From Candidatus Poseidonia sp. (lineage in GTDB: Archaea > Thermoplasmatota > Poseidoniia > Poseidoniales > Poseidoniaceae), in the NCBI GenBank assembly GCA_022426155.1, contig JAKMEE010000017.1, forward strand, positions 1 through 58,156: a DNA stretch of 58,156 bases, written 5' to 3'. The notes beneath the pieces are model-generated. The model ran no database searches. It had not been told where the DNA came from and saw only the letters and a list, made by a program, of their open reading frames with translations. Below are positions 1 through 58,156 of this stretch, in pieces (position 1 is the stretch's first letter; each line of letters begins with the position of its first letter). The translations under genes and the position numbers were made by a program.

Positions 1-759
1 GAATCCTGGTGTGTCTTCTGTCTCCATCATGCCGTCATCGCCGGCTTGGAATTCTTCACTCCAAGATTCGTCGTCAATGGGCATTTCAAAGCGGCTGTCC
101 ATACCGAGTTTGATGGCAAACCATGCAGGATTCCCGTTAGCAAAAACCAGGTTGCTCTCTTGATAATCTCCTTTCAATTTCATGGTGACTTCAATGATTG
201 GGTTGTCGTCGCGGCCGTCCCATTCTGCATGGTCTTCGGTCACAGCGAAGGCAAAGGGCACGTTTTGTTCGCCCTCTTGGATGCCAGTGAATTGATTGGT
301 CCACACTTCGCTCGCTCCTCGGAAAACGGTGATGTTGAGGTTTTCACAATCGTTGTTACATGGCCCTTCATTGTCACCGTTGGTCCAATCACCGCCGACG
401 TCAATCTTGAAGTTGCCACGGAATTCACCGTTTTCAGTCATGAGCAGGCGCTTGTCAAGGTCGGGCTTCATGCGGAAGCGAAGGTTGATGTCAATGACGC
501 CGTTATCCTTTTCTTCACGAAGTTCGCCTTCTTCAGTGGAATCGGTGTCGTTGTTAGCGAAATGAGACCAAGCGTCGGCAAAGCCATCGTGGTAGAGGTA
601 CATGGTGGTGTTGTTGGCGTTGGGTTGGCGAGGGTCTTCTTGTTCCTGACTTTGCTGTACGCTAACGTCACCTGCTTGAACGGGGACGAGCAACATGGCG
701 GTAAGCAGTAGGGCCAAAAGAGGCTTGTTACGCATGTAAAGGCGTGAACTGCCTGTCAT
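1..759 (-). CDS. secreted protein of unknown function, 3' end cut by window edge
   Basis: The reading frame is open on the minus strand from position 759 to the left edge with no stop, so the gene is partial at its C-terminus (at least 253 residues). Starts are possible at 759 or 735; the second puts a classic signal peptide (RNKP, then a leucine/alanine-rich core ending VPVQA) at the N-terminus. The mature part is acidic and rich in Asn, Asp and Thr, with several N-x-S/T sequons and a CNNDC cysteine pair. I recognise no catalytic motif. It lies 37 bp downstream of ftsZ on the same strand and may be co-transcribed. The plus-strand reading frame across the same bases is an antisense shadow. 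Confidence 0.75.
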   Translation of the reverse strand, partial: MTGSSRLYMRNKPLLALLLTAMLLVPVQAGDVSVQQSQEQEDPRQPNANNTTMYLYHDGFADAWSHFANNDTDSTEEGELREEKDNGVIDINLRFRMKPDLDKRLLMTENGEFRGNFKIDVGGDWTNGDNEGPCNNDCENLNITVFRGASEVWTNQFTGIQEGEQNVPFAFAVTEDHAEWDGRDDNPIIEVTMKLKGDYQESNLVFANGNPAWFAIKLGMDSRFEMPIDDESWSEEFQAGDDGMMETEDTPGF

Positions 760-796
760 TTGAAGGCTTCTCTGACCCGATTCGCCGAGTCTGTGC

Positions 797-1975
797 TCAT
801 TCAAAGCGGTGGAAATCCAGATTATTGGGGCGGTTGGCCTGATGTTCACGGGTGAGACGGAGTGCGTCACCCAGTGCATCGGGTTGCATGCGAGCGGTGT
901 TGAGGTCGGTGCCTCCAACGCCGGTGATGATGGCCATGACTTTGATGGTGTTTCCAAAGCCTGCATCTTGGCGAGCCCCCCAAATCACGTTGGCATTCTC
1001 ACTGACCTTGGCGGTGAGCAAATCAACGACTTGGTTGGCGGATTCAAGCGTCATGTAATTGCCGCCCGTAACGTGAATCAGGACGCCTGTGGCTCCAGAG
1101 ATGTCAACATCCAACAGGGGATGGTTGAGGGCCTCATGAACGACTTCTTCGGGGCCGTGGTCCGATTCTCCGTAGAGCATCATCGTCACGCCACCGTTGG
1201 CCATGATCGAACGGATATCTGCGAAATCCAGGTTGATCAGTGATGGCAAGGTGATGGTCTCAACGATGCCCTTGACGATTTCAGCGACGAGTTGGTCCAT
1301 GATGGAGAAGGCCTCGTCCAGTGGGAGATTGGGCACGAAGTGGAGCAATCGGTTGTTGTCAAGCACAAGCACGGCATCGGCCGTCCTTCGCAGTGATTCC
1401 AAACCTTCGAGTGCACGAGCCATGCGTTGGCGACGCTCGACGTGGAAGGGTGTGGTGACGATGCCGACAACCAAAGCTCCAGCGGCCTTTGCCTCTTCAG
1501 CAACGATGGGGCAAATGCCGGTTCCTGAACCGCCACCCAAGCCCGATGCAATGAAAACCAAATCGGCACCAGTGACGATGCGCTTGATCATTTCACGACC
1601 TGCTTCAGCACAGCGTCGTCCAGTAGAAGGGTCGCCTCCGGCGCCCAATCCTCGTGTGATGTGACGACCGACCAATAATTTCTGCAGAGCACGGGTATGG
1701 TCGAGGTGTTGTTTGTCGGTGTTAATGGCCACGGTGACGGCGCCTTCAACGCCCAAATGGGTAATTCGATTGAGGGTGTTATTGCCTGAACCACCGCATC
1801 CAATGATGAGGATACGCGGGTCGGGAACACCAAAGTCTCCCACCTCTTCGTCCATCAAGGTGGTTTTGCCACGATGAATGGCTTCAGATTTCAAGCCTTC
1901 AATCATGCCAGCAAGTGCGCTATCGTGGGGGTTCGACCCACCCATTGAATTCACAGAAGAACGTTCAGGTCCCAT
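797..1975 (-). CDS. ftsZ: cell division GTPase FtsZ
   Basis: This is a 392-residue tubulin-family GTPase that forms the division ring under the membrane. An N-terminal extension of about 50 residues precedes the nucleotide-binding core, which opens with GCGGSGNNT. The tubulin signature GLGGGSGTG follows near residue 145, then the T7-loop region NLDFADI with its catalytic aspartates. Length fits archaeal FtsZ. The C-terminus ends in a short basic/acidic tail without an obvious FtsA/ZipA-type peptide. Archaea often carry two paralogues (FtsZ1, FtsZ2); I cannot assign which one this is. The start at 1975 is the first Met of the frame; a later Met at residue 11 is also possible. Confidence 0.97.
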   Translation of the reverse strand: MGPERSSVNSMGGSNPHDSALAGMIEGLKSEAIHRGKTTLMDEEVGDFGVPDPRILIIGCGGSGNNTLNRITHLGVEGAVTVAINTDKQHLDHTRALQKLLVGRHITRGLGAGGDPSTGRRCAEAGREMIKRIVTGADLVFIASGLGGGSGTGICPIVAEEAKAAGALVVGIVTTPFHVERRQRMARALEGLESLRRTADAVLVLDNNRLLHFVPNLPLDEAFSIMDQLVAEIVKGIVETITLPSLINLDFADIRSIMANGGVTMMLYGESDHGPEEVVHEALNHPLLDVDISGATGVLIHVTGGNYMTLESANQVVDLLTAKVSENANVIWGARQDAGFGNTIKVMAIITGVGGTDLNTARMQPDALGDALRLTREHQANRPNNLDFHRFE

Positions 1976-2182
1976 CCTAACACTTCCTACATTCCACAGC
2001 CTTCCCTTACCCTACATAACAGCGACCCTCGCGAAGACGGTAAAAGCGACGATTTTCGCAGTGGTTTCCCTCGCCCGATGCTTCGTTCAATCCCACCCCT
2101 TTTTCGCCTGTTCACCCTCCACCCACATCGCCTGAATGGACCATTCAAAGATGGAATGCTGGTGGCTTGACCTTTCATGAGG

Positions 2183-2190
2183 ATTAAGTA
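2183..2190 (+). promoter_or_regulatory. probable TATA box for tRNA-Tyr
   Basis: The sequence ATTAAGTA is centred about 26-27 bases before the first base of the tRNA-Tyr gene, the spacing expected for an archaeal TATA box with transcription starting at or just before the mature 5' end. Confidence 0.4.
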
Positions 2191-2213
2191 GTGGAGGCAG
2201 GTGGGACAAATTA

Positions 2214-2314
2214 CCTCGCTTAGCTCAGTTGGTAGAGCACCTGACTGTAGTTGTGTAAAAACAAACGTCTCAGCAGACATCAGGGTGTCCCCAGTTCAAG
2301 TCTGGGAGCGGGGA
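2214..2314 (+). tRNA. tRNA-Tyr (GTA) with intron
   Basis: The cloverleaf folds completely. The acceptor CCTCGCT pairs with AGCGGGG (one G-U), the D arm is GCTC/GAGC, and the anticodon stem CCTGA/TCAGG is perfect with anticodon GTA at 2247-2249. The variable loop has 5 bases, the T stem is CCCAG/CTGGG, and the discriminator is A at 2314. No CCA is encoded. A 28-base intron (2251-2278) sits at the canonical 37/38 site. The last 21 bases of the gene are the start of a 79-bp repeat found again at 2853, making this tRNA a likely integration target. Confidence 0.95.
2251..2278 (+). other. tRNA-Tyr intron, position 37/38
   Basis: Removing these 28 bases restores a 7-base anticodon loop. The flanks form a strict bulge-helix-bulge: loop bases CTGT (2245-2248) pair with GCAG (2273-2276), the 5' bulge is A-G|T (2249-2251) and the 3' bulge is A-C|A (2277-2279). 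These are the splice positions expected for the archaeal tRNA endonuclease EndA. Confidence 0.85.
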
Positions 2315-2372
2315 CTCTAATTCTAGCCGTTTGGATAGTCCACGCTTGCGCGAAAGGTTGAGCGTTTCCATT
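2294..2372 (+). repeat. 79-bp direct repeat, copy 1 (attL-like, contains tRNA-Tyr 3' end)
   Basis: This copy covers the last 21 bases of tRNA-Tyr and 58 bases downstream. It matches 2853-2931 at every base except one (C at 2369 against T at 2928); the first 75 bases are identical. A duplicated tRNA 3' end plus flank is the usual scar of site-specific integration by a tyrosine recombinase. The two copies are 559 bp apart and bracket one small gene. Confidence 0.85.
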
Positions 2373-2466
2373 GTTTTCTAAACATGTTTCAAATTGAATT
2401 AGACACCGGCTAAAGAAAATAAATCCAATGTGAAAAGATTATTTCATTGTACGAATTCAGGATAGC

Positions 2467-2847
2467 ATGGACAATTCAAATTGGGGTGCATATTCAGTAG
2501 ATGACAGCTCTTTTGACCCCTCCACCGAAGATCATAACGTTCTCTCAGCCTATCGTGAGGTGGAATTCGGAACAAGAGCCACTTTTGGATTATCCTTCAT
2601 CATTTCAGGTTTTCTCATCAATTTCGCCATGCTGTTGTCACCCCCCACTCCTACGAATGATTTGGATTGGTATAATGAATATCTTATTTTCACAAGGAAC
2701 CTTACATTATTCGTCACGTTTCTACAATTAATCGGGCTGTTCCTTATTCTTGCAGACGTAAAGAAACTCGTTTTTGAACTCAATTCTACACGAGAGCAGC
2801 AAAACAAAAACCTGAATGTTTTGGCTTCAAAAATCAACAAACGATGA
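2467..2847 (+). CDS. small two-helix membrane protein inside the tRNA-Tyr repeat unit
   Basis: The 126-residue product has an acidic, Ser/Asp-rich N-terminus (about residues 1-35), two hydrophobic segments (about 38-58 and 75-97) separated by a Pro/Asp-rich loop, and a charged, probably coiled-coil C-terminal tail rich in Asn, Lys and Gln. I recognise no family. The gene lies entirely between the two copies of the 79-bp repeat; its stop is 5 bp before copy 2, so it is the only cargo of that unit. A TATA-like GATTATTT at 2438-2445 sits about 26 bases before the ATG, suggesting a leaderless message. Base composition is AT-richer than in the flanking core genes. Confidence 0.6.
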   Translation: MDNSNWGAYSVDDSSFDPSTEDHNVLSAYREVEFGTRATFGLSFIISGFLINFAMLLSPPTPTNDLDWYNEYLIFTRNLTLFVTFLQLIGLFLILADVKKLVFELNSTREQQNKNLNVLASKINKR

Positions 2848-2852
2848 AATCG

Positions 2853-2931
2853 GTTCAAGTCTGGGAGCGGGGACTCTAATTCTAGCCGTTTGGATAGTCC
2901 ACGCTTGCGCGAAAGGTTGAGCGTTTCTATT
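2853..2931 (+). repeat. 79-bp direct repeat, copy 2 (attR-like, tRNA-Tyr 3' fragment)
   Basis: This second copy contains the T-loop, T-stem and acceptor 3' strand of tRNA-Tyr but none of the 5' part, so it cannot fold as a tRNA. It continues with the same 58-base downstream sequence as copy 1. See copy 1 at 2294-2372 for comparison. Confidence 0.85.
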
Positions 2932-2940
2932 CTCTTTTGT

Positions 2941-3192
2941 TCAAGAAGTCGATTCACTATTTTCGGCCGTATCATTTGATGCGTATTGCCGTTTCATCTT
3001 CCACCAAAATTCAGCGATAAATTCAACCACATATTCAGCAGTACAGAGGACCAATGTGATATTCAACCGAAGCCACAACACTCCCAATGGAATTAGCAGT
3101 GCATAGGTAAGTAATTCACTCCCCATCATGAGCCTTTGTATCTGGTCGAGCATTGTATCTCTGTTCGTGAAAGAATCAATGTGAAGATTCAA
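2941..3192 (-). CDS. small membrane protein of the tRNA-Tyr island
   Basis: This frame encodes 83 residues, or 70 if translation starts at the second Met (3153). One long or two short hydrophobic segments (about residues 25-62) contain aromatic and branched residues, followed by a charged tail (KMKRQY then Asp/Glu/Ser). There is no recognised family. It is divergent from the candidate nuclease gene at 3244; the shorter start would leave about 90 bp for two promoters. Composition matches the AT-rich island. It could be a toxin-like or accessory membrane component, but nothing in the sequence proves that. Confidence 0.45.
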   Translation of the reverse strand: MNLHIDSFTNRDTMLDQIQRLMMGSELLTYALLIPLGVLWLRLNITLVLCTAEYVVEFIAEFWWKMKRQYASNDTAENSESTS

Positions 3193-3243
3193 ACTACTAA
3201 TCTGAACATTCTAATCGGCAATCGAAGGTTTTCATCACTTTAT

Positions 3244-4392
3244 ATGAAGAAAAAACCCACGTGGGAGATTGCGTATTCATACTCTCTTGACCGGACCGTG
3301 ACGATTGATCAAGTGTTGAATATGCGAAAGGGAAATGATCCTCGAGCTGGTGACCTTTGGTGTCACAAAGAATGTTATCCGAATACCGGTGAGCGTTTGC
3401 TTTCACGGAGGTGTACCGACCGGGAGAGCTATTTTGCTTCATGGCCCAGCGAACATCTGCATCAATCGGCATGTTCCTACTTTTCTGTTGCTAAGACCAA
3501 GAGGGAGACATTGAATTATGCGCAATTTTATCACGATATGCGCTTGTATTTCTCTCAAATGAATCTGAATGAGGAACCTTTCTTCATCAAGGAAATTGAA
3601 TTTCCAACCGCCCTTTATGCCCCAGATATCACCATCACTCATAGTGAAGACAGCGGCCTTCGTTGGTCAAAAACACATATTGTAATCGTCGATTCAAACA
3701 AAAAACGGGAAAAGAAATTCACTCATAACGGACATTTTATGCTTGATGATGAGTACTACCTGGTCATTAAAATTTCAGAATTCACTCGTGATCAACTCGC
3801 AAATTTCCAGAGAACTGGGATCGAGCGAATTGAATTGTCTTGGAGCAAATTGAAGGATGCTGAGGATGAATATCATTCCCCAGAAGCCACAAGGAAAAGA
3901 GAAATTGAAAAAGCTCAGCATTTAATGGAGATTCGCTATTTACAAACTATCAAGAAAACTCCACAGCAACGTCAAGAAGAACGAGATCGAGAGCGTCAAA
4001 AAGAATTGAAAAGACAGCGCACGGTTCTTGAACATCCAGAGACTCAACGGTTCATTGAGGTCGTGAAGGAGAATATTCGTGTTCTCGAGAAGAAACAACG
4101 TCCTCTTTTGGCCGAAGTTCAAGCGATTGAACAATGTGAGAGTTACCATAATGGCGTTCTTTGTGAACACCTTGCTGGTGTGCCTTTTGAGAAACGTCGC
4201 ATCACTGATTATGGCTTTTTGCACCACGAGATTCTTGACCGTGCTCAAACAAAGCTAGCGCAATCATATCCTGCCCGGAGAATCCAGGAAATCAAATTCA
4301 ATCTTTACGGAGAAGTGAAGGCTGTAGCAGAAGAACAAGGTATCAATATCGATGATTTTCATCCAAACTTTGAGTCCGGTGATCAACAATGA
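3244..4392 (+). CDS. CoiA-like candidate nuclease (putative zinc finger plus PD-(D/E)XK-like core)
   Basis: This is a 382-residue protein if started at the ATG at 3244; an upstream in-frame start at 3136 would overlap the divergent gene and adds a poorly coding segment. Seen: Cys/His-rich segment with C40, C44, C57, H71, H73 and C77 around YFASWPSEHLHQSAC, resembling the N-terminal finger of CoiA-like proteins. Near residues 127-154 comes a strand pattern with PDITI then IVIVDSNKK, which could be a degenerate restriction-endonuclease core. A long, highly charged helical region (about 200-300) follows. The nuclease assignment is inference. It is followed 91 bp later by an HNH nuclease gene on the same strand. 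Confidence 0.5.
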   Translation: MKKKPTWEIAYSYSLDRTVTIDQVLNMRKGNDPRAGDLWCHKECYPNTGERLLSRRCTDRESYFASWPSEHLHQSACSYFSVAKTKRETLNYAQFYHDMRLYFSQMNLNEEPFFIKEIEFPTALYAPDITITHSEDSGLRWSKTHIVIVDSNKKREKKFTHNGHFMLDDEYYLVIKISEFTRDQLANFQRTGIERIELSWSKLKDAEDEYHSPEATRKREIEKAQHLMEIRYLQTIKKTPQQRQEERDRERQKELKRQRTVLEHPETQRFIEVVKENIRVLEKKQRPLLAEVQAIEQCESYHNGVLCEHLAGVPFEKRRITDYGFLHHEILDRAQTKLAQSYPARRIQEIKFNLYGEVKAVAEEQGINIDDFHPNFESGDQQ

Positions 4393-4483
4393 GTCAGGGC
4401 CTGTTGACGCTATCATCGACCTGAAGATTCAAATCTCACTTGTTAAGATTCAATTCTTTATCTCATGAAATGAATCAATTTGA

Positions 4484-5371
4484 ATGGAAAATAATCAAAA
4501 TCTTAGAACTCATATTCGGCACCAACTTCTGTCGCTTAATGAGTTTCAAAGATTTTCCAAGAAGTCTCAACTCAAGCGTGTAAAGCGACGAAGCAGTAGT
4601 ATCCAACAAAGGGTGAGGAAGACAGGAGTGGATAGGGTATGCCCTACCTGTTCTAAGAATATGGTCTACAAGACCATCCATGCCCCAAGCTGTGAGCATA
4701 TTAGACCACTACGGCACGGAGGGACGAATTCCTCAGAAGGACGATATCCAAATGTGATTCCAATGTGCGGAATGTGTAATGACGCTCGTAATCAGGTAGT
4801 TCTTGAATTTGGGATGAATCGACGTGTATTACAATTTCTGATTGAAGATGTATACCTCGACAGTGGTTCAAATGATCGTGAACTTTCAAAGTTTTTCAAG
4901 CAGGCTTGGGCTAAGTCCATTGCTCAAAGGATGACAAAAGGCCGCGGGAAAGGCGGAGCCTCAAAGCGACGAAAGACAGCACAAATGAATGAAAAGACTC
5001 ATTCCAAGTCCCAAACCCTCATCATTCCAGGACCTTCTCCTTCGAAGATTGAAGTTCCAAGGTCTCTCTATGGAGCCATCGAGAAATGTTCATCCCGCCC
5101 CTATATCTCTCCAGATACCCTACGTTCGGACCTCATCAAATTCTCTGGAATTCAGCGCGATATTGATGCTGAATCCATGCAAAACCTCACCATCTGGAAA
5201 CAGAAAAAAGCCTATGTCGATTCTCTGGTAAAATCTGTTTGGAACACGATTCATGGAAATATGAAGGTCATCCAAATTGGGCAAATTGAAGCGATCATTC
5301 AACGGACAAAAATCATTCACTACAAACGGTTCAATAGCCCAAGAAAAGCAGATGCCATCATGGCGGCTTAG
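4484..5371 (+). CDS. HNH endonuclease family protein
   Basis: The 295-residue product has a clear HNH/zinc-binding module: CPTC (C53, C56), then EHIRPLRHGGTN (H72), N90, and CGMCNDAR (C95, C98, N99, R102). This is the C-x2-C, H, N, C-x2-C layout of HNH nucleases that cut or nick DNA with one metal ion. The N-terminus is basic and the region after the module has a Lys/Arg-rich linker (about 150-175) and a C-terminal domain I do not recognise. A TATA-like TCTTTATC (4455-4462) is about 26 bases before the ATG, fitting leaderless transcription. Its position in a tRNA-linked island suggests defence or mobility, but no partner is proven. Confidence 0.8.
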   Translation: MENNQNLRTHIRHQLLSLNEFQRFSKKSQLKRVKRRSSSIQQRVRKTGVDRVCPTCSKNMVYKTIHAPSCEHIRPLRHGGTNSSEGRYPNVIPMCGMCNDARNQVVLEFGMNRRVLQFLIEDVYLDSGSNDRELSKFFKQAWAKSIAQRMTKGRGKGGASKRRKTAQMNEKTHSKSQTLIIPGPSPSKIEVPRSLYGAIEKCSSRPYISPDTLRSDLIKFSGIQRDIDAESMQNLTIWKQKKAYVDSLVKSVWNTIHGNMKVIQIGQIEAIIQRTKIIHYKRFNSPRKADAIMAA

Positions 5372-5418
5372 AACCATTGTTCATGTAGATTGACCTTGTC
5401 GTCGTTGCGTTGGTCACC

Positions 5419-5826
5419 ATGAATTTCAAGGACGGGCTGTTGCTTTTCTTGACCGTCGTTTTCGGAATAATGTACGTCAATGTTGGTATTCAACATTTCA
5501 CTGATACATCTTGGTTTGAGCCCATCGTACCCTCCATCCTTGGTAATCCATCCTTCTGGGTTTACCTCACTGGCGTCATCGAAATTGGTATCGGTGTTGG
5601 CCTCATTGTGCCTGCTTGGCGTCGCTACGCCGGCATTGGGAGTGCGGGTTTTCTTGTCATCGTGTATTGGGCGAATCTCAATATGTGGGTCAACGACATT
5701 GCAATTGGAGGTAAGACCTACGCCGATGTTTGGCACGTTCTCCGACTTCTTGCACAGACGGGTATGATTGCGCTCTCTCTGCTCATTTCACGGCAAACAA
5801 TACCTGTTGATTTGAAAGAGCCCTGA
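5419..5826 (+). CDS. DoxX-like four-helix membrane protein
   Basis: The 135-residue product has four predicted membrane helices and the DoxX/DoxD-like pattern: FGIMYVNVGIQHF in helix 1, a TGVIEIGIGVGLIVP helix 2, and two further helices. Family members are small integral membrane proteins of uncertain, often redox-related, function. The ATG at 5419 is preferred to the in-frame TTG at 5410. It marks the return to core-type composition after the tRNA-Tyr island. It is convergent with the membrane protein gene ending at 5880. Confidence 0.65.
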   Translation: MNFKDGLLLFLTVVFGIMYVNVGIQHFTDTSWFEPIVPSILGNPSFWVYLTGVIEIGIGVGLIVPAWRRYAGIGSAGFLVIVYWANLNMWVNDIAIGGKTYADVWHVLRLLAQTGMIALSLLISRQTIPVDLKEP

Positions 5827-5879
5827 AGGCAACAGACTGCAACACTTCAACGAGCCAGCCGTTCGTGTGAGTTTGAGTT

Positions 5880-6734
5880 TCACAATTTGGCGTCAAAGTT
5901 GTAAACAGACATGCCCATGCCACGGTACAAACTTGGCATTTTCCCATCTTTGGCATATCGATAAAGTGCGGTTACCGCCACTTGTTCGGCCGCATTTGCC
6001 CATGCGAGTAATAAGGCCATGAGCAGAATGCCGACCACTAGGCCAATGGGGCCAAGTGCAATGATGAGAACTGCCGTGATTCCGATGACGGGGATGGCAA
6101 GCAAAAAAGCAATCAACCCAATGCCCAAACCAGAAGCGATGTTTTCACCCCAGGTCTTCTTGAAAATTTCCTTACTCATGTTCAAACTTTCACCGATACC
6201 TTTGTCTTCAAGAATTAATACTGGCAAGATGAAGAAGGTCATGAACCACCAGACCAAGGATCCGATCAAATGTACAATGAACCCAAGGATTTGCATCGAG
6301 GGGTGGTCTGATGTACGTGTCAACCCTTCAAGCATCTTCAACAGAAGACCAATGGTTCCAGCAATGATTCCCCAAAGGAAAATTTTGGGAAGATGTGAAG
6401 CTGCAATTTTGACGCCATCAATGAATTTAGGGTCTCCACCTTGGAGGCGGATGTTGGAGTTGGCAACGATGGCGCAATTCCAGAATGTGACAAAAATACT
6501 GAGCAGCATATAGCCCAAAAATGTCCAGGCGTAATATTCTCCAGTAAATTGGCCGTTTGCATCAACGGCCCAAGACATCGCTAAGAGTTGAGGTGCAACC
6601 ATGGCCCCGAGCACTCCCAGACTCATCACGCCGCATAGGACCATGTAAACCATCAATTCAGGGTCTTTCATGACTACACGCATGCTCAATTTGCTTAATT
6701 TCCAGCCGCGGCTGATGGTGTTGAGGAATCCCAT
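5880..6734 (-). CDS. multi-spanning membrane protein, DUF6159-like
   Basis: The 284-residue product has six or so hydrophobic segments separated by short loops; the conserved-looking core includes a helix with FWNCAIVANSNIRLQGGDP and a C-terminal helix with LAWANAAEQVAVTALYRYA ahead of a short soluble tail. The pattern resembles uncharacterised archaeal membrane proteins annotated DUF6159; assignment is from memory of the family pattern. I prefer the start at 6734, which leaves 19 bp after the methyltransferase gene; a start at 6782 would overlap it by 29 bp. It is probably co-transcribed with that upstream gene. No transport or catalytic motif is visible. Confidence 0.6.
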   Translation of the reverse strand: MGFLNTISRGWKLSKLSMRVVMKDPELMVYMVLCGVMSLGVLGAMVAPQLLAMSWAVDANGQFTGEYYAWTFLGYMLLSIFVTFWNCAIVANSNIRLQGGDPKFIDGVKIAASHLPKIFLWGIIAGTIGLLLKMLEGLTRTSDHPSMQILGFIVHLIGSLVWWFMTFFILPVLILEDKGIGESLNMSKEIFKKTWGENIASGLGIGLIAFLLAIPVIGITAVLIIALGPIGLVVGILLMALLLAWANAAEQVAVTALYRYAKDGKMPSLYRGMGMSVYNFDAKL

Positions 6735-6753
6735 AAGGTGACTGGATACGGCA

Positions 6754-7473
6754 TTACTTATTTCCGTTCTGCTTATTCCCACGTTGCCGAAGTGCCTCTA
6801 CTGCGAGAACGCTCACGGCAACTTGAAGGTTGTAGGAAGGGACAAACCCGTCCATGGGTAACTTCACTACAGCGTCGCTTGCATCGAGTACATCTTGACT
6901 CACACCGTTGCGTTCAGCACCGACAACCAACAATACATCACCGGTCATGTCCTCGTCCCAGGGCCCTTGGTGACCGACGTCTTCAGCAACAACGATGCGA
7001 ACATTGTGCCGTCTTGCACAATCAATGATCTCTTGAGTGGTTGAATAAATGACGGGGATGAATCGATCAGCGCGCATGCTCGCCCTTCGAATTGTTCGCC
7101 GTTCTTCGTGGGTCTTACTGACATTCAAGATTACGCCATTCGCCCCTGAGACTTCAGCTGTTCGAATCGCAAAGCCAAGGTTGGTGGAATATTCAACGCC
7201 ATCGAAAAGCCAGAGGCATCCCCCGTGGGCCATCACTTCTTCGAGATGTTCGTATTGCTTTCTTCCAGTGAGTGCTAAAGCAATCTGCGAGCCATCCGCT
7301 GACATCCTCCACAAATCATTTGTTGAACCTTCTTCGAGAGGGACTGCGAGGCGCAGACATAGGTCTCGAAGTGCCGAAGTATCGTGGTCGCGGTCAACCA
7401 GCACGCGGTCAATCTCGACGCCTTTTTCCAGCGCCTTCATGACAGCTTCCAAGCCCGTGATTTGACCAGCCAT
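6754..7473 (-). CDS. SpoU/TrmH-family RNA 2'-O-methyltransferase
   Basis: The 239-residue SPOUT enzyme transfers a methyl group from S-adenosylmethionine to a ribose 2'-OH in tRNA or rRNA. Motif 1 is visible as STNLGFAIRTAEVSGANGV, motif 2 as VVGAERNGVSQ and motif 3 as LPMDGFVPSYNLQVAVSV, where the Asn follows Tyr rather than the common Leu. The N-terminal part (ITGLEAVMKALEKG) resembles the substrate-binding domain of TrmH/RlmB. The ATG at 7473 fits the domain start and leaves 51 bp to the divergent rhodanese gene. The exact RNA target cannot be told from sequence. Confidence 0.85.
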   Translation of the reverse strand: MAGQITGLEAVMKALEKGVEIDRVLVDRDHDTSALRDLCLRLAVPLEEGSTNDLWRMSADGSQIALALTGRKQYEHLEEVMAHGGCLWLFDGVEYSTNLGFAIRTAEVSGANGVILNVSKTHEERRTIRRASMRADRFIPVIYSTTQEIIDCARRHNVRIVVAEDVGHQGPWDEDMTGDVLLVVGAERNGVSQDVLDASDAVVKLPMDGFVPSYNLQVAVSVLAVEALRQRGNKQNGNK

Positions 7474-7524
7474 GGTCTCGGGTGGGGAGGGATGCTTCAA
7501 GAGCCTAACCCCCTTCGAAACATT

Positions 7525-7902
7525 ATGGCGAAACAACACAGTCCCCGCTTCATCGCGGCCGTTGAACGTGCTCGTTCAGCCGTCAATGAATGCACTGCTG
7601 CTGATTTGAAGGTGATGATGGATGATGGACTACCCTTCACCGTCCTCGACGTTCGTGAGCAGCATGAATTCGAAGCAGGCCACCTCGAAGGTGCTCTCCA
7701 TCTTGGTAAAGGTGTGATGGAACGCGATATTGAGAAATTCAACCTCGAGGATGACCATTGCATTGTTCTCTATTGTGGCGGTGGGTATCGAAGCGCTTTG
7801 GCTGCCTCATCGCTGCAAGATATGGGTTGGACCAATGTCATCTCACTTTGGGGCGGTTGGCGGGGCATTCAATCCGAAGGCCTTCCATTGACGCTACCCT
7901 AA
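7525..7902 (+). CDS. single-domain rhodanese-like sulfurtransferase
   Basis: The 125-residue protein is one rhodanese domain. It has the CH2A-like DVREQHEFEAGHLEGALHL segment and the active-site loop YCGGGYRSALAA with the nucleophilic Cys that carries persulfide sulfur. Such proteins move sulfane sulfur in the cytoplasm for thiolation or detoxification. The ATG at 7525 is chosen because the domain begins soon after; the longer open frame from 7384 overlaps the divergent methyltransferase gene. It lies 84 bp upstream of the L15e gene, which appears to have its own promoter. Confidence 0.9.
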   Translation: MAKQHSPRFIAAVERARSAVNECTAADLKVMMDDGLPFTVLDVREQHEFEAGHLEGALHLGKGVMERDIEKFNLEDDHCIVLYCGGGYRSALAASSLQDMGWTNVISLWGGWRGIQSEGLPLTLP

Positions 7903-7934
7903 GGCGTCATCCCCTCAAGAACCGCGTGGGCAGG

Positions 7935-7944
7935 CTCATAAAGG
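7935..7944 (+). promoter_or_regulatory. possible TATA element for L15e gene
   Basis: CTCATAAAGG lies 43-52 bases before the L15e ATG. Transcription would then begin near 7965, giving a leader of about 20 bases that includes the ribosome site AGGTGATG directly before the start codon. Confidence 0.35.
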
Positions 7945-7986
7945 GGAGATTTGTCGGCATGACGCTGAGAAGCATAGGTGATGATG

Positions 7987-8589
7987 ATGGCTCAAGGTTT
8001 GTACCAACACGTTCGCGCAACTTGGAAACGTCCAAACGACGCACTGCCCCACATGTTCCGACAGGCTCGCATGGCCCAATGGCGCCGCGAACCCGTCAAC
8101 TGTCGCATCGAGCGGCCAACACGTTTGGACGCCGCCCGCCGCATGGGCTACAAAGCCAAGCAAGGCGTGGTTCTCATCCGAACTCGTGTTCGCCGTGGTG
8201 GACTTCGCAAGGGTAAAATTCACATGAAGCGCAAGCCTTCCAAGGCCGGTATCTCCAAGATCACCATGGCCAAGAACACTCAACGAATCGCTGAAGAGCG
8301 CGTTGGACGTCACTTCCCGAACCTTGAGGTTCTCAACTCTTACTGGGTTGGCCAAGATGGTAAGCACAAGTATTTCGAAGTCATCATGATCGACACTCAC
8401 CACCCTGCTATCATCAACGACAAGCAGTTGGGTGTCTTCTCTCGTGCAAACGGAAAAACCTCTCACCGTGGACGTGCTCACCGAGGCAAGACCTCCGCTG
8501 GAAAGCGAGGGCGTGGTCTTCACAAGAAGGGCAAGGGCGCAGAAAAGTTGCGACCTTCACTTCGTGCCAACCTTAACCGTGGCAAGTGA
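7987..8589 (+). CDS. rpl15e: large ribosomal subunit protein eL15 (L15e)
   Basis: The 200-residue product is an archaeal/eukaryotic ribosomal protein of the 50S subunit. It begins AQGLYQHVRATWKRP and contains the family hallmarks RQARMAQWRREP, RLDAARRMGYKAKQG and the C-terminal glycine/arginine-rich tail (HRGRAHRGKTSAGKRGRG). Four in-frame start codons stand in a row (GTG-ATG-ATG-ATG, 7978-7989); the last is chosen because Ala-Gln normally follows the initiator and an AGGTGATG ribosome site precedes it. Protein length is normal for the family. Confidence 0.97.
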   Translation: MAQGLYQHVRATWKRPNDALPHMFRQARMAQWRREPVNCRIERPTRLDAARRMGYKAKQGVVLIRTRVRRGGLRKGKIHMKRKPSKAGISKITMAKNTQRIAEERVGRHFPNLEVLNSYWVGQDGKHKYFEVIMIDTHHPAIINDKQLGVFSRANGKTSHRGRAHRGKTSAGKRGRGLHKKGKGAEKLRPSLRANLNRGK

Positions 8590-8625
8590 TGAACCCATCC
8601 CTCCATTGAGACCTGCTATTTTTCG

Positions 8626-8934
8626 ATGGCTTTGCCCGTTGATTTATTGAGCAGTTCCTTCCGTGGTGGTATCATGGTCGGAGGCGTTGAGTCCATGTCG
8701 GGTTGGCCCGGTCTGGAAGTTTACCTCCCAGATGGAAGAAAACTCGGCCAAGTTTACGATGCTGTGATTGACACGGCAACGCTTCACTGCACCCACCTTT
8801 TCGTTCGTGATACTCCAGAATCTTTGGTGGAAGGCGGTTTGCACGTTGCCGTGCCTTGGCGCTGGATTCGCGCGGTTGACGATGTCGTCTTGCTTCGATG
8901 GTTCCCCCCCACTCCAATACCCATACATTCCTGA
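8626..8934 (+). CDS. PRC-barrel domain protein
   Basis: The 102-residue product contains one PRC-barrel-like domain: GLEVYLPDGRKLGQVYDA followed by a strand with HLFVRD and a C-terminal VPWRWIRAVDDVVLL strand pair. PRC-barrels are small beta-barrels that bind proteins or RNA and in archaea often appear as short stand-alone proteins near information-processing genes. Here it is between L15e (36 bp upstream) and RNase Z (9 bp downstream), so all three could share a transcript. The start could also be the Met at 8674. No catalytic residue is expected. Confidence 0.65.
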   Translation: MALPVDLLSSSFRGGIMVGGVESMSGWPGLEVYLPDGRKLGQVYDAVIDTATLHCTHLFVRDTPESLVEGGLHVAVPWRWIRAVDDVVLLRWFPPTPIPIHS

Positions 8935-8943
8935 GGTGATTAA

Positions 8944-10083
8944 GTGGGGTTCGATGTTCACGTGCTTGGTACGGCTTCGGCTCGCCCGACCTCTCGCAGG
9001 GCCGTGAGTGGTAACCTCGTCAAATGCCGTGATGGAGTGGTGGTCATCGATGCTGGTGAAGGATTCCAATCGAGGTATATGGCTCAGCGTCGCCATCTCA
9101 AAGAATTTGAAAAAGGAACGACGGTGAAGACCAATCACGTCTCCGTCCTCGCCTTCACACACGGTCATCTCGACCATACATGGGGTGCTCTTCCATGGAT
9201 GCAAACGATGGGATTGGACCATCGTCAAACCCCTTTACTTGTCCTTGGACCTACCTCTTCAAACGTGATGGACGCCTTGCTGAAAAAGCAATCAATTCCA
9301 ACAGAAACACCTCCCGCAGATTTGGCCCGACAATGGCAAGCCTGGCATCGATTAGGTGCGTCGGGTGAAGGCCTCTCCTATCCCATTCGTTGGGTGCTGG
9401 GTGATGTTTCGCAAGGCCGCTGGGCAGAGATGGACCCACAAACTGGACATTTGACCCTCCTCGAAGGTATGCCTCAACCAGAAGGTTGGAAATCATGCAG
9501 CCTTCAGGCACTTGACACTCAACATTCTGTTCCTTCGTGTGCTTGGGAAGTGAAACAATCTGGCCTAACGGGTACGTTCAATCGACTCAGGGCTGCAGAA
9601 TTACGTTTGAACAAGGAAGAACAACGAGAATTGGCTACGGGCAATGACATCGTTCACAATGGCCAAACCTTGTCAGCCAACAGCTTTCGAAGTGAGGCAG
9701 GTCTTGCACTAAGAGTTGTTCTTTCGGGCGATACTGCGGAAGGGTGGGCTTCTTCCATTGAACCAGGGGCCAACCTGTTGATTCACGAAGCAACCTTCCT
9801 CAACGAGCAGCAAGACAAAGCCAATGAGCACCTTCATTCCACGGCTGCAGGCGCTGTGCGTACCGCTCAGCAAATGAAAGCCTCCCACCTCGCCATCACA
9901 CATTTTAGTAGCCGCCTCAAGAGCCATGAAGCCTCGCTTTCTGAGGCCAACGACACGGGGGCGCTTCCCATCGCTGCCGTGAGTGATGGTGACCGATTCC
10001 TGGTCAATGACGACGGCACAGTGCATCATTTAGTGAAGCATGATAGCGGTTGGACATCAAGGAACATGGAACCCAATCGTTGA
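8944..10083 (+). CDS. rnz: ribonuclease Z (tRNA 3' processing)
   Basis: The 379-residue metallo-beta-lactamase-fold enzyme removes 3' trailers from tRNA precursors. The zinc motif HGHLDH is at residues 73-78, the later metal-binding Asp is in SGDTAEGW, and the RNase Z hallmarks LLIHEATF, an AGAVRTAQQMKASHL helix and THFSSRL follow. The translation starts at a GTG (8944) preceded by GAGGTGATTAA. The protein is about 70 residues longer than common RNase Z, mostly in the middle between the exosite-like region and the GTFNRLRAAEL segment. It fits a genome whose tRNAs lack encoded CCA. Confidence 0.9.
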   Translation: MGFDVHVLGTASARPTSRRAVSGNLVKCRDGVVVIDAGEGFQSRYMAQRRHLKEFEKGTTVKTNHVSVLAFTHGHLDHTWGALPWMQTMGLDHRQTPLLVLGPTSSNVMDALLKKQSIPTETPPADLARQWQAWHRLGASGEGLSYPIRWVLGDVSQGRWAEMDPQTGHLTLLEGMPQPEGWKSCSLQALDTQHSVPSCAWEVKQSGLTGTFNRLRAAELRLNKEEQRELATGNDIVHNGQTLSANSFRSEAGLALRVVLSGDTAEGWASSIEPGANLLIHEATFLNEQQDKANEHLHSTAAGAVRTAQQMKASHLAITHFSSRLKSHEASLSEANDTGALPIAAVSDGDRFLVNDDGTVHHLVKHDSGWTSRNMEPNR

Positions 10084-10109
10084 AGTGGTGCAGAGCCATC
10101 CTTCCTTTC

Positions 10110-12596
10110 ATGCGCTCGCCCTTCTTGGCCCTGCTCTTGCTTCTTGTTGCAGCGAGCCCTCTTGCGGCCTCAGCGACTGAGGGAAGAGATGCTCCTTCAT
10201 GTGTGGGGCAAAACATTGCATCGTTGGCTCCAACCATCGACATCGACCCTGGCGTCTGTGTCAAAATTGATTTGGGTACCTTAACCCCTGGCGAAGTCTT
10301 TGAGATGGAGATCATCATTGTCGATGATGCCCTCGATGTGTTAATCTTTGATGAAAATGGCATCATCCCATACGACCTCGGACAATCCTACAGAAGCACC
10401 TTTGTTCAACCTGCATCAACGGAACTTGCTCTGGGGGCCTTTACCTTCCACTGGGAAGTTCCTCCTTCCATCTCTGCGAAACAATGGTTCTTGGTGCTTG
10501 ATAATTTAGCGCATGATGGTGACGGTGGAGATGGCGATCAAGGCGGAGTTCGCAGCAAAGCCACAGTGAGTGCCACCATGCTTCTTCAGTCCTATTGGAC
10601 GCCGTTCAACAACCTCGTTCATGTCCCAGCGGATGACCATCTCGTCCTTCTTTCAGGTGATGACCTACGGTTGGATGCAGATACCAGCGTAGTGATTTCT
10701 GCATGGGATTTGGAAGGATCTGGAGATGTCTACTTGCAAACACGGTCAATGCATGACCGTTACTTAGAGCAAGGTGTTGGAGTTCAATACATCACCGGTG
10801 GGGCTCTTCAATCGGTGGAAAATTCAGCCTCGCTTACTTGGATAGTTCCCAGCGACTTAGACGGGGATGAATTGGTTCTCATCGTGGACAATACCGACGT
10901 GCCACTTGGTGGAGGCGATGGTGCCACACCTCTACGTATGACCGTCCGAGTTGAACTTGCCCCTCCGCTTGCACCTTCGGTCAACGATGATTCCTCTTCC
11001 ACGGTTTCCATTGATGAACTCATCACGATGGATGCGAGTGCGACACCCAACAGATTGGGACAAGTTCAAACCGTTTCCTGGGATTTTGATGATACCGATG
11101 ATTCAGATGAAGATGGAGATGCATCCAATGATCAAGATGCCCTTGGTATCGAAACCACTGCCTCATGGGACACTCCCGGAGAGAAAACAATCACGGTGAC
11201 CATTACCTCGCCAACTGGCGAACAAGCTTCGGGCGAGCACACTGTTACGGTAATAGATACCGTAGCCCCAACACCAAGAATTCAATCCTCAGGGACCCCG
11301 GTTTCGGACGGATGGAAAGTGGAACGTACCGTTCAGTTGAACGTTGATTGCTTGAGCAGCACCGATGACGATGCGGTCTCGGGCTGTCTGTGGACCCTTG
11401 ACGGCCAAGAGGTCAGTTCAAACACCACACATTCCTTCCTGTGGGACGAAATTGGCTCATTCACCCTGATGCTAACCGTAAGCGATGCTACGGGCAATTC
11501 TGCAACAACCAATGCCACACTCCGTTCCGTTGACACCACGTTGCCCACTCTTGACCCTGCATCTTTGACGCAATTCCCAACGGAAGGCGAACTCGATGAG
11601 CCGATCCAGTTCACTGTGAGTGTTGAAGACGCGTATGACAGCTTGGGAGTGTTGCGCGTTCACTGGGACCTCAATCCTTCTGTTGACACCGATGGCAATA
11701 ACAATCCCAGAGACGACCCAGACCTTGTTGGTTTGAGGCCGGAACTGACCTTTGACCGCGCTGGTTCAAACGATGTTGTCGTGACCGTCTTTGATGCTTC
11801 AAATAATTCAGATTCTTATGCCTTTAGCGTGAAGATTGCCACCCCACCATCGCAAGGGAGCATGGCTGGCCTGACCATGATGGTCTTGTTCATTGCGTGC
11901 GTGACAGGCGTGGTAGCCGTTCTCGGATATCGTTCATGGCAGAAACGATTGGCGATGGAATTGTTGATGGGTCGTGGACTATCAAAAGATGAAGCAGAAG
12001 GACACCTCGGCCTTGTCGCCCAACGACGGGCACCTCGTTTGTTCTCAAATGCAACCGAACTGGCAGGGTTAGATGCTGGAGAAGTAACCAGTCTTTCAGA
12101 CCAGGAAGCCGCAGCGAAGAAGGCCGAGTTGGAAGCCATTTATGGTTCCTCAGATCAGGAAGCAGCCGCTTTCGCCCCCCCGCAACCGATGTATGTCAAT
12201 CAAGCGATTTCTGAATCGAGTATGAAAGCAGCAAATGAAGCGGCCGCCTTACTCAATGAGACGATGGATACACCCGTTGGCCAACCCCAAGGCGACAACC
12301 TCCTCTCATCGCTGGTTGAAACACCTGCAATCACGACGTTCACCCCACCCTCTGGGGTGGAACAGCCCAGCACTACCGCTCCAACCCCAGCGCCGAATCG
12401 TCGGGCAGGTGTTGCATTGCCGCAATCCATCACGAGTCCTGAACCACCACTGCCAGAACCCACTCCCTCACTCAAAGTACGACAAACCTGCTCAACCTGT
12501 CAAACAACGTTCGAACTTGACATGCCTGAGCATCTCACAGAAGCCTTGGTTGGATGTCCGAAATGCGGCACAGATCAAACAGTTCAGCGACGTTGA
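10110..12596 (+). CDS. membrane-anchored surface protein with PKD-like domains and cytoplasmic zinc ribbon
   Basis: The 828-residue product starts with a signal peptide (RSPFLALLLLLVAASPLAASA). The outside part is Asp-rich; around residues 300-385 and 395-480 it has PKD/Ig-like repeats recognisable by SWDFDDTDD, GEKTITVTITSP and FTLMLTVSDATGN. One membrane helix (about 590-610, MMVLFIACVTGVVAVLGY) follows. The inside part has a LLMGRGLSKDEAEGHLG helix, a Pro/Ala-rich linker and a terminal zinc ribbon CSTCQ...CPKCG. The chosen start (10110) follows RNase Z by 26 bp and places the signal peptide at the N-terminus. Calcium binding by the acidic loops is likely but unproven. Confidence 0.8.
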   Translation: MRSPFLALLLLLVAASPLAASATEGRDAPSCVGQNIASLAPTIDIDPGVCVKIDLGTLTPGEVFEMEIIIVDDALDVLIFDENGIIPYDLGQSYRSTFVQPASTELALGAFTFHWEVPPSISAKQWFLVLDNLAHDGDGGDGDQGGVRSKATVSATMLLQSYWTPFNNLVHVPADDHLVLLSGDDLRLDADTSVVISAWDLEGSGDVYLQTRSMHDRYLEQGVGVQYITGGALQSVENSASLTWIVPSDLDGDELVLIVDNTDVPLGGGDGATPLRMTVRVELAPPLAPSVNDDSSSTVSIDELITMDASATPNRLGQVQTVSWDFDDTDDSDEDGDASNDQDALGIETTASWDTPGEKTITVTITSPTGEQASGEHTVTVIDTVAPTPRIQSSGTPVSDGWKVERTVQLNVDCLSSTDDDAVSGCLWTLDGQEVSSNTTHSFLWDEIGSFTLMLTVSDATGNSATTNATLRSVDTTLPTLDPASLTQFPTEGELDEPIQFTVSVEDAYDSLGVLRVHWDLNPSVDTDGNNNPRDDPDLVGLRPELTFDRAGSNDVVVTVFDASNNSDSYAFSVKIATPPSQGSMAGLTMMVLFIACVTGVVAVLGYRSWQKRLAMELLMGRGLSKDEAEGHLGLVAQRRAPRLFSNATELAGLDAGEVTSLSDQEAAAKKAELEAIYGSSDQEAAAFAPPQPMYVNQAISESSMKAANEAAALLNETMDTPVGQPQGDNLLSSLVETPAITTFTPPSGVEQPSTTAPTPAPNRRAGVALPQSITSPEPPLPEPTPSLKVRQTCSTCQTTFELDMPEHLTEALVGCPKCGTDQTVQRR

Positions 12597-12670
12597 GTCA
12601 CAGCGCAACTTGACGTATGGTATCTCAAGAAGGCGAATCATTCTCAAAGGATGAGGATTGAGGCAGTATC

Positions 12671-15600
12671 ATGGATGAGGGCTCCATGCGTATGGTTCGT
12701 GGGGGCTTGCCTCAAAAGACAGACCCGCGCCGATTAGCAGTAGCCCTTGTTGTCATCATGCTCGCGTCCCTGATTCAACCTGTTTCTGCAGATGTATCTG
12801 TGGCTCGGGATGATTTTGGCGTTCTTGACGCATTAGCAGAAACCATGGAGAAACGAGCGGATGATTCTGAAGATCTAGTGGCCATTCAGGGAGCGCAAAA
12901 CTCCTTTGCTTTACTGGACTCCTCAAAACGGCCCGTTCAATCAGGAGATGCTCTCCGTGATGCAGAAGGATACCTCGATCAAGTGGAACTGCGAGATACA
13001 TCTCCATTGGAAGAAGATCATCCACGCCCGTATGATTTCTTGACCGACGTAGCAACCCACCCCGATGCATGGCCTTACAATCTCTGGGATACGCTGTTTT
13101 CAACGGAGAATTTGGGCTTGGATAATCTCCTCGGAGTCGGGATCAATACTTACGCGATTTACGTTAACTTCTCATCGAGAAATAATGGCCCATCGTACGA
13201 AGCATGGGACTCTGGAACATTTACCGGAGAACTCTTTGTAGGTACTGATTTGATTCTCTTTGAAAATTATATCGACATTGATGGAGACGATACTAAGGAC
13301 CTCTCAGTAGCATTGACAGTGACTGGGCTGACCACATTTGGAGAAGGATGGGGTGTTGAAACTTCAGATGGCCTCATCCCAGTTGTTGAGGAAATTTGGC
13401 TTCGTCCAACATTTCAATGGACTGTTTCTGCCATGAATGAAAATGATCCATTATGGGATGAATTGGAACACCTCGAAGTGACACTGATGAAAGGCTTAGC
13501 CTTTGACATCACGCTTTCCAATGCCGAATCTTATGCGGTTGTCATCGACACACGGTTCACACAACCTCCTTCCAACGTGCGGGTTGGAGTTGGCATCCAA
13601 AAAATGACCTTCAATCTCAATTCAGTCGCCACATCGATAGGAGAATTGACACTTCGGTTGCTCGCTGGACAAGTGAATTCCAGTGAACTGTCCCTCACAA
13701 GTGTTTCCGCCCCCTATGCCGTTCGCCTCTCGAATCCAAATGCTAACGGAGGTTCATTGCAAACCGATTGCAGTGAGACGCTCAACTATGACCCTGAAAC
13801 CGACCATGACGCAACGAGCCGCGAACACAAATGTGGAATTGGCATCGGTATTGGTTATGTTCACTTTGGAGAAGTACAGCCTGATGGTTCCATTCCGATT
13901 TTAGAAGTGGCCTATCTCGACGTAGGATTCCATCCAATCGCAGGCTCCAGTTTGATTCCCAGCGAAGTTGATTTGACTCTTCGGAACGACAATTACGGGC
14001 AGAATTCCTTTGACACAGTTGAACTCTACTCCGATGTAAGGACCGATGTTTACCTTCACTACTTTGAGGACCGTTCAAATGTACCAGAAGGCAGCAGTCC
14101 GTTTGGAAACATCACCGATTCACGAGCTTGGATTCGTGGCCTGCCCTCAGGGTCCATGCACCAAGATGAAATCGCCGCAATTTTCACCATGATTGGAGAA
14201 GCACCTGGCTCGGTCAATCTCCCCGGGGATATTCCTGACCGCCTCTCACTCATCATTGCCATCAAGAATTTCACTGCCGACTCGAGCGGTAATGTCAACG
14301 ATGAAACGCTACCTATCAACCCAGCATCTCCGCCGAATACCCTCGTTTTGGTAGCGGGGACAGCGTCCATCGAACGCTTAGAATTAATTTCAAGTTTTAA
14401 ACGAGGGGGATATGAAAACGATTCTTCCTCAATGCTGGTCGAAATGGATGACCTGCCTCGGGTCATCGTGGTCCAAGGAAGCTTCCTGATTCCCTCCAGC
14501 GGCACAAGTCGGGTAAACTTTGACAATCCGAATTTGAACACCATTTCTCAATTACTTGACAATGCATTACTGACCGTGGTTGAAGTTGTTCTTGACATAG
14601 GGACCATTGTGAACGGATTGCCCAACGCAGTGGTTGGAACTGCAGGATCCACCGGCGGGGAAGTCAACATTCAATGCTTTTCACAGGTCAAATTGAGTCT
14701 TCCGAGTTCAGAACGCACTACAATGGAAATCGGCAAGATGGCTTTCGCTCTGGCAAGCAGCCCACAGCCTTGGTTGCCAGACATGGACCATATTCTCCTC
14801 TCAGAAGACACCAGCATTGAGGTGGTCAATGGGCGAATAGGTCCACAAGACCCGTTGGTTCCAGTTGCGATGAGCATGCGAATTGGGGGGGTTTCTCACG
14901 TGCGTCATGCCTTCGATCCCGTCAATGAAGTTCGGAACATGGAGTTATTGGGGGCTTCTAGTGGTGCCCTCCTTATCGGTCACATTCAGCATGATAACGG
15001 TGATTTAGACAACGCAGTGAAGCAATCTGCAACGGTCTCAAACCGTCCCAGTTCATTCAATATTGTTCAGCAAACCGAAAGGCTAGAGTACATCGCGAGT
15101 GAACCAATTGGAACCATCACTTACGGCGGTGAATCAGGGACCCAACGCAACGCCATCCGTTTGGATGGACTGCCCTCGACATTTTCTTTGGTGCTGGGTG
15201 ATACGGTGGGATATATTGCATCCGAACCAATGAATAGCATCCAATTGCAAATGACCAACGCCACTGAGCCACTTACTATGGATGGGGACCACATGCGGTT
15301 TTGGTTGGATGAAGACACCGCTCAGGCAAGTTTGAGTTTGCAGATCTCAGATGTGACCTCAATTCAGCGTTTCTCACCCCTCATCCCTGGTTCATCTGGT
15401 CCCGAAGGAAATTCAGTCATCGAGTTAACACGCGCCCAGTCCAAACCCTTCGGAATTTCGATTGAAGATGAATCGACCTATGAGGACCCATTTTTAGGAT
15501 TGAACGGGCAGATCTACTTTGATCCCCTTCCAGCGAACATATCTCTAACCCTCCCCAGCGAAGTCGACTCCGATGGGCTGGCTCTTCCAACCTTCGGGGA

Positions 15601-17335
15601 GGATGAAGGAATTGAAGCCCTCTCCTTTTTCCTCGGAGATTTGGTCGGATTCGGTTCGGTTGTCAACGATTTCGTTCATGGCTTGACCATGGATGTTGGT
15701 GGAGAAATTGGTGAAAGTGAGAACTTGTCACTGGGCATTGACCTCTTTACTGGCGAATCGTTTGACATGACGGTGGACATGAAGAAAGGTTCCAATCTCG
15801 ACACAACACCAGAATGGGCCCATGGAATTGGCCTGGAAGCCCTTGAACAGACCCGAGTTTCTTTCAACCTCTCTCGCATGCCAACCTTCACACTCTCAAG
15901 CAGAGATATCATCTCGCAAATATTGAGTGACGGACGAATCGATTTGACCGAACGTAATCAAGCGATATCCATCGCCAGAGCTGCCAACATCACCAATGTT
16001 GAGATATTGATCATTGCCTTAGAAGACGGACGAATCTTCTCTGAGGAGATGGAAGGTGTGAACCTCACCTTATTGGAGGAGGAAGGCATTACGCTGACCG
16101 ATCGACGCTCGTGGCATGCACGAGCATGGTTGCCGTCGCTCCCTGCTGGTGCGATTGAGATTTCGTATGAATTCCGAATTACGGACGGTATCCCCACCTA
16201 TGATATTGAATTGATGATGACACAATGGCAACCAGCAAGGGAACAGGTTTCCATCATCGCCAACGGTTTGGAAGGCCGGGATGTCGAGTTGGTCATCAAC
16301 GGATTGGATACTTCTCGCCCTCATAATATTGAGATATTTGCAGTCTTTTCAACACAAGAAAACCTGAGTGTTCCACGTGTATCCATTGACATGTTCTATG
16401 ACGCAGGTGTTCGCCTCGAATCCGCCTATGCTCTCTTGATCGACCATCAAGCACTGACTCGAGTGGAGGCGCTTGTGATGGGTGTCCCCCAATCAACCGA
16501 TGTATCAGCGGTTATCGGAGATGTACTCAATATAGACTTGAACGTTCCAGAACAATTCAGGATCAATGAACACTCTGCAGATGCCTTGATGCTCAAGCAA
16601 TTACGGTTCGTGGATGGGTTTTGGTGGCCAGCAACAGCCTTTATGCGAGATTTGCCAGGCTTCATGCAACTCTCAACTGAACCAGAAATCAATTTCGACA
16701 TCAAGGAACAAACCGCCTTCCAAGGCATGCGAACCCTCGACTATTACTCAAACACTGATGATATGGATCTGTATCTTGAAGCATCTGGACGAGCCATTGA
16801 TTCGAAAGGTGATGTGTTGCTGCTGGCTGAAAATCTCCCAACTCGCTTTGTCCTTGGCTTGACGGAGGATTACGGCATGTCAATGACGTCGATAGGTAAC
16901 GGCGTGGAGCGCGTCTATGTGCGTCAAAGCAACGTCCCAACCGCCCCCGGCGTCACCATTGATCGAATTGAAGTCGTGGGTCAAAACTTGAAGGCAGCAA
17001 CGATTCACATTTATTCTGGACCGGGAGAGTTCCCGGTGATTGTCATCGATGATATCACAGATGGCCGTTTGGTAGCAAGTGCAGAAGTCTTTGTCGAACC
17101 AGGATATTACGCTCCGTTCCTCGGTGACCTTGAGATCGATGGCCGAGCTGTCCTACTCGATGCACAATTCACTGGCATCATTCCTACGGCTTCTTCGGTT
17201 GGTGTCAATGGCATCGTGACCGATTTATCCTTGGTCGGATCATTGACGGGTCAATTCGTAGAAACACGTCACATCATGGTGGTCGAGCCAATCAGTTCAG
17301 CAGTAGCCAGTGGTTTGGCGATGATTTTCGGGTGA
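12671..17335 (+). CDS. giant secreted protein of unknown function (1554 aa)
   Basis: A signal peptide (RRLAVALVVIMLASLIQPVSA) opens a 1554-residue, almost entirely beta-strand-type, acidic protein. I recognise no named domain. Segments with similar wording recur, for example RLEYIASEPIGTIT / VGYIASEPMNSIQ and the pattern (F/L)xLGDxVGxxxS, so diverged tandem domains are likely. Few cysteines and many Asn-x-Ser/Thr sequons fit an exported, possibly glycosylated protein. No clear C-terminal membrane helix is present; the end is weakly hydrophobic (VASGLAMIFG). The next gene begins 5 bp later and encodes a single-helix protein that could anchor it. Starts at 12686 or 12692 are alternatives. Confidence 0.75.
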   Translation: MDEGSMRMVRGGLPQKTDPRRLAVALVVIMLASLIQPVSADVSVARDDFGVLDALAETMEKRADDSEDLVAIQGAQNSFALLDSSKRPVQSGDALRDAEGYLDQVELRDTSPLEEDHPRPYDFLTDVATHPDAWPYNLWDTLFSTENLGLDNLLGVGINTYAIYVNFSSRNNGPSYEAWDSGTFTGELFVGTDLILFENYIDIDGDDTKDLSVALTVTGLTTFGEGWGVETSDGLIPVVEEIWLRPTFQWTVSAMNENDPLWDELEHLEVTLMKGLAFDITLSNAESYAVVIDTRFTQPPSNVRVGVGIQKMTFNLNSVATSIGELTLRLLAGQVNSSELSLTSVSAPYAVRLSNPNANGGSLQTDCSETLNYDPETDHDATSREHKCGIGIGIGYVHFGEVQPDGSIPILEVAYLDVGFHPIAGSSLIPSEVDLTLRNDNYGQNSFDTVELYSDVRTDVYLHYFEDRSNVPEGSSPFGNITDSRAWIRGLPSGSMHQDEIAAIFTMIGEAPGSVNLPGDIPDRLSLIIAIKNFTADSSGNVNDETLPINPASPPNTLVLVAGTASIERLELISSFKRGGYENDSSSMLVEMDDLPRVIVVQGSFLIPSSGTSRVNFDNPNLNTISQLLDNALLTVVEVVLDIGTIVNGLPNAVVGTAGSTGGEVNIQCFSQVKLSLPSSERTTMEIGKMAFALASSPQPWLPDMDHILLSEDTSIEVVNGRIGPQDPLVPVAMSMRIGGVSHVRHAFDPVNEVRNMELLGASSGALLIGHIQHDNGDLDNAVKQSATVSNRPSSFNIVQQTERLEYIASEPIGTITYGGESGTQRNAIRLDGLPSTFSLVLGDTVGYIASEPMNSIQLQMTNATEPLTMDGDHMRFWLDEDTAQASLSLQISDVTSIQRFSPLIPGSSGPEGNSVIELTRAQSKPFGISIEDESTYEDPFLGLNGQIYFDPLPANISLTLPSEVDSDGLALPTFGEDEGIEALSFFLGDLVGFGSVVNDFVHGLTMDVGGEIGESENLSLGIDLFTGESFDMTVDMKKGSNLDTTPEWAHGIGLEALEQTRVSFNLSRMPTFTLSSRDIISQILSDGRIDLTERNQAISIARAANITNVEILIIALEDGRIFSEEMEGVNLTLLEEEGITLTDRRSWHARAWLPSLPAGAIEISYEFRITDGIPTYDIELMMTQWQPAREQVSIIANGLEGRDVELVINGLDTSRPHNIEIFAVFSTQENLSVPRVSIDMFYDAGVRLESAYALLIDHQALTRVEALVMGVPQSTDVSAVIGDVLNIDLNVPEQFRINEHSADALMLKQLRFVDGFWWPATAFMRDLPGFMQLSTEPEINFDIKEQTAFQGMRTLDYYSNTDDMDLYLEASGRAIDSKGDVLLLAENLPTRFVLGLTEDYGMSMTSIGNGVERVYVRQSNVPTAPGVTIDRIEVVGQNLKAATIHIYSGPGEFPVIVIDDITDGRLVASAEVFVEPGYYAPFLGDLEIDGRAVLLDAQFTGIIPTASSVGVNGIVTDLSLVGSLTGQFVETRHIMVVEPISSAVASGLAMIFG

Positions 17336-17339
17336 TATC

Positions 17340-17933
17340 ATGCGTTCCAAGAATCATCCATCTGAACGAGATTTACGTTCTTCCAGGCCTGTAAGCGAAG
17401 GCGATGAACTTGAGCAATGGGAGGTGGAACAAGAGGCGGCGAAAGTCCTTGAAACCCTCCGAAAAGAAATCACACCAACACGCGTCGGATTGGCCGGAGC
17501 AGTCGTCTTCCTCTTCATTGGATTGATGTTCAGCGGATATTACTGGGCGCTTCCCAGAGACGCAGTTTCTCTCGAAACACATTACATGCAACGGGGTGGG
17601 CACCTCATGATGTCGGAAATTCACAATGACGGAAGCCGTGCTATCACCGATGTAGAAATTCGTGTTGAATTCCAAAGCCTCGATGGAATGCGTCTTGATC
17701 ACATGGATATTTCCATCGACAAAATATCTCCCCATGCTTCTGTCTCAGGGGACGAATTGGAGATGATGGTCGTTGGCCATACGGTTTGGGACGAATACCG
17801 AATCCAAGCCACTCTCTCTTGGACCGATTATTCAGGAACAGAACGAAGTGAGAAATGGGAACACATTGTGGGTACTTGGTCACAGGAAATTTTCATTGAC
17901 AAAGCAGACCGTCATACTTGGCCGCTGAATTGA
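17340..17933 (+). CDS. single-span membrane protein paired with the giant secreted protein
   Basis: The 197-residue product has a charged cytoplasmic N-terminus (about 45 residues), one membrane helix (about 49-69, GLAGAVVFLFIGLMFSGYYWA) and an outside domain of about 125 residues. This domain has strands such as SEIHNDGSRAITDVEIRVEF, resembling the FxxN/DG...V.V.v pattern of FxLYD/CARDB-like immunoglobulin folds. The ATG lies 4 bases after the stop of the 1554-aa gene, so the two are almost certainly co-expressed. A role as membrane partner or assembly factor of that protein is inference. Confidence 0.65.
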   Translation: MRSKNHPSERDLRSSRPVSEGDELEQWEVEQEAAKVLETLRKEITPTRVGLAGAVVFLFIGLMFSGYYWALPRDAVSLETHYMQRGGHLMMSEIHNDGSRAITDVEIRVEFQSLDGMRLDHMDISIDKISPHASVSGDELEMMVVGHTVWDEYRIQATLSWTDYSGTERSEKWEHIVGTWSQEIFIDKADRHTWPLN

Positions 17934-17970
17934 CCCATGTGGTAAAGATACGAACCGATAAAACACAGGA

Positions 17971-20900
17971 GTGAAACCGTTGGGCATGAGGGGTGAAAGA
18001 GGGCGAATTTTGGTCGTTTTCTTACTCGTCTTGTTATTTGGTTCATCGACCGGTCCACTTCTTACATCGGCACCCTCTCAAACCACCATCGAGTCGCTCG
18101 TTGAACCTGAATGGGTTCAATTCGATTTACGAGAGGGCGTGTACCATGACGCATGGGGCGAAATGGACGAACATCTCGAACTTGAAGTCCGTGATATAAG
18201 GGCGAATAGCACCTTTGGAACCTTTGATGTCAATGGTTTGCAGGTCAACCGCCCAGTTCCTAGTGAGTGGATGCAACCGAGGTTTGACCTGTTGATGGTG
18301 CTGATATCTGACGAAACTCGCTTCTCGCAAGCACGACAACAACTCGATGCAATCCAGGGATTGGAAGTTCGCGAATACATCGCTCCTTCTGGATTGATGG
18401 TTCAAGGAACCCCTCACGCTCTCCAACTCGCGGAACAACATGATGCGGTGGCATCAACCCATGCCATTCCGATTGGAATGTTGCTGGATGGGACATTGAT
18501 GGATGTCCTCTTGTTTGAAGGGGGAGAAATCGCCCTTACGACATCCTTGGTTCGCTTGGAAGGATGGAGAGATGATCAAGGTCCAACGGATTTGGTTCAT
18601 CTCAATGATGCAGAGGGTGGAGTGATTGAACAACGATTGTCGAGTGTTGCGGCGGTAGGGCTCAGTGAATCGCGTTCATGGGACCAAGGCCGTTTTGAAG
18701 GGTACGTTCAATCTGGGGAGTTGGTCAACATCATGCGCCAACCGTCGGTGATGAGTCTACGACCTGACCCTGCATTTGCCGCTTTCAACGACCTAGCCCG
18801 CGGGCACATGGGGACGAATAACATGAAGAATTATTTCACGACTGCTTTGGATGGTTCAGGCCAAATCGTTGCGGTTGCCGATTCAGGCCTCGACGGAGAT
18901 CACGGTGATTTTGGCACCCGTGTCGTGGGGAGTTACGATGTTATCGGAGACGGTTCAACCGCCGATAAGCACACGGGCCATGGAACGCATGTCTCTTGTA
19001 CCATCCTCGGTGACGGGACGCGTGGTGGATATGGAGGCGTTGCACAATCCACCGAGTTGTATTTCCAGGCCATGGAAAATGACAATACAGGTAATTTCCA
19101 ATCCCCATCACTCAATAATTTGTTGAACACTGCCTACAACGCCAATGCTCGCATCCATACAAATTCCTGGGGCTCATCTGACCCAAATCAACAGAGCAAG
19201 TACAATTCAGAAACCGAAGATGTCGATGACAGAGCAAATTACTACGACCGTTATTACAACGGACGAGAAGGACTCACCATTTTGTTTGCTGCTGGAAACG
19301 ACGGACCCGGGTCAAGCACGGTTTCACCCCCTGCAACGGCCAAGAACATTATTTCTGTTGGAAATCATCAGAACCGATACAACGGTGCACCAGACAATGT
19401 GATGCAGGGTTCCTCACGAGGTCCAACCGATGACGGGCGCCTCAAACCCGACGTCATCGCACCGGGTGGCTATGTGCGTTCATGCCGTGCTCAAGAAGCG
19501 ACAGACACCGACGGAGCTACGTGGTCCAACACATATTACATGGAATACACGGGCACCTCAATGGCTACCCCGAACGCAGCAGGTGTTGCAGTGATGGTAC
19601 GTGAATACCTGGTCGAGATAGCTCAACGCCCTTCTCCTCAAGGCGCATTGATCAAAGCACTCCTTGTTCTCGGTGCCCAAGATGTTGGGACCAGGGATGT
19701 TCCCAATGACGATGAAGGGTGGGGGCGAATCAACCTACGAAACACTCTCGCACCGCCAAGCGGACAAGGTATCTGGGTTGATGACCGTTCGGTTATGTCA
19801 AATACAGGTAATAGCAAAACCTACTCGTTCAACATCTCTCAATCTTCTGATCAATTCAAGGCGGTCTTAACATGGTCCGATGAACGAGGTTCACGCTTCT
19901 CAAACAAACAATTGGTCAATGATTTAGATTTGACCGTTGAAGCTCCAGATGGGACTCTCTACCTCGGTAACGATTTCACAAACGGGCGTTCAGTCACAGG
20001 AGGGACGCGTGATTCCATCAACAATCTCGAAGTAGTCCTCATCGATAATGCCGTCCAAGGCACATGGGTCGTCAAAGTGAAGGATGCAGGTCACAGCGGT
20101 TCATCCTCACAGCCCTACGCCATAGCTATCATGGGTCACGGGGTAAACGATCTTCGACCAGACCCTATGGTTCAACCCGATGATTTTGAAATGGATGTAA
20201 CCATACCACAAGTGGATGACCCGGTTCAACTCATGACCAAAGTTTTCAATTTTGGTAACGCGAAAGCAGACTCATTCCCCGTTGCGTTTGAAGTCGATGG
20301 CAATGAATTGACACGTCAAAGCATCGAACTAGGAGCAGGACAGACCAAACAACTGGCTTGGTCATGGACGCCTCAATCCTCCGGGGCCACAACCCTCTCG
20401 TTCGTCATTGACCCCGATCAAACCCTCGAAGAAGTACGGGAAAACAACAATCGCCACGACATCGTGGTTAACGTAACAGCCCCAGGTGTCAAATTGGAAA
20501 CTGAAGTCCCTCAAATCCTGCTTCAATCAACTACCCAAACCACGACCTCATGGAATATTTCTCTCACAAATACAGCTCTCATTCCGACCAATGCATCCAT
20601 GCAAACAGGTGATGTCACCTTAATGTCAACCCAAACCACTCAACCTTGGTATGTTGGAAGTACCAATACCAACTTCACCCTCGACGGGCAAGCCTCTGAG
20701 ATCATCACTGTGACCTTGGTTCACCCTTCTCCACCTTTGCCAGGAACCTACCGCATTGATTTGTTGGGTATTGACAACGATAACGGCGTAGTGTACCCAT
20801 TCAATCTTGACCTCATTGTTCCTGATTTACCGGAAGCCGCTGTTGAATACGATTACCAAGTCGTCCCAGTCCATCCGGTTGACCCAACCAACATCTCGGT

Positions 20901-22560
20901 TCGATTCTTCAATAATGGAAATGCACCCATCGGATACGATTTATTCCTTGAAGCACCTACTGGGTGGAGGGCAGGATTCACCAACCTCGGTAGTGAGGCA
21001 GGAGCGACTTCGGGTTCGACAGGATTGATCAACAGTGAAGCCTATCGGGCCGTAGGGTTGACCTTCACCCCCCCTCAAGTAATGACAGGGGCTGGTGCAG
21101 AGCGCATCGTCAAGTTGACTGCTGTGAGCCAAACAGAGCAACAGGTTCTGACCTTGTTTGAAATTCCAATCAAGGTTGAAACCATTCGGGAATTGAACAT
21201 CAATCTTGAATCAGCATTAGGGACACAACGCCCCGACACAAGTTTGACAATGATGTACACTATTGAACACCGCGGCAATGTGGATTTGGATTTGACTCCC
21301 TCATTCCAACTGCCGAGCGGTTGGTCGGTGAGTAGTTCTCTTGAGGTCATTGAACTTTCTTGGGCTTCATCAAAAAATATCCTGTATACACTCGAAGCAA
21401 GCGAGAACGCCAAATCGGGCGAAATCAGTTTGAATTTGGATAACGGTTCCGACCGCTTCACATGGACAAGGGATGTTGTTGTTGAGGTTCTTGCTAAACC
21501 GAGTCTTACGTTTGTTGGCTTGGAATTGGCTGATGGCACTCAGTACGGCACCCTCGCAGAATCAGGCGATCATCCATCTGGAGAGGCCATGACCTTCACA
21601 TGGTTACTTAGCAATGATGCAGACACGCAATGGTCTCCAAGTATCAGTTTAGCACTTGACAGTGGTTTATTCGGGGATTGTGACCCCATTGAAAGCGTGG
21701 GTTTGAACGGTATTTCTCCGGTTATTTGCACGCTTTTAATCGCTGATAATGTACCGCCACGCGCTGAACCCTCATTCACCATCACGCTTTCAGACGATGG
21801 TATTGTTGTCTCCGAGATCGTCGGATTGCGCGTCGCCTCCAATGAAGAAGTTGGATGGGACCTCGGAACTGTTCCCTCCATGCAAACTGGAACTGACGCC
21901 TTTGTGAATGTGGAATTAACCAACATTGGGAATGTCCCAATCCAACGTCAAATTCAGATTTCAACCTCGACTGATTGGGTGATGAAAGTCGATGGAAATG
22001 ATGTGGTCGACCTTGAACCTGGTCAATCCTCCATCGTTCGTTTGGAACTACGAGCCGATCGCCCTGGTACGGGCACAATGACTCTGGAATTGGTAGGAAG
22101 TGAGGCTTCTTCACCGTCGTTCTCTTTCGAAGCAACAGCCACGGGTGAGCCCGTCGGGACCTCAGGTTCAACTGGGCTGAATGGTACGATTGTTCTCACT
22201 CTGCTTGTGGTTCTTGCAGTCCTTGGTTTGGGCGCTACCGTAGGTCTGCGTAAACAGCAGAGTTCAACCACGCCCCTTGTCCAAACAACACCTACAGCAC
22301 CGTTGGCTGGATTGCCCCAACTCGCCGCTCAACCCGCAATGGCTCCTTCAACCGCCCCCGCCACAGTTTCTGCTCCAACACCATCTCCAGTCATTGCACC
22401 CATCTGTTGGAGTTGCAGAAAGAGCATATCAGGTCTCGCAAAGGGTTGTCCTGGTTGTGGTGCAAGGTATCATGCTGGTGGAGAATTAGATTGCAATGCA
22501 GGGCAACTCAGCGAATGTGTGAATTGCCAAGGTACAGCTCAGGCATTTATCCAAGCGTGA
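17971..22560 (+). CDS. subtilase (S8) surface protease with CARDB-like repeats and zinc-ribbon tail
   Basis: The 1529-residue exported serine protease begins at a GTG with AGGAG-like site upstream. After the signal peptide and a pro-region, the subtilisin triad is visible: D304 (VADSGLDGDHGDF), H337 (GHGTHVS) and S530 (GTSMATPNAAGVA). The P-domain-like jelly roll (about 590-720, LVNDLDLTVEAPDG) follows, then several CARDB/NEW3-like domains (VFNFGNAKADSFPVAFEVDG; NIGNVPIQRQ). Near residue 1410-1430 is a membrane helix, then a Pro/Ala-rich linker and a cytoplasmic Cys-rich zinc ribbon (CWSCRK...CPGCG...CVNCQG). It probably degrades external protein near the cell surface. Confidence 0.93.
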   Translation: MKPLGMRGERGRILVVFLLVLLFGSSTGPLLTSAPSQTTIESLVEPEWVQFDLREGVYHDAWGEMDEHLELEVRDIRANSTFGTFDVNGLQVNRPVPSEWMQPRFDLLMVLISDETRFSQARQQLDAIQGLEVREYIAPSGLMVQGTPHALQLAEQHDAVASTHAIPIGMLLDGTLMDVLLFEGGEIALTTSLVRLEGWRDDQGPTDLVHLNDAEGGVIEQRLSSVAAVGLSESRSWDQGRFEGYVQSGELVNIMRQPSVMSLRPDPAFAAFNDLARGHMGTNNMKNYFTTALDGSGQIVAVADSGLDGDHGDFGTRVVGSYDVIGDGSTADKHTGHGTHVSCTILGDGTRGGYGGVAQSTELYFQAMENDNTGNFQSPSLNNLLNTAYNANARIHTNSWGSSDPNQQSKYNSETEDVDDRANYYDRYYNGREGLTILFAAGNDGPGSSTVSPPATAKNIISVGNHQNRYNGAPDNVMQGSSRGPTDDGRLKPDVIAPGGYVRSCRAQEATDTDGATWSNTYYMEYTGTSMATPNAAGVAVMVREYLVEIAQRPSPQGALIKALLVLGAQDVGTRDVPNDDEGWGRINLRNTLAPPSGQGIWVDDRSVMSNTGNSKTYSFNISQSSDQFKAVLTWSDERGSRFSNKQLVNDLDLTVEAPDGTLYLGNDFTNGRSVTGGTRDSINNLEVVLIDNAVQGTWVVKVKDAGHSGSSSQPYAIAIMGHGVNDLRPDPMVQPDDFEMDVTIPQVDDPVQLMTKVFNFGNAKADSFPVAFEVDGNELTRQSIELGAGQTKQLAWSWTPQSSGATTLSFVIDPDQTLEEVRENNNRHDIVVNVTAPGVKLETEVPQILLQSTTQTTTSWNISLTNTALIPTNASMQTGDVTLMSTQTTQPWYVGSTNTNFTLDGQASEIITVTLVHPSPPLPGTYRIDLLGIDNDNGVVYPFNLDLIVPDLPEAAVEYDYQVVPVHPVDPTNISVRFFNNGNAPIGYDLFLEAPTGWRAGFTNLGSEAGATSGSTGLINSEAYRAVGLTFTPPQVMTGAGAERIVKLTAVSQTEQQVLTLFEIPIKVETIRELNINLESALGTQRPDTSLTMMYTIEHRGNVDLDLTPSFQLPSGWSVSSSLEVIELSWASSKNILYTLEASENAKSGEISLNLDNGSDRFTWTRDVVVEVLAKPSLTFVGLELADGTQYGTLAESGDHPSGEAMTFTWLLSNDADTQWSPSISLALDSGLFGDCDPIESVGLNGISPVICTLLIADNVPPRAEPSFTITLSDDGIVVSEIVGLRVASNEEVGWDLGTVPSMQTGTDAFVNVELTNIGNVPIQRQIQISTSTDWVMKVDGNDVVDLEPGQSSIVRLELRADRPGTGTMTLELVGSEASSPSFSFEATATGEPVGTSGSTGLNGTIVLTLLVVLAVLGLGATVGLRKQQSSTTPLVQTTPTAPLAGLPQLAAQPAMAPSTAPATVSAPTPSPVIAPICWSCRKSISGLAKGCPGCGARYHAGGELDCNAGQLSECVNCQGTAQAFIQA

Positions 22561-22626
22561 ATCAGTACTCCCTCTCCCGAACAGAAAGAGCATAGGGTTT
22601 TGATAGGATGACCACGAGGGCCATGC

Positions 22627-25506
22627 ATGGCTCCAAGCCTTCGTGCCTCGGCTCCACAGCAACGAACGGCTCTGTTCTTGGTGTGTTTGCTCATGTTCAC
22701 CACCATGCCATTACTGGCTCCAGGCGTGAGTGCAGACGGCGCCCGTGATGCATCCATCACCGTCACACCCATACCAAGTGCCTTGGAAGTCAATCCTGGT
22801 GAGGCGGGGGAATACATCATCCGAGTTCGCAACGATGGGTCGAATCCAATCACCGTTCAACTTAGCAGTGCTCAGGATGCCGGTAACCAAGATTGCAATT
22901 CTTATTCTTCCACCATCACTCAAATCCCTGGCCCCATCGATTCAGGAAGTTACGAAGAAGCCACGATGAACGTGAGCCTCACTCAAACGGCCGAGGGTGA
23001 TTGCGATACAACGGTCACTGTCAATGCGGAAGAGCAGGCAACACCGCCAGATATCGCAGGTGCTCCAGCCCAAGAAACCGCCACGGTAACGACCACCGCA
23101 GGCGATGGCTCCGGTAGTGCTGTCTTTGGGGTTGACCTCACCATTAGTGCCCCCGATAAAGTGTGGGGAGGGGAAGACGAAGTTCAGTATTCAATCGAAG
23201 TAGAGAACACCGGTCAAACCAACGAAACCATCGCACTGAGCGTTGATCAGAACGGGGGCGGAGAGGGTTGTAATGGCAATGCTGACGATTTTGAAGTGGT
23301 GTTGAGTGAAACGTCGGTCAACGTTGACCAAGAAGAATCTGAAACGGTCACGGCTACCATCGAAGTCCCAGAAGGTCAATCGGCCAAAACATACTGTTGG
23401 GAGGTTACAGGAACTGTGACAAACGATCCAAGCCAAGAAGCAAAAGACACTGAAGAATTTCAACTTGAAATCCCTATTCTCAAAGAATGCTCAGTGGAAT
23501 TGAGCAAGACTTCGATCTCAGTCAAACCAGGTGAGCAATCCACAGTGACAGCGACCTATGCCAACGAAGGTAACGCAGAATGGACCATCTCCACAGGTGT
23601 GTTTGGTGGCAAAGCAGATTGGGTTTCAGTCGATGGCCCGTCCTCTGGATTGTTGAGGTATGATGACGGAGACGGGACCATCTCATTCGATTTCATCGTC
23701 TCTCCTGATGACACGACTGCGGCTGGTTCAGAATCGGTTGTAAAAATTCTCGGCAAGGAATCAAATTCAGTCAAATGCGAGGTGGAGCTGCGAATTATTG
23801 CGGGACAATCCTATGGAGCCAGTATTTCCATAGCAACCACCACACTCCCAAACATTGAACCAGGTTCAAATGGCACAACCAGCCTGACGGTTACAAACCA
23901 AGGGAACGGCCCAGATAATCTCCGAGTTTCCTCCTCGTCTGCACCTAACGGCTGGGTGATTCAACTCGAAGAAACCACAGTTTCTGTCGGCTCAAAACAT
24001 GGAAATGACGATGCTGTCTCTGTGGGGTTAACCGTACGAGTTCCTCAAGATGCTCTGGCGACTGAAGAGATTGAATTGACCTTCAATGTCCTCCCCTCGA
24101 GCGGAGGTGCTGCCTATGACTCTGTCATTCTCAAGGTGACTGTAGCAGCCGTTCACGGCATGGAAATTGAAATTCCTGCAACCGACCAAACAGGTCGTTC
24201 AGGTACAGAAGTTCGTTTCCCGATCACCATAGTGAATGACGGCAACGTTCGAGATACGATTGGATTGGCAGTGGTCTCTCAAACCTCTTCGCCTGGTTGG
24301 GCCACCTCTTTTGAAACAGAAGAAGGTATGAAATTTACAGAAACCGAGGTCAATGCAAGAAGTTCTGCTTTGGTGTATCTTGTGGTGAGCATTGACGGTG
24401 AAGAAGAACTTGATAACTCTCGTTTAACTGTCCGAGTCCGTAATACTGACGACCCTAACGGACAAGACAAAGACGGAGACGGCATACCTGATAATCAACG
24501 GCAAGCGGTGTTTGTCGCCATTCTTTCAGACCGGAATTTCGCAATGGATGCTCGGTTGGTTGACACAACCACCGCCACGACGGCTTCCTCGGTCCTCCCT
24601 CCGAACGGGGAGGAAACCTACGGCTTGTGGGTCCGTAATACCGGCGATGGAACGGACAATGCAGTGTTCTCCTTGAGCGGCTTGGAAGGCATTGCAACTC
24701 GTACCCTCACACTTTACGGTCTACCAGTGGTCGAAGAGGTTCAAGTTCCCAAGGGATATGGGATCTGGGATTTGACTGAGAAACGCTTCGTCGTTGACGA
24801 ATCTGGCGCTCCAATATTGGATTCATCAAGCATAGCAGCTGAGCAAACCATGGTGGATTTGGAACTTGTTGAAGGGCATGAAGTCAGGGTGTTTGAATTG
24901 TACTTCGAACTCACACTTCGGGTGAACCCTGGAGCCGAAACAGGCCAAGGGGGCTTGCTTGAAATCGTTGTTACCAGCGTTTCTAACGCAGCCAACCGGT
25001 CCGGAATGGTCAGTATCTCTCTCGATGTTAGCATCGTCCAAGACATTGAATTTGTTGAGCAAGGAGCGCGCCAAGAATTGGATGTGACATACGGTGAGCG
25101 CATCACTCATGAGGTTTCTTTTGTGAACATTGGAAACATTGAGACAGAAGTGCGTGTCTTCGCTTCAGAGAATCTTCGCGGCTGGTCGGTAGTTTTGGAA
25201 AGCGATGATGGCGATTGCACCTATGAAAACGCCGACCTGATATGCATTGTTTCGGAAGGTGAACGCCTTTACCTGAACGTCACTGTACGCCCTCCATACG
25301 GCGCTGAATTGGATGATACATACAAATTCACACTCTCTGCAGAACCAACCGAAACCGGCGTGTTAGATCGTCAGAATTTGGAATTCGCAGTTTCAGGTTC
25401 TTCAGACGATTCTGTTCTCGGACTCGCGGGGAATGCTTCGGTCCAAATCATCGCTGGTGGATTTGTGGTTGCATTACTCGTCGCCTTCTTCCTTCGCAGA
25501 GACTAA
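22627..25506 (+). CDS. membrane-anchored CARDB/NEW3-like surface protein
   Basis: The 959-residue product has a signal peptide (TALFLVCLLMFTTMPLLAPGVSA), a run of about seven immunoglobulin-like CARDB/NEW3 domains marked by V(R/E)NDGSNPITV, VENTGQTNETIAL, VTNQGNGPDNLRV, IVNDGNVRDTIGL and FVNIGNIETEVRV, and a C-terminal membrane helix ending FFLRRD. Such arrays act as spacers, adhesins or ligand binders. Unlike its neighbours it has no cytoplasmic zinc ribbon. It lies 66 bp after the subtilase and is the last gene before the complex I operon. Confidence 0.85.
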   Translation: MAPSLRASAPQQRTALFLVCLLMFTTMPLLAPGVSADGARDASITVTPIPSALEVNPGEAGEYIIRVRNDGSNPITVQLSSAQDAGNQDCNSYSSTITQIPGPIDSGSYEEATMNVSLTQTAEGDCDTTVTVNAEEQATPPDIAGAPAQETATVTTTAGDGSGSAVFGVDLTISAPDKVWGGEDEVQYSIEVENTGQTNETIALSVDQNGGGEGCNGNADDFEVVLSETSVNVDQEESETVTATIEVPEGQSAKTYCWEVTGTVTNDPSQEAKDTEEFQLEIPILKECSVELSKTSISVKPGEQSTVTATYANEGNAEWTISTGVFGGKADWVSVDGPSSGLLRYDDGDGTISFDFIVSPDDTTAAGSESVVKILGKESNSVKCEVELRIIAGQSYGASISIATTTLPNIEPGSNGTTSLTVTNQGNGPDNLRVSSSSAPNGWVIQLEETTVSVGSKHGNDDAVSVGLTVRVPQDALATEEIELTFNVLPSSGGAAYDSVILKVTVAAVHGMEIEIPATDQTGRSGTEVRFPITIVNDGNVRDTIGLAVVSQTSSPGWATSFETEEGMKFTETEVNARSSALVYLVVSIDGEEELDNSRLTVRVRNTDDPNGQDKDGDGIPDNQRQAVFVAILSDRNFAMDARLVDTTTATTASSVLPPNGEETYGLWVRNTGDGTDNAVFSLSGLEGIATRTLTLYGLPVVEEVQVPKGYGIWDLTEKRFVVDESGAPILDSSSIAAEQTMVDLELVEGHEVRVFELYFELTLRVNPGAETGQGGLLEIVVTSVSNAANRSGMVSISLDVSIVQDIEFVEQGARQELDVTYGERITHEVSFVNIGNIETEVRVFASENLRGWSVVLESDDGDCTYENADLICIVSEGERLYLNVTVRPPYGAELDDTYKFTLSAEPTETGVLDRQNLEFAVSGSSDDSVLGLAGNASVQIIAGGFVVALLVAFFLRRD

Positions 25507-25533
25507 AAATCGGGTCACTGAAGGACCCTCGCA

Positions 25534-25547
25534 TCACCATTCGGTGA
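25534..25547. terminator. small hairpin after surface-protein block
   Basis: TCACC-ATTC-GGTGA forms a perfect 5-bp hairpin 28 bases after the stop of the CARDB-like gene. There is no long T-run, so its role in ending transcription is uncertain. Confidence 0.25.
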
Positions 25548-25601
25548 GAATTCTAAACCGCTCTTTCAGCCACTTCCGCTTCATGGTGCTTAACAACGCT
25601 T

Positions 25602-25617
25602 ATTGAGGGGCCTCAAT
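25602..25617. promoter_or_regulatory. palindrome upstream of complex I operon (possible operator)
   Basis: ATTGAGG-GG-CCTCAAT is a perfect inverted repeat (7-bp arms) centred about 51 bases before the nuoA ATG. It overlaps a TATA-like CTTATTG (25599-25605), so a bound protein could block or help transcription. The first gene also has a GAAGGTGG ribosome site. Confidence 0.3.
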
Positions 25618-25660
25618 TCGCAAAGAACAGAGAGCGTATGCTTTCTGTGAAGGTGGCAAG

Positions 25661-26134
25661 ATGTCGGGATTTGAATCGGTGCCTGCAGAATATCTTTCGA
25701 TTGGTTTTTTGACCATTCTCGGTATCATTATGCCCTTGACAAATTTCCTCATCACTTGGGTCGTTCGACCTAAGGTCGACCCTGCCCGCCCACATATCAC
25801 TCGTTCTTACCTTTTGGAAGGCTATGAGCGTGACCACAGCCTCTACCCTCGCCGCTTGACCACCTTCGAGTGTGGCAGTGAACCCGTTGGAGAAGCCATG
25901 ATTCAATTCCACTTCCAATATTACTGGTACGCCATCATTTTCTTGGTCTTTGATGTGGCCTTCATGTTCTTGGTTCTCGGTGGAATGGTGGCGGCTGACG
26001 CTACCGCCCCAGGTGCCGCCCCCGATGCAGTCGCTAATGCCACCGGTGCCCTTGGCGTCCTCGCAGCATTCTTCATCACGATTTCAGCAGGCGTATGGTA
26101 CGTGTTCCGTAAGCGAGGCCGAATTTACATTTGA
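25661..26134 (+). CDS. nuoA: complex I subunit A
   Basis: The 157-residue, three-helix ND3/NuoA subunit sits at the junction of the membrane arm and the quinone cavity. Its hallmark loop reads TTFECGSEPVGEA, with the ND3 loop cysteine, followed by FHFQYYWYAIIFLVFDVAFMF. The usual FDVE motif is FDVA here, so the conserved membrane glutamate (E81 in E. coli) is missing. The mature protein has an Ala/Pro-rich loop before the third helix. It heads a 12-gene run in which most neighbours are 2-10 bp apart or overlap. Confidence 0.93.
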   Translation: MSGFESVPAEYLSIGFLTILGIIMPLTNFLITWVVRPKVDPARPHITRSYLLEGYERDHSLYPRRLTTFECGSEPVGEAMIQFHFQYYWYAIIFLVFDVAFMFLVLGGMVAADATAPGAAPDAVANATGALGVLAAFFITISAGVWYVFRKRGRIYI

Positions 26135-26140
26135 GGTGAG

Positions 26141-26737
26141 ATGATGGCAGGACAAGACGAGAATTTTGCAGCCTTTAACAGCCGTGCGTTGGTTGAGATG
26201 GTTGGAGACGTGACGGATGAAGCTCTCAAAGCAACCAAGATCAAACAATTCCTGAGCGTGTTGGCTGGCCGCTATTTCAATTGGGCTGGCCGCAAATCTC
26301 TCTTCACACTTCACCTTGGAATCAAGTGTTGCGCTATTGAGATGGCTGCCGCAGCAACCCCTCGTTTTGATGGTGACCGATTCGGAGTTCTGTTCCGCTC
26401 CTCTCCTCGCCAATCCGATGTATTGCTTGTCAACGGGCCAATCTCCAAGAAATTCGCAGACAAAATCGTGCGCCTATGGGAGCAAATGCCTGAACCCAAG
26501 TACTGCATCGCTATGGGGGAATGCGCCATTTCCGGTGGACCTTATTTCCAATCTTACAACATCCTTGAAGGCGTTGACACCGTCATTCCAGTCGATGTTT
26601 ACATTCCAGGATGCCCTCCTCGTCCCGAAGCACTCATCGATGGATTCGGTTTGCTTCGTGAGAAAATTATCCGAATTGGTGCGGCCCCAAGCAGCGGCCG
26701 TAAGGGTGACAAACCCATCATTGTTGGAGAGGACTGA
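26141..26737 (+). CDS. nuoB: complex I subunit B (N2 cluster)
   Basis: This 198-residue subunit binds the terminal [4Fe-4S] cluster N2 that reduces the quinone or equivalent acceptor. All expected ligands are visible: the tandem Cys pair in GIKCCAIEMAA, the Cys in AMGECAISGG and the Cys in YIPGCPPRPEALIDG. Two ATG codons stand together at 26141 and 26144 behind GAGGTGAG; either could start. It begins 6 bp after nuoA. Confidence 0.96.
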   Translation: MMAGQDENFAAFNSRALVEMVGDVTDEALKATKIKQFLSVLAGRYFNWAGRKSLFTLHLGIKCCAIEMAAAATPRFDGDRFGVLFRSSPRQSDVLLVNGPISKKFADKIVRLWEQMPEPKYCIAMGECAISGGPYFQSYNILEGVDTVIPVDVYIPGCPPRPEALIDGFGLLREKIIRIGAAPSSGRKGDKPIIVGED

Positions 26738-26739
26738 AC

Positions 26740-27393
26740 ATGGGTATGCGTATTTCCCTTGAGCAAAGTGAATCAGCCGCACAGACGTGTGTTGATACTA
26801 TCATGAAGCGCTTCGATGGCATCGGCGCTACAGCATCGGTTGAACACCATTCCAACGCCCTCAAGATGGCATTTGTTCGCATTTCAACACCACCACAACA
26901 CTGGCCCGCCATGGCAAAAACACTCCGTTTTGACCACGGGGTGAATTATTGTTCAATGGTCACCGGCACTCATTTCCCTGACGGTGGCGCTGACCGAGGA
27001 TGGGAAGTCGTGTATCACATGATGCGACAACCTGTGGTCGACCAAGCCCCCAACACCAATACGGTTCACGAGGCAACAAAACTCTCGGGAAGCGACATCC
27101 CCCTTGAACTCGAAATCATCATCACACTCCCACAAACCGACGAGCCCAGTGTACCTAGCGTGCAAAAGATCTGGGTTGGCGCTGATTGGAATGAAAAGGA
27201 AACTTGGGATTTGGTTGGAATTCGTTTTGAGGGCCACGAAAATATGCATCGTGTTCTCAATCCCCACGATAGCCCAGAGGGATTCCATCCTTTGCAAAAG
27301 CAACACAAAATACGCTATCATGGTTTCAATGAAATGTACGATGACGCTCAAGGATTCGGGCGTAAACCAACCGATGAGGATCGGGTCAAGTGA
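26740..27393 (+). CDS. nuoC: complex I subunit C
   Basis: The 217-residue 30-kDa-type subunit supports the NuoB/NuoD core. The family signature is seen near the C-terminus as WDLVGIRFEGHENMHRVLNPHD followed by GFHPLQKQH. The N-terminal half has the alpha/beta domain with DHGVNYCSMVTGTHFPD. It is separate from NuoD, not fused as in some bacteria. It starts 2 bp after nuoB and ends 9 bp before nuoD. Confidence 0.93.
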   Translation: MGMRISLEQSESAAQTCVDTIMKRFDGIGATASVEHHSNALKMAFVRISTPPQHWPAMAKTLRFDHGVNYCSMVTGTHFPDGGADRGWEVVYHMMRQPVVDQAPNTNTVHEATKLSGSDIPLELEIIITLPQTDEPSVPSVQKIWVGADWNEKETWDLVGIRFEGHENMHRVLNPHDSPEGFHPLQKQHKIRYHGFNEMYDDAQGFGRKPTDEDRVK

Positions 27394-27402
27394 GGTGATA
27401 GA

Positions 27403-28542
27403 ATGGCACAAATGTGGATTACAATGGGACCTCAACACCCGATGACGCACGGTCTGTGGACTCTACGCGTGAAGGTTGACGGCGAAACAGTCGTTGACAC
27501 CGACGCCGAACTTGGCTACATTCATCGCGGCGTCGAAAAGATTGCCGAAGCACGGGATTTCACACAAATCACGCCCTACTGTGACCGACTCTGTTACGTG
27601 AGTGCCATGACTTGGGCAAATTCCTACATCTATGCTGCAGAGGACTTACTCGAAGTCGAAGTGCCAGAGCGAGCGGAATACATCCGTCTAATCTCCGCCG
27701 AGTGCCAACGCTTGGCTTCTCACCTGATGTGGCTGGGCGCCTACGGCCCAGATATTGGGAGTCTCACGCTCATGACCTGGTGCATGCGAGACCGCGAAAT
27801 GTTCCTTGATTTACTTCAGGAACTCGGGGGCTCACGAATGCATTACAATTACCCTCGAGTCGGCGGTGTCAAGCGTGACATTCCCGTTGGATTTGCTGAC
27901 CGATTGGTCGCTAAGGTGAAGTTGTTCGAAAAGCGAATCGAAGAATACGAAATGATGCTTGATGAATCAACCATTTGGCTAGTCCGCCTCCAAGGTGTCG
28001 GCTACGCCAATGCAGAAGATATGGTGAATGCCGGTGTTTCCGGCCCTAATATCCGCGCAGCTGGTGTGAACTATGACGTACGTTGGGCGCACCCCTACTC
28101 GGTTTACGACCAAGTAGACTGGGAGCCTGCAGTTGAGAAGCCAACCTCCGTGAAAGGTGCTGATTGTTACGACCGATACCGTGTTCGGATGGAAGAAATG
28201 CGCCAATCCTGTAAAATGATTCTCGACGCCATTGAGCGTATCCCTGGTGGAAAGAACACGAATTATTCCAGCGGCGACGAGATGATTCTTGCCAAGGCAC
28301 CCACTCGAGCTCCAGAAGGTGCAACAGGATTTTCACATTATGAATGCACCCGTGGGGCCTCTCAATTCTACATTCAAGGTGGTGGCGATGGCCGTGGGAA
28401 GAATCCCTACCGTTTGTCCATTCGTTCTCCGATGTTCATTACCATCCCATACGTGGCCAAGACCATGATTGGATACAAAGTTGCAGACATACCTGCTATC
28501 ATGGGCAGTTTCGATCCATGCATTGGGGAGACCGATCGTTGA
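27403..28542 (+). CDS. nuoD: complex I subunit D (quinone-site subunit)
   Basis: The 379-residue 49-kDa-type subunit forms the quinone site with NuoB. The N-terminal loop GPQHPMTHGLW carries the quinone-region His, and a Tyr equivalent to the ligand Tyr is in CDRLCYVSAM. The C-terminus MGSFDPCIGETDR matches the complex I ending and lacks the cysteine pairs of [NiFe] hydrogenases, so this is respiratory complex I rather than a hydrogenase. The start is preceded by GAGGTGATAGA. Confidence 0.96.
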   Translation: MAQMWITMGPQHPMTHGLWTLRVKVDGETVVDTDAELGYIHRGVEKIAEARDFTQITPYCDRLCYVSAMTWANSYIYAAEDLLEVEVPERAEYIRLISAECQRLASHLMWLGAYGPDIGSLTLMTWCMRDREMFLDLLQELGGSRMHYNYPRVGGVKRDIPVGFADRLVAKVKLFEKRIEEYEMMLDESTIWLVRLQGVGYANAEDMVNAGVSGPNIRAAGVNYDVRWAHPYSVYDQVDWEPAVEKPTSVKGADCYDRYRVRMEEMRQSCKMILDAIERIPGGKNTNYSSGDEMILAKAPTRAPEGATGFSHYECTRGASQFYIQGGGDGRGKNPYRLSIRSPMFITIPYVAKTMIGYKVADIPAIMGSFDPCIGETDR

Positions 28543-28551
28543 GGTGATATC

Positions 28552-30078
28552 ATGGATGACAGGTACGATCTCGTTGGATTTTTCATTGACAAAGAGGGGG
28601 GCTTCCGCTCAACTCTCATGTCCTTGCTGGATGGCTCCCCACTCAGTGATAGTGCAGGAAGCATCTCCTTTGCTGCTGGCACCTTTGCTTTGGTGAACAT
28701 CGTCTTCTTGATGTTGTTCTTTTCACAATTCGCCATCCTATGGATTGAGCGCAAGGCAGTAGCTCGTATGCAAGACCGATACGGCGCAACAACGGCTCTT
28801 CGTTCCCTCTGGGTCGGAGAAAACGGCGTCACTGCGGGCGAGTGGTGGAACATGCTCCCATTCGGAGCAGGCAAACCCATCGGGGCCCTCAATGGATGGT
28901 TGAACAAGCGATTTGGAAATCGTGATGAGAATTTCCCGACCGTTGACCGTGTTAACAACCGTTCTTGGATGGGGAAGACCATCTTCCCTGGGTTCTTCCA
29001 AAATGTGGCCGATGGAATGAAATTCTTGGTCAAGGAACACATGGTCCCACAACGAGCAGACCGTTTGATTTTCGAAGTCTCACCCTTCCTCATCGTATCC
29101 TCTACCCTTCTTATTCTCGGAATGATTCCACTTTCAAGTGGTATTTATGCCACCAATCCAGACCTGTCCATCCTCTATGCCATCGCTATCTTTGGTATTG
29201 CACCCATCGGGGTTTTCTTTGCAGGCTGGTCGTCCAATAACAAGTACACATTGATTGGAGGAATCCGCTCCGCTGCTCAATTGACGGCCTATGAGATTCC
29301 TCTTCTGTTGACGTTGTTATCAGTTGCCGTTCTCTCTGGAACCTTCAACATCGTCGACAGCATCCACTTCCAGCATTCGGCAGGCTCCTGGAACATCTTC
29401 CTCATGCCGTTGGGTGCTGCTCTGTTCTTGGTAACGATGATCGCTGAAGTCGAGCGTGTACCCTTTGACATGCCAGAGGCTGAAGCTGAACTGGTCGAAG
29501 GCTGGTGGACAGAATACGGCGGAATGCGCTTTGGTATGCTGTTCATGGCAGAATACATTCGCACTTACGCTGCTTGTTTCCTCTTCACTCACTTCTTCCT
29601 TGGTGGATGGCATTTGCCCTTCCAAGGCACCATCGGTTCCATCGAAATGTTGGGCATTGGAAGCGCCTATCTTCTTATTCCCGGAGCGGTCATGACGCTT
29701 GTGAAATCCTGGTTAGTCTTCCTGATTGTCTTCGTTTGGGCACGTTTCGCTTTGGCTCGTATTCGAACCGACCAAATCCTGGAATTCGGATGGCGAATGT
29801 TACTCCCTCTCGCAGTTCTGCAAGTTGTACTTGCCTTTGTGTATCGCCTCTATCTCTTCAACCCCGACGGTATGCTTGCTGACAAGAATGCAAGCGGCAC
29901 AGGGTCCGCTTGGGATGCGATTGGTCTTCCAGCGATGGTACCCATCCTCACCACCCTCTTCTGGCTGGCCATCTTCGTGATTTACTTGAACGATGAAGAC
30001 AAATCGGCCACACCAGAACGAATGTTCCATGTCCATACAATTGAACCCGCGGGAACGGTCGTCCCGGGGAAGGAGTGA
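28552..30078 (+). CDS. nuoH: complex I subunit H, with extra loop and C-terminal extension
   Basis: This membrane subunit forms the quinone entry tunnel. The signature FDMPEAEAELVEGWWTEYGGMRFGMLFMAEY is intact. At 508 residues it is about 170 longer than E. coli NuoH. About 55-60 extra residues (roughly residues 80-148) lie between ERKAVARMQDRYG and the NVADGMKFLVKE helix, a place where bacteria have about a dozen residues. A C-terminal part adds another membrane helix and a charged tail. GAGGTGATATC precedes the start. Confidence 0.95.
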   Translation: MDDRYDLVGFFIDKEGGFRSTLMSLLDGSPLSDSAGSISFAAGTFALVNIVFLMLFFSQFAILWIERKAVARMQDRYGATTALRSLWVGENGVTAGEWWNMLPFGAGKPIGALNGWLNKRFGNRDENFPTVDRVNNRSWMGKTIFPGFFQNVADGMKFLVKEHMVPQRADRLIFEVSPFLIVSSTLLILGMIPLSSGIYATNPDLSILYAIAIFGIAPIGVFFAGWSSNNKYTLIGGIRSAAQLTAYEIPLLLTLLSVAVLSGTFNIVDSIHFQHSAGSWNIFLMPLGAALFLVTMIAEVERVPFDMPEAEAELVEGWWTEYGGMRFGMLFMAEYIRTYAACFLFTHFFLGGWHLPFQGTIGSIEMLGIGSAYLLIPGAVMTLVKSWLVFLIVFVWARFALARIRTDQILEFGWRMLLPLAVLQVVLAFVYRLYLFNPDGMLADKNASGTGSAWDAIGLPAMVPILTTLFWLAIFVIYLNDEDKSATPERMFHVHTIEPAGTVVPGKE

Positions 30079-30087
30079 GGTGAAACT

Positions 30088-31089
30088 ATGCCAATGCATC
30101 CACACGCACAGCCGAATTTTAGAAACCTCTTTTGGTACCCGTTTAAAATCACCCTCATCACAGCACTACGGACGTTCCCGTTCATTGGGAAGCGGTTCGG
30201 AAAGCGCTTGGGGGCCTATCACAACACCAGCCATCCTGAATTCCTCGATGATGCCAGCCGGGCCCGCGCAGCTTCATCAGCCGAGATGAACGACATCACT
30301 CGACAAGAATTTGCACCAGACCGAGTGACTTCTGACCTCAAACCAACACTATGGAAGCCCCAAACGGTTCAATATCCCTACGAACGGTTGGAGGACATGG
30401 AGCCCTGGCTCTTTGTCCCAGGAAATTACAACGGTCGTATCGGTGTGATTTGGGAGACATGTACAGCGTGCAAGATGTGCGTGAATATTTGCCCCAACGA
30501 TTGCCTTCACATGACCACGGAATTGCGTGTTGACGTTCTTGACAACGCAGAAGGAGAACACGGTGGCCTTGGCATGGAACTTGAAGTCGGTAAGTTCGCA
30601 GCCGTTCCCAAAGAAGAAGTTGTTAAGGAATTGGCTACGTTTAATCACGTGACAGCCCACCAAGATGTTCCACAAGAATGGCGCTTCGCTGAAGTTCTCG
30701 ACCTTTCTGGCACCTCTGCTACCGTCCGATGGAATGATTCTGGTAAGGAATCCGTCGTCGAGCAATCAGAATTGCGTACCGCTGATGATCAAATTGTATC
30801 CGGGCGTATCGACCTAGGTCGCTGCATGTTCTGTGGATTGTGTATGGAGTCCTGTGGATTTACATCCTTCTTCATGACCAATGAATACGATGGAATGTCC
30901 GGCTTCACACGCCAAGACCTCTGGTTTGACGCATCACGAACTCGTGTTCTTCCAAGCGTTCACCAAGAAGCCGTTGATGCTGAACTTGCGAAGCGCGCTT
31001 CCAAGGAACGCACCAAGCGAGCCAAGAAGGCGGCCAAGGCAGCGGCAGAAACTGCCAAACCAGCCGAAGCCCAAAAGGGGGACGCCTGA
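30088..31089 (+). CDS. nuoI: complex I subunit I (two [4Fe-4S]) with inserted domain
   Basis: This 8Fe ferredoxin-like subunit passes electrons to NuoB. The first cluster motif is CTACKMCVNICP (C125, C128, C131, C135), the second CMFCGLCMESCG (C246, C249, C252, C256), with the usual last Pro replaced by Gly. The motifs are 110 residues apart against about 30 in bacteria. The insert includes AEVLDLSGTSATVRWNDSG and VEQSEL, which look like an SH3/Tudor-type barrel. The N-terminus is longer than usual and the C-terminus is a Lys/Ala-rich helix. Total 333 residues against about 160-180. Confidence 0.94.
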   Translation: MPMHPHAQPNFRNLFWYPFKITLITALRTFPFIGKRFGKRLGAYHNTSHPEFLDDASRARAASSAEMNDITRQEFAPDRVTSDLKPTLWKPQTVQYPYERLEDMEPWLFVPGNYNGRIGVIWETCTACKMCVNICPNDCLHMTTELRVDVLDNAEGEHGGLGMELEVGKFAAVPKEEVVKELATFNHVTAHQDVPQEWRFAEVLDLSGTSATVRWNDSGKESVVEQSELRTADDQIVSGRIDLGRCMFCGLCMESCGFTSFFMTNEYDGMSGFTRQDLWFDASRTRVLPSVHQEAVDAELAKRASKERTKRAKKAAKAAAETAKPAEAQKGDA

Positions 31090-31090
31090 G

Positions 31091-31366
31091 ATGGATGTAG
31101 CGAGCGCAGCCGAAACCGGCGTGTTCTTCCTGTTTGCAGCAATAACGCTCGGCGGTGCGCTGGGCCTTATATTCGCACAAAGGGTTGCACACTCGATGCT
31201 ATCGCTAATCTTCTGTTTCATGGCCGTCTCTGGCATTTTCATCCTTCTAGGTGCTGAATTCCTTGCTGCCATTCAAATTCTGGTTTATCTTGCCAGTGTT
31301 GGATTGGTGGTTCTGTTTGGAATCATGTTAACCCGGCGCCAAATCTTGGAGGAGGACTTCGAATGA
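31091..31366 (+). CDS. nuoJ: complex I subunit J, N-terminal half protein
   Basis: The 91-residue protein holds the first three helices of NuoJ/ND6. The conserved helix GAEFLAAIQILVYLASVGLVVLFGIML, with its Glu and Tyr, is intact. The ATG at 31091 directly follows the nuoI stop; longer in-frame starts lie inside nuoI. Its stop overlaps the next start as ATGA (31363-31366). Splitting of this subunit into two genes is known in archaeal Fpo-type operons, so this is not a frameshift. Confidence 0.9.
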   Translation: MDVASAAETGVFFLFAAITLGGALGLIFAQRVAHSMLSLIFCFMAVSGIFILLGAEFLAAIQILVYLASVGLVVLFGIMLTRRQILEEDFE

Positions 31367-31632
31367 AATTCCTGTCCTTATTCACCCGCTTGGGTTTGTT
31401 AGCCTTGGGCTTCATCCTCGTTGCCATTGTCAACGATGACTCGGTTTGGAGTAAAACAACCGAATCTAGCCCGAGCACATCTGGATTAGCAGATTCTCTA
31501 CTCAACGAGTGGGGGTTGGGCTTGATGGTCCTTGGTCTCCTCATGGCTATGGCCATGATGGGTGCTGCTTACCTCGTCCGTGATGAACGGATGGAAAACC
31601 TACTTTGGGAATTTGGAGGGGAAGAGGAATGA
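31363..31632 (+). CDS. complex I subunit J, C-terminal half protein
   Basis: The 89-residue protein has two membrane helices (about 8-24 and 50-70) with a Ser/Thr-rich loop between them and an acidic tail ending in FGGEEE. Its place between NuoJ-N and NuoK and its size fit the C-terminal half of NuoJ, as in split archaeal J1/J2 arrangements; sequence similarity alone would be too weak. It overlaps both neighbours by four bases (ATGA at 31363 and 31629). Confidence 0.8.
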   Translation: MKFLSLFTRLGLLALGFILVAIVNDDSVWSKTTESSPSTSGLADSLLNEWGLGLMVLGLLMAMAMMGAAYLVRDERMENLLWEFGGEEE

Positions 31633-31931
31633 TTGATCCAGCATGGGTCTCTGGGCTCTCAGCTCTTTTGTTCGTCATTGGCTTGGCCGGTGCTTTCACT
31701 CGTAAGAACGCCATTATTGTCTTGATGTGCATTGAATTAATGCTCAACGCTGCCAACATGCAATTTGCTGCAGCCGCCGTACATCACGGCGATTCAACAG
31801 GATGGGTTTACACGCTCTTCGCCATCGCCATCGCTGCGAGTGAAGTTGCGATTGGTCTTGCTATCTTCTTGGCCATGTACGGTCAACACGAATCGATTAC
31901 ACTGGACGATGTAAACGTCCTGAAGAACTGA
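31629..31931 (+). CDS. nuoK: complex I subunit K
   Basis: The 100-residue, three-helix ND4L/NuoK subunit has both membrane glutamates of the proton path: CIELMLNAANM in helix 2 and IAIAASEVAIGLAIF in helix 3. The ATG at 31629 overlaps the previous stop as ATGA and has GGAAGAGGA upstream; an earlier in-frame Met at 31605 would add eight non-family residues. Confidence 0.93.
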   Translation: MIDPAWVSGLSALLFVIGLAGAFTRKNAIIVLMCIELMLNAANMQFAAAAVHHGDSTGWVYTLFAIAIAASEVAIGLAIFLAMYGQHESITLDDVNVLKN

Positions 31932-31937
31932 GGTGAG

Positions 31938-34484
31938 ATGATGGGTGGTACAAGCAGTTCTGAAATTATCGTTCAAAGCACAGCGGCTGAATATGCGCCG
32001 TTGATTCTCCTCTTGCCCATGTTGGCATTCCCTGTGATTTTGTTCCTAGGGAAAGTCTTCAACGGCAATCCATTTTGGAAGAACAATCTCAAGGAAGGCG
32101 GTTTGATTGCTCTCACCGTCATGGGAGCAAGCCTGATTCTTGCCCTTGCCGTGGCTCGTGACTTCATCGGTGGGTTTTCCAGTATGGAAGAGCTTTCAGA
32201 GTGGGTTTGGTTCACTTCAGCTACATGGGAATCAACCACCATGATGACCAAGGAAATTTCCTTTGGATTTGGTGTCCATATCGACCACATCACCGTGATG
32301 TTGCTCTTCATCGCCGCTTTCTTGTGTTTCCTCATCAACACCTTTGCGATCGGATACATGAACACGGACCCGATCAATGATAACCGCAACCATCGCTTCT
32401 ATGCTGAATTCGTCTTGTTCTGTTCCGGTATGCTTGGAATGGTTTTGGCAGATTCATTCCTCTGGTTATTCATCTTCTGGGAATTGATGGGACTCTGTTC
32501 TTATCTTCTCATCGGATTCTATTACGAACGCCCAAGTGCTGCTTACGCCGCCAAGAAGGCGTTTTTGACCACCCGTGTCGGGGACGTTTTCCTGATGGTC
32601 GGTTTGGCCATGCTCTGGGGCATGTTCGGGTCGCTTGACTATGATGTAATTTTCAATGCTCTCGAGGATGAAAATTTCATGGCAGGTATCTCATCGAGCA
32701 CCCTACAATGGACCCTTGGTTTGATGTTCATTGGTGCGGTTGGTAAATCTGCTCAATTCCCGCTTCACGTTTGGTTACCCGACGCCATGGAAGGCCCAAC
32801 GCCCGTTTCTGCCCTCATCCATGCTGCAACCATGGTTAACGCAGGTTTGTACCTCGTCGCTCGTATGTTCCCATTCTTTGGTGCTGAAGCCCTTCATGGA
32901 GACTTGGTGGATTTGGCTTTCATCATCGCTGCAATCGGTGGTATCACCGCCGTTATGGCTGCTGCAATTGCCTTCGTCCAGAATGATTTGAAGAAGGTTC
33001 TCGCTTACTCGACCATGTCTCAACTGGCTTACATCTTCACCGGATTAGGTTGTGCACTTTGGCTAGCAAACAGTCTTGACTGGCATCACGACAGCAAAGC
33101 TCACGGCATTGTGATCGTTGCTTTTGGAGCAGCCCTCTTCCACCTCTTCAACCACGCCATGGCCAAAGGAATGCTCTTCATGGCCAGTGGTGCAGTCATT
33201 CACGAAGTGCACCATGCTCACCATCACCTGCATCACCATGACGACCATCAACATGAGAGCAAACATCCAAAGGAATTGGTCATGCTCAACGATTATCTTG
33301 AACAAACAGGTCAAACGGTCTATGAATTCTTCAAATCCATCGATTTGGATGGTTCTGGTGAAATTGACATGTATGAGTTCCAAACGGCACTCAAGAATGC
33401 AGAGATTGCTGACCTTCCCCCCTGGGAGACTGAGCCCTTGTTGGCAGCCATTGATTTGGACGGCAATGAGAAAATTAACGTCCCTGAACTAGAAATCACG
33501 CTTGGTAATCTCAAGATGGACGACCATGATCACCACGAAGAAGAGTTTGATGCACAATCCATGGAGAACATGGGAGGGCTTGCGTCCAAGATGCCAATCA
33601 CTGCCACAGCCATGCTTGTTGGTTCCCTTTCCATCATGGGCTTCCCACTTATCGGTGGTTTTTGGTCCAAGGAAGGCATCATTGCTAATGCTTGGCGAGT
33701 GGCCCTCGAGGATCCACGCTTCTTCTTCCCAGCCGCTTGTGTTTTACTCGGGGCAGGAATGACAGGATTCTACATGTCAAGGATGTGGCTCAAAACCTTC
33801 GCTGGTTCACCCAAGACCGAAGTCGCAGCCCATGTTGCTCCAACCAATACTTGGATCAAAACACCGCTCTTTCTCCTCACCTTTGTGAGTCTGGCTGGTA
33901 TCATCTTTGCTGGAATGGGCTTCACCCATTGGGCACCTGACGAAGGGTACGCTCCCTTCTTTGATGGCAAAAAGGGACTCATGGAAGGCATCCTCTACGA
34001 AATGGAACATGCCTTTGCAAACCACGATAGTTTCTTTTTCATCCTTTCCTATGTAGCCCTCATTTTGGGCGCCATCATCGGGCCTGGTCTGGCGTTGTCA
34101 TTGTACGGTGGCTCCCTTGATGAAGGAGAGCAAGCCAAGCCTTGGTTCGGCCCAATCTTGGCTTTGAACGCAGCTATCAAAGGCCGCTATCACTGGGATA
34201 ACTCTGCCTTGGCACAGTCGAGTCTTGCAACAGCACTTTCGAATCGTTTGTACTTCGATCACTACTATGACATGGCGATGTTGAAGATTGTCGCTGCTTT
34301 CTCATTCAAGGCTGCTGAAGCAGATTCAGGTGTTATCGATGGCGCTATCAAATCCATTGAACGAGGTTCTCAGAACCTGTCCACACGAGTTCGCGCTCTG
34401 ACGACTGGATCGGCACGTGATTACATCCTCATGGCGGCTGTTGGGACCTTAGCCTTGTTTGGATTGATTTGGGGGGTGGCCTGA
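31938..34484 (+). CDS. nuoL: complex I subunit L with inserted EF-hand pair
   Basis: The 848-residue antiporter-like subunit pumps protons at the far end of the membrane arm. Expected features are WELMGLCSYLLIGFYY (TM5 Glu), FPLHVWLPDAMEGPTPVSALIHAATMV (broken helix, Lys upstream), FSKEG-type GFWSKEGIIA and the C-terminal lateral helix with DGAIKSIERGSQNL. It is about 230 residues longer than E. coli NuoL. About 130 residues are inserted between GAVIHEV and MGGLASKMPITA, containing a His-rich linker and two EF-hands (see separate entry). Starts at GAGGTGAG-ATG; the stop overlaps nuoM as TGATG. Confidence 0.96.
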   Translation: MMGGTSSSEIIVQSTAAEYAPLILLLPMLAFPVILFLGKVFNGNPFWKNNLKEGGLIALTVMGASLILALAVARDFIGGFSSMEELSEWVWFTSATWESTTMMTKEISFGFGVHIDHITVMLLFIAAFLCFLINTFAIGYMNTDPINDNRNHRFYAEFVLFCSGMLGMVLADSFLWLFIFWELMGLCSYLLIGFYYERPSAAYAAKKAFLTTRVGDVFLMVGLAMLWGMFGSLDYDVIFNALEDENFMAGISSSTLQWTLGLMFIGAVGKSAQFPLHVWLPDAMEGPTPVSALIHAATMVNAGLYLVARMFPFFGAEALHGDLVDLAFIIAAIGGITAVMAAAIAFVQNDLKKVLAYSTMSQLAYIFTGLGCALWLANSLDWHHDSKAHGIVIVAFGAALFHLFNHAMAKGMLFMASGAVIHEVHHAHHHLHHHDDHQHESKHPKELVMLNDYLEQTGQTVYEFFKSIDLDGSGEIDMYEFQTALKNAEIADLPPWETEPLLAAIDLDGNEKINVPELEITLGNLKMDDHDHHEEEFDAQSMENMGGLASKMPITATAMLVGSLSIMGFPLIGGFWSKEGIIANAWRVALEDPRFFFPAACVLLGAGMTGFYMSRMWLKTFAGSPKTEVAAHVAPTNTWIKTPLFLLTFVSLAGIIFAGMGFTHWAPDEGYAPFFDGKKGLMEGILYEMEHAFANHDSFFFILSYVALILGAIIGPGLALSLYGGSLDEGEQAKPWFGPILALNAAIKGRYHWDNSALAQSSLATALSNRLYFDHYYDMAMLKIVAAFSFKAAEADSGVIDGAIKSIERGSQNLSTRVRALTTGSARDYILMAAVGTLALFGLIWGVA
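33201..33570 (+). other. EF-hand pair and His-rich insert within NuoL
   Basis: Encoded residues about 422-544 of NuoL. A stretch with a dozen or so His (HHAHHHLHHHDDHQHE) leads into a helix, loop 1 DLDGSGEIDMYE (residues 469-480; ligands at positions 1, 3, 5, 9 and 12 all present, Gly at 6, Ile at 8), a second helix pair, loop 2 DLDGNEKINVPE (506-517; Glu instead of Gly at position 6), then DDHDHHEEE. The loops start 37 residues apart, as in calmodulin-type pairs. By homology to the TM11-TM12 loop it should face the cytoplasm. Confidence 0.85.
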
Positions 34485-36112
34485 TGAGCGATTGGATTTC
34501 CATCCCACTGGTTGGATTACCATTGATCAGCAGCATGGTACTGTTGGCTTTCACCGCTAATGCTTCAGAATCTGCTCGTGCTAAGATGGGTGATTCCATT
34601 CGCTGGGTCACCCTTGCTTTCTCGTTGGCCATGTTGGCAGTCACCACAGCCATGTTCTTTGGTTCGCTGGAATCAAACATGCTCGATTGGAGCACCATGA
34701 CGTTCGGTTCCTTCAACTTTGAATACCGTTACACATGGATTGAATCCTTGGGGATTCACTGGAGTGTTGGATTGGATGCGCTTTCTTTCCCGATGGTTTG
34801 GTTAACGACGTTCCTCCTTCCAATCACCATCATCGCAACGTGGAATGAGAAGAACCCAACCACCTACTTCCCACTCCTGCTCATGATGGGAGGCGCCCTC
34901 ATTGGCGTCTTTGTGGCATTGGACTTGTTCATGTTCTATGTGTTCTGGGAATTGACTCTCATTCCAATGTTCTTCCTCATCCTCAAATGGGGAGGCGTTG
35001 ATCGGAAATATGCTGCACAGAAATTCTTCATCTACACCTTCACCGCTTCTGTTGTGATGTTGCTTGGATTGGTGACATTGTATTTCTTGCAACCAGATTC
35101 AGCCCTTCTCTATTCAGGAACTTGGACAGGACGAACGTTCGATATTCCAACTCTGATTTCGCATGCCCACCTCGCCAACACCGAGGGATGGTTCCTCGGT
35201 GAAAGCATGCAGAAGGTTTTGTTCGTCATGCTCATGCTTGGGTTCCTCGTGAAGTTGCCATCGGTCCCCTTCCACACTTGGTTGCCCGATGCCCACGTTC
35301 AAGCGCCTACAGGGGGTTCCATGCTCTTGGCTGGTGTGATGTTGAAGATGGGCGCTTACGGTATGTTCCGTTTGCCGCTGGCTATGTTCCCTCACGCTCT
35401 AGAATATTTCCAGTTGGCGTTGATGCTCTTCGGTATGGTTTCCCTTGTTTGGGGGGCCATCGTCTGTTTAGGTCAAACCAATTTGAAGAAAATGGTGGCT
35501 TACTCCTCCGTGTCTCACATGGGTGTGATCTGTATTGGAATCGCCACTATGCAACCTCTCGGTTGGGCAGCAGCGCTCTTCATGATGTTTGCTCACGGAA
35601 TCATCAGCCCAATGCTCTTCGCTGTGTGCGGTGCCTTCAAGCATCATTACCACAGCATGGAAATTGGTGCCATGCGTGGTATGGCCAAGCATTCACCGTG
35701 GTTGGCAACCTCCATGATGTTCGCTTGGATGGCTTCGCTCGGTCTTCCGTTGCTCGCTGGTTTCGTTGCTGAACTCATGATGTTCCTTGCTCTCTGGCAC
35801 TTCATTGCTGCTGAAGGATGGAGTGTATTGTGGATGGTGGGACCTGCCCTTGTGCTCGCCCTTACTGCTGCCTATTACCTCTGGTCCATGCAACGCACCA
35901 TCTTCGAAGGTGGAGACGAAACACAACCCCCAGCTTCCCTTCACGGTGAAGCCGTTCCAGACATTTCAGATTCAGAGAAGTTTGCTATGATTGTGATGGC
36001 GGTCTTCACCATTTTGTTTGGTGTCATGCCTTGGATTGCCTTGGATATGATGCACGGTTGGACGGTGACTTTCTTTGAAACGATCCTTGCCCCATCCATC
36101 GGAGGTGCCTGA
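34484..36112 (+). CDS. nuoM: complex I subunit M
   Basis: The 542-residue antiporter-like subunit has the expected charged motifs: FYVFWELTLIPMFFLI (TM5 Glu), KLPSVPFHTWLPDAHVQAPTGGSMLLAG (broken helix) and KMVAYSSVSHMGV. Length is close to bacterial NuoM, with no large insertion, in contrast to NuoL. The ATG at 34484 overlaps the nuoL stop by one base; an upstream in-frame start at 34469 lies inside nuoL. Confidence 0.95.
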   Translation: MSDWISIPLVGLPLISSMVLLAFTANASESARAKMGDSIRWVTLAFSLAMLAVTTAMFFGSLESNMLDWSTMTFGSFNFEYRYTWIESLGIHWSVGLDALSFPMVWLTTFLLPITIIATWNEKNPTTYFPLLLMMGGALIGVFVALDLFMFYVFWELTLIPMFFLILKWGGVDRKYAAQKFFIYTFTASVVMLLGLVTLYFLQPDSALLYSGTWTGRTFDIPTLISHAHLANTEGWFLGESMQKVLFVMLMLGFLVKLPSVPFHTWLPDAHVQAPTGGSMLLAGVMLKMGAYGMFRLPLAMFPHALEYFQLALMLFGMVSLVWGAIVCLGQTNLKKMVAYSSVSHMGVICIGIATMQPLGWAAALFMMFAHGIISPMLFAVCGAFKHHYHSMEIGAMRGMAKHSPWLATSMMFAWMASLGLPLLAGFVAELMMFLALWHFIAAEGWSVLWMVGPALVLALTAAYYLWSMQRTIFEGGDETQPPASLHGEAVPDISDSEKFAMIVMAVFTILFGVMPWIALDMMHGWTVTFFETILAPSIGGA

Positions 36113-36113
36113 A

Positions 36114-37823
36114 ATGACTGAAACAACCATCGAACCATTTGCAGAAGGATTCGTGATGGCTCTCGCGCCAGAGTTTGTTCTTGTGATTGGTTTGTTCACC
36201 CTCATACTGGTCCCAAACATGGGCGATGCAAAGTTCAGAATCCCATTGACTCAGATTCGTATTCCTTGGTTCCTCGGAGGTAAGCGAGGCACCTTGGATC
36301 GAGATCCACGCTTACCAGGATTGTTCGCTAGTATCTTCCTCACCGTCTCATTTTTGATGGCGCTTGCATCGTTTGTTGGTGGCATGGAGCGGGTGAACAT
36401 CACCACAGCAAACGGCACTGAATTATTCCGAGTTGATGAGTTCAGTCGCATGTTCGAGGTCATCTTCTACGGTGCACTTTCGTTGGCTTCTATCGCTTCA
36501 ATTGACCGTTTACCAGCCACAAGCACAGCAGACCGGTCCCTTTCAGGATTGTACAACAATCGCCGTCAAGTGGATTTCTACATCTTGTTAATGACCTGTG
36601 GATTGGGTATGTCGGTCGTCGCACTCTCCCAAGATTTGTTCATGCTCTTCATCGGATTGGAGTTGGCCTCGTTCTCAACCTATGTGCTCGTTGCCTTCAT
36701 GAAAGAGACACCAGAAGGAACTGAATCCGGTATGAAATACTTCATCGTCGGTTCAGTCGCTTCTGGTGTTGGTCTGTACGGTCTCTCGTTGCTCTACCTC
36801 TGGTCTGGCTCGTTGCAATTTGATGGCCCAGGAGGACTCTCCGAGGCCTTCAGAACATCGGGAATGGAGCCCTTGCCTCTCGTGGCGCTTGGCCTGATTC
36901 TGGTTGGATTCGGTTTCAAAGTCAGTGCCGCTCCCTTCCACTTTGCTGCGCCCGATGCTTATGCAGGTGCTACAGGCCCTGTTGCAGGTGTCCTTGCAAC
37001 TGCCAGCAAGGCCATGGGAATTCTCGGGCTTCTCCGAATTCTTCTCGTGGTTGCCTCCCCTGAAAACACTGAGGGTAGCGCCGTGTGGCTCGTTGCACTC
37101 GGTGTGCTTGCAGCCGTGACCATGACCTGGGGCAACCTTGCAGCATTGGGTTCAACCAATCCCAAGCGCATGCTCGCCTATTCCTCGGTCGCTCATGCAG
37201 GTTACATGCTTGCAGCGTTGACGGCCGTGGGCGTTTGGAGTGAAGACACTGCTTTCGCAGATGACGCTTCTATGGCTGTTGTCACCGCCCTCATCTTCCA
37301 TCTCGTTGTATTGGTCTGTTTCAAGTTGGGTGCTTTCTTGGTGCTCTCCATTCTTGAATCCGAAAAGGGTGGTCATACCTTGGAATCACTCGGTGGATTG
37401 GCCAAGCGGGAACCTCTCCTTGCCGTTGCCATGTTCATCTTCATGATGTCTCTCGCCGGCGTTCCACCGTTGTCTGGGTTTGTCTCGAAACTACTTGTGA
37501 TCATGGGAATCGTCAAGGTTGCTGTGGGAGGAGCCCTTGTCAATGGAGGAACACTCAACTTCAGCGATCTGCATTGGGTTTGGTACCTCGCTTTGTTGAT
37601 GGTTCTCAATTCTGCCATTTCGGTGTTCTACTACTTGCGTGTAGGATTGGTTATGTTCTTCCATGAACCAGAAGAGGGACGAGAAGGTCGCTTACCATCG
37701 GGTAAATCGATTCGTTTTGCTGTCCTTGCGTGCGTGATGACGACGATTTACTTCGGAGTGGGAGCTGACCAACTCATTACGGTCTGTCAATCAGCCGCTA
37801 ATGCTTTGCTCAACGTCTGGTGA
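36114..37823 (+). CDS. nuoN: complex I subunit N
   Basis: The 569-residue antiporter-like subunit is next to NuoK in the membrane arm. Motifs are FIGLELASFSTYVLVAF (TM5 Glu), FKVSAAPFHFAAPDAYAGATGPVAGVLATASKA and KRMLAYSSVAHAGYML. An extra hydrophilic loop (about residues 50-80) follows the first helix. It starts one base after the nuoM stop behind GGAGGTGCC and is the last gene of the operon; no nuoE, F or G gene follows. Confidence 0.95.
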   Translation: MTETTIEPFAEGFVMALAPEFVLVIGLFTLILVPNMGDAKFRIPLTQIRIPWFLGGKRGTLDRDPRLPGLFASIFLTVSFLMALASFVGGMERVNITTANGTELFRVDEFSRMFEVIFYGALSLASIASIDRLPATSTADRSLSGLYNNRRQVDFYILLMTCGLGMSVVALSQDLFMLFIGLELASFSTYVLVAFMKETPEGTESGMKYFIVGSVASGVGLYGLSLLYLWSGSLQFDGPGGLSEAFRTSGMEPLPLVALGLILVGFGFKVSAAPFHFAAPDAYAGATGPVAGVLATASKAMGILGLLRILLVVASPENTEGSAVWLVALGVLAAVTMTWGNLAALGSTNPKRMLAYSSVAHAGYMLAALTAVGVWSEDTAFADDASMAVVTALIFHLVVLVCFKLGAFLVLSILESEKGGHTLESLGGLAKREPLLAVAMFIFMMSLAGVPPLSGFVSKLLVIMGIVKVAVGGALVNGGTLNFSDLHWVWYLALLMVLNSAISVFYYLRVGLVMFFHEPEEGREGRLPSGKSIRFAVLACVMTTIYFGVGADQLITVCQSAANALLNVW

Positions 37824-37910
37824 TGTCCACTCTCTGAATCGGATTTCCGCACCTTCCTGATGTGATGACTTCAAGAGGGGTTGGCCAATGGGAGACATAG
37901 GTGAGACTCA

Positions 37911-38591
37911 GTGGGTCGCAGATATGAGGAAAAAGTGGACGAGGAAGAACTCGCTCGTCTCGAGAATCCTGAAGATTCCAGTGAGGGGAAAATCCGTGTT
38001 AAGATGCCGAACAGGCGCGTCAACGAAATGTTCGCTCTCGCTTCTCAAATTCTCGGCGGCCGCCGAGTGACAGTTCTTTGCGAAGATGGCGAAACTCGTA
38101 TGGCTCGCATTCCAGGAAAAATGCGTCGTCGTCAATGGGTTCGTGAAGGCGATTTGATCATAGTTTGGCCTTGGGATTTCCAAGATGCCAAAGCCGACGT
38201 AAAGCACCGTTATACCAAGACTCAAGCCATGTATTTGTCCCGTAAGGGTGTTCTTCCAGACGATGTCGACATGTTCGGCATGAGTTCAAGGCCCGATGAA
38301 GACAGCGAACACGACGACTTATTCGGTTCAGCAGATGATTTTGATGAACCACCACAAAGCACTCCAGAAGTTGAAGAGGATGATGCAGATGACTTGTTTG
38401 CCGACGACGGTGATGATGACTTGTTCGCAGAGAGCGAAGAAGCGTCTCCCTCAGAGTCAGAGGTGAGCGAAGAAGTCGCTGCTCCCGAAGAAACTCCTTC
38501 TCAACCCCCGGTTGACGAATATGCTGACCACGATGACGGTGCTGACGATAACGACGACGATGACGACGACATTGATGCATTGTTTGCTTGA
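37911..38591 (+). CDS. eif1a: translation initiation factor aIF1A with long acidic tail
   Basis: The 226-residue factor helps place the initiator tRNA on the small ribosomal subunit. Residues about 28-115 are the S1/OB-fold domain with PNRRVNEMFALASQILGGRRV, RMARIPGKMRRRQWVREGD and VWPWDFQDAKADV. The start is a GTG at 37911, chosen because it gives the family N-terminus GRR and has AGGTGAGA upstream. Most archaeal aIF1A proteins end near residue 110; here a tail of about 105 acidic residues has three DDLF(A/G) motifs (135-139, 160-164, 169-173) and ends DDDDDDIDALFA. Confidence 0.93.
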   Translation: MGRRYEEKVDEEELARLENPEDSSEGKIRVKMPNRRVNEMFALASQILGGRRVTVLCEDGETRMARIPGKMRRRQWVREGDLIIVWPWDFQDAKADVKHRYTKTQAMYLSRKGVLPDDVDMFGMSSRPDEDSEHDDLFGSADDFDEPPQSTPEVEEDDADDLFADDGDDDLFAESEEASPSESEVSEEVAAPEETPSQPPVDEYADHDDGADDNDDDDDDIDALFA

Positions 38592-38610
38592 GTAATGGCG
38601 AGGTTCCAAC

Positions 38611-39609
38611 ATGGAAAAGGATGAACACTGGGACGAACTATCCCGGCGTTCAAAAAAACGACGTAAGCACCGAAAGGCAGGCCAAAAGTCTCGCGAAGAA
38701 CAGTTAGACTCTGACTTCGAGCAATCCGAAGAACGTGCCTTTGTTCAGGGTTTGAACAGTCGTTCTGGAAAATATGCTTGGATGAAAGAAGAGCGATACA
38801 ACAGCATGTTTCGCGATATTGAAACCAAGATTCAGGGAGCCATCGGGACTGGAACATATGATTGGGTTGATCGGCGTGTGTTCGACCAAGTCTTTGACAG
38901 ATTAACATTGATGGCGCTTTACAAACTCATGAAATCAGGTGTGATCGATACGCTGGACTTTCCTGTGGCTCAGGGTAAAGAAGCTCACGTCTTCCACGGG
39001 ACCAATTTGGCTGGAAAGCCAGTCGCCGTCAAAATTTTCTTCACATCAAACGCTGTCTTCAAGAACCTGGTACAATATATCGAAGGAGATCCTCGCTTCA
39101 CAGGCCTTCGCCGTAAACATCGAGATTTGGTGGAAGTCTGGGTCCGCAAAGAACATCGTAACCTAACACGTATGGCTCGCTGGGGATTGAATGTACCGTT
39201 GCCTCATGGCATCCACAAAAACGTCCTCATCATGGACTATCTTGGTTCTGAAACCTCGCCCTCCCCAAAGCTGCGAGATGTTCACATAGAAGAGCCACAG
39301 GCAGTTTTTGACGACCTGTTGAACTTCTTGGCCATCTCTTGGCAGAAAGCAAATCTTGTGCATGGTGATTTTTCACCTTACAACATTCTCTGGCATGAAG
39401 GCCGGGCTAAAGTGATCGATGTAGGTCAAGCAGTCATCGAAAGCCATCCTAGGGCACAGGAATTTTTGGTGAGAGACGTCACTCGTTTGGTTGAGTGGGG
39501 GCAAAAGAATGGCTTGGATGTTGAGTTGCCTGAAGTCATATATGAAGTCTTGAATATGGATCTGTCGCACGTTGAGCAAATCGAATTGCCCAGCGATGGT
39601 GAAGACTGA
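38611..39609 (+). CDS. rio1: RIO1-type protein kinase/ATPase
   Basis: The 332-residue atypical kinase acts in late small-subunit maturation. The ATP loop reads AQGKEAHVF in place of the usual STGKEANVY, followed by AVKIFFTSNAVFKNL and YIEGDPRF. The catalytic loop LVHGDFSPYNIL has the active Asp and Asn, and the metal site is VIDVGQAV. The N-terminal 60 residues are highly charged. It starts 19 bp after aIF1A; aIF1A-Rio1-Dim2 is a familiar archaeal neighbourhood. Confidence 0.94.
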   Translation: MEKDEHWDELSRRSKKRRKHRKAGQKSREEQLDSDFEQSEERAFVQGLNSRSGKYAWMKEERYNSMFRDIETKIQGAIGTGTYDWVDRRVFDQVFDRLTLMALYKLMKSGVIDTLDFPVAQGKEAHVFHGTNLAGKPVAVKIFFTSNAVFKNLVQYIEGDPRFTGLRRKHRDLVEVWVRKEHRNLTRMARWGLNVPLPHGIHKNVLIMDYLGSETSPSPKLRDVHIEEPQAVFDDLLNFLAISWQKANLVHGDFSPYNILWHEGRAKVIDVGQAVIESHPRAQEFLVRDVTRLVEWGQKNGLDVELPEVIYEVLNMDLSHVEQIELPSDGED

Positions 39610-39610
39610 A

Positions 39611-40360
39611 TCACTCTTCGCCCCATTGGATGCTCTCATCATCTGCAAGGTCCATCATGGCTGTAACCGCATCGTCATCTTCCGGGTCAACTTGCGAAGC
39701 TCTCATTCTTCGGTTTCGGCGTTCTTGCGAGATTTCAGCAAGACCGGGGACAAGATTGTCAAATCCAGAGGACTCCTTTCGGTTGTCCTCACGTTCTTCA
39801 AATGCATCGAGTGAACGGTCTTCGATTCGAGCTCGCTTCCGGTCCCTTTCCAAATAACTCAGCACACTTCCATGTTCTGAACCGCCTGCAAGCATCTCAA
39901 TAGCATGGCGTGCAGCATACAAGCCGTGTTCTTCACCCACCAAAACCACGGTGGAATTGTAAATTGAGATTTGAGTTTGAGTGAGATTCTCAATCAATTT
40001 GCGAATTTTGCCTTCTCTGCCAATGATTCTTGCACGAACCCGGCGTTGTTGATTGGACCGTTTTCCAACGAAATCTCGAAGGTCCACCAGTTCAAAGAAA
40101 TGGTCATCATCCAATAAACGAATAGCCGCATCAGGGGCCATCCCACGGCCAATGGCTTTGACCACATCAGGGAGTTTCATTGCTTTGACAGGGTCGTAAC
40201 TTCCTGCATCTCCCCATATAACGTCAATATCCCCTGAATCAGAATCGATGTTGAATTCCTTGCAACCTGCTGCCTTTCGAATGGCTCTGGAGGTTGCCCC
40301 TTTAGCACCGATCACTACAGCGATACGGTCTTTTGGGACCCGTGGGAGTGACTGGCGCAT
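39611..40360 (-). CDS. dim2: KH-domain ribosome assembly protein Dim2/Pno1
   Basis: The 249-residue protein has two KH domains. The first has the loop IGAKGATSRAIRKAAG (GAKG), the second IIGREGKIRKLIENLTQTQISIY (GREG), as in archaeal Dim2, which binds the 3' end of 16S rRNA. The C-terminal 70 residues are acidic and Arg-rich and end in MDLADDESIQWGEE. It faces Rio1; their stops are one base apart. In most archaea this gene follows Rio1 on the same strand. Confidence 0.92.
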   Translation of the reverse strand: MRQSLPRVPKDRIAVVIGAKGATSRAIRKAAGCKEFNIDSDSGDIDVIWGDAGSYDPVKAMKLPDVVKAIGRGMAPDAAIRLLDDDHFFELVDLRDFVGKRSNQQRRVRARIIGREGKIRKLIENLTQTQISIYNSTVVLVGEEHGLYAARHAIEMLAGGSEHGSVLSYLERDRKRARIEDRSLDAFEEREDNRKESSGFDNLVPGLAEISQERRNRRMRASQVDPEDDDAVTAMMDLADDESIQWGEE

Positions 40361-40385
40361 GGATGGGCGTGCGGCCCACCTCTTT

Positions 40386-42215
40386 TCAATCCCTTGTCTT
40401 GCGTTGAGCGTAAGATATAGCGAAACCTGTGAGTAAAATCAAAGCGATGGATGGGGCAAAGGAAGGGACCAATCCAGGGTCATTCATCGAGGCTCCAGTG
40501 ACAACGAGGTAGTTGTTATTATTTCCTTCATCGTATTCATCGATGACGTTTGCAAAATCAATCACCAGGCGAAGGTCAAATTGTCCAGACCTTGGAACAG
40601 TGAAAGACCAGGTGATGTTCTCGTGACTGTCAGAAAGGGTTCCTGCGGGAAGGTTTCTGGTTTCCATCACCGTCCAATCAACGGTTGAAGAGCGGTCGGC
40701 GGGTGCAGATTCTAGTCGAACAATTACGCTTCCACCGTAATCTTGGTTGGATTCTAGAACGCTGGAAATGGTGATGTTGCCAGTCTGTTCACCCGGCCTC
40801 ACAACCAGACGGTCAAGATTGGTGAGTGTGCTATTCCATTGTAAGTCCAAGCCTGGAAGAATTTGGAACGAACTTGCCGCAGTTGTGTACGTGTTACCTG
40901 CGTCGTCCTGAAGCACGGCTCTGAGCATGATGTGTTGGCGTGATTTTGTCGCCCAGCTGCTGAGACCGATTTGCCCTTCAAGGCCATTGAGGTTCATGCT
41001 TAGCCAGCGACCAGAGAGGTCGGGTGTTTCGCCAACACCATTCGAATCAAATCCATATTGAATGTATGATGATATATTGTCCATACCTGAACCGAGGTCT
41101 TCAGCGGCAAAGGAAATGTTGGCAGCTCCAATTCGGCTCGTGGTCAATTCATCAACGGTCCATCCCAAGCCGATTGGGGCAGTCCCATCGATACGAATCG
41201 TGACCGTTGCATTGTCGCCAGTGTTGCCAACTAGGTCGATTCCTCGCACCGTGACCTCATGCACACCTTCATTCAAATCGAGTGTCAATGAATCGTTGGT
41301 GGTGGTCTCCCACGTGGAGGTGCCGGGGAGCATGTATTGGACTTGGGAGATTCCAGAGCCTTGTCCATCATCGGCCGTGGAGAACAGCCCACTGATTGTG
41401 ACGTTTCCAGATTGATGCCAAGTACTTCCATCTCCAACGGTGACGGAGCCCATGCTGGGGCCCGTACGGTCGATGCCGATGAAGAGGGTCGCTGTAGCGG
41501 ACAATCCTGAATGATCTTGGACGGTGAGTCTGGGCGACCAAATGCCCTCAGAAAGATTTCCACTTGCCCAATCCCATCCATAGTTGAGACTGCTCGGCCC
41601 ATCAGTGCTTGGAGACCCTGGGCCAGGGACGTTGGCCAATGTGGCTTGCTTGAGGTCGTCGTCGCTCGCCCCCCAACGGAACGATATCGTATCTTGCTGA
41701 GCGATGTTAAACCAGGCTCTGTCGGTCGAAGAAGTTCCGTTCCCAGCGTCTGGGTTGAGGGCGGTGAAGATGGTGATGAGCGGTACTTGGTTTGAGATGT
41801 TGAATGAATCGCTGGTGGTGGTTGCAAAACTTTCTGTGTCGCTGTCCCAAGCCGAGGCTCGTAAAACGTAACTGCCGTTGTCATAGGAGGTGCTATCAAA
41901 AGGATACATCCAAGGAGTTTCAGTGAGATTGTAAACTTCATCCCAAGATGTTGTATCGTTTGAGATTTCAATCAAGAGAGATTCGATGGTCCCTGTTCCA
42001 CCGATGCTGAAGGTGAGGGTATGTGTCCCAGTGATGCTTTCATCTTGCACAGGGCCGTTGGAAAATGCGAGGTTCAAATTTGAGGTTCCACTCCAACCAA
42101 CGATGATGTCATCTTCGAGTGTCTTGATGTCCTGATACTCAAGCGAGGGAGAGCATGGGAGCATGGAAGTGAGGAGGAACAGCGAGAGAAGCACGCCCTT
42201 CCAACCTCGGCCCAT
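40386..42215 (-). CDS. exported Ig/CARDB-like surface protein with C-terminal anchor
   Basis: The 609-residue product has a signal peptide (GVLLSLFLLTSMLPCSPS), several beta-sandwich domains with the pattern SLLIEISNDTTSW, VTVRGIDLVGNTGDNATVTIRIDGTAP and ADDGQGSGISQVQYML, typical of big Ig-like repeats, then a CARDB-like domain ending IDEYDEGNNNNYLVV. The C-terminus is a short hydrophobic segment and a basic tail (PGLVPSFAP, helix, AQRKTRD). A start at 42215 rather than 42347 puts the signal peptide first and leaves a 170-bp divergent promoter region. Dim2 starts 25 bp downstream. Confidence 0.8.
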   Translation of the reverse strand: MGRGWKGVLLSLFLLTSMLPCSPSLEYQDIKTLEDDIIVGWSGTSNLNLAFSNGPVQDESITGTHTLTFSIGGTGTIESLLIEISNDTTSWDEVYNLTETPWMYPFDSTSYDNGSYVLRASAWDSDTESFATTTSDSFNISNQVPLITIFTALNPDAGNGTSSTDRAWFNIAQQDTISFRWGASDDDLKQATLANVPGPGSPSTDGPSSLNYGWDWASGNLSEGIWSPRLTVQDHSGLSATATLFIGIDRTGPSMGSVTVGDGSTWHQSGNVTISGLFSTADDGQGSGISQVQYMLPGTSTWETTTNDSLTLDLNEGVHEVTVRGIDLVGNTGDNATVTIRIDGTAPIGLGWTVDELTTSRIGAANISFAAEDLGSGMDNISSYIQYGFDSNGVGETPDLSGRWLSMNLNGLEGQIGLSSWATKSRQHIMLRAVLQDDAGNTYTTAASSFQILPGLDLQWNSTLTNLDRLVVRPGEQTGNITISSVLESNQDYGGSVIVRLESAPADRSSTVDWTVMETRNLPAGTLSDSHENITWSFTVPRSGQFDLRLVIDFANVIDEYDEGNNNNYLVVTGASMNDPGLVPSFAPSIALILLTGFAISYAQRKTRD

Positions 42216-42385
42216 GAACTTGGACAGGTGCGATTGTCCTTCAATGCTCCCCTCAAACGCAGGACCAACGGGAGGAAACCAACGCTGACTCTTCGGTTCG
42301 CGGAGAGGTGCATCAAGGTAAAGAAAACACAGAATCAGGGCCGTCAAGAGATGGGTTCAAGTGCTTTGCATGCTCTAGGATTGTC

Positions 42386-45220
42386 ATGGAGCGAAGTGCG
42401 AAGGCCTGTCTGCTCATTTGTTTGCTCTTAGCGAGCGTTCTTCCCGTTCCTGCTCAAGCAGCAGAAAGTGGCGGTGTGCAAACATCATCAGCACAACTCT
42501 CAATGACTCCCTCAAATCCAGTCATGGGGGGTTCAGTTGAGTTTTCTTTGAATCTCTATAACGATGAACAAACCGATGCATTCAATGTAGAAGTGGCCTT
42601 TTTCAAGGATCAAATCTCAACCGACAATCGGTTGCTTCAAGACGAGATAGATATTCCAGCAGGAGAGATTGCGATTGTGACTGCAACTTGGAATGGCTTG
42701 ACAGAAGGCACTCACAAAATATGGGTTGAATTCAGCGCCAATGGAGATACAGAACAAGATTTTAATGTTGAGTTTGAAGTTCAAGGTCTTCCAAATTTGA
42801 GAGTGAACGAGACGTCTTACGATCAATCATCCATCATCCACTCTGGAGACAGCATTCCCCTTTCCATCTCAATCCTCAATTCAGGAAGCATTGATGCAGA
42901 ATCCAGCACCCTTCTCCTTGAAGTTCCCGAATCGGAAGATGCTATGCTGCCAACCCCTGCAATTCCAGCAGGCCAAGCAGTTTGGGTCAACACCACCATT
43001 CTTGCTCCAAGCAGTGGCGTTCACACCATTAAAATCACGCCGGATGTGGAGAATGTCATCACAGAAGCATCCGAATCTGGCAAAGTCAAGGATGTTTCTT
43101 TGACGGTGACCAGCCGCATGGATCTCTCATTCAAGGGTGATCTGAGCGTTAGCAGCGAAGAGGAGGATTTGGAAGGTCCTTGGACCATCACAGGAACCAT
43201 GGTTAGAACCGATGGAAGCGGTTCTCTTGATGTCCCTGTATGGCTCGAAATTGAAAATCCAACGGGTGGTGTCATCACTGGCTCTCCGTTCATGGTGACG
43301 ATGGCTGGTACAGGTTATGCAGAAACTGAATTTTCCTCAACTCTCACGGCTTCGACCCTCGGTTCACTGCCTGATGGGGACCATACGGTTACCGCCCGAA
43401 TCAATCCCTTCAATCAAGCCGGATTTGAGCAAGAATCCACGGATAACGACCTCACATCAGGCCAACTCACCATCTCTCCTGTACCCGATGTTTATGTTGA
43501 TGCAAACGCCCTCCCCACCACTCCTTCGGTTCAGTCTGGAGAAGATGTTGAATGGCGAGTCACGGTAGAAAATACAGGGGATGTTGAGGTCTCTGGCCGT
43601 ATTCAATATGTCTTTGATGGTCTGGAAGGCGAATCTCAAAACATCAATCTCCTCTCGGGAGAAGCCAGGACTTGGACGATTGAATTGTCAACCGCTCTTG
43701 GCGCACACACGGCCGAATTTGAGGCTCAATGGGTGGCCTTGCCAGGAAGTTGGGATTCCAATAAGCAGAATTCAATTGCAACAGGTACGGTGCTGGTTGA
43801 ATCCAAATTGAAACTTGCATGGGAATATGCGAGCCTCGAACTGATTGATTCAGCCAATGAACCAGCAATTCTTCCACTGGTTGACGGTGAATCTTACACG
43901 CTGCAAATTGATTTGACCAGTGCTGAGACCGGGGATGTTAATTTCACCTGTGAAGACACCTCGGGTCTAGAATTGATGCAACAGGCTGTGGCTGTTTTGA
44001 ACAGAGGTGACCGTGTATCGCTCAGTTGTTCATTCACAGCACAAGCGGCCATGACCACCATTCGCTTTGTCCCCGACGATACTGGTGTCGTGAACACTTT
44101 CACCCGCAATTTCCCCACATCAGCCCTCGCTGAAGATGGTGATGACACGGGCTCTTCGGAATCGGGAACCGCCTCTCTCTTTCTTTTGGTCGCTCTTGTC
44201 CTCATCGCTTCCTTCGTCGTGGCTGTTTTCCTAACCCGTGAACGCGAGGAAGAAGTTGAGCGCGACATCTTCGAATACTGTCCTTCCTGTGATGGAGAAC
44301 TGGAAGGTACGGAAGATCGGTGTCCTCATTGTCTCTTCAATTTGGAACGAGCTCGTAGCCAATTCCACGATTGCCATGAATGTAACGAATCAATCCCTGA
44401 CCTGCTCGAGAATTGTGCTTATTGTGGTGCAGAGCAAGATGTGTCCTCCTTCTTTGAACGTCGAGAGCGTCGGCAGAAGAAGCAACCCAGCAAGGAAACC
44501 GTTGCGTTGCCAGAAGATGATGATGATACAATCGTGACAGGAACTCAGAACTTTGCTGAAGCCGTCAAAGACTTTGGCTACGATGAAGAACACCTCGAAG
44601 AAGAGTGGGATGCCAATATCGAAGCAGCAGAGGCTGAAGTTGAGGCTGCGTACGACCGTCGTCACGCTGAAGATCTGGCAACTGCTGACATGACCGAAGA
44701 GGAACTTGAAGCCTTCAAGTCCCAGGTGACCACCACCCTACGAACTTCCAAGGACGCCTCAATCGATCACGATATTGATGCTATTTTGGCGACAAAGGGC
44801 GACTTGCAATCACTGGCAGATGATGGCGGTGAATTGACGGCTTCTGATGCTGGAATCCGTGAGCGTTTGTTCGAAATTACAGGCGAAAAAGGCGTGCTAC
44901 CAGGCGACAAAGTTCAGGTTGGCATGGGCCTTACAGATTCCGCATTGGCTGGAAACGAAGTCAAAGAAGCCACTCATGATTTCAACTTTGATGACGATGA
45001 TGAACTCCCGCTTTCGGCCTCCACTAAATCGGCCGAAGAACAGCGTGCTGCAGCCAAAGCTCGAGCGCCAGTTCGTCGACGAAGTGCCCGACAACGAGCG
45101 GCGGATGTTGCCAAGCAAGAGGCTGAGGCTACCCCTCAAACAGCAGAATGCGGTGCTTGTGGTGCAGAATTGGCGCCAGATGCAGAGGAATGTGGCACCT
45201 GCGGTGCCAGGTTTGGTTGA
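42386..45220 (+). CDS. CARDB-like surface protein with three cytoplasmic zinc ribbons
   Basis: The 944-residue product has a signal peptide (ACLLICLLLASVLPVPAQA), four or five CARDB-like domains (SLNLYNDEQTDAFNVEVAFF; SILNSGSIDAESSTLL; VTVENTGDVEVSG) and one membrane helix (about 598-619). The long inside part opens with two zinc ribbons, CPSCDG...CPHC and CHEC...CAYCG, continues through an acidic helical region and ends with a third ribbon CGACG...CGTCG. The start at 42386 is preferred as the longer frame from 42308 has no export signal at its N-terminus. The layout suggests a receptor or tethered scaffold. Confidence 0.85.
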   Translation: MERSAKACLLICLLLASVLPVPAQAAESGGVQTSSAQLSMTPSNPVMGGSVEFSLNLYNDEQTDAFNVEVAFFKDQISTDNRLLQDEIDIPAGEIAIVTATWNGLTEGTHKIWVEFSANGDTEQDFNVEFEVQGLPNLRVNETSYDQSSIIHSGDSIPLSISILNSGSIDAESSTLLLEVPESEDAMLPTPAIPAGQAVWVNTTILAPSSGVHTIKITPDVENVITEASESGKVKDVSLTVTSRMDLSFKGDLSVSSEEEDLEGPWTITGTMVRTDGSGSLDVPVWLEIENPTGGVITGSPFMVTMAGTGYAETEFSSTLTASTLGSLPDGDHTVTARINPFNQAGFEQESTDNDLTSGQLTISPVPDVYVDANALPTTPSVQSGEDVEWRVTVENTGDVEVSGRIQYVFDGLEGESQNINLLSGEARTWTIELSTALGAHTAEFEAQWVALPGSWDSNKQNSIATGTVLVESKLKLAWEYASLELIDSANEPAILPLVDGESYTLQIDLTSAETGDVNFTCEDTSGLELMQQAVAVLNRGDRVSLSCSFTAQAAMTTIRFVPDDTGVVNTFTRNFPTSALAEDGDDTGSSESGTASLFLLVALVLIASFVVAVFLTREREEEVERDIFEYCPSCDGELEGTEDRCPHCLFNLERARSQFHDCHECNESIPDLLENCAYCGAEQDVSSFFERRERRQKKQPSKETVALPEDDDDTIVTGTQNFAEAVKDFGYDEEHLEEEWDANIEAAEAEVEAAYDRRHAEDLATADMTEEELEAFKSQVTTTLRTSKDASIDHDIDAILATKGDLQSLADDGGELTASDAGIRERLFEITGEKGVLPGDKVQVGMGLTDSALAGNEVKEATHDFNFDDDDELPLSASTKSAEEQRAAAKARAPVRRRSARQRAADVAKQEAEATPQTAECGACGAELAPDAEECGTCGARFG

Positions 45221-45367
45221 GTGCCTGTCAGCGTTCATAGGGCTCGTCATCGCTTTCGCTCGGCCAACTTCCGCTTCATTCAGGCAGTCTTGGCAGTCTC
45301 CATCATGCTTTGAACCCAGCGGAACTTAACGCGGTTGAATTGATAGCGGAGAGTGGTCTCCCACACA

Positions 45368-45907
45368 ATGATGAGGCAACACCATCTGAGCTTATTCCTT
45401 GTCCTGGCGACGTTGATGATGTCTTCGTCTGGGTGCATGGGACTCATCGCAGCCCGAGAGAGCATGGAAGGGCTGAGAGACCCACCAGAGTGGGATTATG
45501 AATACAATATCGTCGAAGTGATTCACATCTTTGAAGAACCGGGTGACTTTGAGGGGGGTGGCAATTTCACGGTGGATGAGTCAACCATTGAAATTTGTAT
45601 CAATTTCAAAGCAAAGTTTGCCTTTGATGAATTTCTTCCGTCCGACAACATCTCCCGCTATGTTCGAGCCACACTCGCCAATGCCGATGGAAACATCACT
45701 TGGTCGGAAGATGTAAGTCAAGACGCTGATCCATTGGAAAAGTGCCTCGAACCAAATCCTCGCTTTGCTTACGGCGAGTGGAAATTGGAAATTAATGCTC
45801 GAGGGATTGGTGAAACTACATTCAATCAAGTTGCCGACTTGCTTATCGTTCGAGTGACGGCGAAGAATACCTGCATGGATTATCCGCTCGTGGATGATTG
45901 CTTCTAA
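45368..45907 (+). CDS. small putative lipoprotein
   Basis: The 179-residue product has a short signal sequence (LSLFLVLATLMMSSSGC) ending in a lipobox-like SSGC, so the Cys is probably lipid-modified or at least the anchor point. The rest is acidic with single beta-type domain and three further Cys. No family is recognised. Start ATGATG at 45368/45371. Its TAA stop overlaps the stop of the convergent Cas4-like gene (CTAA, 45904-45907). Confidence 0.65.
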   Translation: MMRQHHLSLFLVLATLMMSSSGCMGLIAARESMEGLRDPPEWDYEYNIVEVIHIFEEPGDFEGGGNFTVDESTIEICINFKAKFAFDEFLPSDNISRYVRATLANADGNITWSEDVSQDADPLEKCLEPNPRFAYGEWKLEINARGIGETTFNQVADLLIVRVTAKNTCMDYPLVDDCF

Positions 45908-47106
45908 GCCTCAATAAGTGAATCAGGGCATGCATATCGTCTTGAGCAATTTTTGCATTTGCCTGGTCGTTCGTGATTTCTTTTTGCTCCACCTTTGACC
46001 ATGAATTCTTGGACGGATTTGATGGTTTCAAGCAATTTAGATTGAGCATCATCATCCCAAGTGATGGAGTGGATATCTTCTGAGCCGTATCGTAATAAGC
46101 CGTAAGGAGGGCGTTGATTGGTGGTCATTTCGACCAAATGAATGTATGCCATCACTTGCATAGCATGGGACTCGTGAGGTGTTTTGGGAGTCCGTCCAGT
46201 CTTTTGCTCCACTGGAATGAATTCACCATCAATGATGACGATTTGGTCCGGTCGTCCACGCAATCCAGTCGCTGGATCGCTCAGCAGATTACTGGTTGAT
46301 TCATTGTCTGAATAGGCAATACTGGTTGAAGGGTCTAAACCAGATTTGGACGATAGAGTGGTCACTTCGCTGTTCGAGATCAAGGCACGTTGAAGCAAGT
46401 AACTTGCCATGAACGTCCACATCATAGCCGTCACCGCCAAAATGAAACTTGCCTGTTGGCGATCGTCTGCAAAGCGGAAGGCCATGGAATGAATCGCTAG
46501 CGCAATCGCAGCAACGAGTAATGATACTTCAATTCGGCCGCCTTCGTACCATCCTCCCTCAAAATCAGATGGCTCGATCAGAGGTTCTACCAAACTCGCT
46601 TCCTGCAATCTTAATTCCATTTTCACCGTGTCATATTCCATACCAATCCATTTTCGCCAGGGCAGGTAGATGGCAAGCATCCCGACAATGAGACAAGACA
46701 ATGCCCACAGTGCCAAAACTTTCGAGAGGCCATCAATGGATACATTCTGATCGTTGAGATAGAAGAAGAGGATTGCATCGATAAAAAGGAAGAGGATGAT
46801 TGCATACCACCATCGCCAGATAATGAGATTTCGGCGTGCATTTTGCTGATGGAATTGGAGTTCTGTCATTTCCTCGTGGATTGTGCGATGGCGCTCGATT
46901 CCCTCTTCGATGGCGGCTCCAGTGCCAGCATGGCCTGAATTGGACAATGACCAAGAAAGAGGACAGTAAACGAACCGTTCAAGGTCGCTGGCACTGACGG
47001 CTAATGGTTCTCCTTTGACATTTTTCCAGATGCCATTGTCGTCCATTTTAGCCTTTGAGTGGGTCGGTTTACTGCCCGGGTATTCGGGGGCAGCCTCTTC
47101 GGTCAT
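45904..47106 (-). CDS. Cas4/RecB-like Fe-S nuclease with inserted membrane helices
   Basis: The 400-residue product has the Cas4-type architecture: SASDLERFVYCPLSW with C48, a His in EEGIERHRTIH, then RGRPDQIV (D287), VEQKTG (E300, K302), the AMQVMAY helix, and CKNCSRRYAC (C384, C387, C393; C-x2-C-x5-C) closing an Fe-S cluster with C48. Between the N-terminal Cys and the catalytic core lie about 190 residues with four hydrophobic helices (about 96-117, 126-148, 194-214, 218-240). No cas1/cas2 gene or CRISPR array is nearby. Start at 47106 has GGGAGG upstream. Confidence 0.85.
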   Translation of the reverse strand: MTEEAAPEYPGSKPTHSKAKMDDNGIWKNVKGEPLAVSASDLERFVYCPLSWSLSNSGHAGTGAAIEEGIERHRTIHEEMTELQFHQQNARRNLIIWRWWYAIILFLFIDAILFFYLNDQNVSIDGLSKVLALWALSCLIVGMLAIYLPWRKWIGMEYDTVKMELRLQEASLVEPLIEPSDFEGGWYEGGRIEVSLLVAAIALAIHSMAFRFADDRQQASFILAVTAMMWTFMASYLLQRALISNSEVTTLSSKSGLDPSTSIAYSDNESTSNLLSDPATGLRGRPDQIVIIDGEFIPVEQKTGRTPKTPHESHAMQVMAYIHLVEMTTNQRPPYGLLRYGSEDIHSITWDDDAQSKLLETIKSVQEFMVKGGAKRNHERPGKCKNCSRRYACPDSLIEA

Positions 47107-47196
47107 GTCCCTCCCAACGGGTTATTGTTTTTGGAACCTCTTCCGGTTTTCCCGCCTCATCCGAAAGAAATCCGTCTCCCTTTGGCTACGAAGTGG

Positions 47197-47203
47197 TTTA
47201 ATA
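47197..47203 (+). promoter_or_regulatory. probable TATA box for S2 gene
   Basis: TTTAATA stands 35-41 bases before the S2 ATG (47238), which predicts a start of transcription near 47226 and a leader of about 12 bases. Confidence 0.4.
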
Positions 47204-47237
47204 CAGGGGGTCTGTGGGCGGCTTGCTGTGGTCCTTT

Positions 47238-47846
47238 ATGTCCGAAGAAGCAAGTTTGTTAGTCTCCGCTGAAGCTTATGAGGAGAGTGCCGTGAATATC
47301 GGTACTCAACAAAAGAGTGCGGACATGGTACGTTTCATTGATCGCTGTCGAGAAGACGGGCTTTACTTGCTTGATATTCACGTGACTGACGCTCGAATTC
47401 GTTCGATCGCCGCCTTCCTCAACACCTACGACGCTCCTTCCATCATGGTGGTCAGCGCTCGACAATACGGACAACGCCCTGCCCGTCTCTTCGCTGAGGC
47501 TGTAGGTGCTCACTCCGCCGTTGGTCGCTTTATCCCCGGTTCTTTGACCAACCCTGCTCTGCGTTCCTACCTTGAGCCTGATGTTCTGTTTGTTACTGAC
47601 CCTGCAGCAGACCAACAAGCTCTCCGTGAAGCCGTTGCAACCGGTTTGCCAATCGTCGGCATCGTTGACGCTAACAACCATCTTCGAAACGTGGATGTCG
47701 CCCTCCCTGCCAACAACAAAGGTCGTCGCTCCCTTGCTCTCATTTACTGGCTCCTTGCCCGAGAAGTGCTCAAAGTTCGCGGTGAAACTACCGATGAAGA
47801 TTGGGCTAAGGACAACGATATCGAAGAGTGGGAATCCACCTTCTGA
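47238..47846 (+). CDS. rps2: small ribosomal subunit protein uS2
   Basis: The 202-residue archaeal/eukaryotic type S2 has NIGTQQKSADMVRFI, a FLNTYDAPSIMVVSARQYGQRPA segment, GRFIPGSLTNP and PDVLFVTDP, followed by GLPIVGIVDANNHLRNVDVALPANNKGRRSLALIYWLLA. These are conserved across archaea. The Met at 47238 is chosen; the frame is open to 47214. It is convergent with the dihydrouridine synthase gene; stops are 2 bases apart. Confidence 0.96.
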   Translation: MSEEASLLVSAEAYEESAVNIGTQQKSADMVRFIDRCREDGLYLLDIHVTDARIRSIAAFLNTYDAPSIMVVSARQYGQRPARLFAEAVGAHSAVGRFIPGSLTNPALRSYLEPDVLFVTDPAADQQALREAVATGLPIVGIVDANNHLRNVDVALPANNKGRRSLALIYWLLAREVLKVRGETTDEDWAKDNDIEEWESTF

Positions 47847-47848
47847 AG

Positions 47849-48874
47849 TCAGACTCCTTTGGCTAAGAATTGACTGATAGCGTCAGCCATTGCCTTTGGG
47901 GTATTTTGGTCATGCATGATGTTGCGAACTTTCTTCGCATTTGGCAAGCCTTTAGTAAATGCAATCGCATGTCGCATCATCCAACGTGCTTGAATGCCGA
48001 TCGTTTCCTCAGAGAGTTCGATATAGCGATCCCAACACCACCGCCGAGTAGCAAAGGCTTGGGACGTGGAATCCATTTCATGCCAATTTTGATTGTTTTG
48101 AATCCAGGGCAATGATGCTTCATCCATCCACCCCAATCCCACTTTGATATCGGCAAATACCGATGGCCGACCGATGGCTCCTCGCCCAATCATTAGGCCA
48201 GCAGCACCAGTTGCCTCGAGGCAGGCGGCGGCAGAAGACGCGTCCGTCACATCACCGTTGGCAATCACAGGGACCTCAACGGAGTTCACGGCCTCTCGAA
48301 TTGAAGACCAATTCGCTACACCAGAATAGCGTTGGCGCAAGGTTCGTCCGTGAATGCAAAGTCTCTGTGCCCCCACATCTTCCAGCCGTTGACATATTTC
48401 GGTGGCGTTGTTCATTCCACTGCCCGTACCTAGGCGCATCTTGGCCGTGACGGGAACATTGACTCGCCCGACGATGTTCTCAACCATGTTGACCAAACGG
48501 TCCGGTTCTCCCATAAGGGCGGCTCCAGCACAAATATTCGTGACCTTCGGCGCAGGGCATCCAAAATTCAAGTCGATGAGGTCAGCACTCTCTTCGAGCA
48601 TCTCTGCCGCCGTTGCCATATCTCCAGGATCGCCTCCAAAAATTTGGGGGATGAACGGTACTTCAGTTTCATGTGATTCCATTCGACGCCATGATGTGGC
48701 CGCTTCTCGTGTCAGCGCCGTTGAATTGGTGAATTCGGTAATCGTGACATCAGCGCCGCATTCTTTGGACAACAATCGGAACGGGAGGTCAGAAACACCC
48801 GACATAGGTGCTAGAAAGAGCGGTCTTGAACCACCGTTCCACTCACCGGGGGCCGGGGCAATGAACTCGCTCAT
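47849..48874 (-). CDS. dus: tRNA-dihydrouridine synthase
   Basis: The 341-residue FMN enzyme reduces uridines in tRNA to dihydrouridine. TIM-barrel landmarks are LAPMSGVSDLPFR, the catalytic-Cys segment LNFGCPAPKV, VTAKMRLG, CIHGRTLRQRYSG, VIANGDVTD and GLMIGRGAIGRP at the phosphate-binding end. A C-terminal helical RNA-binding domain follows. It is the last gene of a minus-strand set with two winged-helix regulators; 24 bp separate it from the previous one. The modified position cannot be told. Confidence 0.94.
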   Translation of the reverse strand: MSEFIAPAPGEWNGGSRPLFLAPMSGVSDLPFRLLSKECGADVTITEFTNSTALTREAATSWRRMESHETEVPFIPQIFGGDPGDMATAAEMLEESADLIDLNFGCPAPKVTNICAGAALMGEPDRLVNMVENIVGRVNVPVTAKMRLGTGSGMNNATEICQRLEDVGAQRLCIHGRTLRQRYSGVANWSSIREAVNSVEVPVIANGDVTDASSAAACLEATGAAGLMIGRGAIGRPSVFADIKVGLGWMDEASLPWIQNNQNWHEMDSTSQAFATRRWCWDRYIELSEETIGIQARWMMRHAIAFTKGLPNAKKVRNIMHDQNTPKAMADAISQFLAKGV

Positions 48875-48898
48875 GGATTTGGCTCAATTCGGCTTGTT

Positions 48899-50029
48899 TC
48901 AAGCGTTTCCCTCCGCCGAGGCGGGTTCAAGACGTTCATCGAGCAGTTCGGCCACTCGGGCCATTCGACGTAAGACACGTTCCAGGCGGTCTTGAACTCG
49001 CTGTAGCACCTGTTCATATGAGCCACCTGCCAAGCGATAACCCATGGGCAAACGCCCTCCAAGGAGGTTGAGCAGAAGCATCTGGTTCCTTGGCTCTAAC
49101 CCCTCAAGATGGGTTGCTACAGAGGAGACATCCAGAGAACCCTTGGCCAGTTTGGTGAGCAAGGACTGTTGCTGAGATTCCTTGAGTAAGCGCTCAAAAC
49201 CACCTTTCTTTAGCAGCCAATCTTCACCTCTGCGCTGATATTGAGTTGTGATTGCCGTCCACAAGGCCACATTCAGGCGGTCTGTCCGAGCAACTCTTTC
49301 GACCATTCCAGAGGCTCGGAACCTCTCAAGGATACGACCAATTCGAGCCTTTTGTCCCCCGTGCATTTCTACGGCTTCGTCAAGGGACAGAGGAAGGTTT
49401 CGTTGGAGCAATGTACCGAACAATCTGGTTGAGAGGGAGTCATGAGCGATTTCTTTGCCGGGTCGCTCACCCAAGAGTCCGAAATCATTCATCCAATGCG
49501 AGAGCAAGTTCCCATCAGTGTCGTCTGGTAGTGGGCGATGGTCGGTTAATTGTAGCATGAATGGAGCACGTTCTTCTTCAGGCAATTCCACCGCCATGGG
49601 TGTGCCTGAGCGTTGCCATAACGGCTCAAGATTACGGATTCGTTGCTTCAATGTCAACAAGCATTCTTGTTGGAAAAAAGCTACTGCATGGCTCAATGAC
49701 CCTCCTCGCAGGTAATACCGTCTCCAACCCTTTCCTTCATTGGTGTAGCCGAAAAGACCGGATTCAACCAATCGAGCAAGATGGTGATTGAGTGATGCTG
49801 GCATCAATGCTAATTCATCGGCCAGAGTTTGAGCATCCCATGCTATGGAGGGGTTCTCAAGCAAATGGTCACGCAACAAACGGTGTACTGGACCCGCTCG
49901 CCCGTTGTCCGCCATCGCGTCCCCTCGCTTCCTAACTAAGCAAAGGGTATCGGTCATCCATTGTACCAATGCGTCAACATCTCGGTCCAGTGAGGGAAGT
50001 GGCAGTTCGATAAGGCGTACAGAGAACAT
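48899..50029 (-). CDS. winged-helix protein, probable transcription regulator
   Basis: The 376-residue protein has a helix-turn-helix near residues 55-110 (VHRLLRDHLLENPSIAWDAQTLADELALMPASLNHHLARLVESGLFGY in outline), a long helical middle and a second helix-turn-helix-like region near 200-260 with ARIGRILERFRASGMVERV. The Arg/Leu-rich C-terminus probably forms a coiled coil. No ligand domain is recognised. The ATG at 50029 is preferred over a TTG at 50041. It follows a second winged-helix gene by 87 bp. Confidence 0.65.
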   Translation of the reverse strand: MFSVRLIELPLPSLDRDVDALVQWMTDTLCLVRKRGDAMADNGRAGPVHRLLRDHLLENPSIAWDAQTLADELALMPASLNHHLARLVESGLFGYTNEGKGWRRYYLRGGSLSHAVAFFQQECLLTLKQRIRNLEPLWQRSGTPMAVELPEEERAPFMLQLTDHRPLPDDTDGNLLSHWMNDFGLLGERPGKEIAHDSLSTRLFGTLLQRNLPLSLDEAVEMHGGQKARIGRILERFRASGMVERVARTDRLNVALWTAITTQYQRRGEDWLLKKGGFERLLKESQQQSLLTKLAKGSLDVSSVATHLEGLEPRNQMLLLNLLGGRLPMGYRLAGGSYEQVLQRVQDRLERVLRRMARVAELLDERLEPASAEGNA

Positions 50030-50116
50030 ATTGAAGACCAACGGGAAGGCGTTGGCGAGAGCCTTTGAAGTCTATGCAATAAATGCCGCTCAAGCGACAG
50101 ATTTCAAAACCGGGAA

Positions 50117-50785
50117 TCAAGGGCGAGACCTGTCGTCGGTCCAATCATAATCAACGGGACCACTGGATTGCCAGCACATGTTCATGTCAATGTGTGGCAT
50201 GAGTTCAATGCGATCATCTCGGAGAATTCCCCGGCGGCGCAGAACCTTGATGGCACTGTGTACCGTTGCTCGCGTTCGTCCTAAACGTCTTGCAAGTTCT
50301 GCTTGGGACCGTGGCACACCGTCGCGTTCGAGGTTTTCAAGAATCAACCGCTGTACAAGTGAAAGCCCAATTGGCAAAGATTGTGCAACTCGTTCTTCTC
50401 CGACAACTGTACTTCGTAAGAGTTCCACTTGGCTGGGAGCTCCAGCAAAGTAGCAGGTTCGTCCATTGACGGGAAGAACAGTTACTGATTTTCGAGTCTG
50501 AAGGACATCAAGATGATGTCTCAAGGTCCCATTGGCCGTACTCATAGCCGTCTGAAGTTCACGATAGCACAAGCCAGGATGGCGCTCCAATGTTGAAAGG
50601 ATTCGGCGGCGAAGCGGATGTTCGTACGATGTGGCCTTGGTTGAAATTCCACCCATGGCCATGCCCCCTACGGTGGTGGCAACGGCTGCAACACCTCCAG
50701 CAATTCCTGCAACGCCACTCGCTGCTCCGGCGAGTCCAGCAGCCAACCATGGCCGTTGGCGTACCCACTGAGAGAGGAGAGGCAT
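50117..50785 (-). CDS. membrane-linked double winged-helix regulator
   Basis: The 222-residue product starts with a Gly/Ala-rich hydrophobic stretch (about 14-47, AAGLAGAASGVAGIAGGVAAVATTVGGMAMGG in outline) that looks like a membrane segment. It is followed by two winged-helix domains: one with RRRILSTLERHPGLCYRELQTAM and NGTLRHHLDVL, and one with RLILENLERDGVPRSQAELARRLGRTRATVHSAIKVL. This is the ArsR/MarR-like tandem layout seen in membrane-anchored archaeal regulators. It is divergent from the exported hydrolase gene at 50814, 28 bp away, which it might control. Confidence 0.7.
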   Translation of the reverse strand: MPLLSQWVRQRPWLAAGLAGAASGVAGIAGGVAAVATTVGGMAMGGISTKATSYEHPLRRRILSTLERHPGLCYRELQTAMSTANGTLRHHLDVLQTRKSVTVLPVNGRTCYFAGAPSQVELLRSTVVGEERVAQSLPIGLSLVQRLILENLERDGVPRSQAELARRLGRTRATVHSAIKVLRRRGILRDDRIELMPHIDMNMCWQSSGPVDYDWTDDRSRP

Positions 50786-50813
50786 AGAGGGAGGTTTTCC
50801 TTCTCCTAACTTA

Positions 50814-52769
50814 ATGCATCGTTCGAATGCATCAGAGCGTCAGCCTCTTGATGATGAACACCTTCCAAAGGTCATGGCAGAGCCAACAGGCGAACTTGGG
50901 GAGCTGCCCGAACTACCACCACTTCCCGAGAAGGAAGGGAAAACCGTCGAAGGTCAAGGGCGGCGCCAAGTGAACACTTCAGCCGGCACTACTGTGGCCG
51001 TAGCCATTGTGTTTCTGTTCCTCGCCATATTGCTTGATGAGCCATTGAAGCAATCAGGCTCAGAAGAGGGACCGTTTGTTGGGGAATGGTGGGAAACCCC
51101 ACTCCATCTTCGCCATACAATGGATCTGCCCATGGATTCCCTACGCGCCCAACTGCCAGAGAATGGAACCTACGAAGTCTTGCCTTATGAGGAACATTTC
51201 ATCGAAGTGGACCTGCCAGCCAGCGAGCAAGATGTTGGCTTCCCGGGGGATGCACTCATGCATGTGGCATTGTGGCTACCCGATGTGCCCGAAGGCGTCA
51301 AGGTTCCAGTCATCATGACCATTCATCCCTACTATGACTTTGGAGGAGAAGGCATCTTAGGAGCCGACTCTTCTCCCAACACCGTCCCGGACGGAGGGGT
51401 AGGTCAATGGGTCTACGAGACCTTTGTTCCCCACGGTTATGCTCTTGCACAAGCTTCAACGTTTGGAACTGGACAATCAACTCACTGTCAAGATGTCAAA
51501 GGTTTAGGAGAACAAACCGGTATCCAAGCCGTCGTTGATTGGTTGGGAGTCCAAGAATGGTCCAACGGCAATGTTGGACTGATGGGGAAATCCTATGCCG
51601 GAACCACCAATTGGGAAGCCGCCCAACAACCTTCGGAACACCTGAAAACCATCGTGCCCATTTCAGGATCCATCGGCGTGCAAGAGATGTTCTACCGCAA
51701 CGGCTCTTCTGAGTCCAGGGCGATGCTGTACGACGCTCTGTATGAAGGCGCAACCACCGATGCGACAAGCGATGATATGCGCATGTGCTCAGATGACCTC
51801 ATCGGTCCTCTCAATCCTTTCAGCACTTGGGCTGGAGCAGAATTTGGAGGTGCACAATGGAGCGATTATTGGGATGAACGTCGTCACCTGCCCGATGTTT
51901 TGGAGAATTACCGTGGAAGCGTCTATCTCGTATGGGGTCTCCAGGATTGGAACGTCGACCCATATCACGCATTTCCTACGTACCAACTGATGCGGGATGC
52001 AGGCATTAATGCTCGCGCTATAGCAGGCCAATGGGCCCATAATTACCCCGACCAACCCGACCGCCACAGTGAGCTCAGTTCGGGATACGGGATGGAGGCT
52101 TACCCCAACATGTCTCGTATGGATTGGGCGGTTGAATTGTTTGGTTGGTTCGAATATTATCTGAAAGACATCGGAGACGAACCAGAGCCGATGGTTCAAA
52201 TCCAGACTCATGACGGAAAATGGCACGTTGAAGAAACGTGGCCGCCTGAGGACATGACGTGGTGGCCATTGACCCTTGACACAACCGAGGGCACTAGCGG
52301 TACGGTAAATGCGAACACTCAACGTTCGTTCCGACTTCCTGCTCTTGAAGAGCCTGCTCACATCTCTGGAATGCCCACACTGCATCTTTCTGTGAACACG
52401 TTGACCTGTCAGGGCGGACAAATCTTTGCCACCATGTTCGCCGACGGTCTCCGAATCGGTCATGCCACCATGGACGTGCGATATCGTGACGGTGGGCATG
52501 AGGCTAAGACCGCCCTTCCCCTCCAAAGTTACACCATGCTGATGGAATTCAACCCAATGGATGTTGACTTACAGGCAGGTGCAGAAATTGAGGTCGTATT
52601 GACCGAATCGGGCGAGGATTACTTGCCTAGCCCTTGCGCCGCAATTGGATTGAACGTTAATTTTGATACTTCATCCACGCTCAGTCTCCCACTCATTGAC
52701 CGACCCATTGACGATGAGCGCTGGTTCCTCGCCCCTCAATGGTGGGAGCAACAATCGGTTCCTTCCTGA
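50814..52769 (+). CDS. membrane-anchored CocE/NonD (X-Pro dipeptidyl-peptidase-like) hydrolase
   Basis: The 651-residue alpha/beta hydrolase has a cytoplasmic N-terminus of about 55 residues, one membrane helix (about 60-78, VAVAIVFLFLAILLDEP), and then the hydrolase fold outside. The triad is S260 in GKSYAGTTNW, D378 in LVWGLQDWNVDP and H409 in GQWAHNYPDQ. The C-terminal third is the jelly roll typical of X-Pro dipeptidyl-peptidase/CocE proteins. Family members cut peptide or ester bonds; here an outside peptidase is a fair guess in view of the protein-degrading gene set. Confidence 0.88.
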   Translation: MHRSNASERQPLDDEHLPKVMAEPTGELGELPELPPLPEKEGKTVEGQGRRQVNTSAGTTVAVAIVFLFLAILLDEPLKQSGSEEGPFVGEWWETPLHLRHTMDLPMDSLRAQLPENGTYEVLPYEEHFIEVDLPASEQDVGFPGDALMHVALWLPDVPEGVKVPVIMTIHPYYDFGGEGILGADSSPNTVPDGGVGQWVYETFVPHGYALAQASTFGTGQSTHCQDVKGLGEQTGIQAVVDWLGVQEWSNGNVGLMGKSYAGTTNWEAAQQPSEHLKTIVPISGSIGVQEMFYRNGSSESRAMLYDALYEGATTDATSDDMRMCSDDLIGPLNPFSTWAGAEFGGAQWSDYWDERRHLPDVLENYRGSVYLVWGLQDWNVDPYHAFPTYQLMRDAGINARAIAGQWAHNYPDQPDRHSELSSGYGMEAYPNMSRMDWAVELFGWFEYYLKDIGDEPEPMVQIQTHDGKWHVEETWPPEDMTWWPLTLDTTEGTSGTVNANTQRSFRLPALEEPAHISGMPTLHLSVNTLTCQGGQIFATMFADGLRIGHATMDVRYRDGGHEAKTALPLQSYTMLMEFNPMDVDLQAGAEIEVVLTESGEDYLPSPCAAIGLNVNFDTSSTLSLPLIDRPIDDERWFLAPQWWEQQSVPS

Positions 52770-52778
52770 GGTGTTCAG

Positions 52779-53117
52779 GTGCGGGTATTGATTTTCGAAG
52801 ACAATTATGATATTGAGGCCATGCTTGTATCAGGTGGTATCAGTACCAGAGACATGACGATTGAACAGCGTTGGGACTCAAGCGATGCACTTGACCACAT
52901 CAAGCGATTCCAGCCCAACGTTCTCCTTCTGGATCATTTCATGCCCCCCATCACCGGCTATGAGGTGCTCAAACGCCTTCTCGCTTCGAATCATCCTCGT
53001 CCAACGACGGTGATTGCTATTTCCAGTGAGGCTTCGAAAAACAAGGCCATGGTCAACTTAGGGGCCGATGAGAGCATCATCAAGTTCGATGTTCACACCC
53101 TGGCATGCTGGTCATGA
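52779..53117 (+). CDS. stand-alone response-regulator receiver domain
   Basis: The 112-residue CheY-like protein has the acidic pair FEDN, the phospho-acceptor Asp in LLLDHFMPPITGYEVL, the Ser in AISSEAS and the Lys in ESIIKFD. No output domain follows. It starts at a GTG behind GTTCAG, 9 bp after the hydrolase stop, so it is probably co-transcribed. The C-terminus is shorter than in CheY (ending LACWS). No histidine kinase gene is in the window. Confidence 0.85.
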   Translation: MRVLIFEDNYDIEAMLVSGGISTRDMTIEQRWDSSDALDHIKRFQPNVLLLDHFMPPITGYEVLKRLLASNHPRPTTVIAISSEASKNKAMVNLGADESIIKFDVHTLACWS

Positions 53118-53154
53118 AATGACCTGGCTCCAGCGCCCCTGGAATGAACCAATC

Positions 53155-53877
53155 CTATTCTTCGTCGTAGGGTTGCCAATCGGTTTGTCCTTCTTCTCGG
53201 TACCACCAATAGCCATCTTCATCTTCAAACCACTCAACGCCGTCTTCATCGATGGAATAATTCCCTTCCTCTTCCTCTTCCTCTTCGGGTTCCTCTTCTT
53301 GCACAGCGCTTGGGTCGGCCATACCAGTTTCTTCCATGATGCGTCGCTTGGCTTCATCAATATCGGATTCAGCACCTCCGAAGACACGGTTTGAGGTTCG
53401 GATTTCTGCTTGATGGTCACCCTGCCGGATGGCGTTATCGGATTCTTCGTAAAATTCTTCAGTCATGCGGTCACGGAACTCTTCAAATTCTTCTTTGCCG
53501 AAACTCCCAAGGAATTCATCGCCCTTGGCTTTCATCAAATCATCAAGGTTCGTTCGCTTTCCAAGGTTTAACTCCGGGGCGTCAGGAATTTCACCAGAAT
53601 AAAATGAATCTTCTTCGGAACTAATTTTTCCGAACACACGACCTTCTGGGTCGGCCTCTTCGAGGGCTTCAATGACCAGGTCATGCTCCTCTCCGTCAAT
53701 GCTTTCTTCCTCGTAGGCATCGCCGACTTCATCGACCATGGCCTCCAATTGTTGAGCAAGTTCATCCTCATCTTCCACCTGATCGACCAATTTGTCAATC
53801 TGCTTCAACAGACGCTCATAGGGCGTACCTGTGATTGCGCCGAGGAATCGGCCAAAGCCCTTCTTCTTCTTCGCCAT
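53155..53877 (-). CDS. acidic protein with tryptophan-rich C-terminal motif
   Basis: The 240-residue protein starts with a basic patch (AKKKKGFGRFLGAITG) and continues as a strongly acidic, mainly helical protein. A run of Glu near residue 200 leads to a compact C-terminus GVEWFEDEDGYWWYREEG ending in DWQPYDEE, a Trp/Tyr-rich fold known from small bacterial and archaeal proteins as a protein-binding module. There is no signal peptide. No function can be assigned. It is divergent from the JAMM gene (79 bp). Confidence 0.65.
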   Translation of the reverse strand: MAKKKKGFGRFLGAITGTPYERLLKQIDKLVDQVEDEDELAQQLEAMVDEVGDAYEEESIDGEEHDLVIEALEEADPEGRVFGKISSEEDSFYSGEIPDAPELNLGKRTNLDDLMKAKGDEFLGSFGKEEFEEFRDRMTEEFYEESDNAIRQGDHQAEIRTSNRVFGGAESDIDEAKRRIMEETGMADPSAVQEEEPEEEEEEEGNYSIDEDGVEWFEDEDGYWWYREEGQTDWQPYDEE

Positions 53878-53956
53878 AATGCTACCTTGTCGTTCATCCT
53901 TCTTGAAAGATTGTCCTAGTCGGACTCTTCATGACGGACCTCCCAATGGGAAGAGC

Positions 53957-54694
53957 ATGGTGGAGGCGTGGTTGGAGACCTTGATGGGTGCTTACAATCG
54001 TGATTCGTATGAGCAACGTGAAGGCTATATGGCGCAAATTCACATGCCTGGAGAAGTGTTTCAATCCCTCGTTTGGTGGGCGCTCCAATCTCTACCGGAT
54101 GAGATATTGGTCGGTCTCGATGTTGATCCAAATCGTTTGCATCGCCCCGAAGTTGAAACATATTTTGACGGTCCAGAAGTGCATGACCATCTCTTCCAAG
54201 GCCAAGGCCACATCATCAACGAAGCGCACATTGTGAACCGTGGTGATTCCTATTCGGTTCATCACCTGCCTGAAGATTGGACTGATGATATGTTTTCGAC
54301 ACAGCGTGGCTCTCGTGCTGGGCGTTTTACTCACTGGTTGCACACTCACCCAAACGCTCCAGCCATTCCTAGCGGTGCCGACGCCGATGCTGCCCAAGAA
54401 ACAACGGGAGTTGACATGATCCTCGGGTTGAGATTTTCACCTGAAGGGCCGCTGCCTTGGTTCGATGATGTTGAAGGAACTCGAAGAGCCATGAAGTCCT
54501 CGGAGCCGACCAAAAGGAAACGATCTTTCTTTGCACGTCATCAATTGCCAGTGTTGGGGAAGGCCCCAAGCGGCCATCGTATTCACGAATTACAACTCAT
54601 TGCTTTTCACAAAACCGGAGTAGGCATCAACGTCATCTTCGTCGATGAAGAAGGCTGGCCCTATGGTTGGGATGAGCGAGTATCGATGTCCTAG
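53957..54694 (+). CDS. JAMM/MPN+ metalloprotease-like protein
   Basis: The 245-residue protein has a complete JAMM zinc motif: Glu49 in LPDEILVGL, then HTHPNAPAIPSGAD with H129, H131, Ser139 and Asp142 (H-x-H-x7-S-x2-D). Such enzymes remove ubiquitin-like or other C-terminal conjugates, or act in cysteine/sulfur-carrier metabolism. Extra loops of about 30 residues are inserted between the Glu strand and the His pair, and the C-terminal part (ELQLIAFHKTGVGINVIFVDEE) is a strand pair. Start ATG at 53957. Its TAG stop shares the CTAG (54691-54694) with the convergent gene. Confidence 0.82.
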   Translation: MVEAWLETLMGAYNRDSYEQREGYMAQIHMPGEVFQSLVWWALQSLPDEILVGLDVDPNRLHRPEVETYFDGPEVHDHLFQGQGHIINEAHIVNRGDSYSVHHLPEDWTDDMFSTQRGSRAGRFTHWLHTHPNAPAIPSGADADAAQETTGVDMILGLRFSPEGPLPWFDDVEGTRRAMKSSEPTKRKRSFFARHQLPVLGKAPSGHRIHELQLIAFHKTGVGINVIFVDEEGWPYGWDERVSMS

Positions 54695-55215
54695 GCGGCG
54701 CTTGGTGACCCAGCCATCAAGACCTGATGTAACTCGTTCAACCGCTCTGGATTAACGCCCAAATCGCTTTGCCCAAGACGGGATTGTGAATGCAATTCCA
54801 TACGTGTATGACCTTCAGGGGTTGGCTCGAGATGAACCATAACATCGTCAGGGAATCGCCAGAAAGGCGTGATGTCGACCGCATGAACAACATGGCCCTC
54901 TTCCGCTGAGGTAGTTTCGAATAAAATATTCATATTTCCATCTTGAATCCACGTTTGGAGTAATTCAGAAATCACTGAAATGTTAGCTTGTACAACCAAT
55001 TCCATGGTATCGTCCATTCGGAAATCTTGTCCGCCGCCGAGGTGTGCACAATTTTGACTGTTGGCGGGGCATGTTGGCATGGTCTCGAAAGCCACATTTG
55101 GGGCTGAAGTCAAAATCCAAACTTGAACCAACGCGTAAGGCGAGAGCAAGGCAACCAGAATAAGGGCGATTCGTTTTCGTGATGAGGAAGTGTTTTGCTC
55201 CTTCTCAAGCGTCAA
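54691..55215 (-). CDS. DUF1499-type protein with N-terminal membrane helix
   Basis: The 174-residue product has a basic N-terminus, a hydrophobic helix (about 14-36, RIALILVALLSPYALVQVWIL) and an outside domain with CPANSQNCAH, a TPFWRFPDDVMVHLEP strand pair and the signature SRLGQSDLGVNPERLNEL of DUF1499. The function of DUF1499 is unknown. Its start overlaps the AOR stop by 11 bp, so the two are co-translated. Confidence 0.8.
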   Translation of the reverse strand: MTLEKEQNTSSSRKRIALILVALLSPYALVQVWILTSAPNVAFETMPTCPANSQNCAHLGGGQDFRMDDTMELVVQANISVISELLQTWIQDGNMNILFETTSAEEGHVVHAVDITPFWRFPDDVMVHLEPTPEGHTRMELHSQSRLGQSDLGVNPERLNELHQVLMAGSPSAA

Positions 55216-57268
55216 TCAATTCCCCTCCAAGTGTCCAACCTCTGTGGCTGTAATAAGCATCCATACAAGCTGATTCATCATCTTGGTCAACGAAGGAAAC
55301 CATGCCAGCAGCGATACCGCTAGTGACCGGTTCATGACGTAATCGCCACGAGAGCAGATCTTCGTTCTTGGCAATCTTTCCTTGACGATGCCAGTGTTCA
55401 ACGTTCCATTGTCTAGCAAGGTCCCACTGATGTTTTGCTCGTCCTAGCAGATCATCCCACGTGCAACCTTCACCCGTCATAGCGTTCCATGCATCAAGCA
55501 TCACATCGTCAGGTGTGGCCCCTTTGGCGAACGCACAGAGAATCATTGAATCACGAATTACGATGCCATCTTGGCTCTTTACCAATTCTTCCATCAGGTC
55601 AACAGCGGACCGGTCAGGAAGGCCTGTTGGGTCTTTGTAATTGGCCCGCATGTGGGATGCACCCACATTGGCGGTCATGTAGGCCATGGCGTTTCCACGT
55701 TTTCCACGCGGGTCCCATGCTGGTAAATCGAGTCCTTTGCAATGGGCCGTTAGGTGGGTGATTGGATGGCCGGTCATGGATTCCATCGCTTCGCTTGCTG
55801 CCACAGCACCCGCAGCCAAGGTTCCAAAGAGGCTTCCATCTCCAAACGAGGCATGAGCTAAGAGATGCAAAGCCAATGGAGGAAGTTCAGGGATTCCGAA
55901 GGCCCATGGAACAAGGTCCCCTTCCTGGTAATTTCCAAATGAGAACGGAGCGTGGAAATGGTCTGGCCATTGGGCAGGCAACCATCCCCGTTGAACGACC
56001 TCACATATCAGTGAAAGAGCAGCACCGGCTGAGATGGTATCAATTCCAAGACGGTTGCAAGCATCGTTCCCATCCATGACATCCAGACTTGAACCAATCC
56101 CGAGGTTTGAACCCAACATGGCCAAAGTCTCGTATTCAGGACGGTCCACACGATTCATGTGAACGGGGCGCCCCTTGACTTTCACACCGTCGACTGTTGG
56201 TCGGTCCGCAGCCTCACAGGCGATTGGACAGGGTGCGCAACATCCTGATTGTTTGGCGTCTGGTAAGGACTCATGCCAATGTTCTCCAGATAATTCATGG
56301 GTGGACATGGAAGAGGTAATTCCGACTGGTTCAGCGCCTTTGGCCACCGATTTGTGTGATTGGCCTCCATGGCCGCCTCCGACTTTCATGGCTGAAAAAT
56401 CAGGCATCTGGGCATCGGTTGAAGCGTAATTTGCAGTGGGCATACGCCCGTTTTCAGCAGCGTATAGTGGGCCTCGACTGGTTCCAAAACTGTAGAAGGG
56501 GTCGCCAGACTTTCGGCGCAACCCCATTTCTCCTCGTTGTTTTTTGACCGCACCTTTCAGCTCAAATTCTTCCGAATAAGTGGCCATTGCTGCAGCTTCT
56601 TTACTGGTTTTCACAGTAACGGCTTTGAGTCGTTTAGCCCCGAACGAGGCTCCAGTACCTCCGCGGCCTGCAGCTCTACGGCCAGCTGTTAACGGTGAGG
56701 CAATTCGGACGCCGTGTTCTCCAGCCGGGCCAATTGAGAGGCATTCTCCGAGTTCATCGAGGGCTTTCTCCACGTTCCAAGTGGTCATGCCGACCAACGG
56801 TTCTGCATCGTGAAGTGTTGCAACATCGTCGTGGATTTCCAACCGAACCCAGCGTTCACTTGCTCCAGTGATAAATATCCCATCCCATCCTGCTTTGCGT
56901 AGATCATGACCAATGTTTCCTCCGATGTAGGTGTCGATGAAACATTCTGTGAGGGGTGAGCGAGTGACGACCACGGCTCGACCTGAGGAACCAATTTTTG
57001 AGCCTTGAAATGGCCCTGTCATGAAGAGCAAGGGGGTTGAGGGGTCCATGGCCGTGTCCATGCGTCCAGTGATGGGATGTTGTCGCTTGCTGGCGTGTGT
57101 GTAGTCGGTGGTATCCCACTCAACCAATAATTTCGTGGCAAGGGCTTTGCCACCCATGTGCTGTAAACACCATTCATGAGGCAGCTCACGAGCCTCACAG
57201 GTGCCTGTCGTCAGGTTCACCCAAAGCACCCGTCCCGGGAAGCCATCAAAGCGCCACGGTTGGGTCAT
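55205..57268 (-). CDS. aor: aldehyde:ferredoxin oxidoreductase (tungsten/molybdenum pterin)
   Basis: The 687-residue enzyme oxidises aldehydes to acids and reduces ferredoxin. The N-terminal domain starts RFDGFPGRVLWVNLTTG; the pterin-binding segment GRGGTGASFGAKRLKAV is clear; the Fe-S ligands are in CCAPCPIACE, with a fourth Cys expected in ILCAFAKG near the C-terminus. It is about 70 residues longer than the usual archaeal AOR. Its aldehyde is unknown. The reduced ferredoxin could feed the donor-less complex I, which is inference. It is co-directional with the DUF1499 gene. Confidence 0.93.
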   Translation of the reverse strand: MTQPWRFDGFPGRVLWVNLTTGTCEARELPHEWCLQHMGGKALATKLLVEWDTTDYTHASKRQHPITGRMDTAMDPSTPLLFMTGPFQGSKIGSSGRAVVVTRSPLTECFIDTYIGGNIGHDLRKAGWDGIFITGASERWVRLEIHDDVATLHDAEPLVGMTTWNVEKALDELGECLSIGPAGEHGVRIASPLTAGRRAAGRGGTGASFGAKRLKAVTVKTSKEAAAMATYSEEFELKGAVKKQRGEMGLRRKSGDPFYSFGTSRGPLYAAENGRMPTANYASTDAQMPDFSAMKVGGGHGGQSHKSVAKGAEPVGITSSMSTHELSGEHWHESLPDAKQSGCCAPCPIACEAADRPTVDGVKVKGRPVHMNRVDRPEYETLAMLGSNLGIGSSLDVMDGNDACNRLGIDTISAGAALSLICEVVQRGWLPAQWPDHFHAPFSFGNYQEGDLVPWAFGIPELPPLALHLLAHASFGDGSLFGTLAAGAVAASEAMESMTGHPITHLTAHCKGLDLPAWDPRGKRGNAMAYMTANVGASHMRANYKDPTGLPDRSAVDLMEELVKSQDGIVIRDSMILCAFAKGATPDDVMLDAWNAMTGEGCTWDDLLGRAKHQWDLARQWNVEHWHRQGKIAKNEDLLSWRLRHEPVTSGIAAGMVSFVDQDDESACMDAYYSHRGWTLGGELIDA

Positions 57269-57420
57269 GTATTGGGGTGGGAGCGGACCACGAAAAAGTC
57301 ACCGCACGGTCTAGGCAGACTCATAGGTGCCCTGTTGGGTTGTAGCATAGAGGTCAGCAGCGACCGCAACGGCCAGTACCACCGAAGCCTGAACCATCCA
57401 GATGTTTTGATCTGTGAAAA

Positions 57421-58143
57421 TCAAGAAGGAACTGATTTGCCGAGATTGTCACGTCGAATCCAAGATGCATTAACGCGTTCATACACGATGGGGACGCCCG
57501 TTGGGACTTCGAGTGCCAACACCTCTTTTTCGGTCAAACCGTCAAGGTGCATGATGATGCTGCGAAGCGAATTGCCGTGAGCGGCCACGAAGACATTCTT
57601 GCCCGAATCAATGAGTGGAATGAGCGTTTCCTCAAGGTAAGGGATTGTCCGGCCAGCCGTCAATTTGAGGGATTCTCCGTTGGGTGGCGGCACGTCGTAC
57701 GACCTACGCCAGATGTGAACTTGGTCGGCGCCGTATTGCTCTCGTGTCGCTTGCTTGTTGAGCCCCTGAAGGTCGCCGTACATGCGTTCGTTGAGTTGCC
57801 AGGCACGATGGACTGGAAGGATGGCTTCTTGGCCAGCATCGCCGCGGATTTGTGACCATTCTTGCATCTTGGTCTCGTTATCGGATGCGCCTTCGCTTGG
57901 TGGATATTGAAACACCGGGGTTTTACCGCTATCGTGCTCGGACATGGCGATCATTGCTGTCATCTGGGCCCGAATCAGCATGGACACGTGGACTTCATCG
58001 ATGGGCAAGTGAGCGATTGCCTTACCTCCATCTCTTGCTTCTTCAATGCCTTTCTGGGAAAGTGGGACGTCAACCCATCCTGTGAAAAAACCAGCAGCGT
58101 TCCACATGGATTGGCCGTGGCGCATCAAAATGAGCAGTGACAT
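57421..58143 (-). CDS. gpmA: 2,3-bisphosphoglycerate-dependent phosphoglycerate mutase
   Basis: The 240-residue glycolytic/gluconeogenic enzyme interconverts 3- and 2-phosphoglycerate. It has the phospho-histidine motif LMRHGQSMWN, the GWVDVPLSQKG loop, the Arg in SMLIRAQMTA, NERMYGDLQGLNK (the position often His is Met), and the second His in AAHGNSLRSI. Length equals bacterial GpmA. This co-factor-dependent type is uncommon among archaea and may have come from bacteria. The ATG is close to the right window edge but the gene is complete. Confidence 0.95.
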   Translation of the reverse strand: MSLLILMRHGQSMWNAAGFFTGWVDVPLSQKGIEEARDGGKAIAHLPIDEVHVSMLIRAQMTAMIAMSEHDSGKTPVFQYPPSEGASDNETKMQEWSQIRGDAGQEAILPVHRAWQLNERMYGDLQGLNKQATREQYGADQVHIWRRSYDVPPPNGESLKLTAGRTIPYLEETLIPLIDSGKNVFVAAHGNSLRSIIMHLDGLTEKEVLALEVPTGVPIVYERVNASWIRRDNLGKSVPS

Positions 58144-58156
58144 TGGAGGTCCTCAG

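Follow-up and report, generated by a model that had tools for sequence, protein, structure and literature searches.

NuoL, a proton-pumping core subunit of complex I, has 16 transmembrane (TM) helices, and in the Escherichia coli complex its TM11-TM12 loop is cytoplasmic. We take the sequences HAMAKGMLF and GFWSKEG to be channel motifs of NuoL, with a conserved histidine motif on TM11 and a conserved channel lysine on TM12 (within GFWSKEG). EF-hands are familiar in respiration from mitochondria, where Ca2+ tunes the process through EF-hand carriers and dehydrogenases such as aralar and mitochondrial glycerol-3-phosphate dehydrogenase. In PMC6336850, the complex I of MGII archaea is described as canonical, and an ATP synthase driven by Na+ is deduced for 75% of genomes. 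According to the available part of PMC9258230, each of the two Poseidoniales subgroups has its own families with calcium-binding domains, for which a signalling role is suggested; the EF-hand text in the available part of PMC13311838 concerns LETM1 only.

NuoL and the EF-hand are each well known, and their fusion in a proton-pumping core subunit is new to the literature that we searched. That literature, mostly without subscription journals, yielded no EF-hand within NuoL or a complex I pumping subunit, and none in an archaeal ATP synthase subunit I; within these bounds, the statement of a preliminary description of this DNA that no complex I with a calcium-binding domain in a pumping subunit has been described is borne out. 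The window analysed here is a stretch of 58,156 nucleotides from Candidatus Poseidonia sp. (contig JAKMEE010000017.1 of assembly GCA_022426155.1), and its nuoL gene encodes such a fusion. The features of the locus are collected in Table 1.

Table 1. Features of the nuoL locus in the window, in nucleotide positions of the window; residues are those of NuoL
Feature	Positions	Strand	Basis or remark
nuoA, B, C, D, H, I, J (two ORFs), K	25661..31931	+	Pfam; directly 5' of nuoL
nuoL, complex I antiporter-like subunit L with EF-hand insert, 848 aa	31938..34484	+	Pfam, NCBIfam
His/Asp-rich TM11-TM12 linker, upstream half, residues 425-443	33210..33266	+	order-wide
EF-hand module, residues 446-530 (entering helix, EF1, LPPWE linker, EF2, exit helix)	33273..33527	+	profile match
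EF1 calcium loop DLDGSGEIDMYE, residues 469-480	33342..33377	+
EF2 calcium loop DLDGNEKINVPE, residues 506-517	33453..33488	+	position 6 is Glu here
His/Asp/Glu-rich linker, downstream half, residues 528-536, before FDAQSMENMGGL and TM12	33519..33545	+	overlaps the end of the module profile match
nuoM, nuoN	34469..37823	+	Pfam; M and N assigned from order and length only

The nuoL gene and the site of the insert

The reading frame of nuoL is uninterrupted by stops over its entire length, and the protein on either side of the insert is NuoL/ND5 (PF00361, E 1.9e-64). The NCBIfam model NDH_I_L scores 436 bits, above its cut-off of 407.5, and the equivalog PRK06590 scores 459 bits, below its cut-off of 556. 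The second half of the split NuoJ encoded upstream reaches 21.8 bits with Pfam, below the cut-off of 33.2. A Pfam search for EF-hands in nuoM and nuoN at E <= 0.001 gave no match.

The alignment of NuoL to the best solved chain, 6hum_F, breaks at residue 426 and restarts at residue 539, and among the best 60 of 158 matched solved chains no best stretch passes residue 428; the insert is therefore placed between TM11 and TM12. HAMAKGMLF precedes it and GFWSKEG follows it, just as in relatives. Both the intact frame and the conserved TM motifs on the two sides of the insert, as put forward in the preliminary description, stand.

The EF-hand pair

When the 123-residue stretch containing the insert is scanned in isolation, two Pfam models exceed their cut-offs. 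EF-hand_1 scores 34.8 bits against a cut-off of 25.4 (E 8.6e-9), and EF-hand_7 scores 34.5 bits against one of 30 (E 2.7e-8). With full-length NuoL as the query, EF-hand_1 remains above its cut-off at 28.2 bits and EF-hand_7 falls just below at 29.9. The insert is thereby confirmed as the genuine EF-hand pair that had been claimed, at approximately residues 446 to 527, with its loops at the claimed spacing of 37 residues. A chance motif is ruled out by the profile scores. Searched against solved structures, a profile of the module matched calmodulins and Ca2+-dependent kinases, the best with an E value of 3.2e-20.

The loops are closely conserved across the genus. EF1 has D, D, S, D, and E at positions 1, 3, 5, 9, and 12 in all 25 complete loops, and the same positions of EF2 are D, D/N, N/D (one unread), N/D, and E in the 25 loops compared. 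Position 8 is I, V, or L throughout, and position 6 is Gly in 25/25 EF1 loops and 24/25 EF2 loops, the sole exception being the NuoL of the window, where Glu replaces Gly in EF2 and all side-chain ligands are retained. Column entropy within the module is lower at the ligand positions than elsewhere (0.16 versus 0.68 bits, p 0.006), and several nonligand columns, such as those of LPPW, are also invariant in the genus. Binding of Ca2+ by the pair is strongly implied by these residues.

The AlphaFold2 (AF2) model of full-length NuoL is poor, with a mean pLDDT of 42.6; the underlying alignment had 34 rows, of which 24 were module fragments. The Foldseek list of this model therefore tells only of a NuoL-like fold, the alignment being shallow. 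Over approximately residues 441 to 530, where block pLDDT is 64 to 80, the model predicts helices at 445-457, 461-468, 478-487, 499-505, and 515-528, that is, helix-loop-helix twice, with single bridge residues in the loops.

Spread and selection within Candidatus Poseidonia

We surveyed 292 genomes of Poseidoniales, 27 of them from the genus of the window, the window's own included. The preliminary description had held that absence from relatives would speak against the insert; we looked for such absence and found the insert in 26 of the 27 genomes. In 25 of these, one match spans TM11, the insert, and TM12, and in another (G086) the match covers the module and halts at the first base of its contig. 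In the 27th (G222), the best match starts just beyond the module and extends to base 9276 of a contig that is 9277 bases long; this genome cannot inform on the insert because its contig ends just past the module. An assembly chimera is ruled out by this distribution.

Selection was estimated from 19 NuoL sequences of the genus, in which 68 of 171 pairs had dS < 1.5 and 56 had a finite value for the insert. Median dN/dS over these pairs, which share lineages and are not independent, was 0.060 for the insert (56 pairs) and 0.076 for the rest of NuoL (68 pairs), and among the more distant pairs there were some in which the insert reached 0.28 to 0.33. Purifying selection thus acts on the insert.

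An older His/Asp-rich linker

We compared 70 NuoL sequences of the order, taken as frames of >700 aa with set motifs. The EF-hand pair is present in 30 of them, 22 from Poseidonia and 8 from a genus of another family, g19. The 40 rows without it come to 39 when a second row from one genome (G117) is discounted, 24 belonging to family f1 and 15 to family f2, from 18 genera. All 39 share the loop start VIHE(V/M)HHAH, and nearly all have a His/Asp-rich linker, the length of which varies freely among NuoL. Since these NuoL of other genera are all without the insert, it is dispensable for complex I in general.

In Poseidonia, the EF-hand pair sits in the middle of the linker, with His and Asp codons on either side. 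Judged from these alignments, the linker is older than the EF-hand pair, separate from it, and order-wide, and the pair has been inserted into it. As EF-less relatives have the linker, the His-rich stretch that flanks the pair is the old linker, split. The preliminary description had counted the His/Asp stretch as part of what is novel in the insert, and that part of it does not hold, for relatives lacking the EF-hands carry the stretch too.

A second NuoL with EF-hands

In g19, an EF-hand pair occupies the same NuoL loop. It was seen in 9 of the 10 genomes, and the remaining one gave no match of any kind. This NuoL retains the FDPQDMRNMGGL flank typical of its own family. Its EF2 is canonical, and its EF1 has Arg at position 6 in 9/9 sequences and Thr at position 9 in 6/9, so that this one of the two EF-bearing NuoL lineages may bind only one ion. 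Ligand columns are again less variable than the others (entropy 0.09 versus 0.53, p 0.012).

A tree of NuoL calculated without the loop, from 43 of the 70 rows with at most five per genus, has two gains of the insert, both forced by starred branches. The module trees are short of sites, with 83 columns for 93 rows, and leave many forks open. In the larger one, which omits modules sharing >93% identity with a retained one as well as all but one of those <70 aa, a starred branch parts the g19 from the Poseidonia NuoL modules, at a stage where the bootstrap had not settled. In the thinner one (85% identity limit, zinc-ribbon group excluded), starred branches force just one origin, and the AU test did not reject the NuoL modules as a single clade (p 0.47). 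It is thus the host tree that shows two gains, and the module tree does not. A single origin of the insert in both genera is disfavoured by the NuoL tree, and the module trees do not decide the matter. As an alternative to two gains, the loop alone may have been transferred between the families.

The same module on other energy-related proteins

The module is approximately 80 residues long and is present elsewhere in the genome of the window and in its relatives. A consensus of 14 copies, chosen to cover the hosts, reads ELVMLA.YL....QTVFEFF.SIDLD.SGEID..EFQ.ALK.A.IA.LPPWE...LV.A.DLDGDGKINLPELD. Strong copies (E <= 1e-20) occur in 147 of the 292 Poseidoniales genomes and in 12 of 22 genera. 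When 389 genomes across the phylum were surveyed, matches at E <= 1e-12 came from 79, every one of them from Poseidoniales, and none outside the order; this search tests for the module and not for EF-hands of any kind in NuoL.

At least three further membrane proteins of the order bear the module, two of them in energy-coupling complexes, an observation that the preliminary description had missed. By sequence motif, the collected loci contain 46 distinct copies on a COX-like protein, 35 on NuoL, 24 on ATP synthase subunit I, and 6 on NuoJ, with 16 unnamed; for the larger module tree, 10 of these 16 were assigned a host by eye and 6 were placed in a zinc-ribbon group.

In another genus, g11, subunit I of the A-type ATP synthase carries the module. 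By sequence (V_ATPase_I, E 7.9e-33, with EF-hands in addition), the module immediately precedes the membrane part; the six copies examined were all selected for having it. The four Poseidonia subunit I examined are without the module and have a short His/Asp linker at the same place, and all 13 g11 NuoL examined have the linker and no module. Poseidonia and g11 therefore carry the module in different machines, the patterns in NuoL and subunit I being reciprocal and the module lying in a His/Asp linker each time. Recombination between CAY/GAY-rich linker stretches may plausibly have moved the module.

The other two hosts have the module at an end. In NuoJ, it is on the C-terminal tail of the second half, in g19 and in a further genus, g3. 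The COX-like protein, of 12 to 13 helices, also carries it on its C-terminal tail. Of the 11 genera in the family to which the window belongs, 9 have this arrangement by sequence motif and the other two by eye; the genome of the window has such a protein on another contig (C22). The module is thus independent of the His linker, as no such linker is seen on the NuoJ and COX-like tails.

Sequence searches with the COX-like protein gave no oxidase family over the cut-off (Pfam E <= 0.01, NCBIfam 0.1), and of 281 solved chains matched by its profile, the best 60 matched on the EF part. A model of one copy (from genome G011; mean pLDDT 73.1) matches the cbb3 oxidase subunit CcoN by fold (Foldseek E 1.8e-9), with TM-scores by target of up to 0.75 and 12 to 14% identity to cbb3 chains. 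True heme-copper oxidases have six ligand histidines, whereas in the membrane part of the COX-like protein only two histidines are shared by all 18 sequences compared, and the copy in the window genome has three there in all. Its predicted fold and its two invariant histidines together mark it as a putative cbb3-fold pseudo-oxidase.

Side of the membrane

Lysine plus arginine number 14 in the putative cytoplasmic loops of NuoL, the insert loop excluded, and 3 in the outer loops, a count for which the TM borders were set by hand from the poor AF2 model and in which 10 of the 14 come from one long loop, the short loops alone giving 4 versus 3. The insert likely faces the cytoplasm, and the charge count agrees with this, though weakly. 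In ATP synthase subunit I the N-terminal domain is cytosolic, and both termini of COX1-fold proteins are cytoplasmic; if these topologies apply here, at least three of the hosts would expose the module on the cytoplasmic side. That compartment normally has little free Ca2+, and the genome of the window encodes two proteins of the Na_Ca_ex family; with these candidate exchangers, export of Ca2+ is plausible.

Discussion

The best explanation, in which we place moderate confidence, is that a cytoplasmic Ca2+-sensing EF-hand module tunes energy-coupling complexes. The insert would be a calmodulin-lobe-like, two-EF-hand Ca2+ sensor from a Poseidoniales module family, and the NuoL of Candidatus Poseidonia would have captured it into its pre-existing His/Asp-rich cytoplasmic TM11-TM12 loop. 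Upon a rise in cytoplasmic Ca2+, the EF-hand pair would load Ca2+ and its helices would open, altering its contacts with the nearby membrane surface or a partner. The new surface could pull on TM11 and TM12 or bind beside them; that half of the distal ion channel would then shift and the pumping rate or the coupling would change, with a slowed, locked, or uncoupled distal pump as the possible outcomes of Ca2+ loading. The loop would be a natural lever on the distal channel because of the roles attributed to the TM12 channel lysine and the TM11 histidine motif. We infer the lever step, its effect on pumping, and Ca2+ control of NuoL pumping as such from this arrangement.

A wider proposal, which we offer as possible and on the doubtful side, is that Poseidoniales have a Ca2+ control layer in which one module family, fitted to NuoL twice, to NuoJ, to the A-type ATP synthase stator, and to an oxidase-fold protein, lets cytoplasmic Ca2+ set the ion-motive force. 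The module would have been shuffled between genes in part through matching His/Asp-rich linkers.

Among the alternatives, the one that survives best, though we think it unlikely, is that the EF-hand pair is a docking or assembly element. Loaded with Ca2+ or not, it would attach to a partner, be it a further respiratory complex or some soluble protein, and would have no gating role in pumping. Binding to target helices is common among EF-hand pairs, as in calmodulin-like proteins; distal NuoL is a plausible contact site, the occurrence of the module on several membrane proteins is what a shared docking tag would give, and a partner surface would explain the invariance of nonligand columns such as LPPW. 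However, no partner is known, and the conservation of the ligand positions above the module average argues for ion binding and not for a surface only.

That the pair is a structural clamp, constitutively metal-loaded, which stiffens a long His/Asp loop and senses nothing, strikes us as quite improbable. Some EF-hand pairs are structural, and the TM11-TM12 loop of NuoL is indeed long and charged, but the 39 NuoL of other genera retain such a loop with no clamp, and a cytoplasmic location argues for low resting Ca2+. It is less probable still that the His/Asp-rich linker is the functional element, binding Zn, Ni, or Cu or buffering protons, with the EF-hand pair merely accompanying it: the linker is order-wide in NuoL and is also found in subunit I of the four Poseidonia (g1) genomes examined, yet on the COX-like and NuoJ tails the EF module occurs with no visible His linker. 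That the module is a neutral passenger, shuffled into a flexible linker that tolerates it, is barely credible, since, easy as insertion into a low-complexity linker of freely varying length may be, this reading has to contend with the median dN/dS of 0.06, the ligand conservation, the presence in 26/27 genomes, and two gains in one loop.

If the Ca2+-sensing reading is right, Ca2+ may tune energy production in Poseidonia and its relatives. Repeated capture of one module by energy-related membrane proteins is unexpected in an abundant marine archaeal order, and it opens testable questions about intracellular Ca2+ signalling in archaea and about regulation of complex I through the TM11-TM12 loop. 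Expression of the small module is probably easy, and natural pairs with and without it (Poseidonia versus g11, NuoL versus subunit I) are ready controls.

Comparison with known systems

The calcium-binding families described in PMC9258230 come from the same order as the Poseidonia module, and the available part of that source does not name NuoL, ATP synthase, or an oxidase among them. With NuoL, ND5, and FpoL, the Poseidonia NuoL shares the TM motifs, the operon context, and the Pfam and NCBIfam models, and it differs from them in the approximately 100-residue TM11-TM12 insert with its EF-hand pair. That pair resembles calmodulin and calcium-dependent protein kinases in its loop ligands, the hydrophobic position 8, the 37-residue spacing, and the helix-loop-helix pair, and departs from them in being embedded in a membrane subunit and in having a conserved leading helix and the LPPWE linker. 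As in aralar and mitochondrial glycerol-3-phosphate dehydrogenase, the EF-hands of the Poseidonia NuoL are tied to respiration; those two proteins feed the chain, whereas NuoL is a proton-pumping core subunit. In mitochondria, matrix Ca2+ sets the ion-motive force, and the Poseidoniales route to the same end, if true, would be wholly different, with the control built into the machines themselves.

A predicted membrane pseudo-oxidase with an EF-hand tail

The EF-hand pair forms the C-terminal tail of a 647-aa COX-like membrane protein encoded in the genome of the window (locus L107), and COX-like proteins with this tail occur in the genera of the window's family. The structural model of a relative from genus g11 has the fold of a heme-copper oxidase (cbb3 CcoN); nearly all of the ligand His residues are gone from the 647-aa protein, which on the modeled fold is a predicted pseudo-oxidase.

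Subunits of the ATP synthase and of complex I

In genus g11, the module of A-type ATP synthase subunit I is placed within the His/Asp linker; in the four copies read from Poseidonia, subunit I has the linker and lacks the module. NuoJ bears the EF-hand tail on its second half in genera g19 and g3. Among the scanned ORFs of the complex I cluster (window 25661-37823), there were none for nuoE, nuoF, or nuoG. NuoH of this cluster has 508 aa, and NuoI is long, at 333 aa, with the Fer4 families matching just part of it.

Coordinates of the features described
Feature	Sequence or locus	Positions	Strand	Remarks
Subtilase (Peptidase_S8) with CARDB domain, 1529 aa	window	17971-22560		upstream of complex I cluster
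NuoJ, two overlapping ORFs	window	30881-31366 and 31363-31632		
COX-like membrane protein, 647 aa	L107	4330-6270	minus	module at 90359-90610 of contig C22 (G000, genome of the window)
669-aa frame, double zinc ribbon and three EF-hand pairs	L004, contig C42 (G000)	21503-22450		
A-type ATP synthase subunit I with EF-hand module	L096 (G011)	2480-4885		genus g11; also L097, L098, L106, L145, L260

Other EF-hand proteins

The double zinc ribbon of the 669-aa frame scores slightly below the Pfam cut-off, and putative membrane helices were judged by eye; the protein is possibly a dedicated Ca2+ sensor. Also by eye, an EF-hand-like C-terminal tail was seen on an amino-acid-permease-like protein (L109, minus strand, contig C40 of G000), and two EF-like loops were seen in a 454-aa membrane protein (L111, minus strand, contig C3 of G000). 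The module follows a Glu/Pro-rich stretch in another protein (628 aa in L120), found at L120, L218, and L227, which represent genus g7 and named relatives.

C-terminal ends and tails

The second half of NuoJ in the window ends in -EEE (31629), as do COX-like and NuoJ tails in L107, L112, and L113. A helix-hairpin-helix-like stretch, e.g., IKGIGPFIAEKLNALGIY, is common to tails downstream of the module in NuoJ (L102) and in COX-like proteins (L126 and L127); it may resemble the extension of some NuoE proteins.
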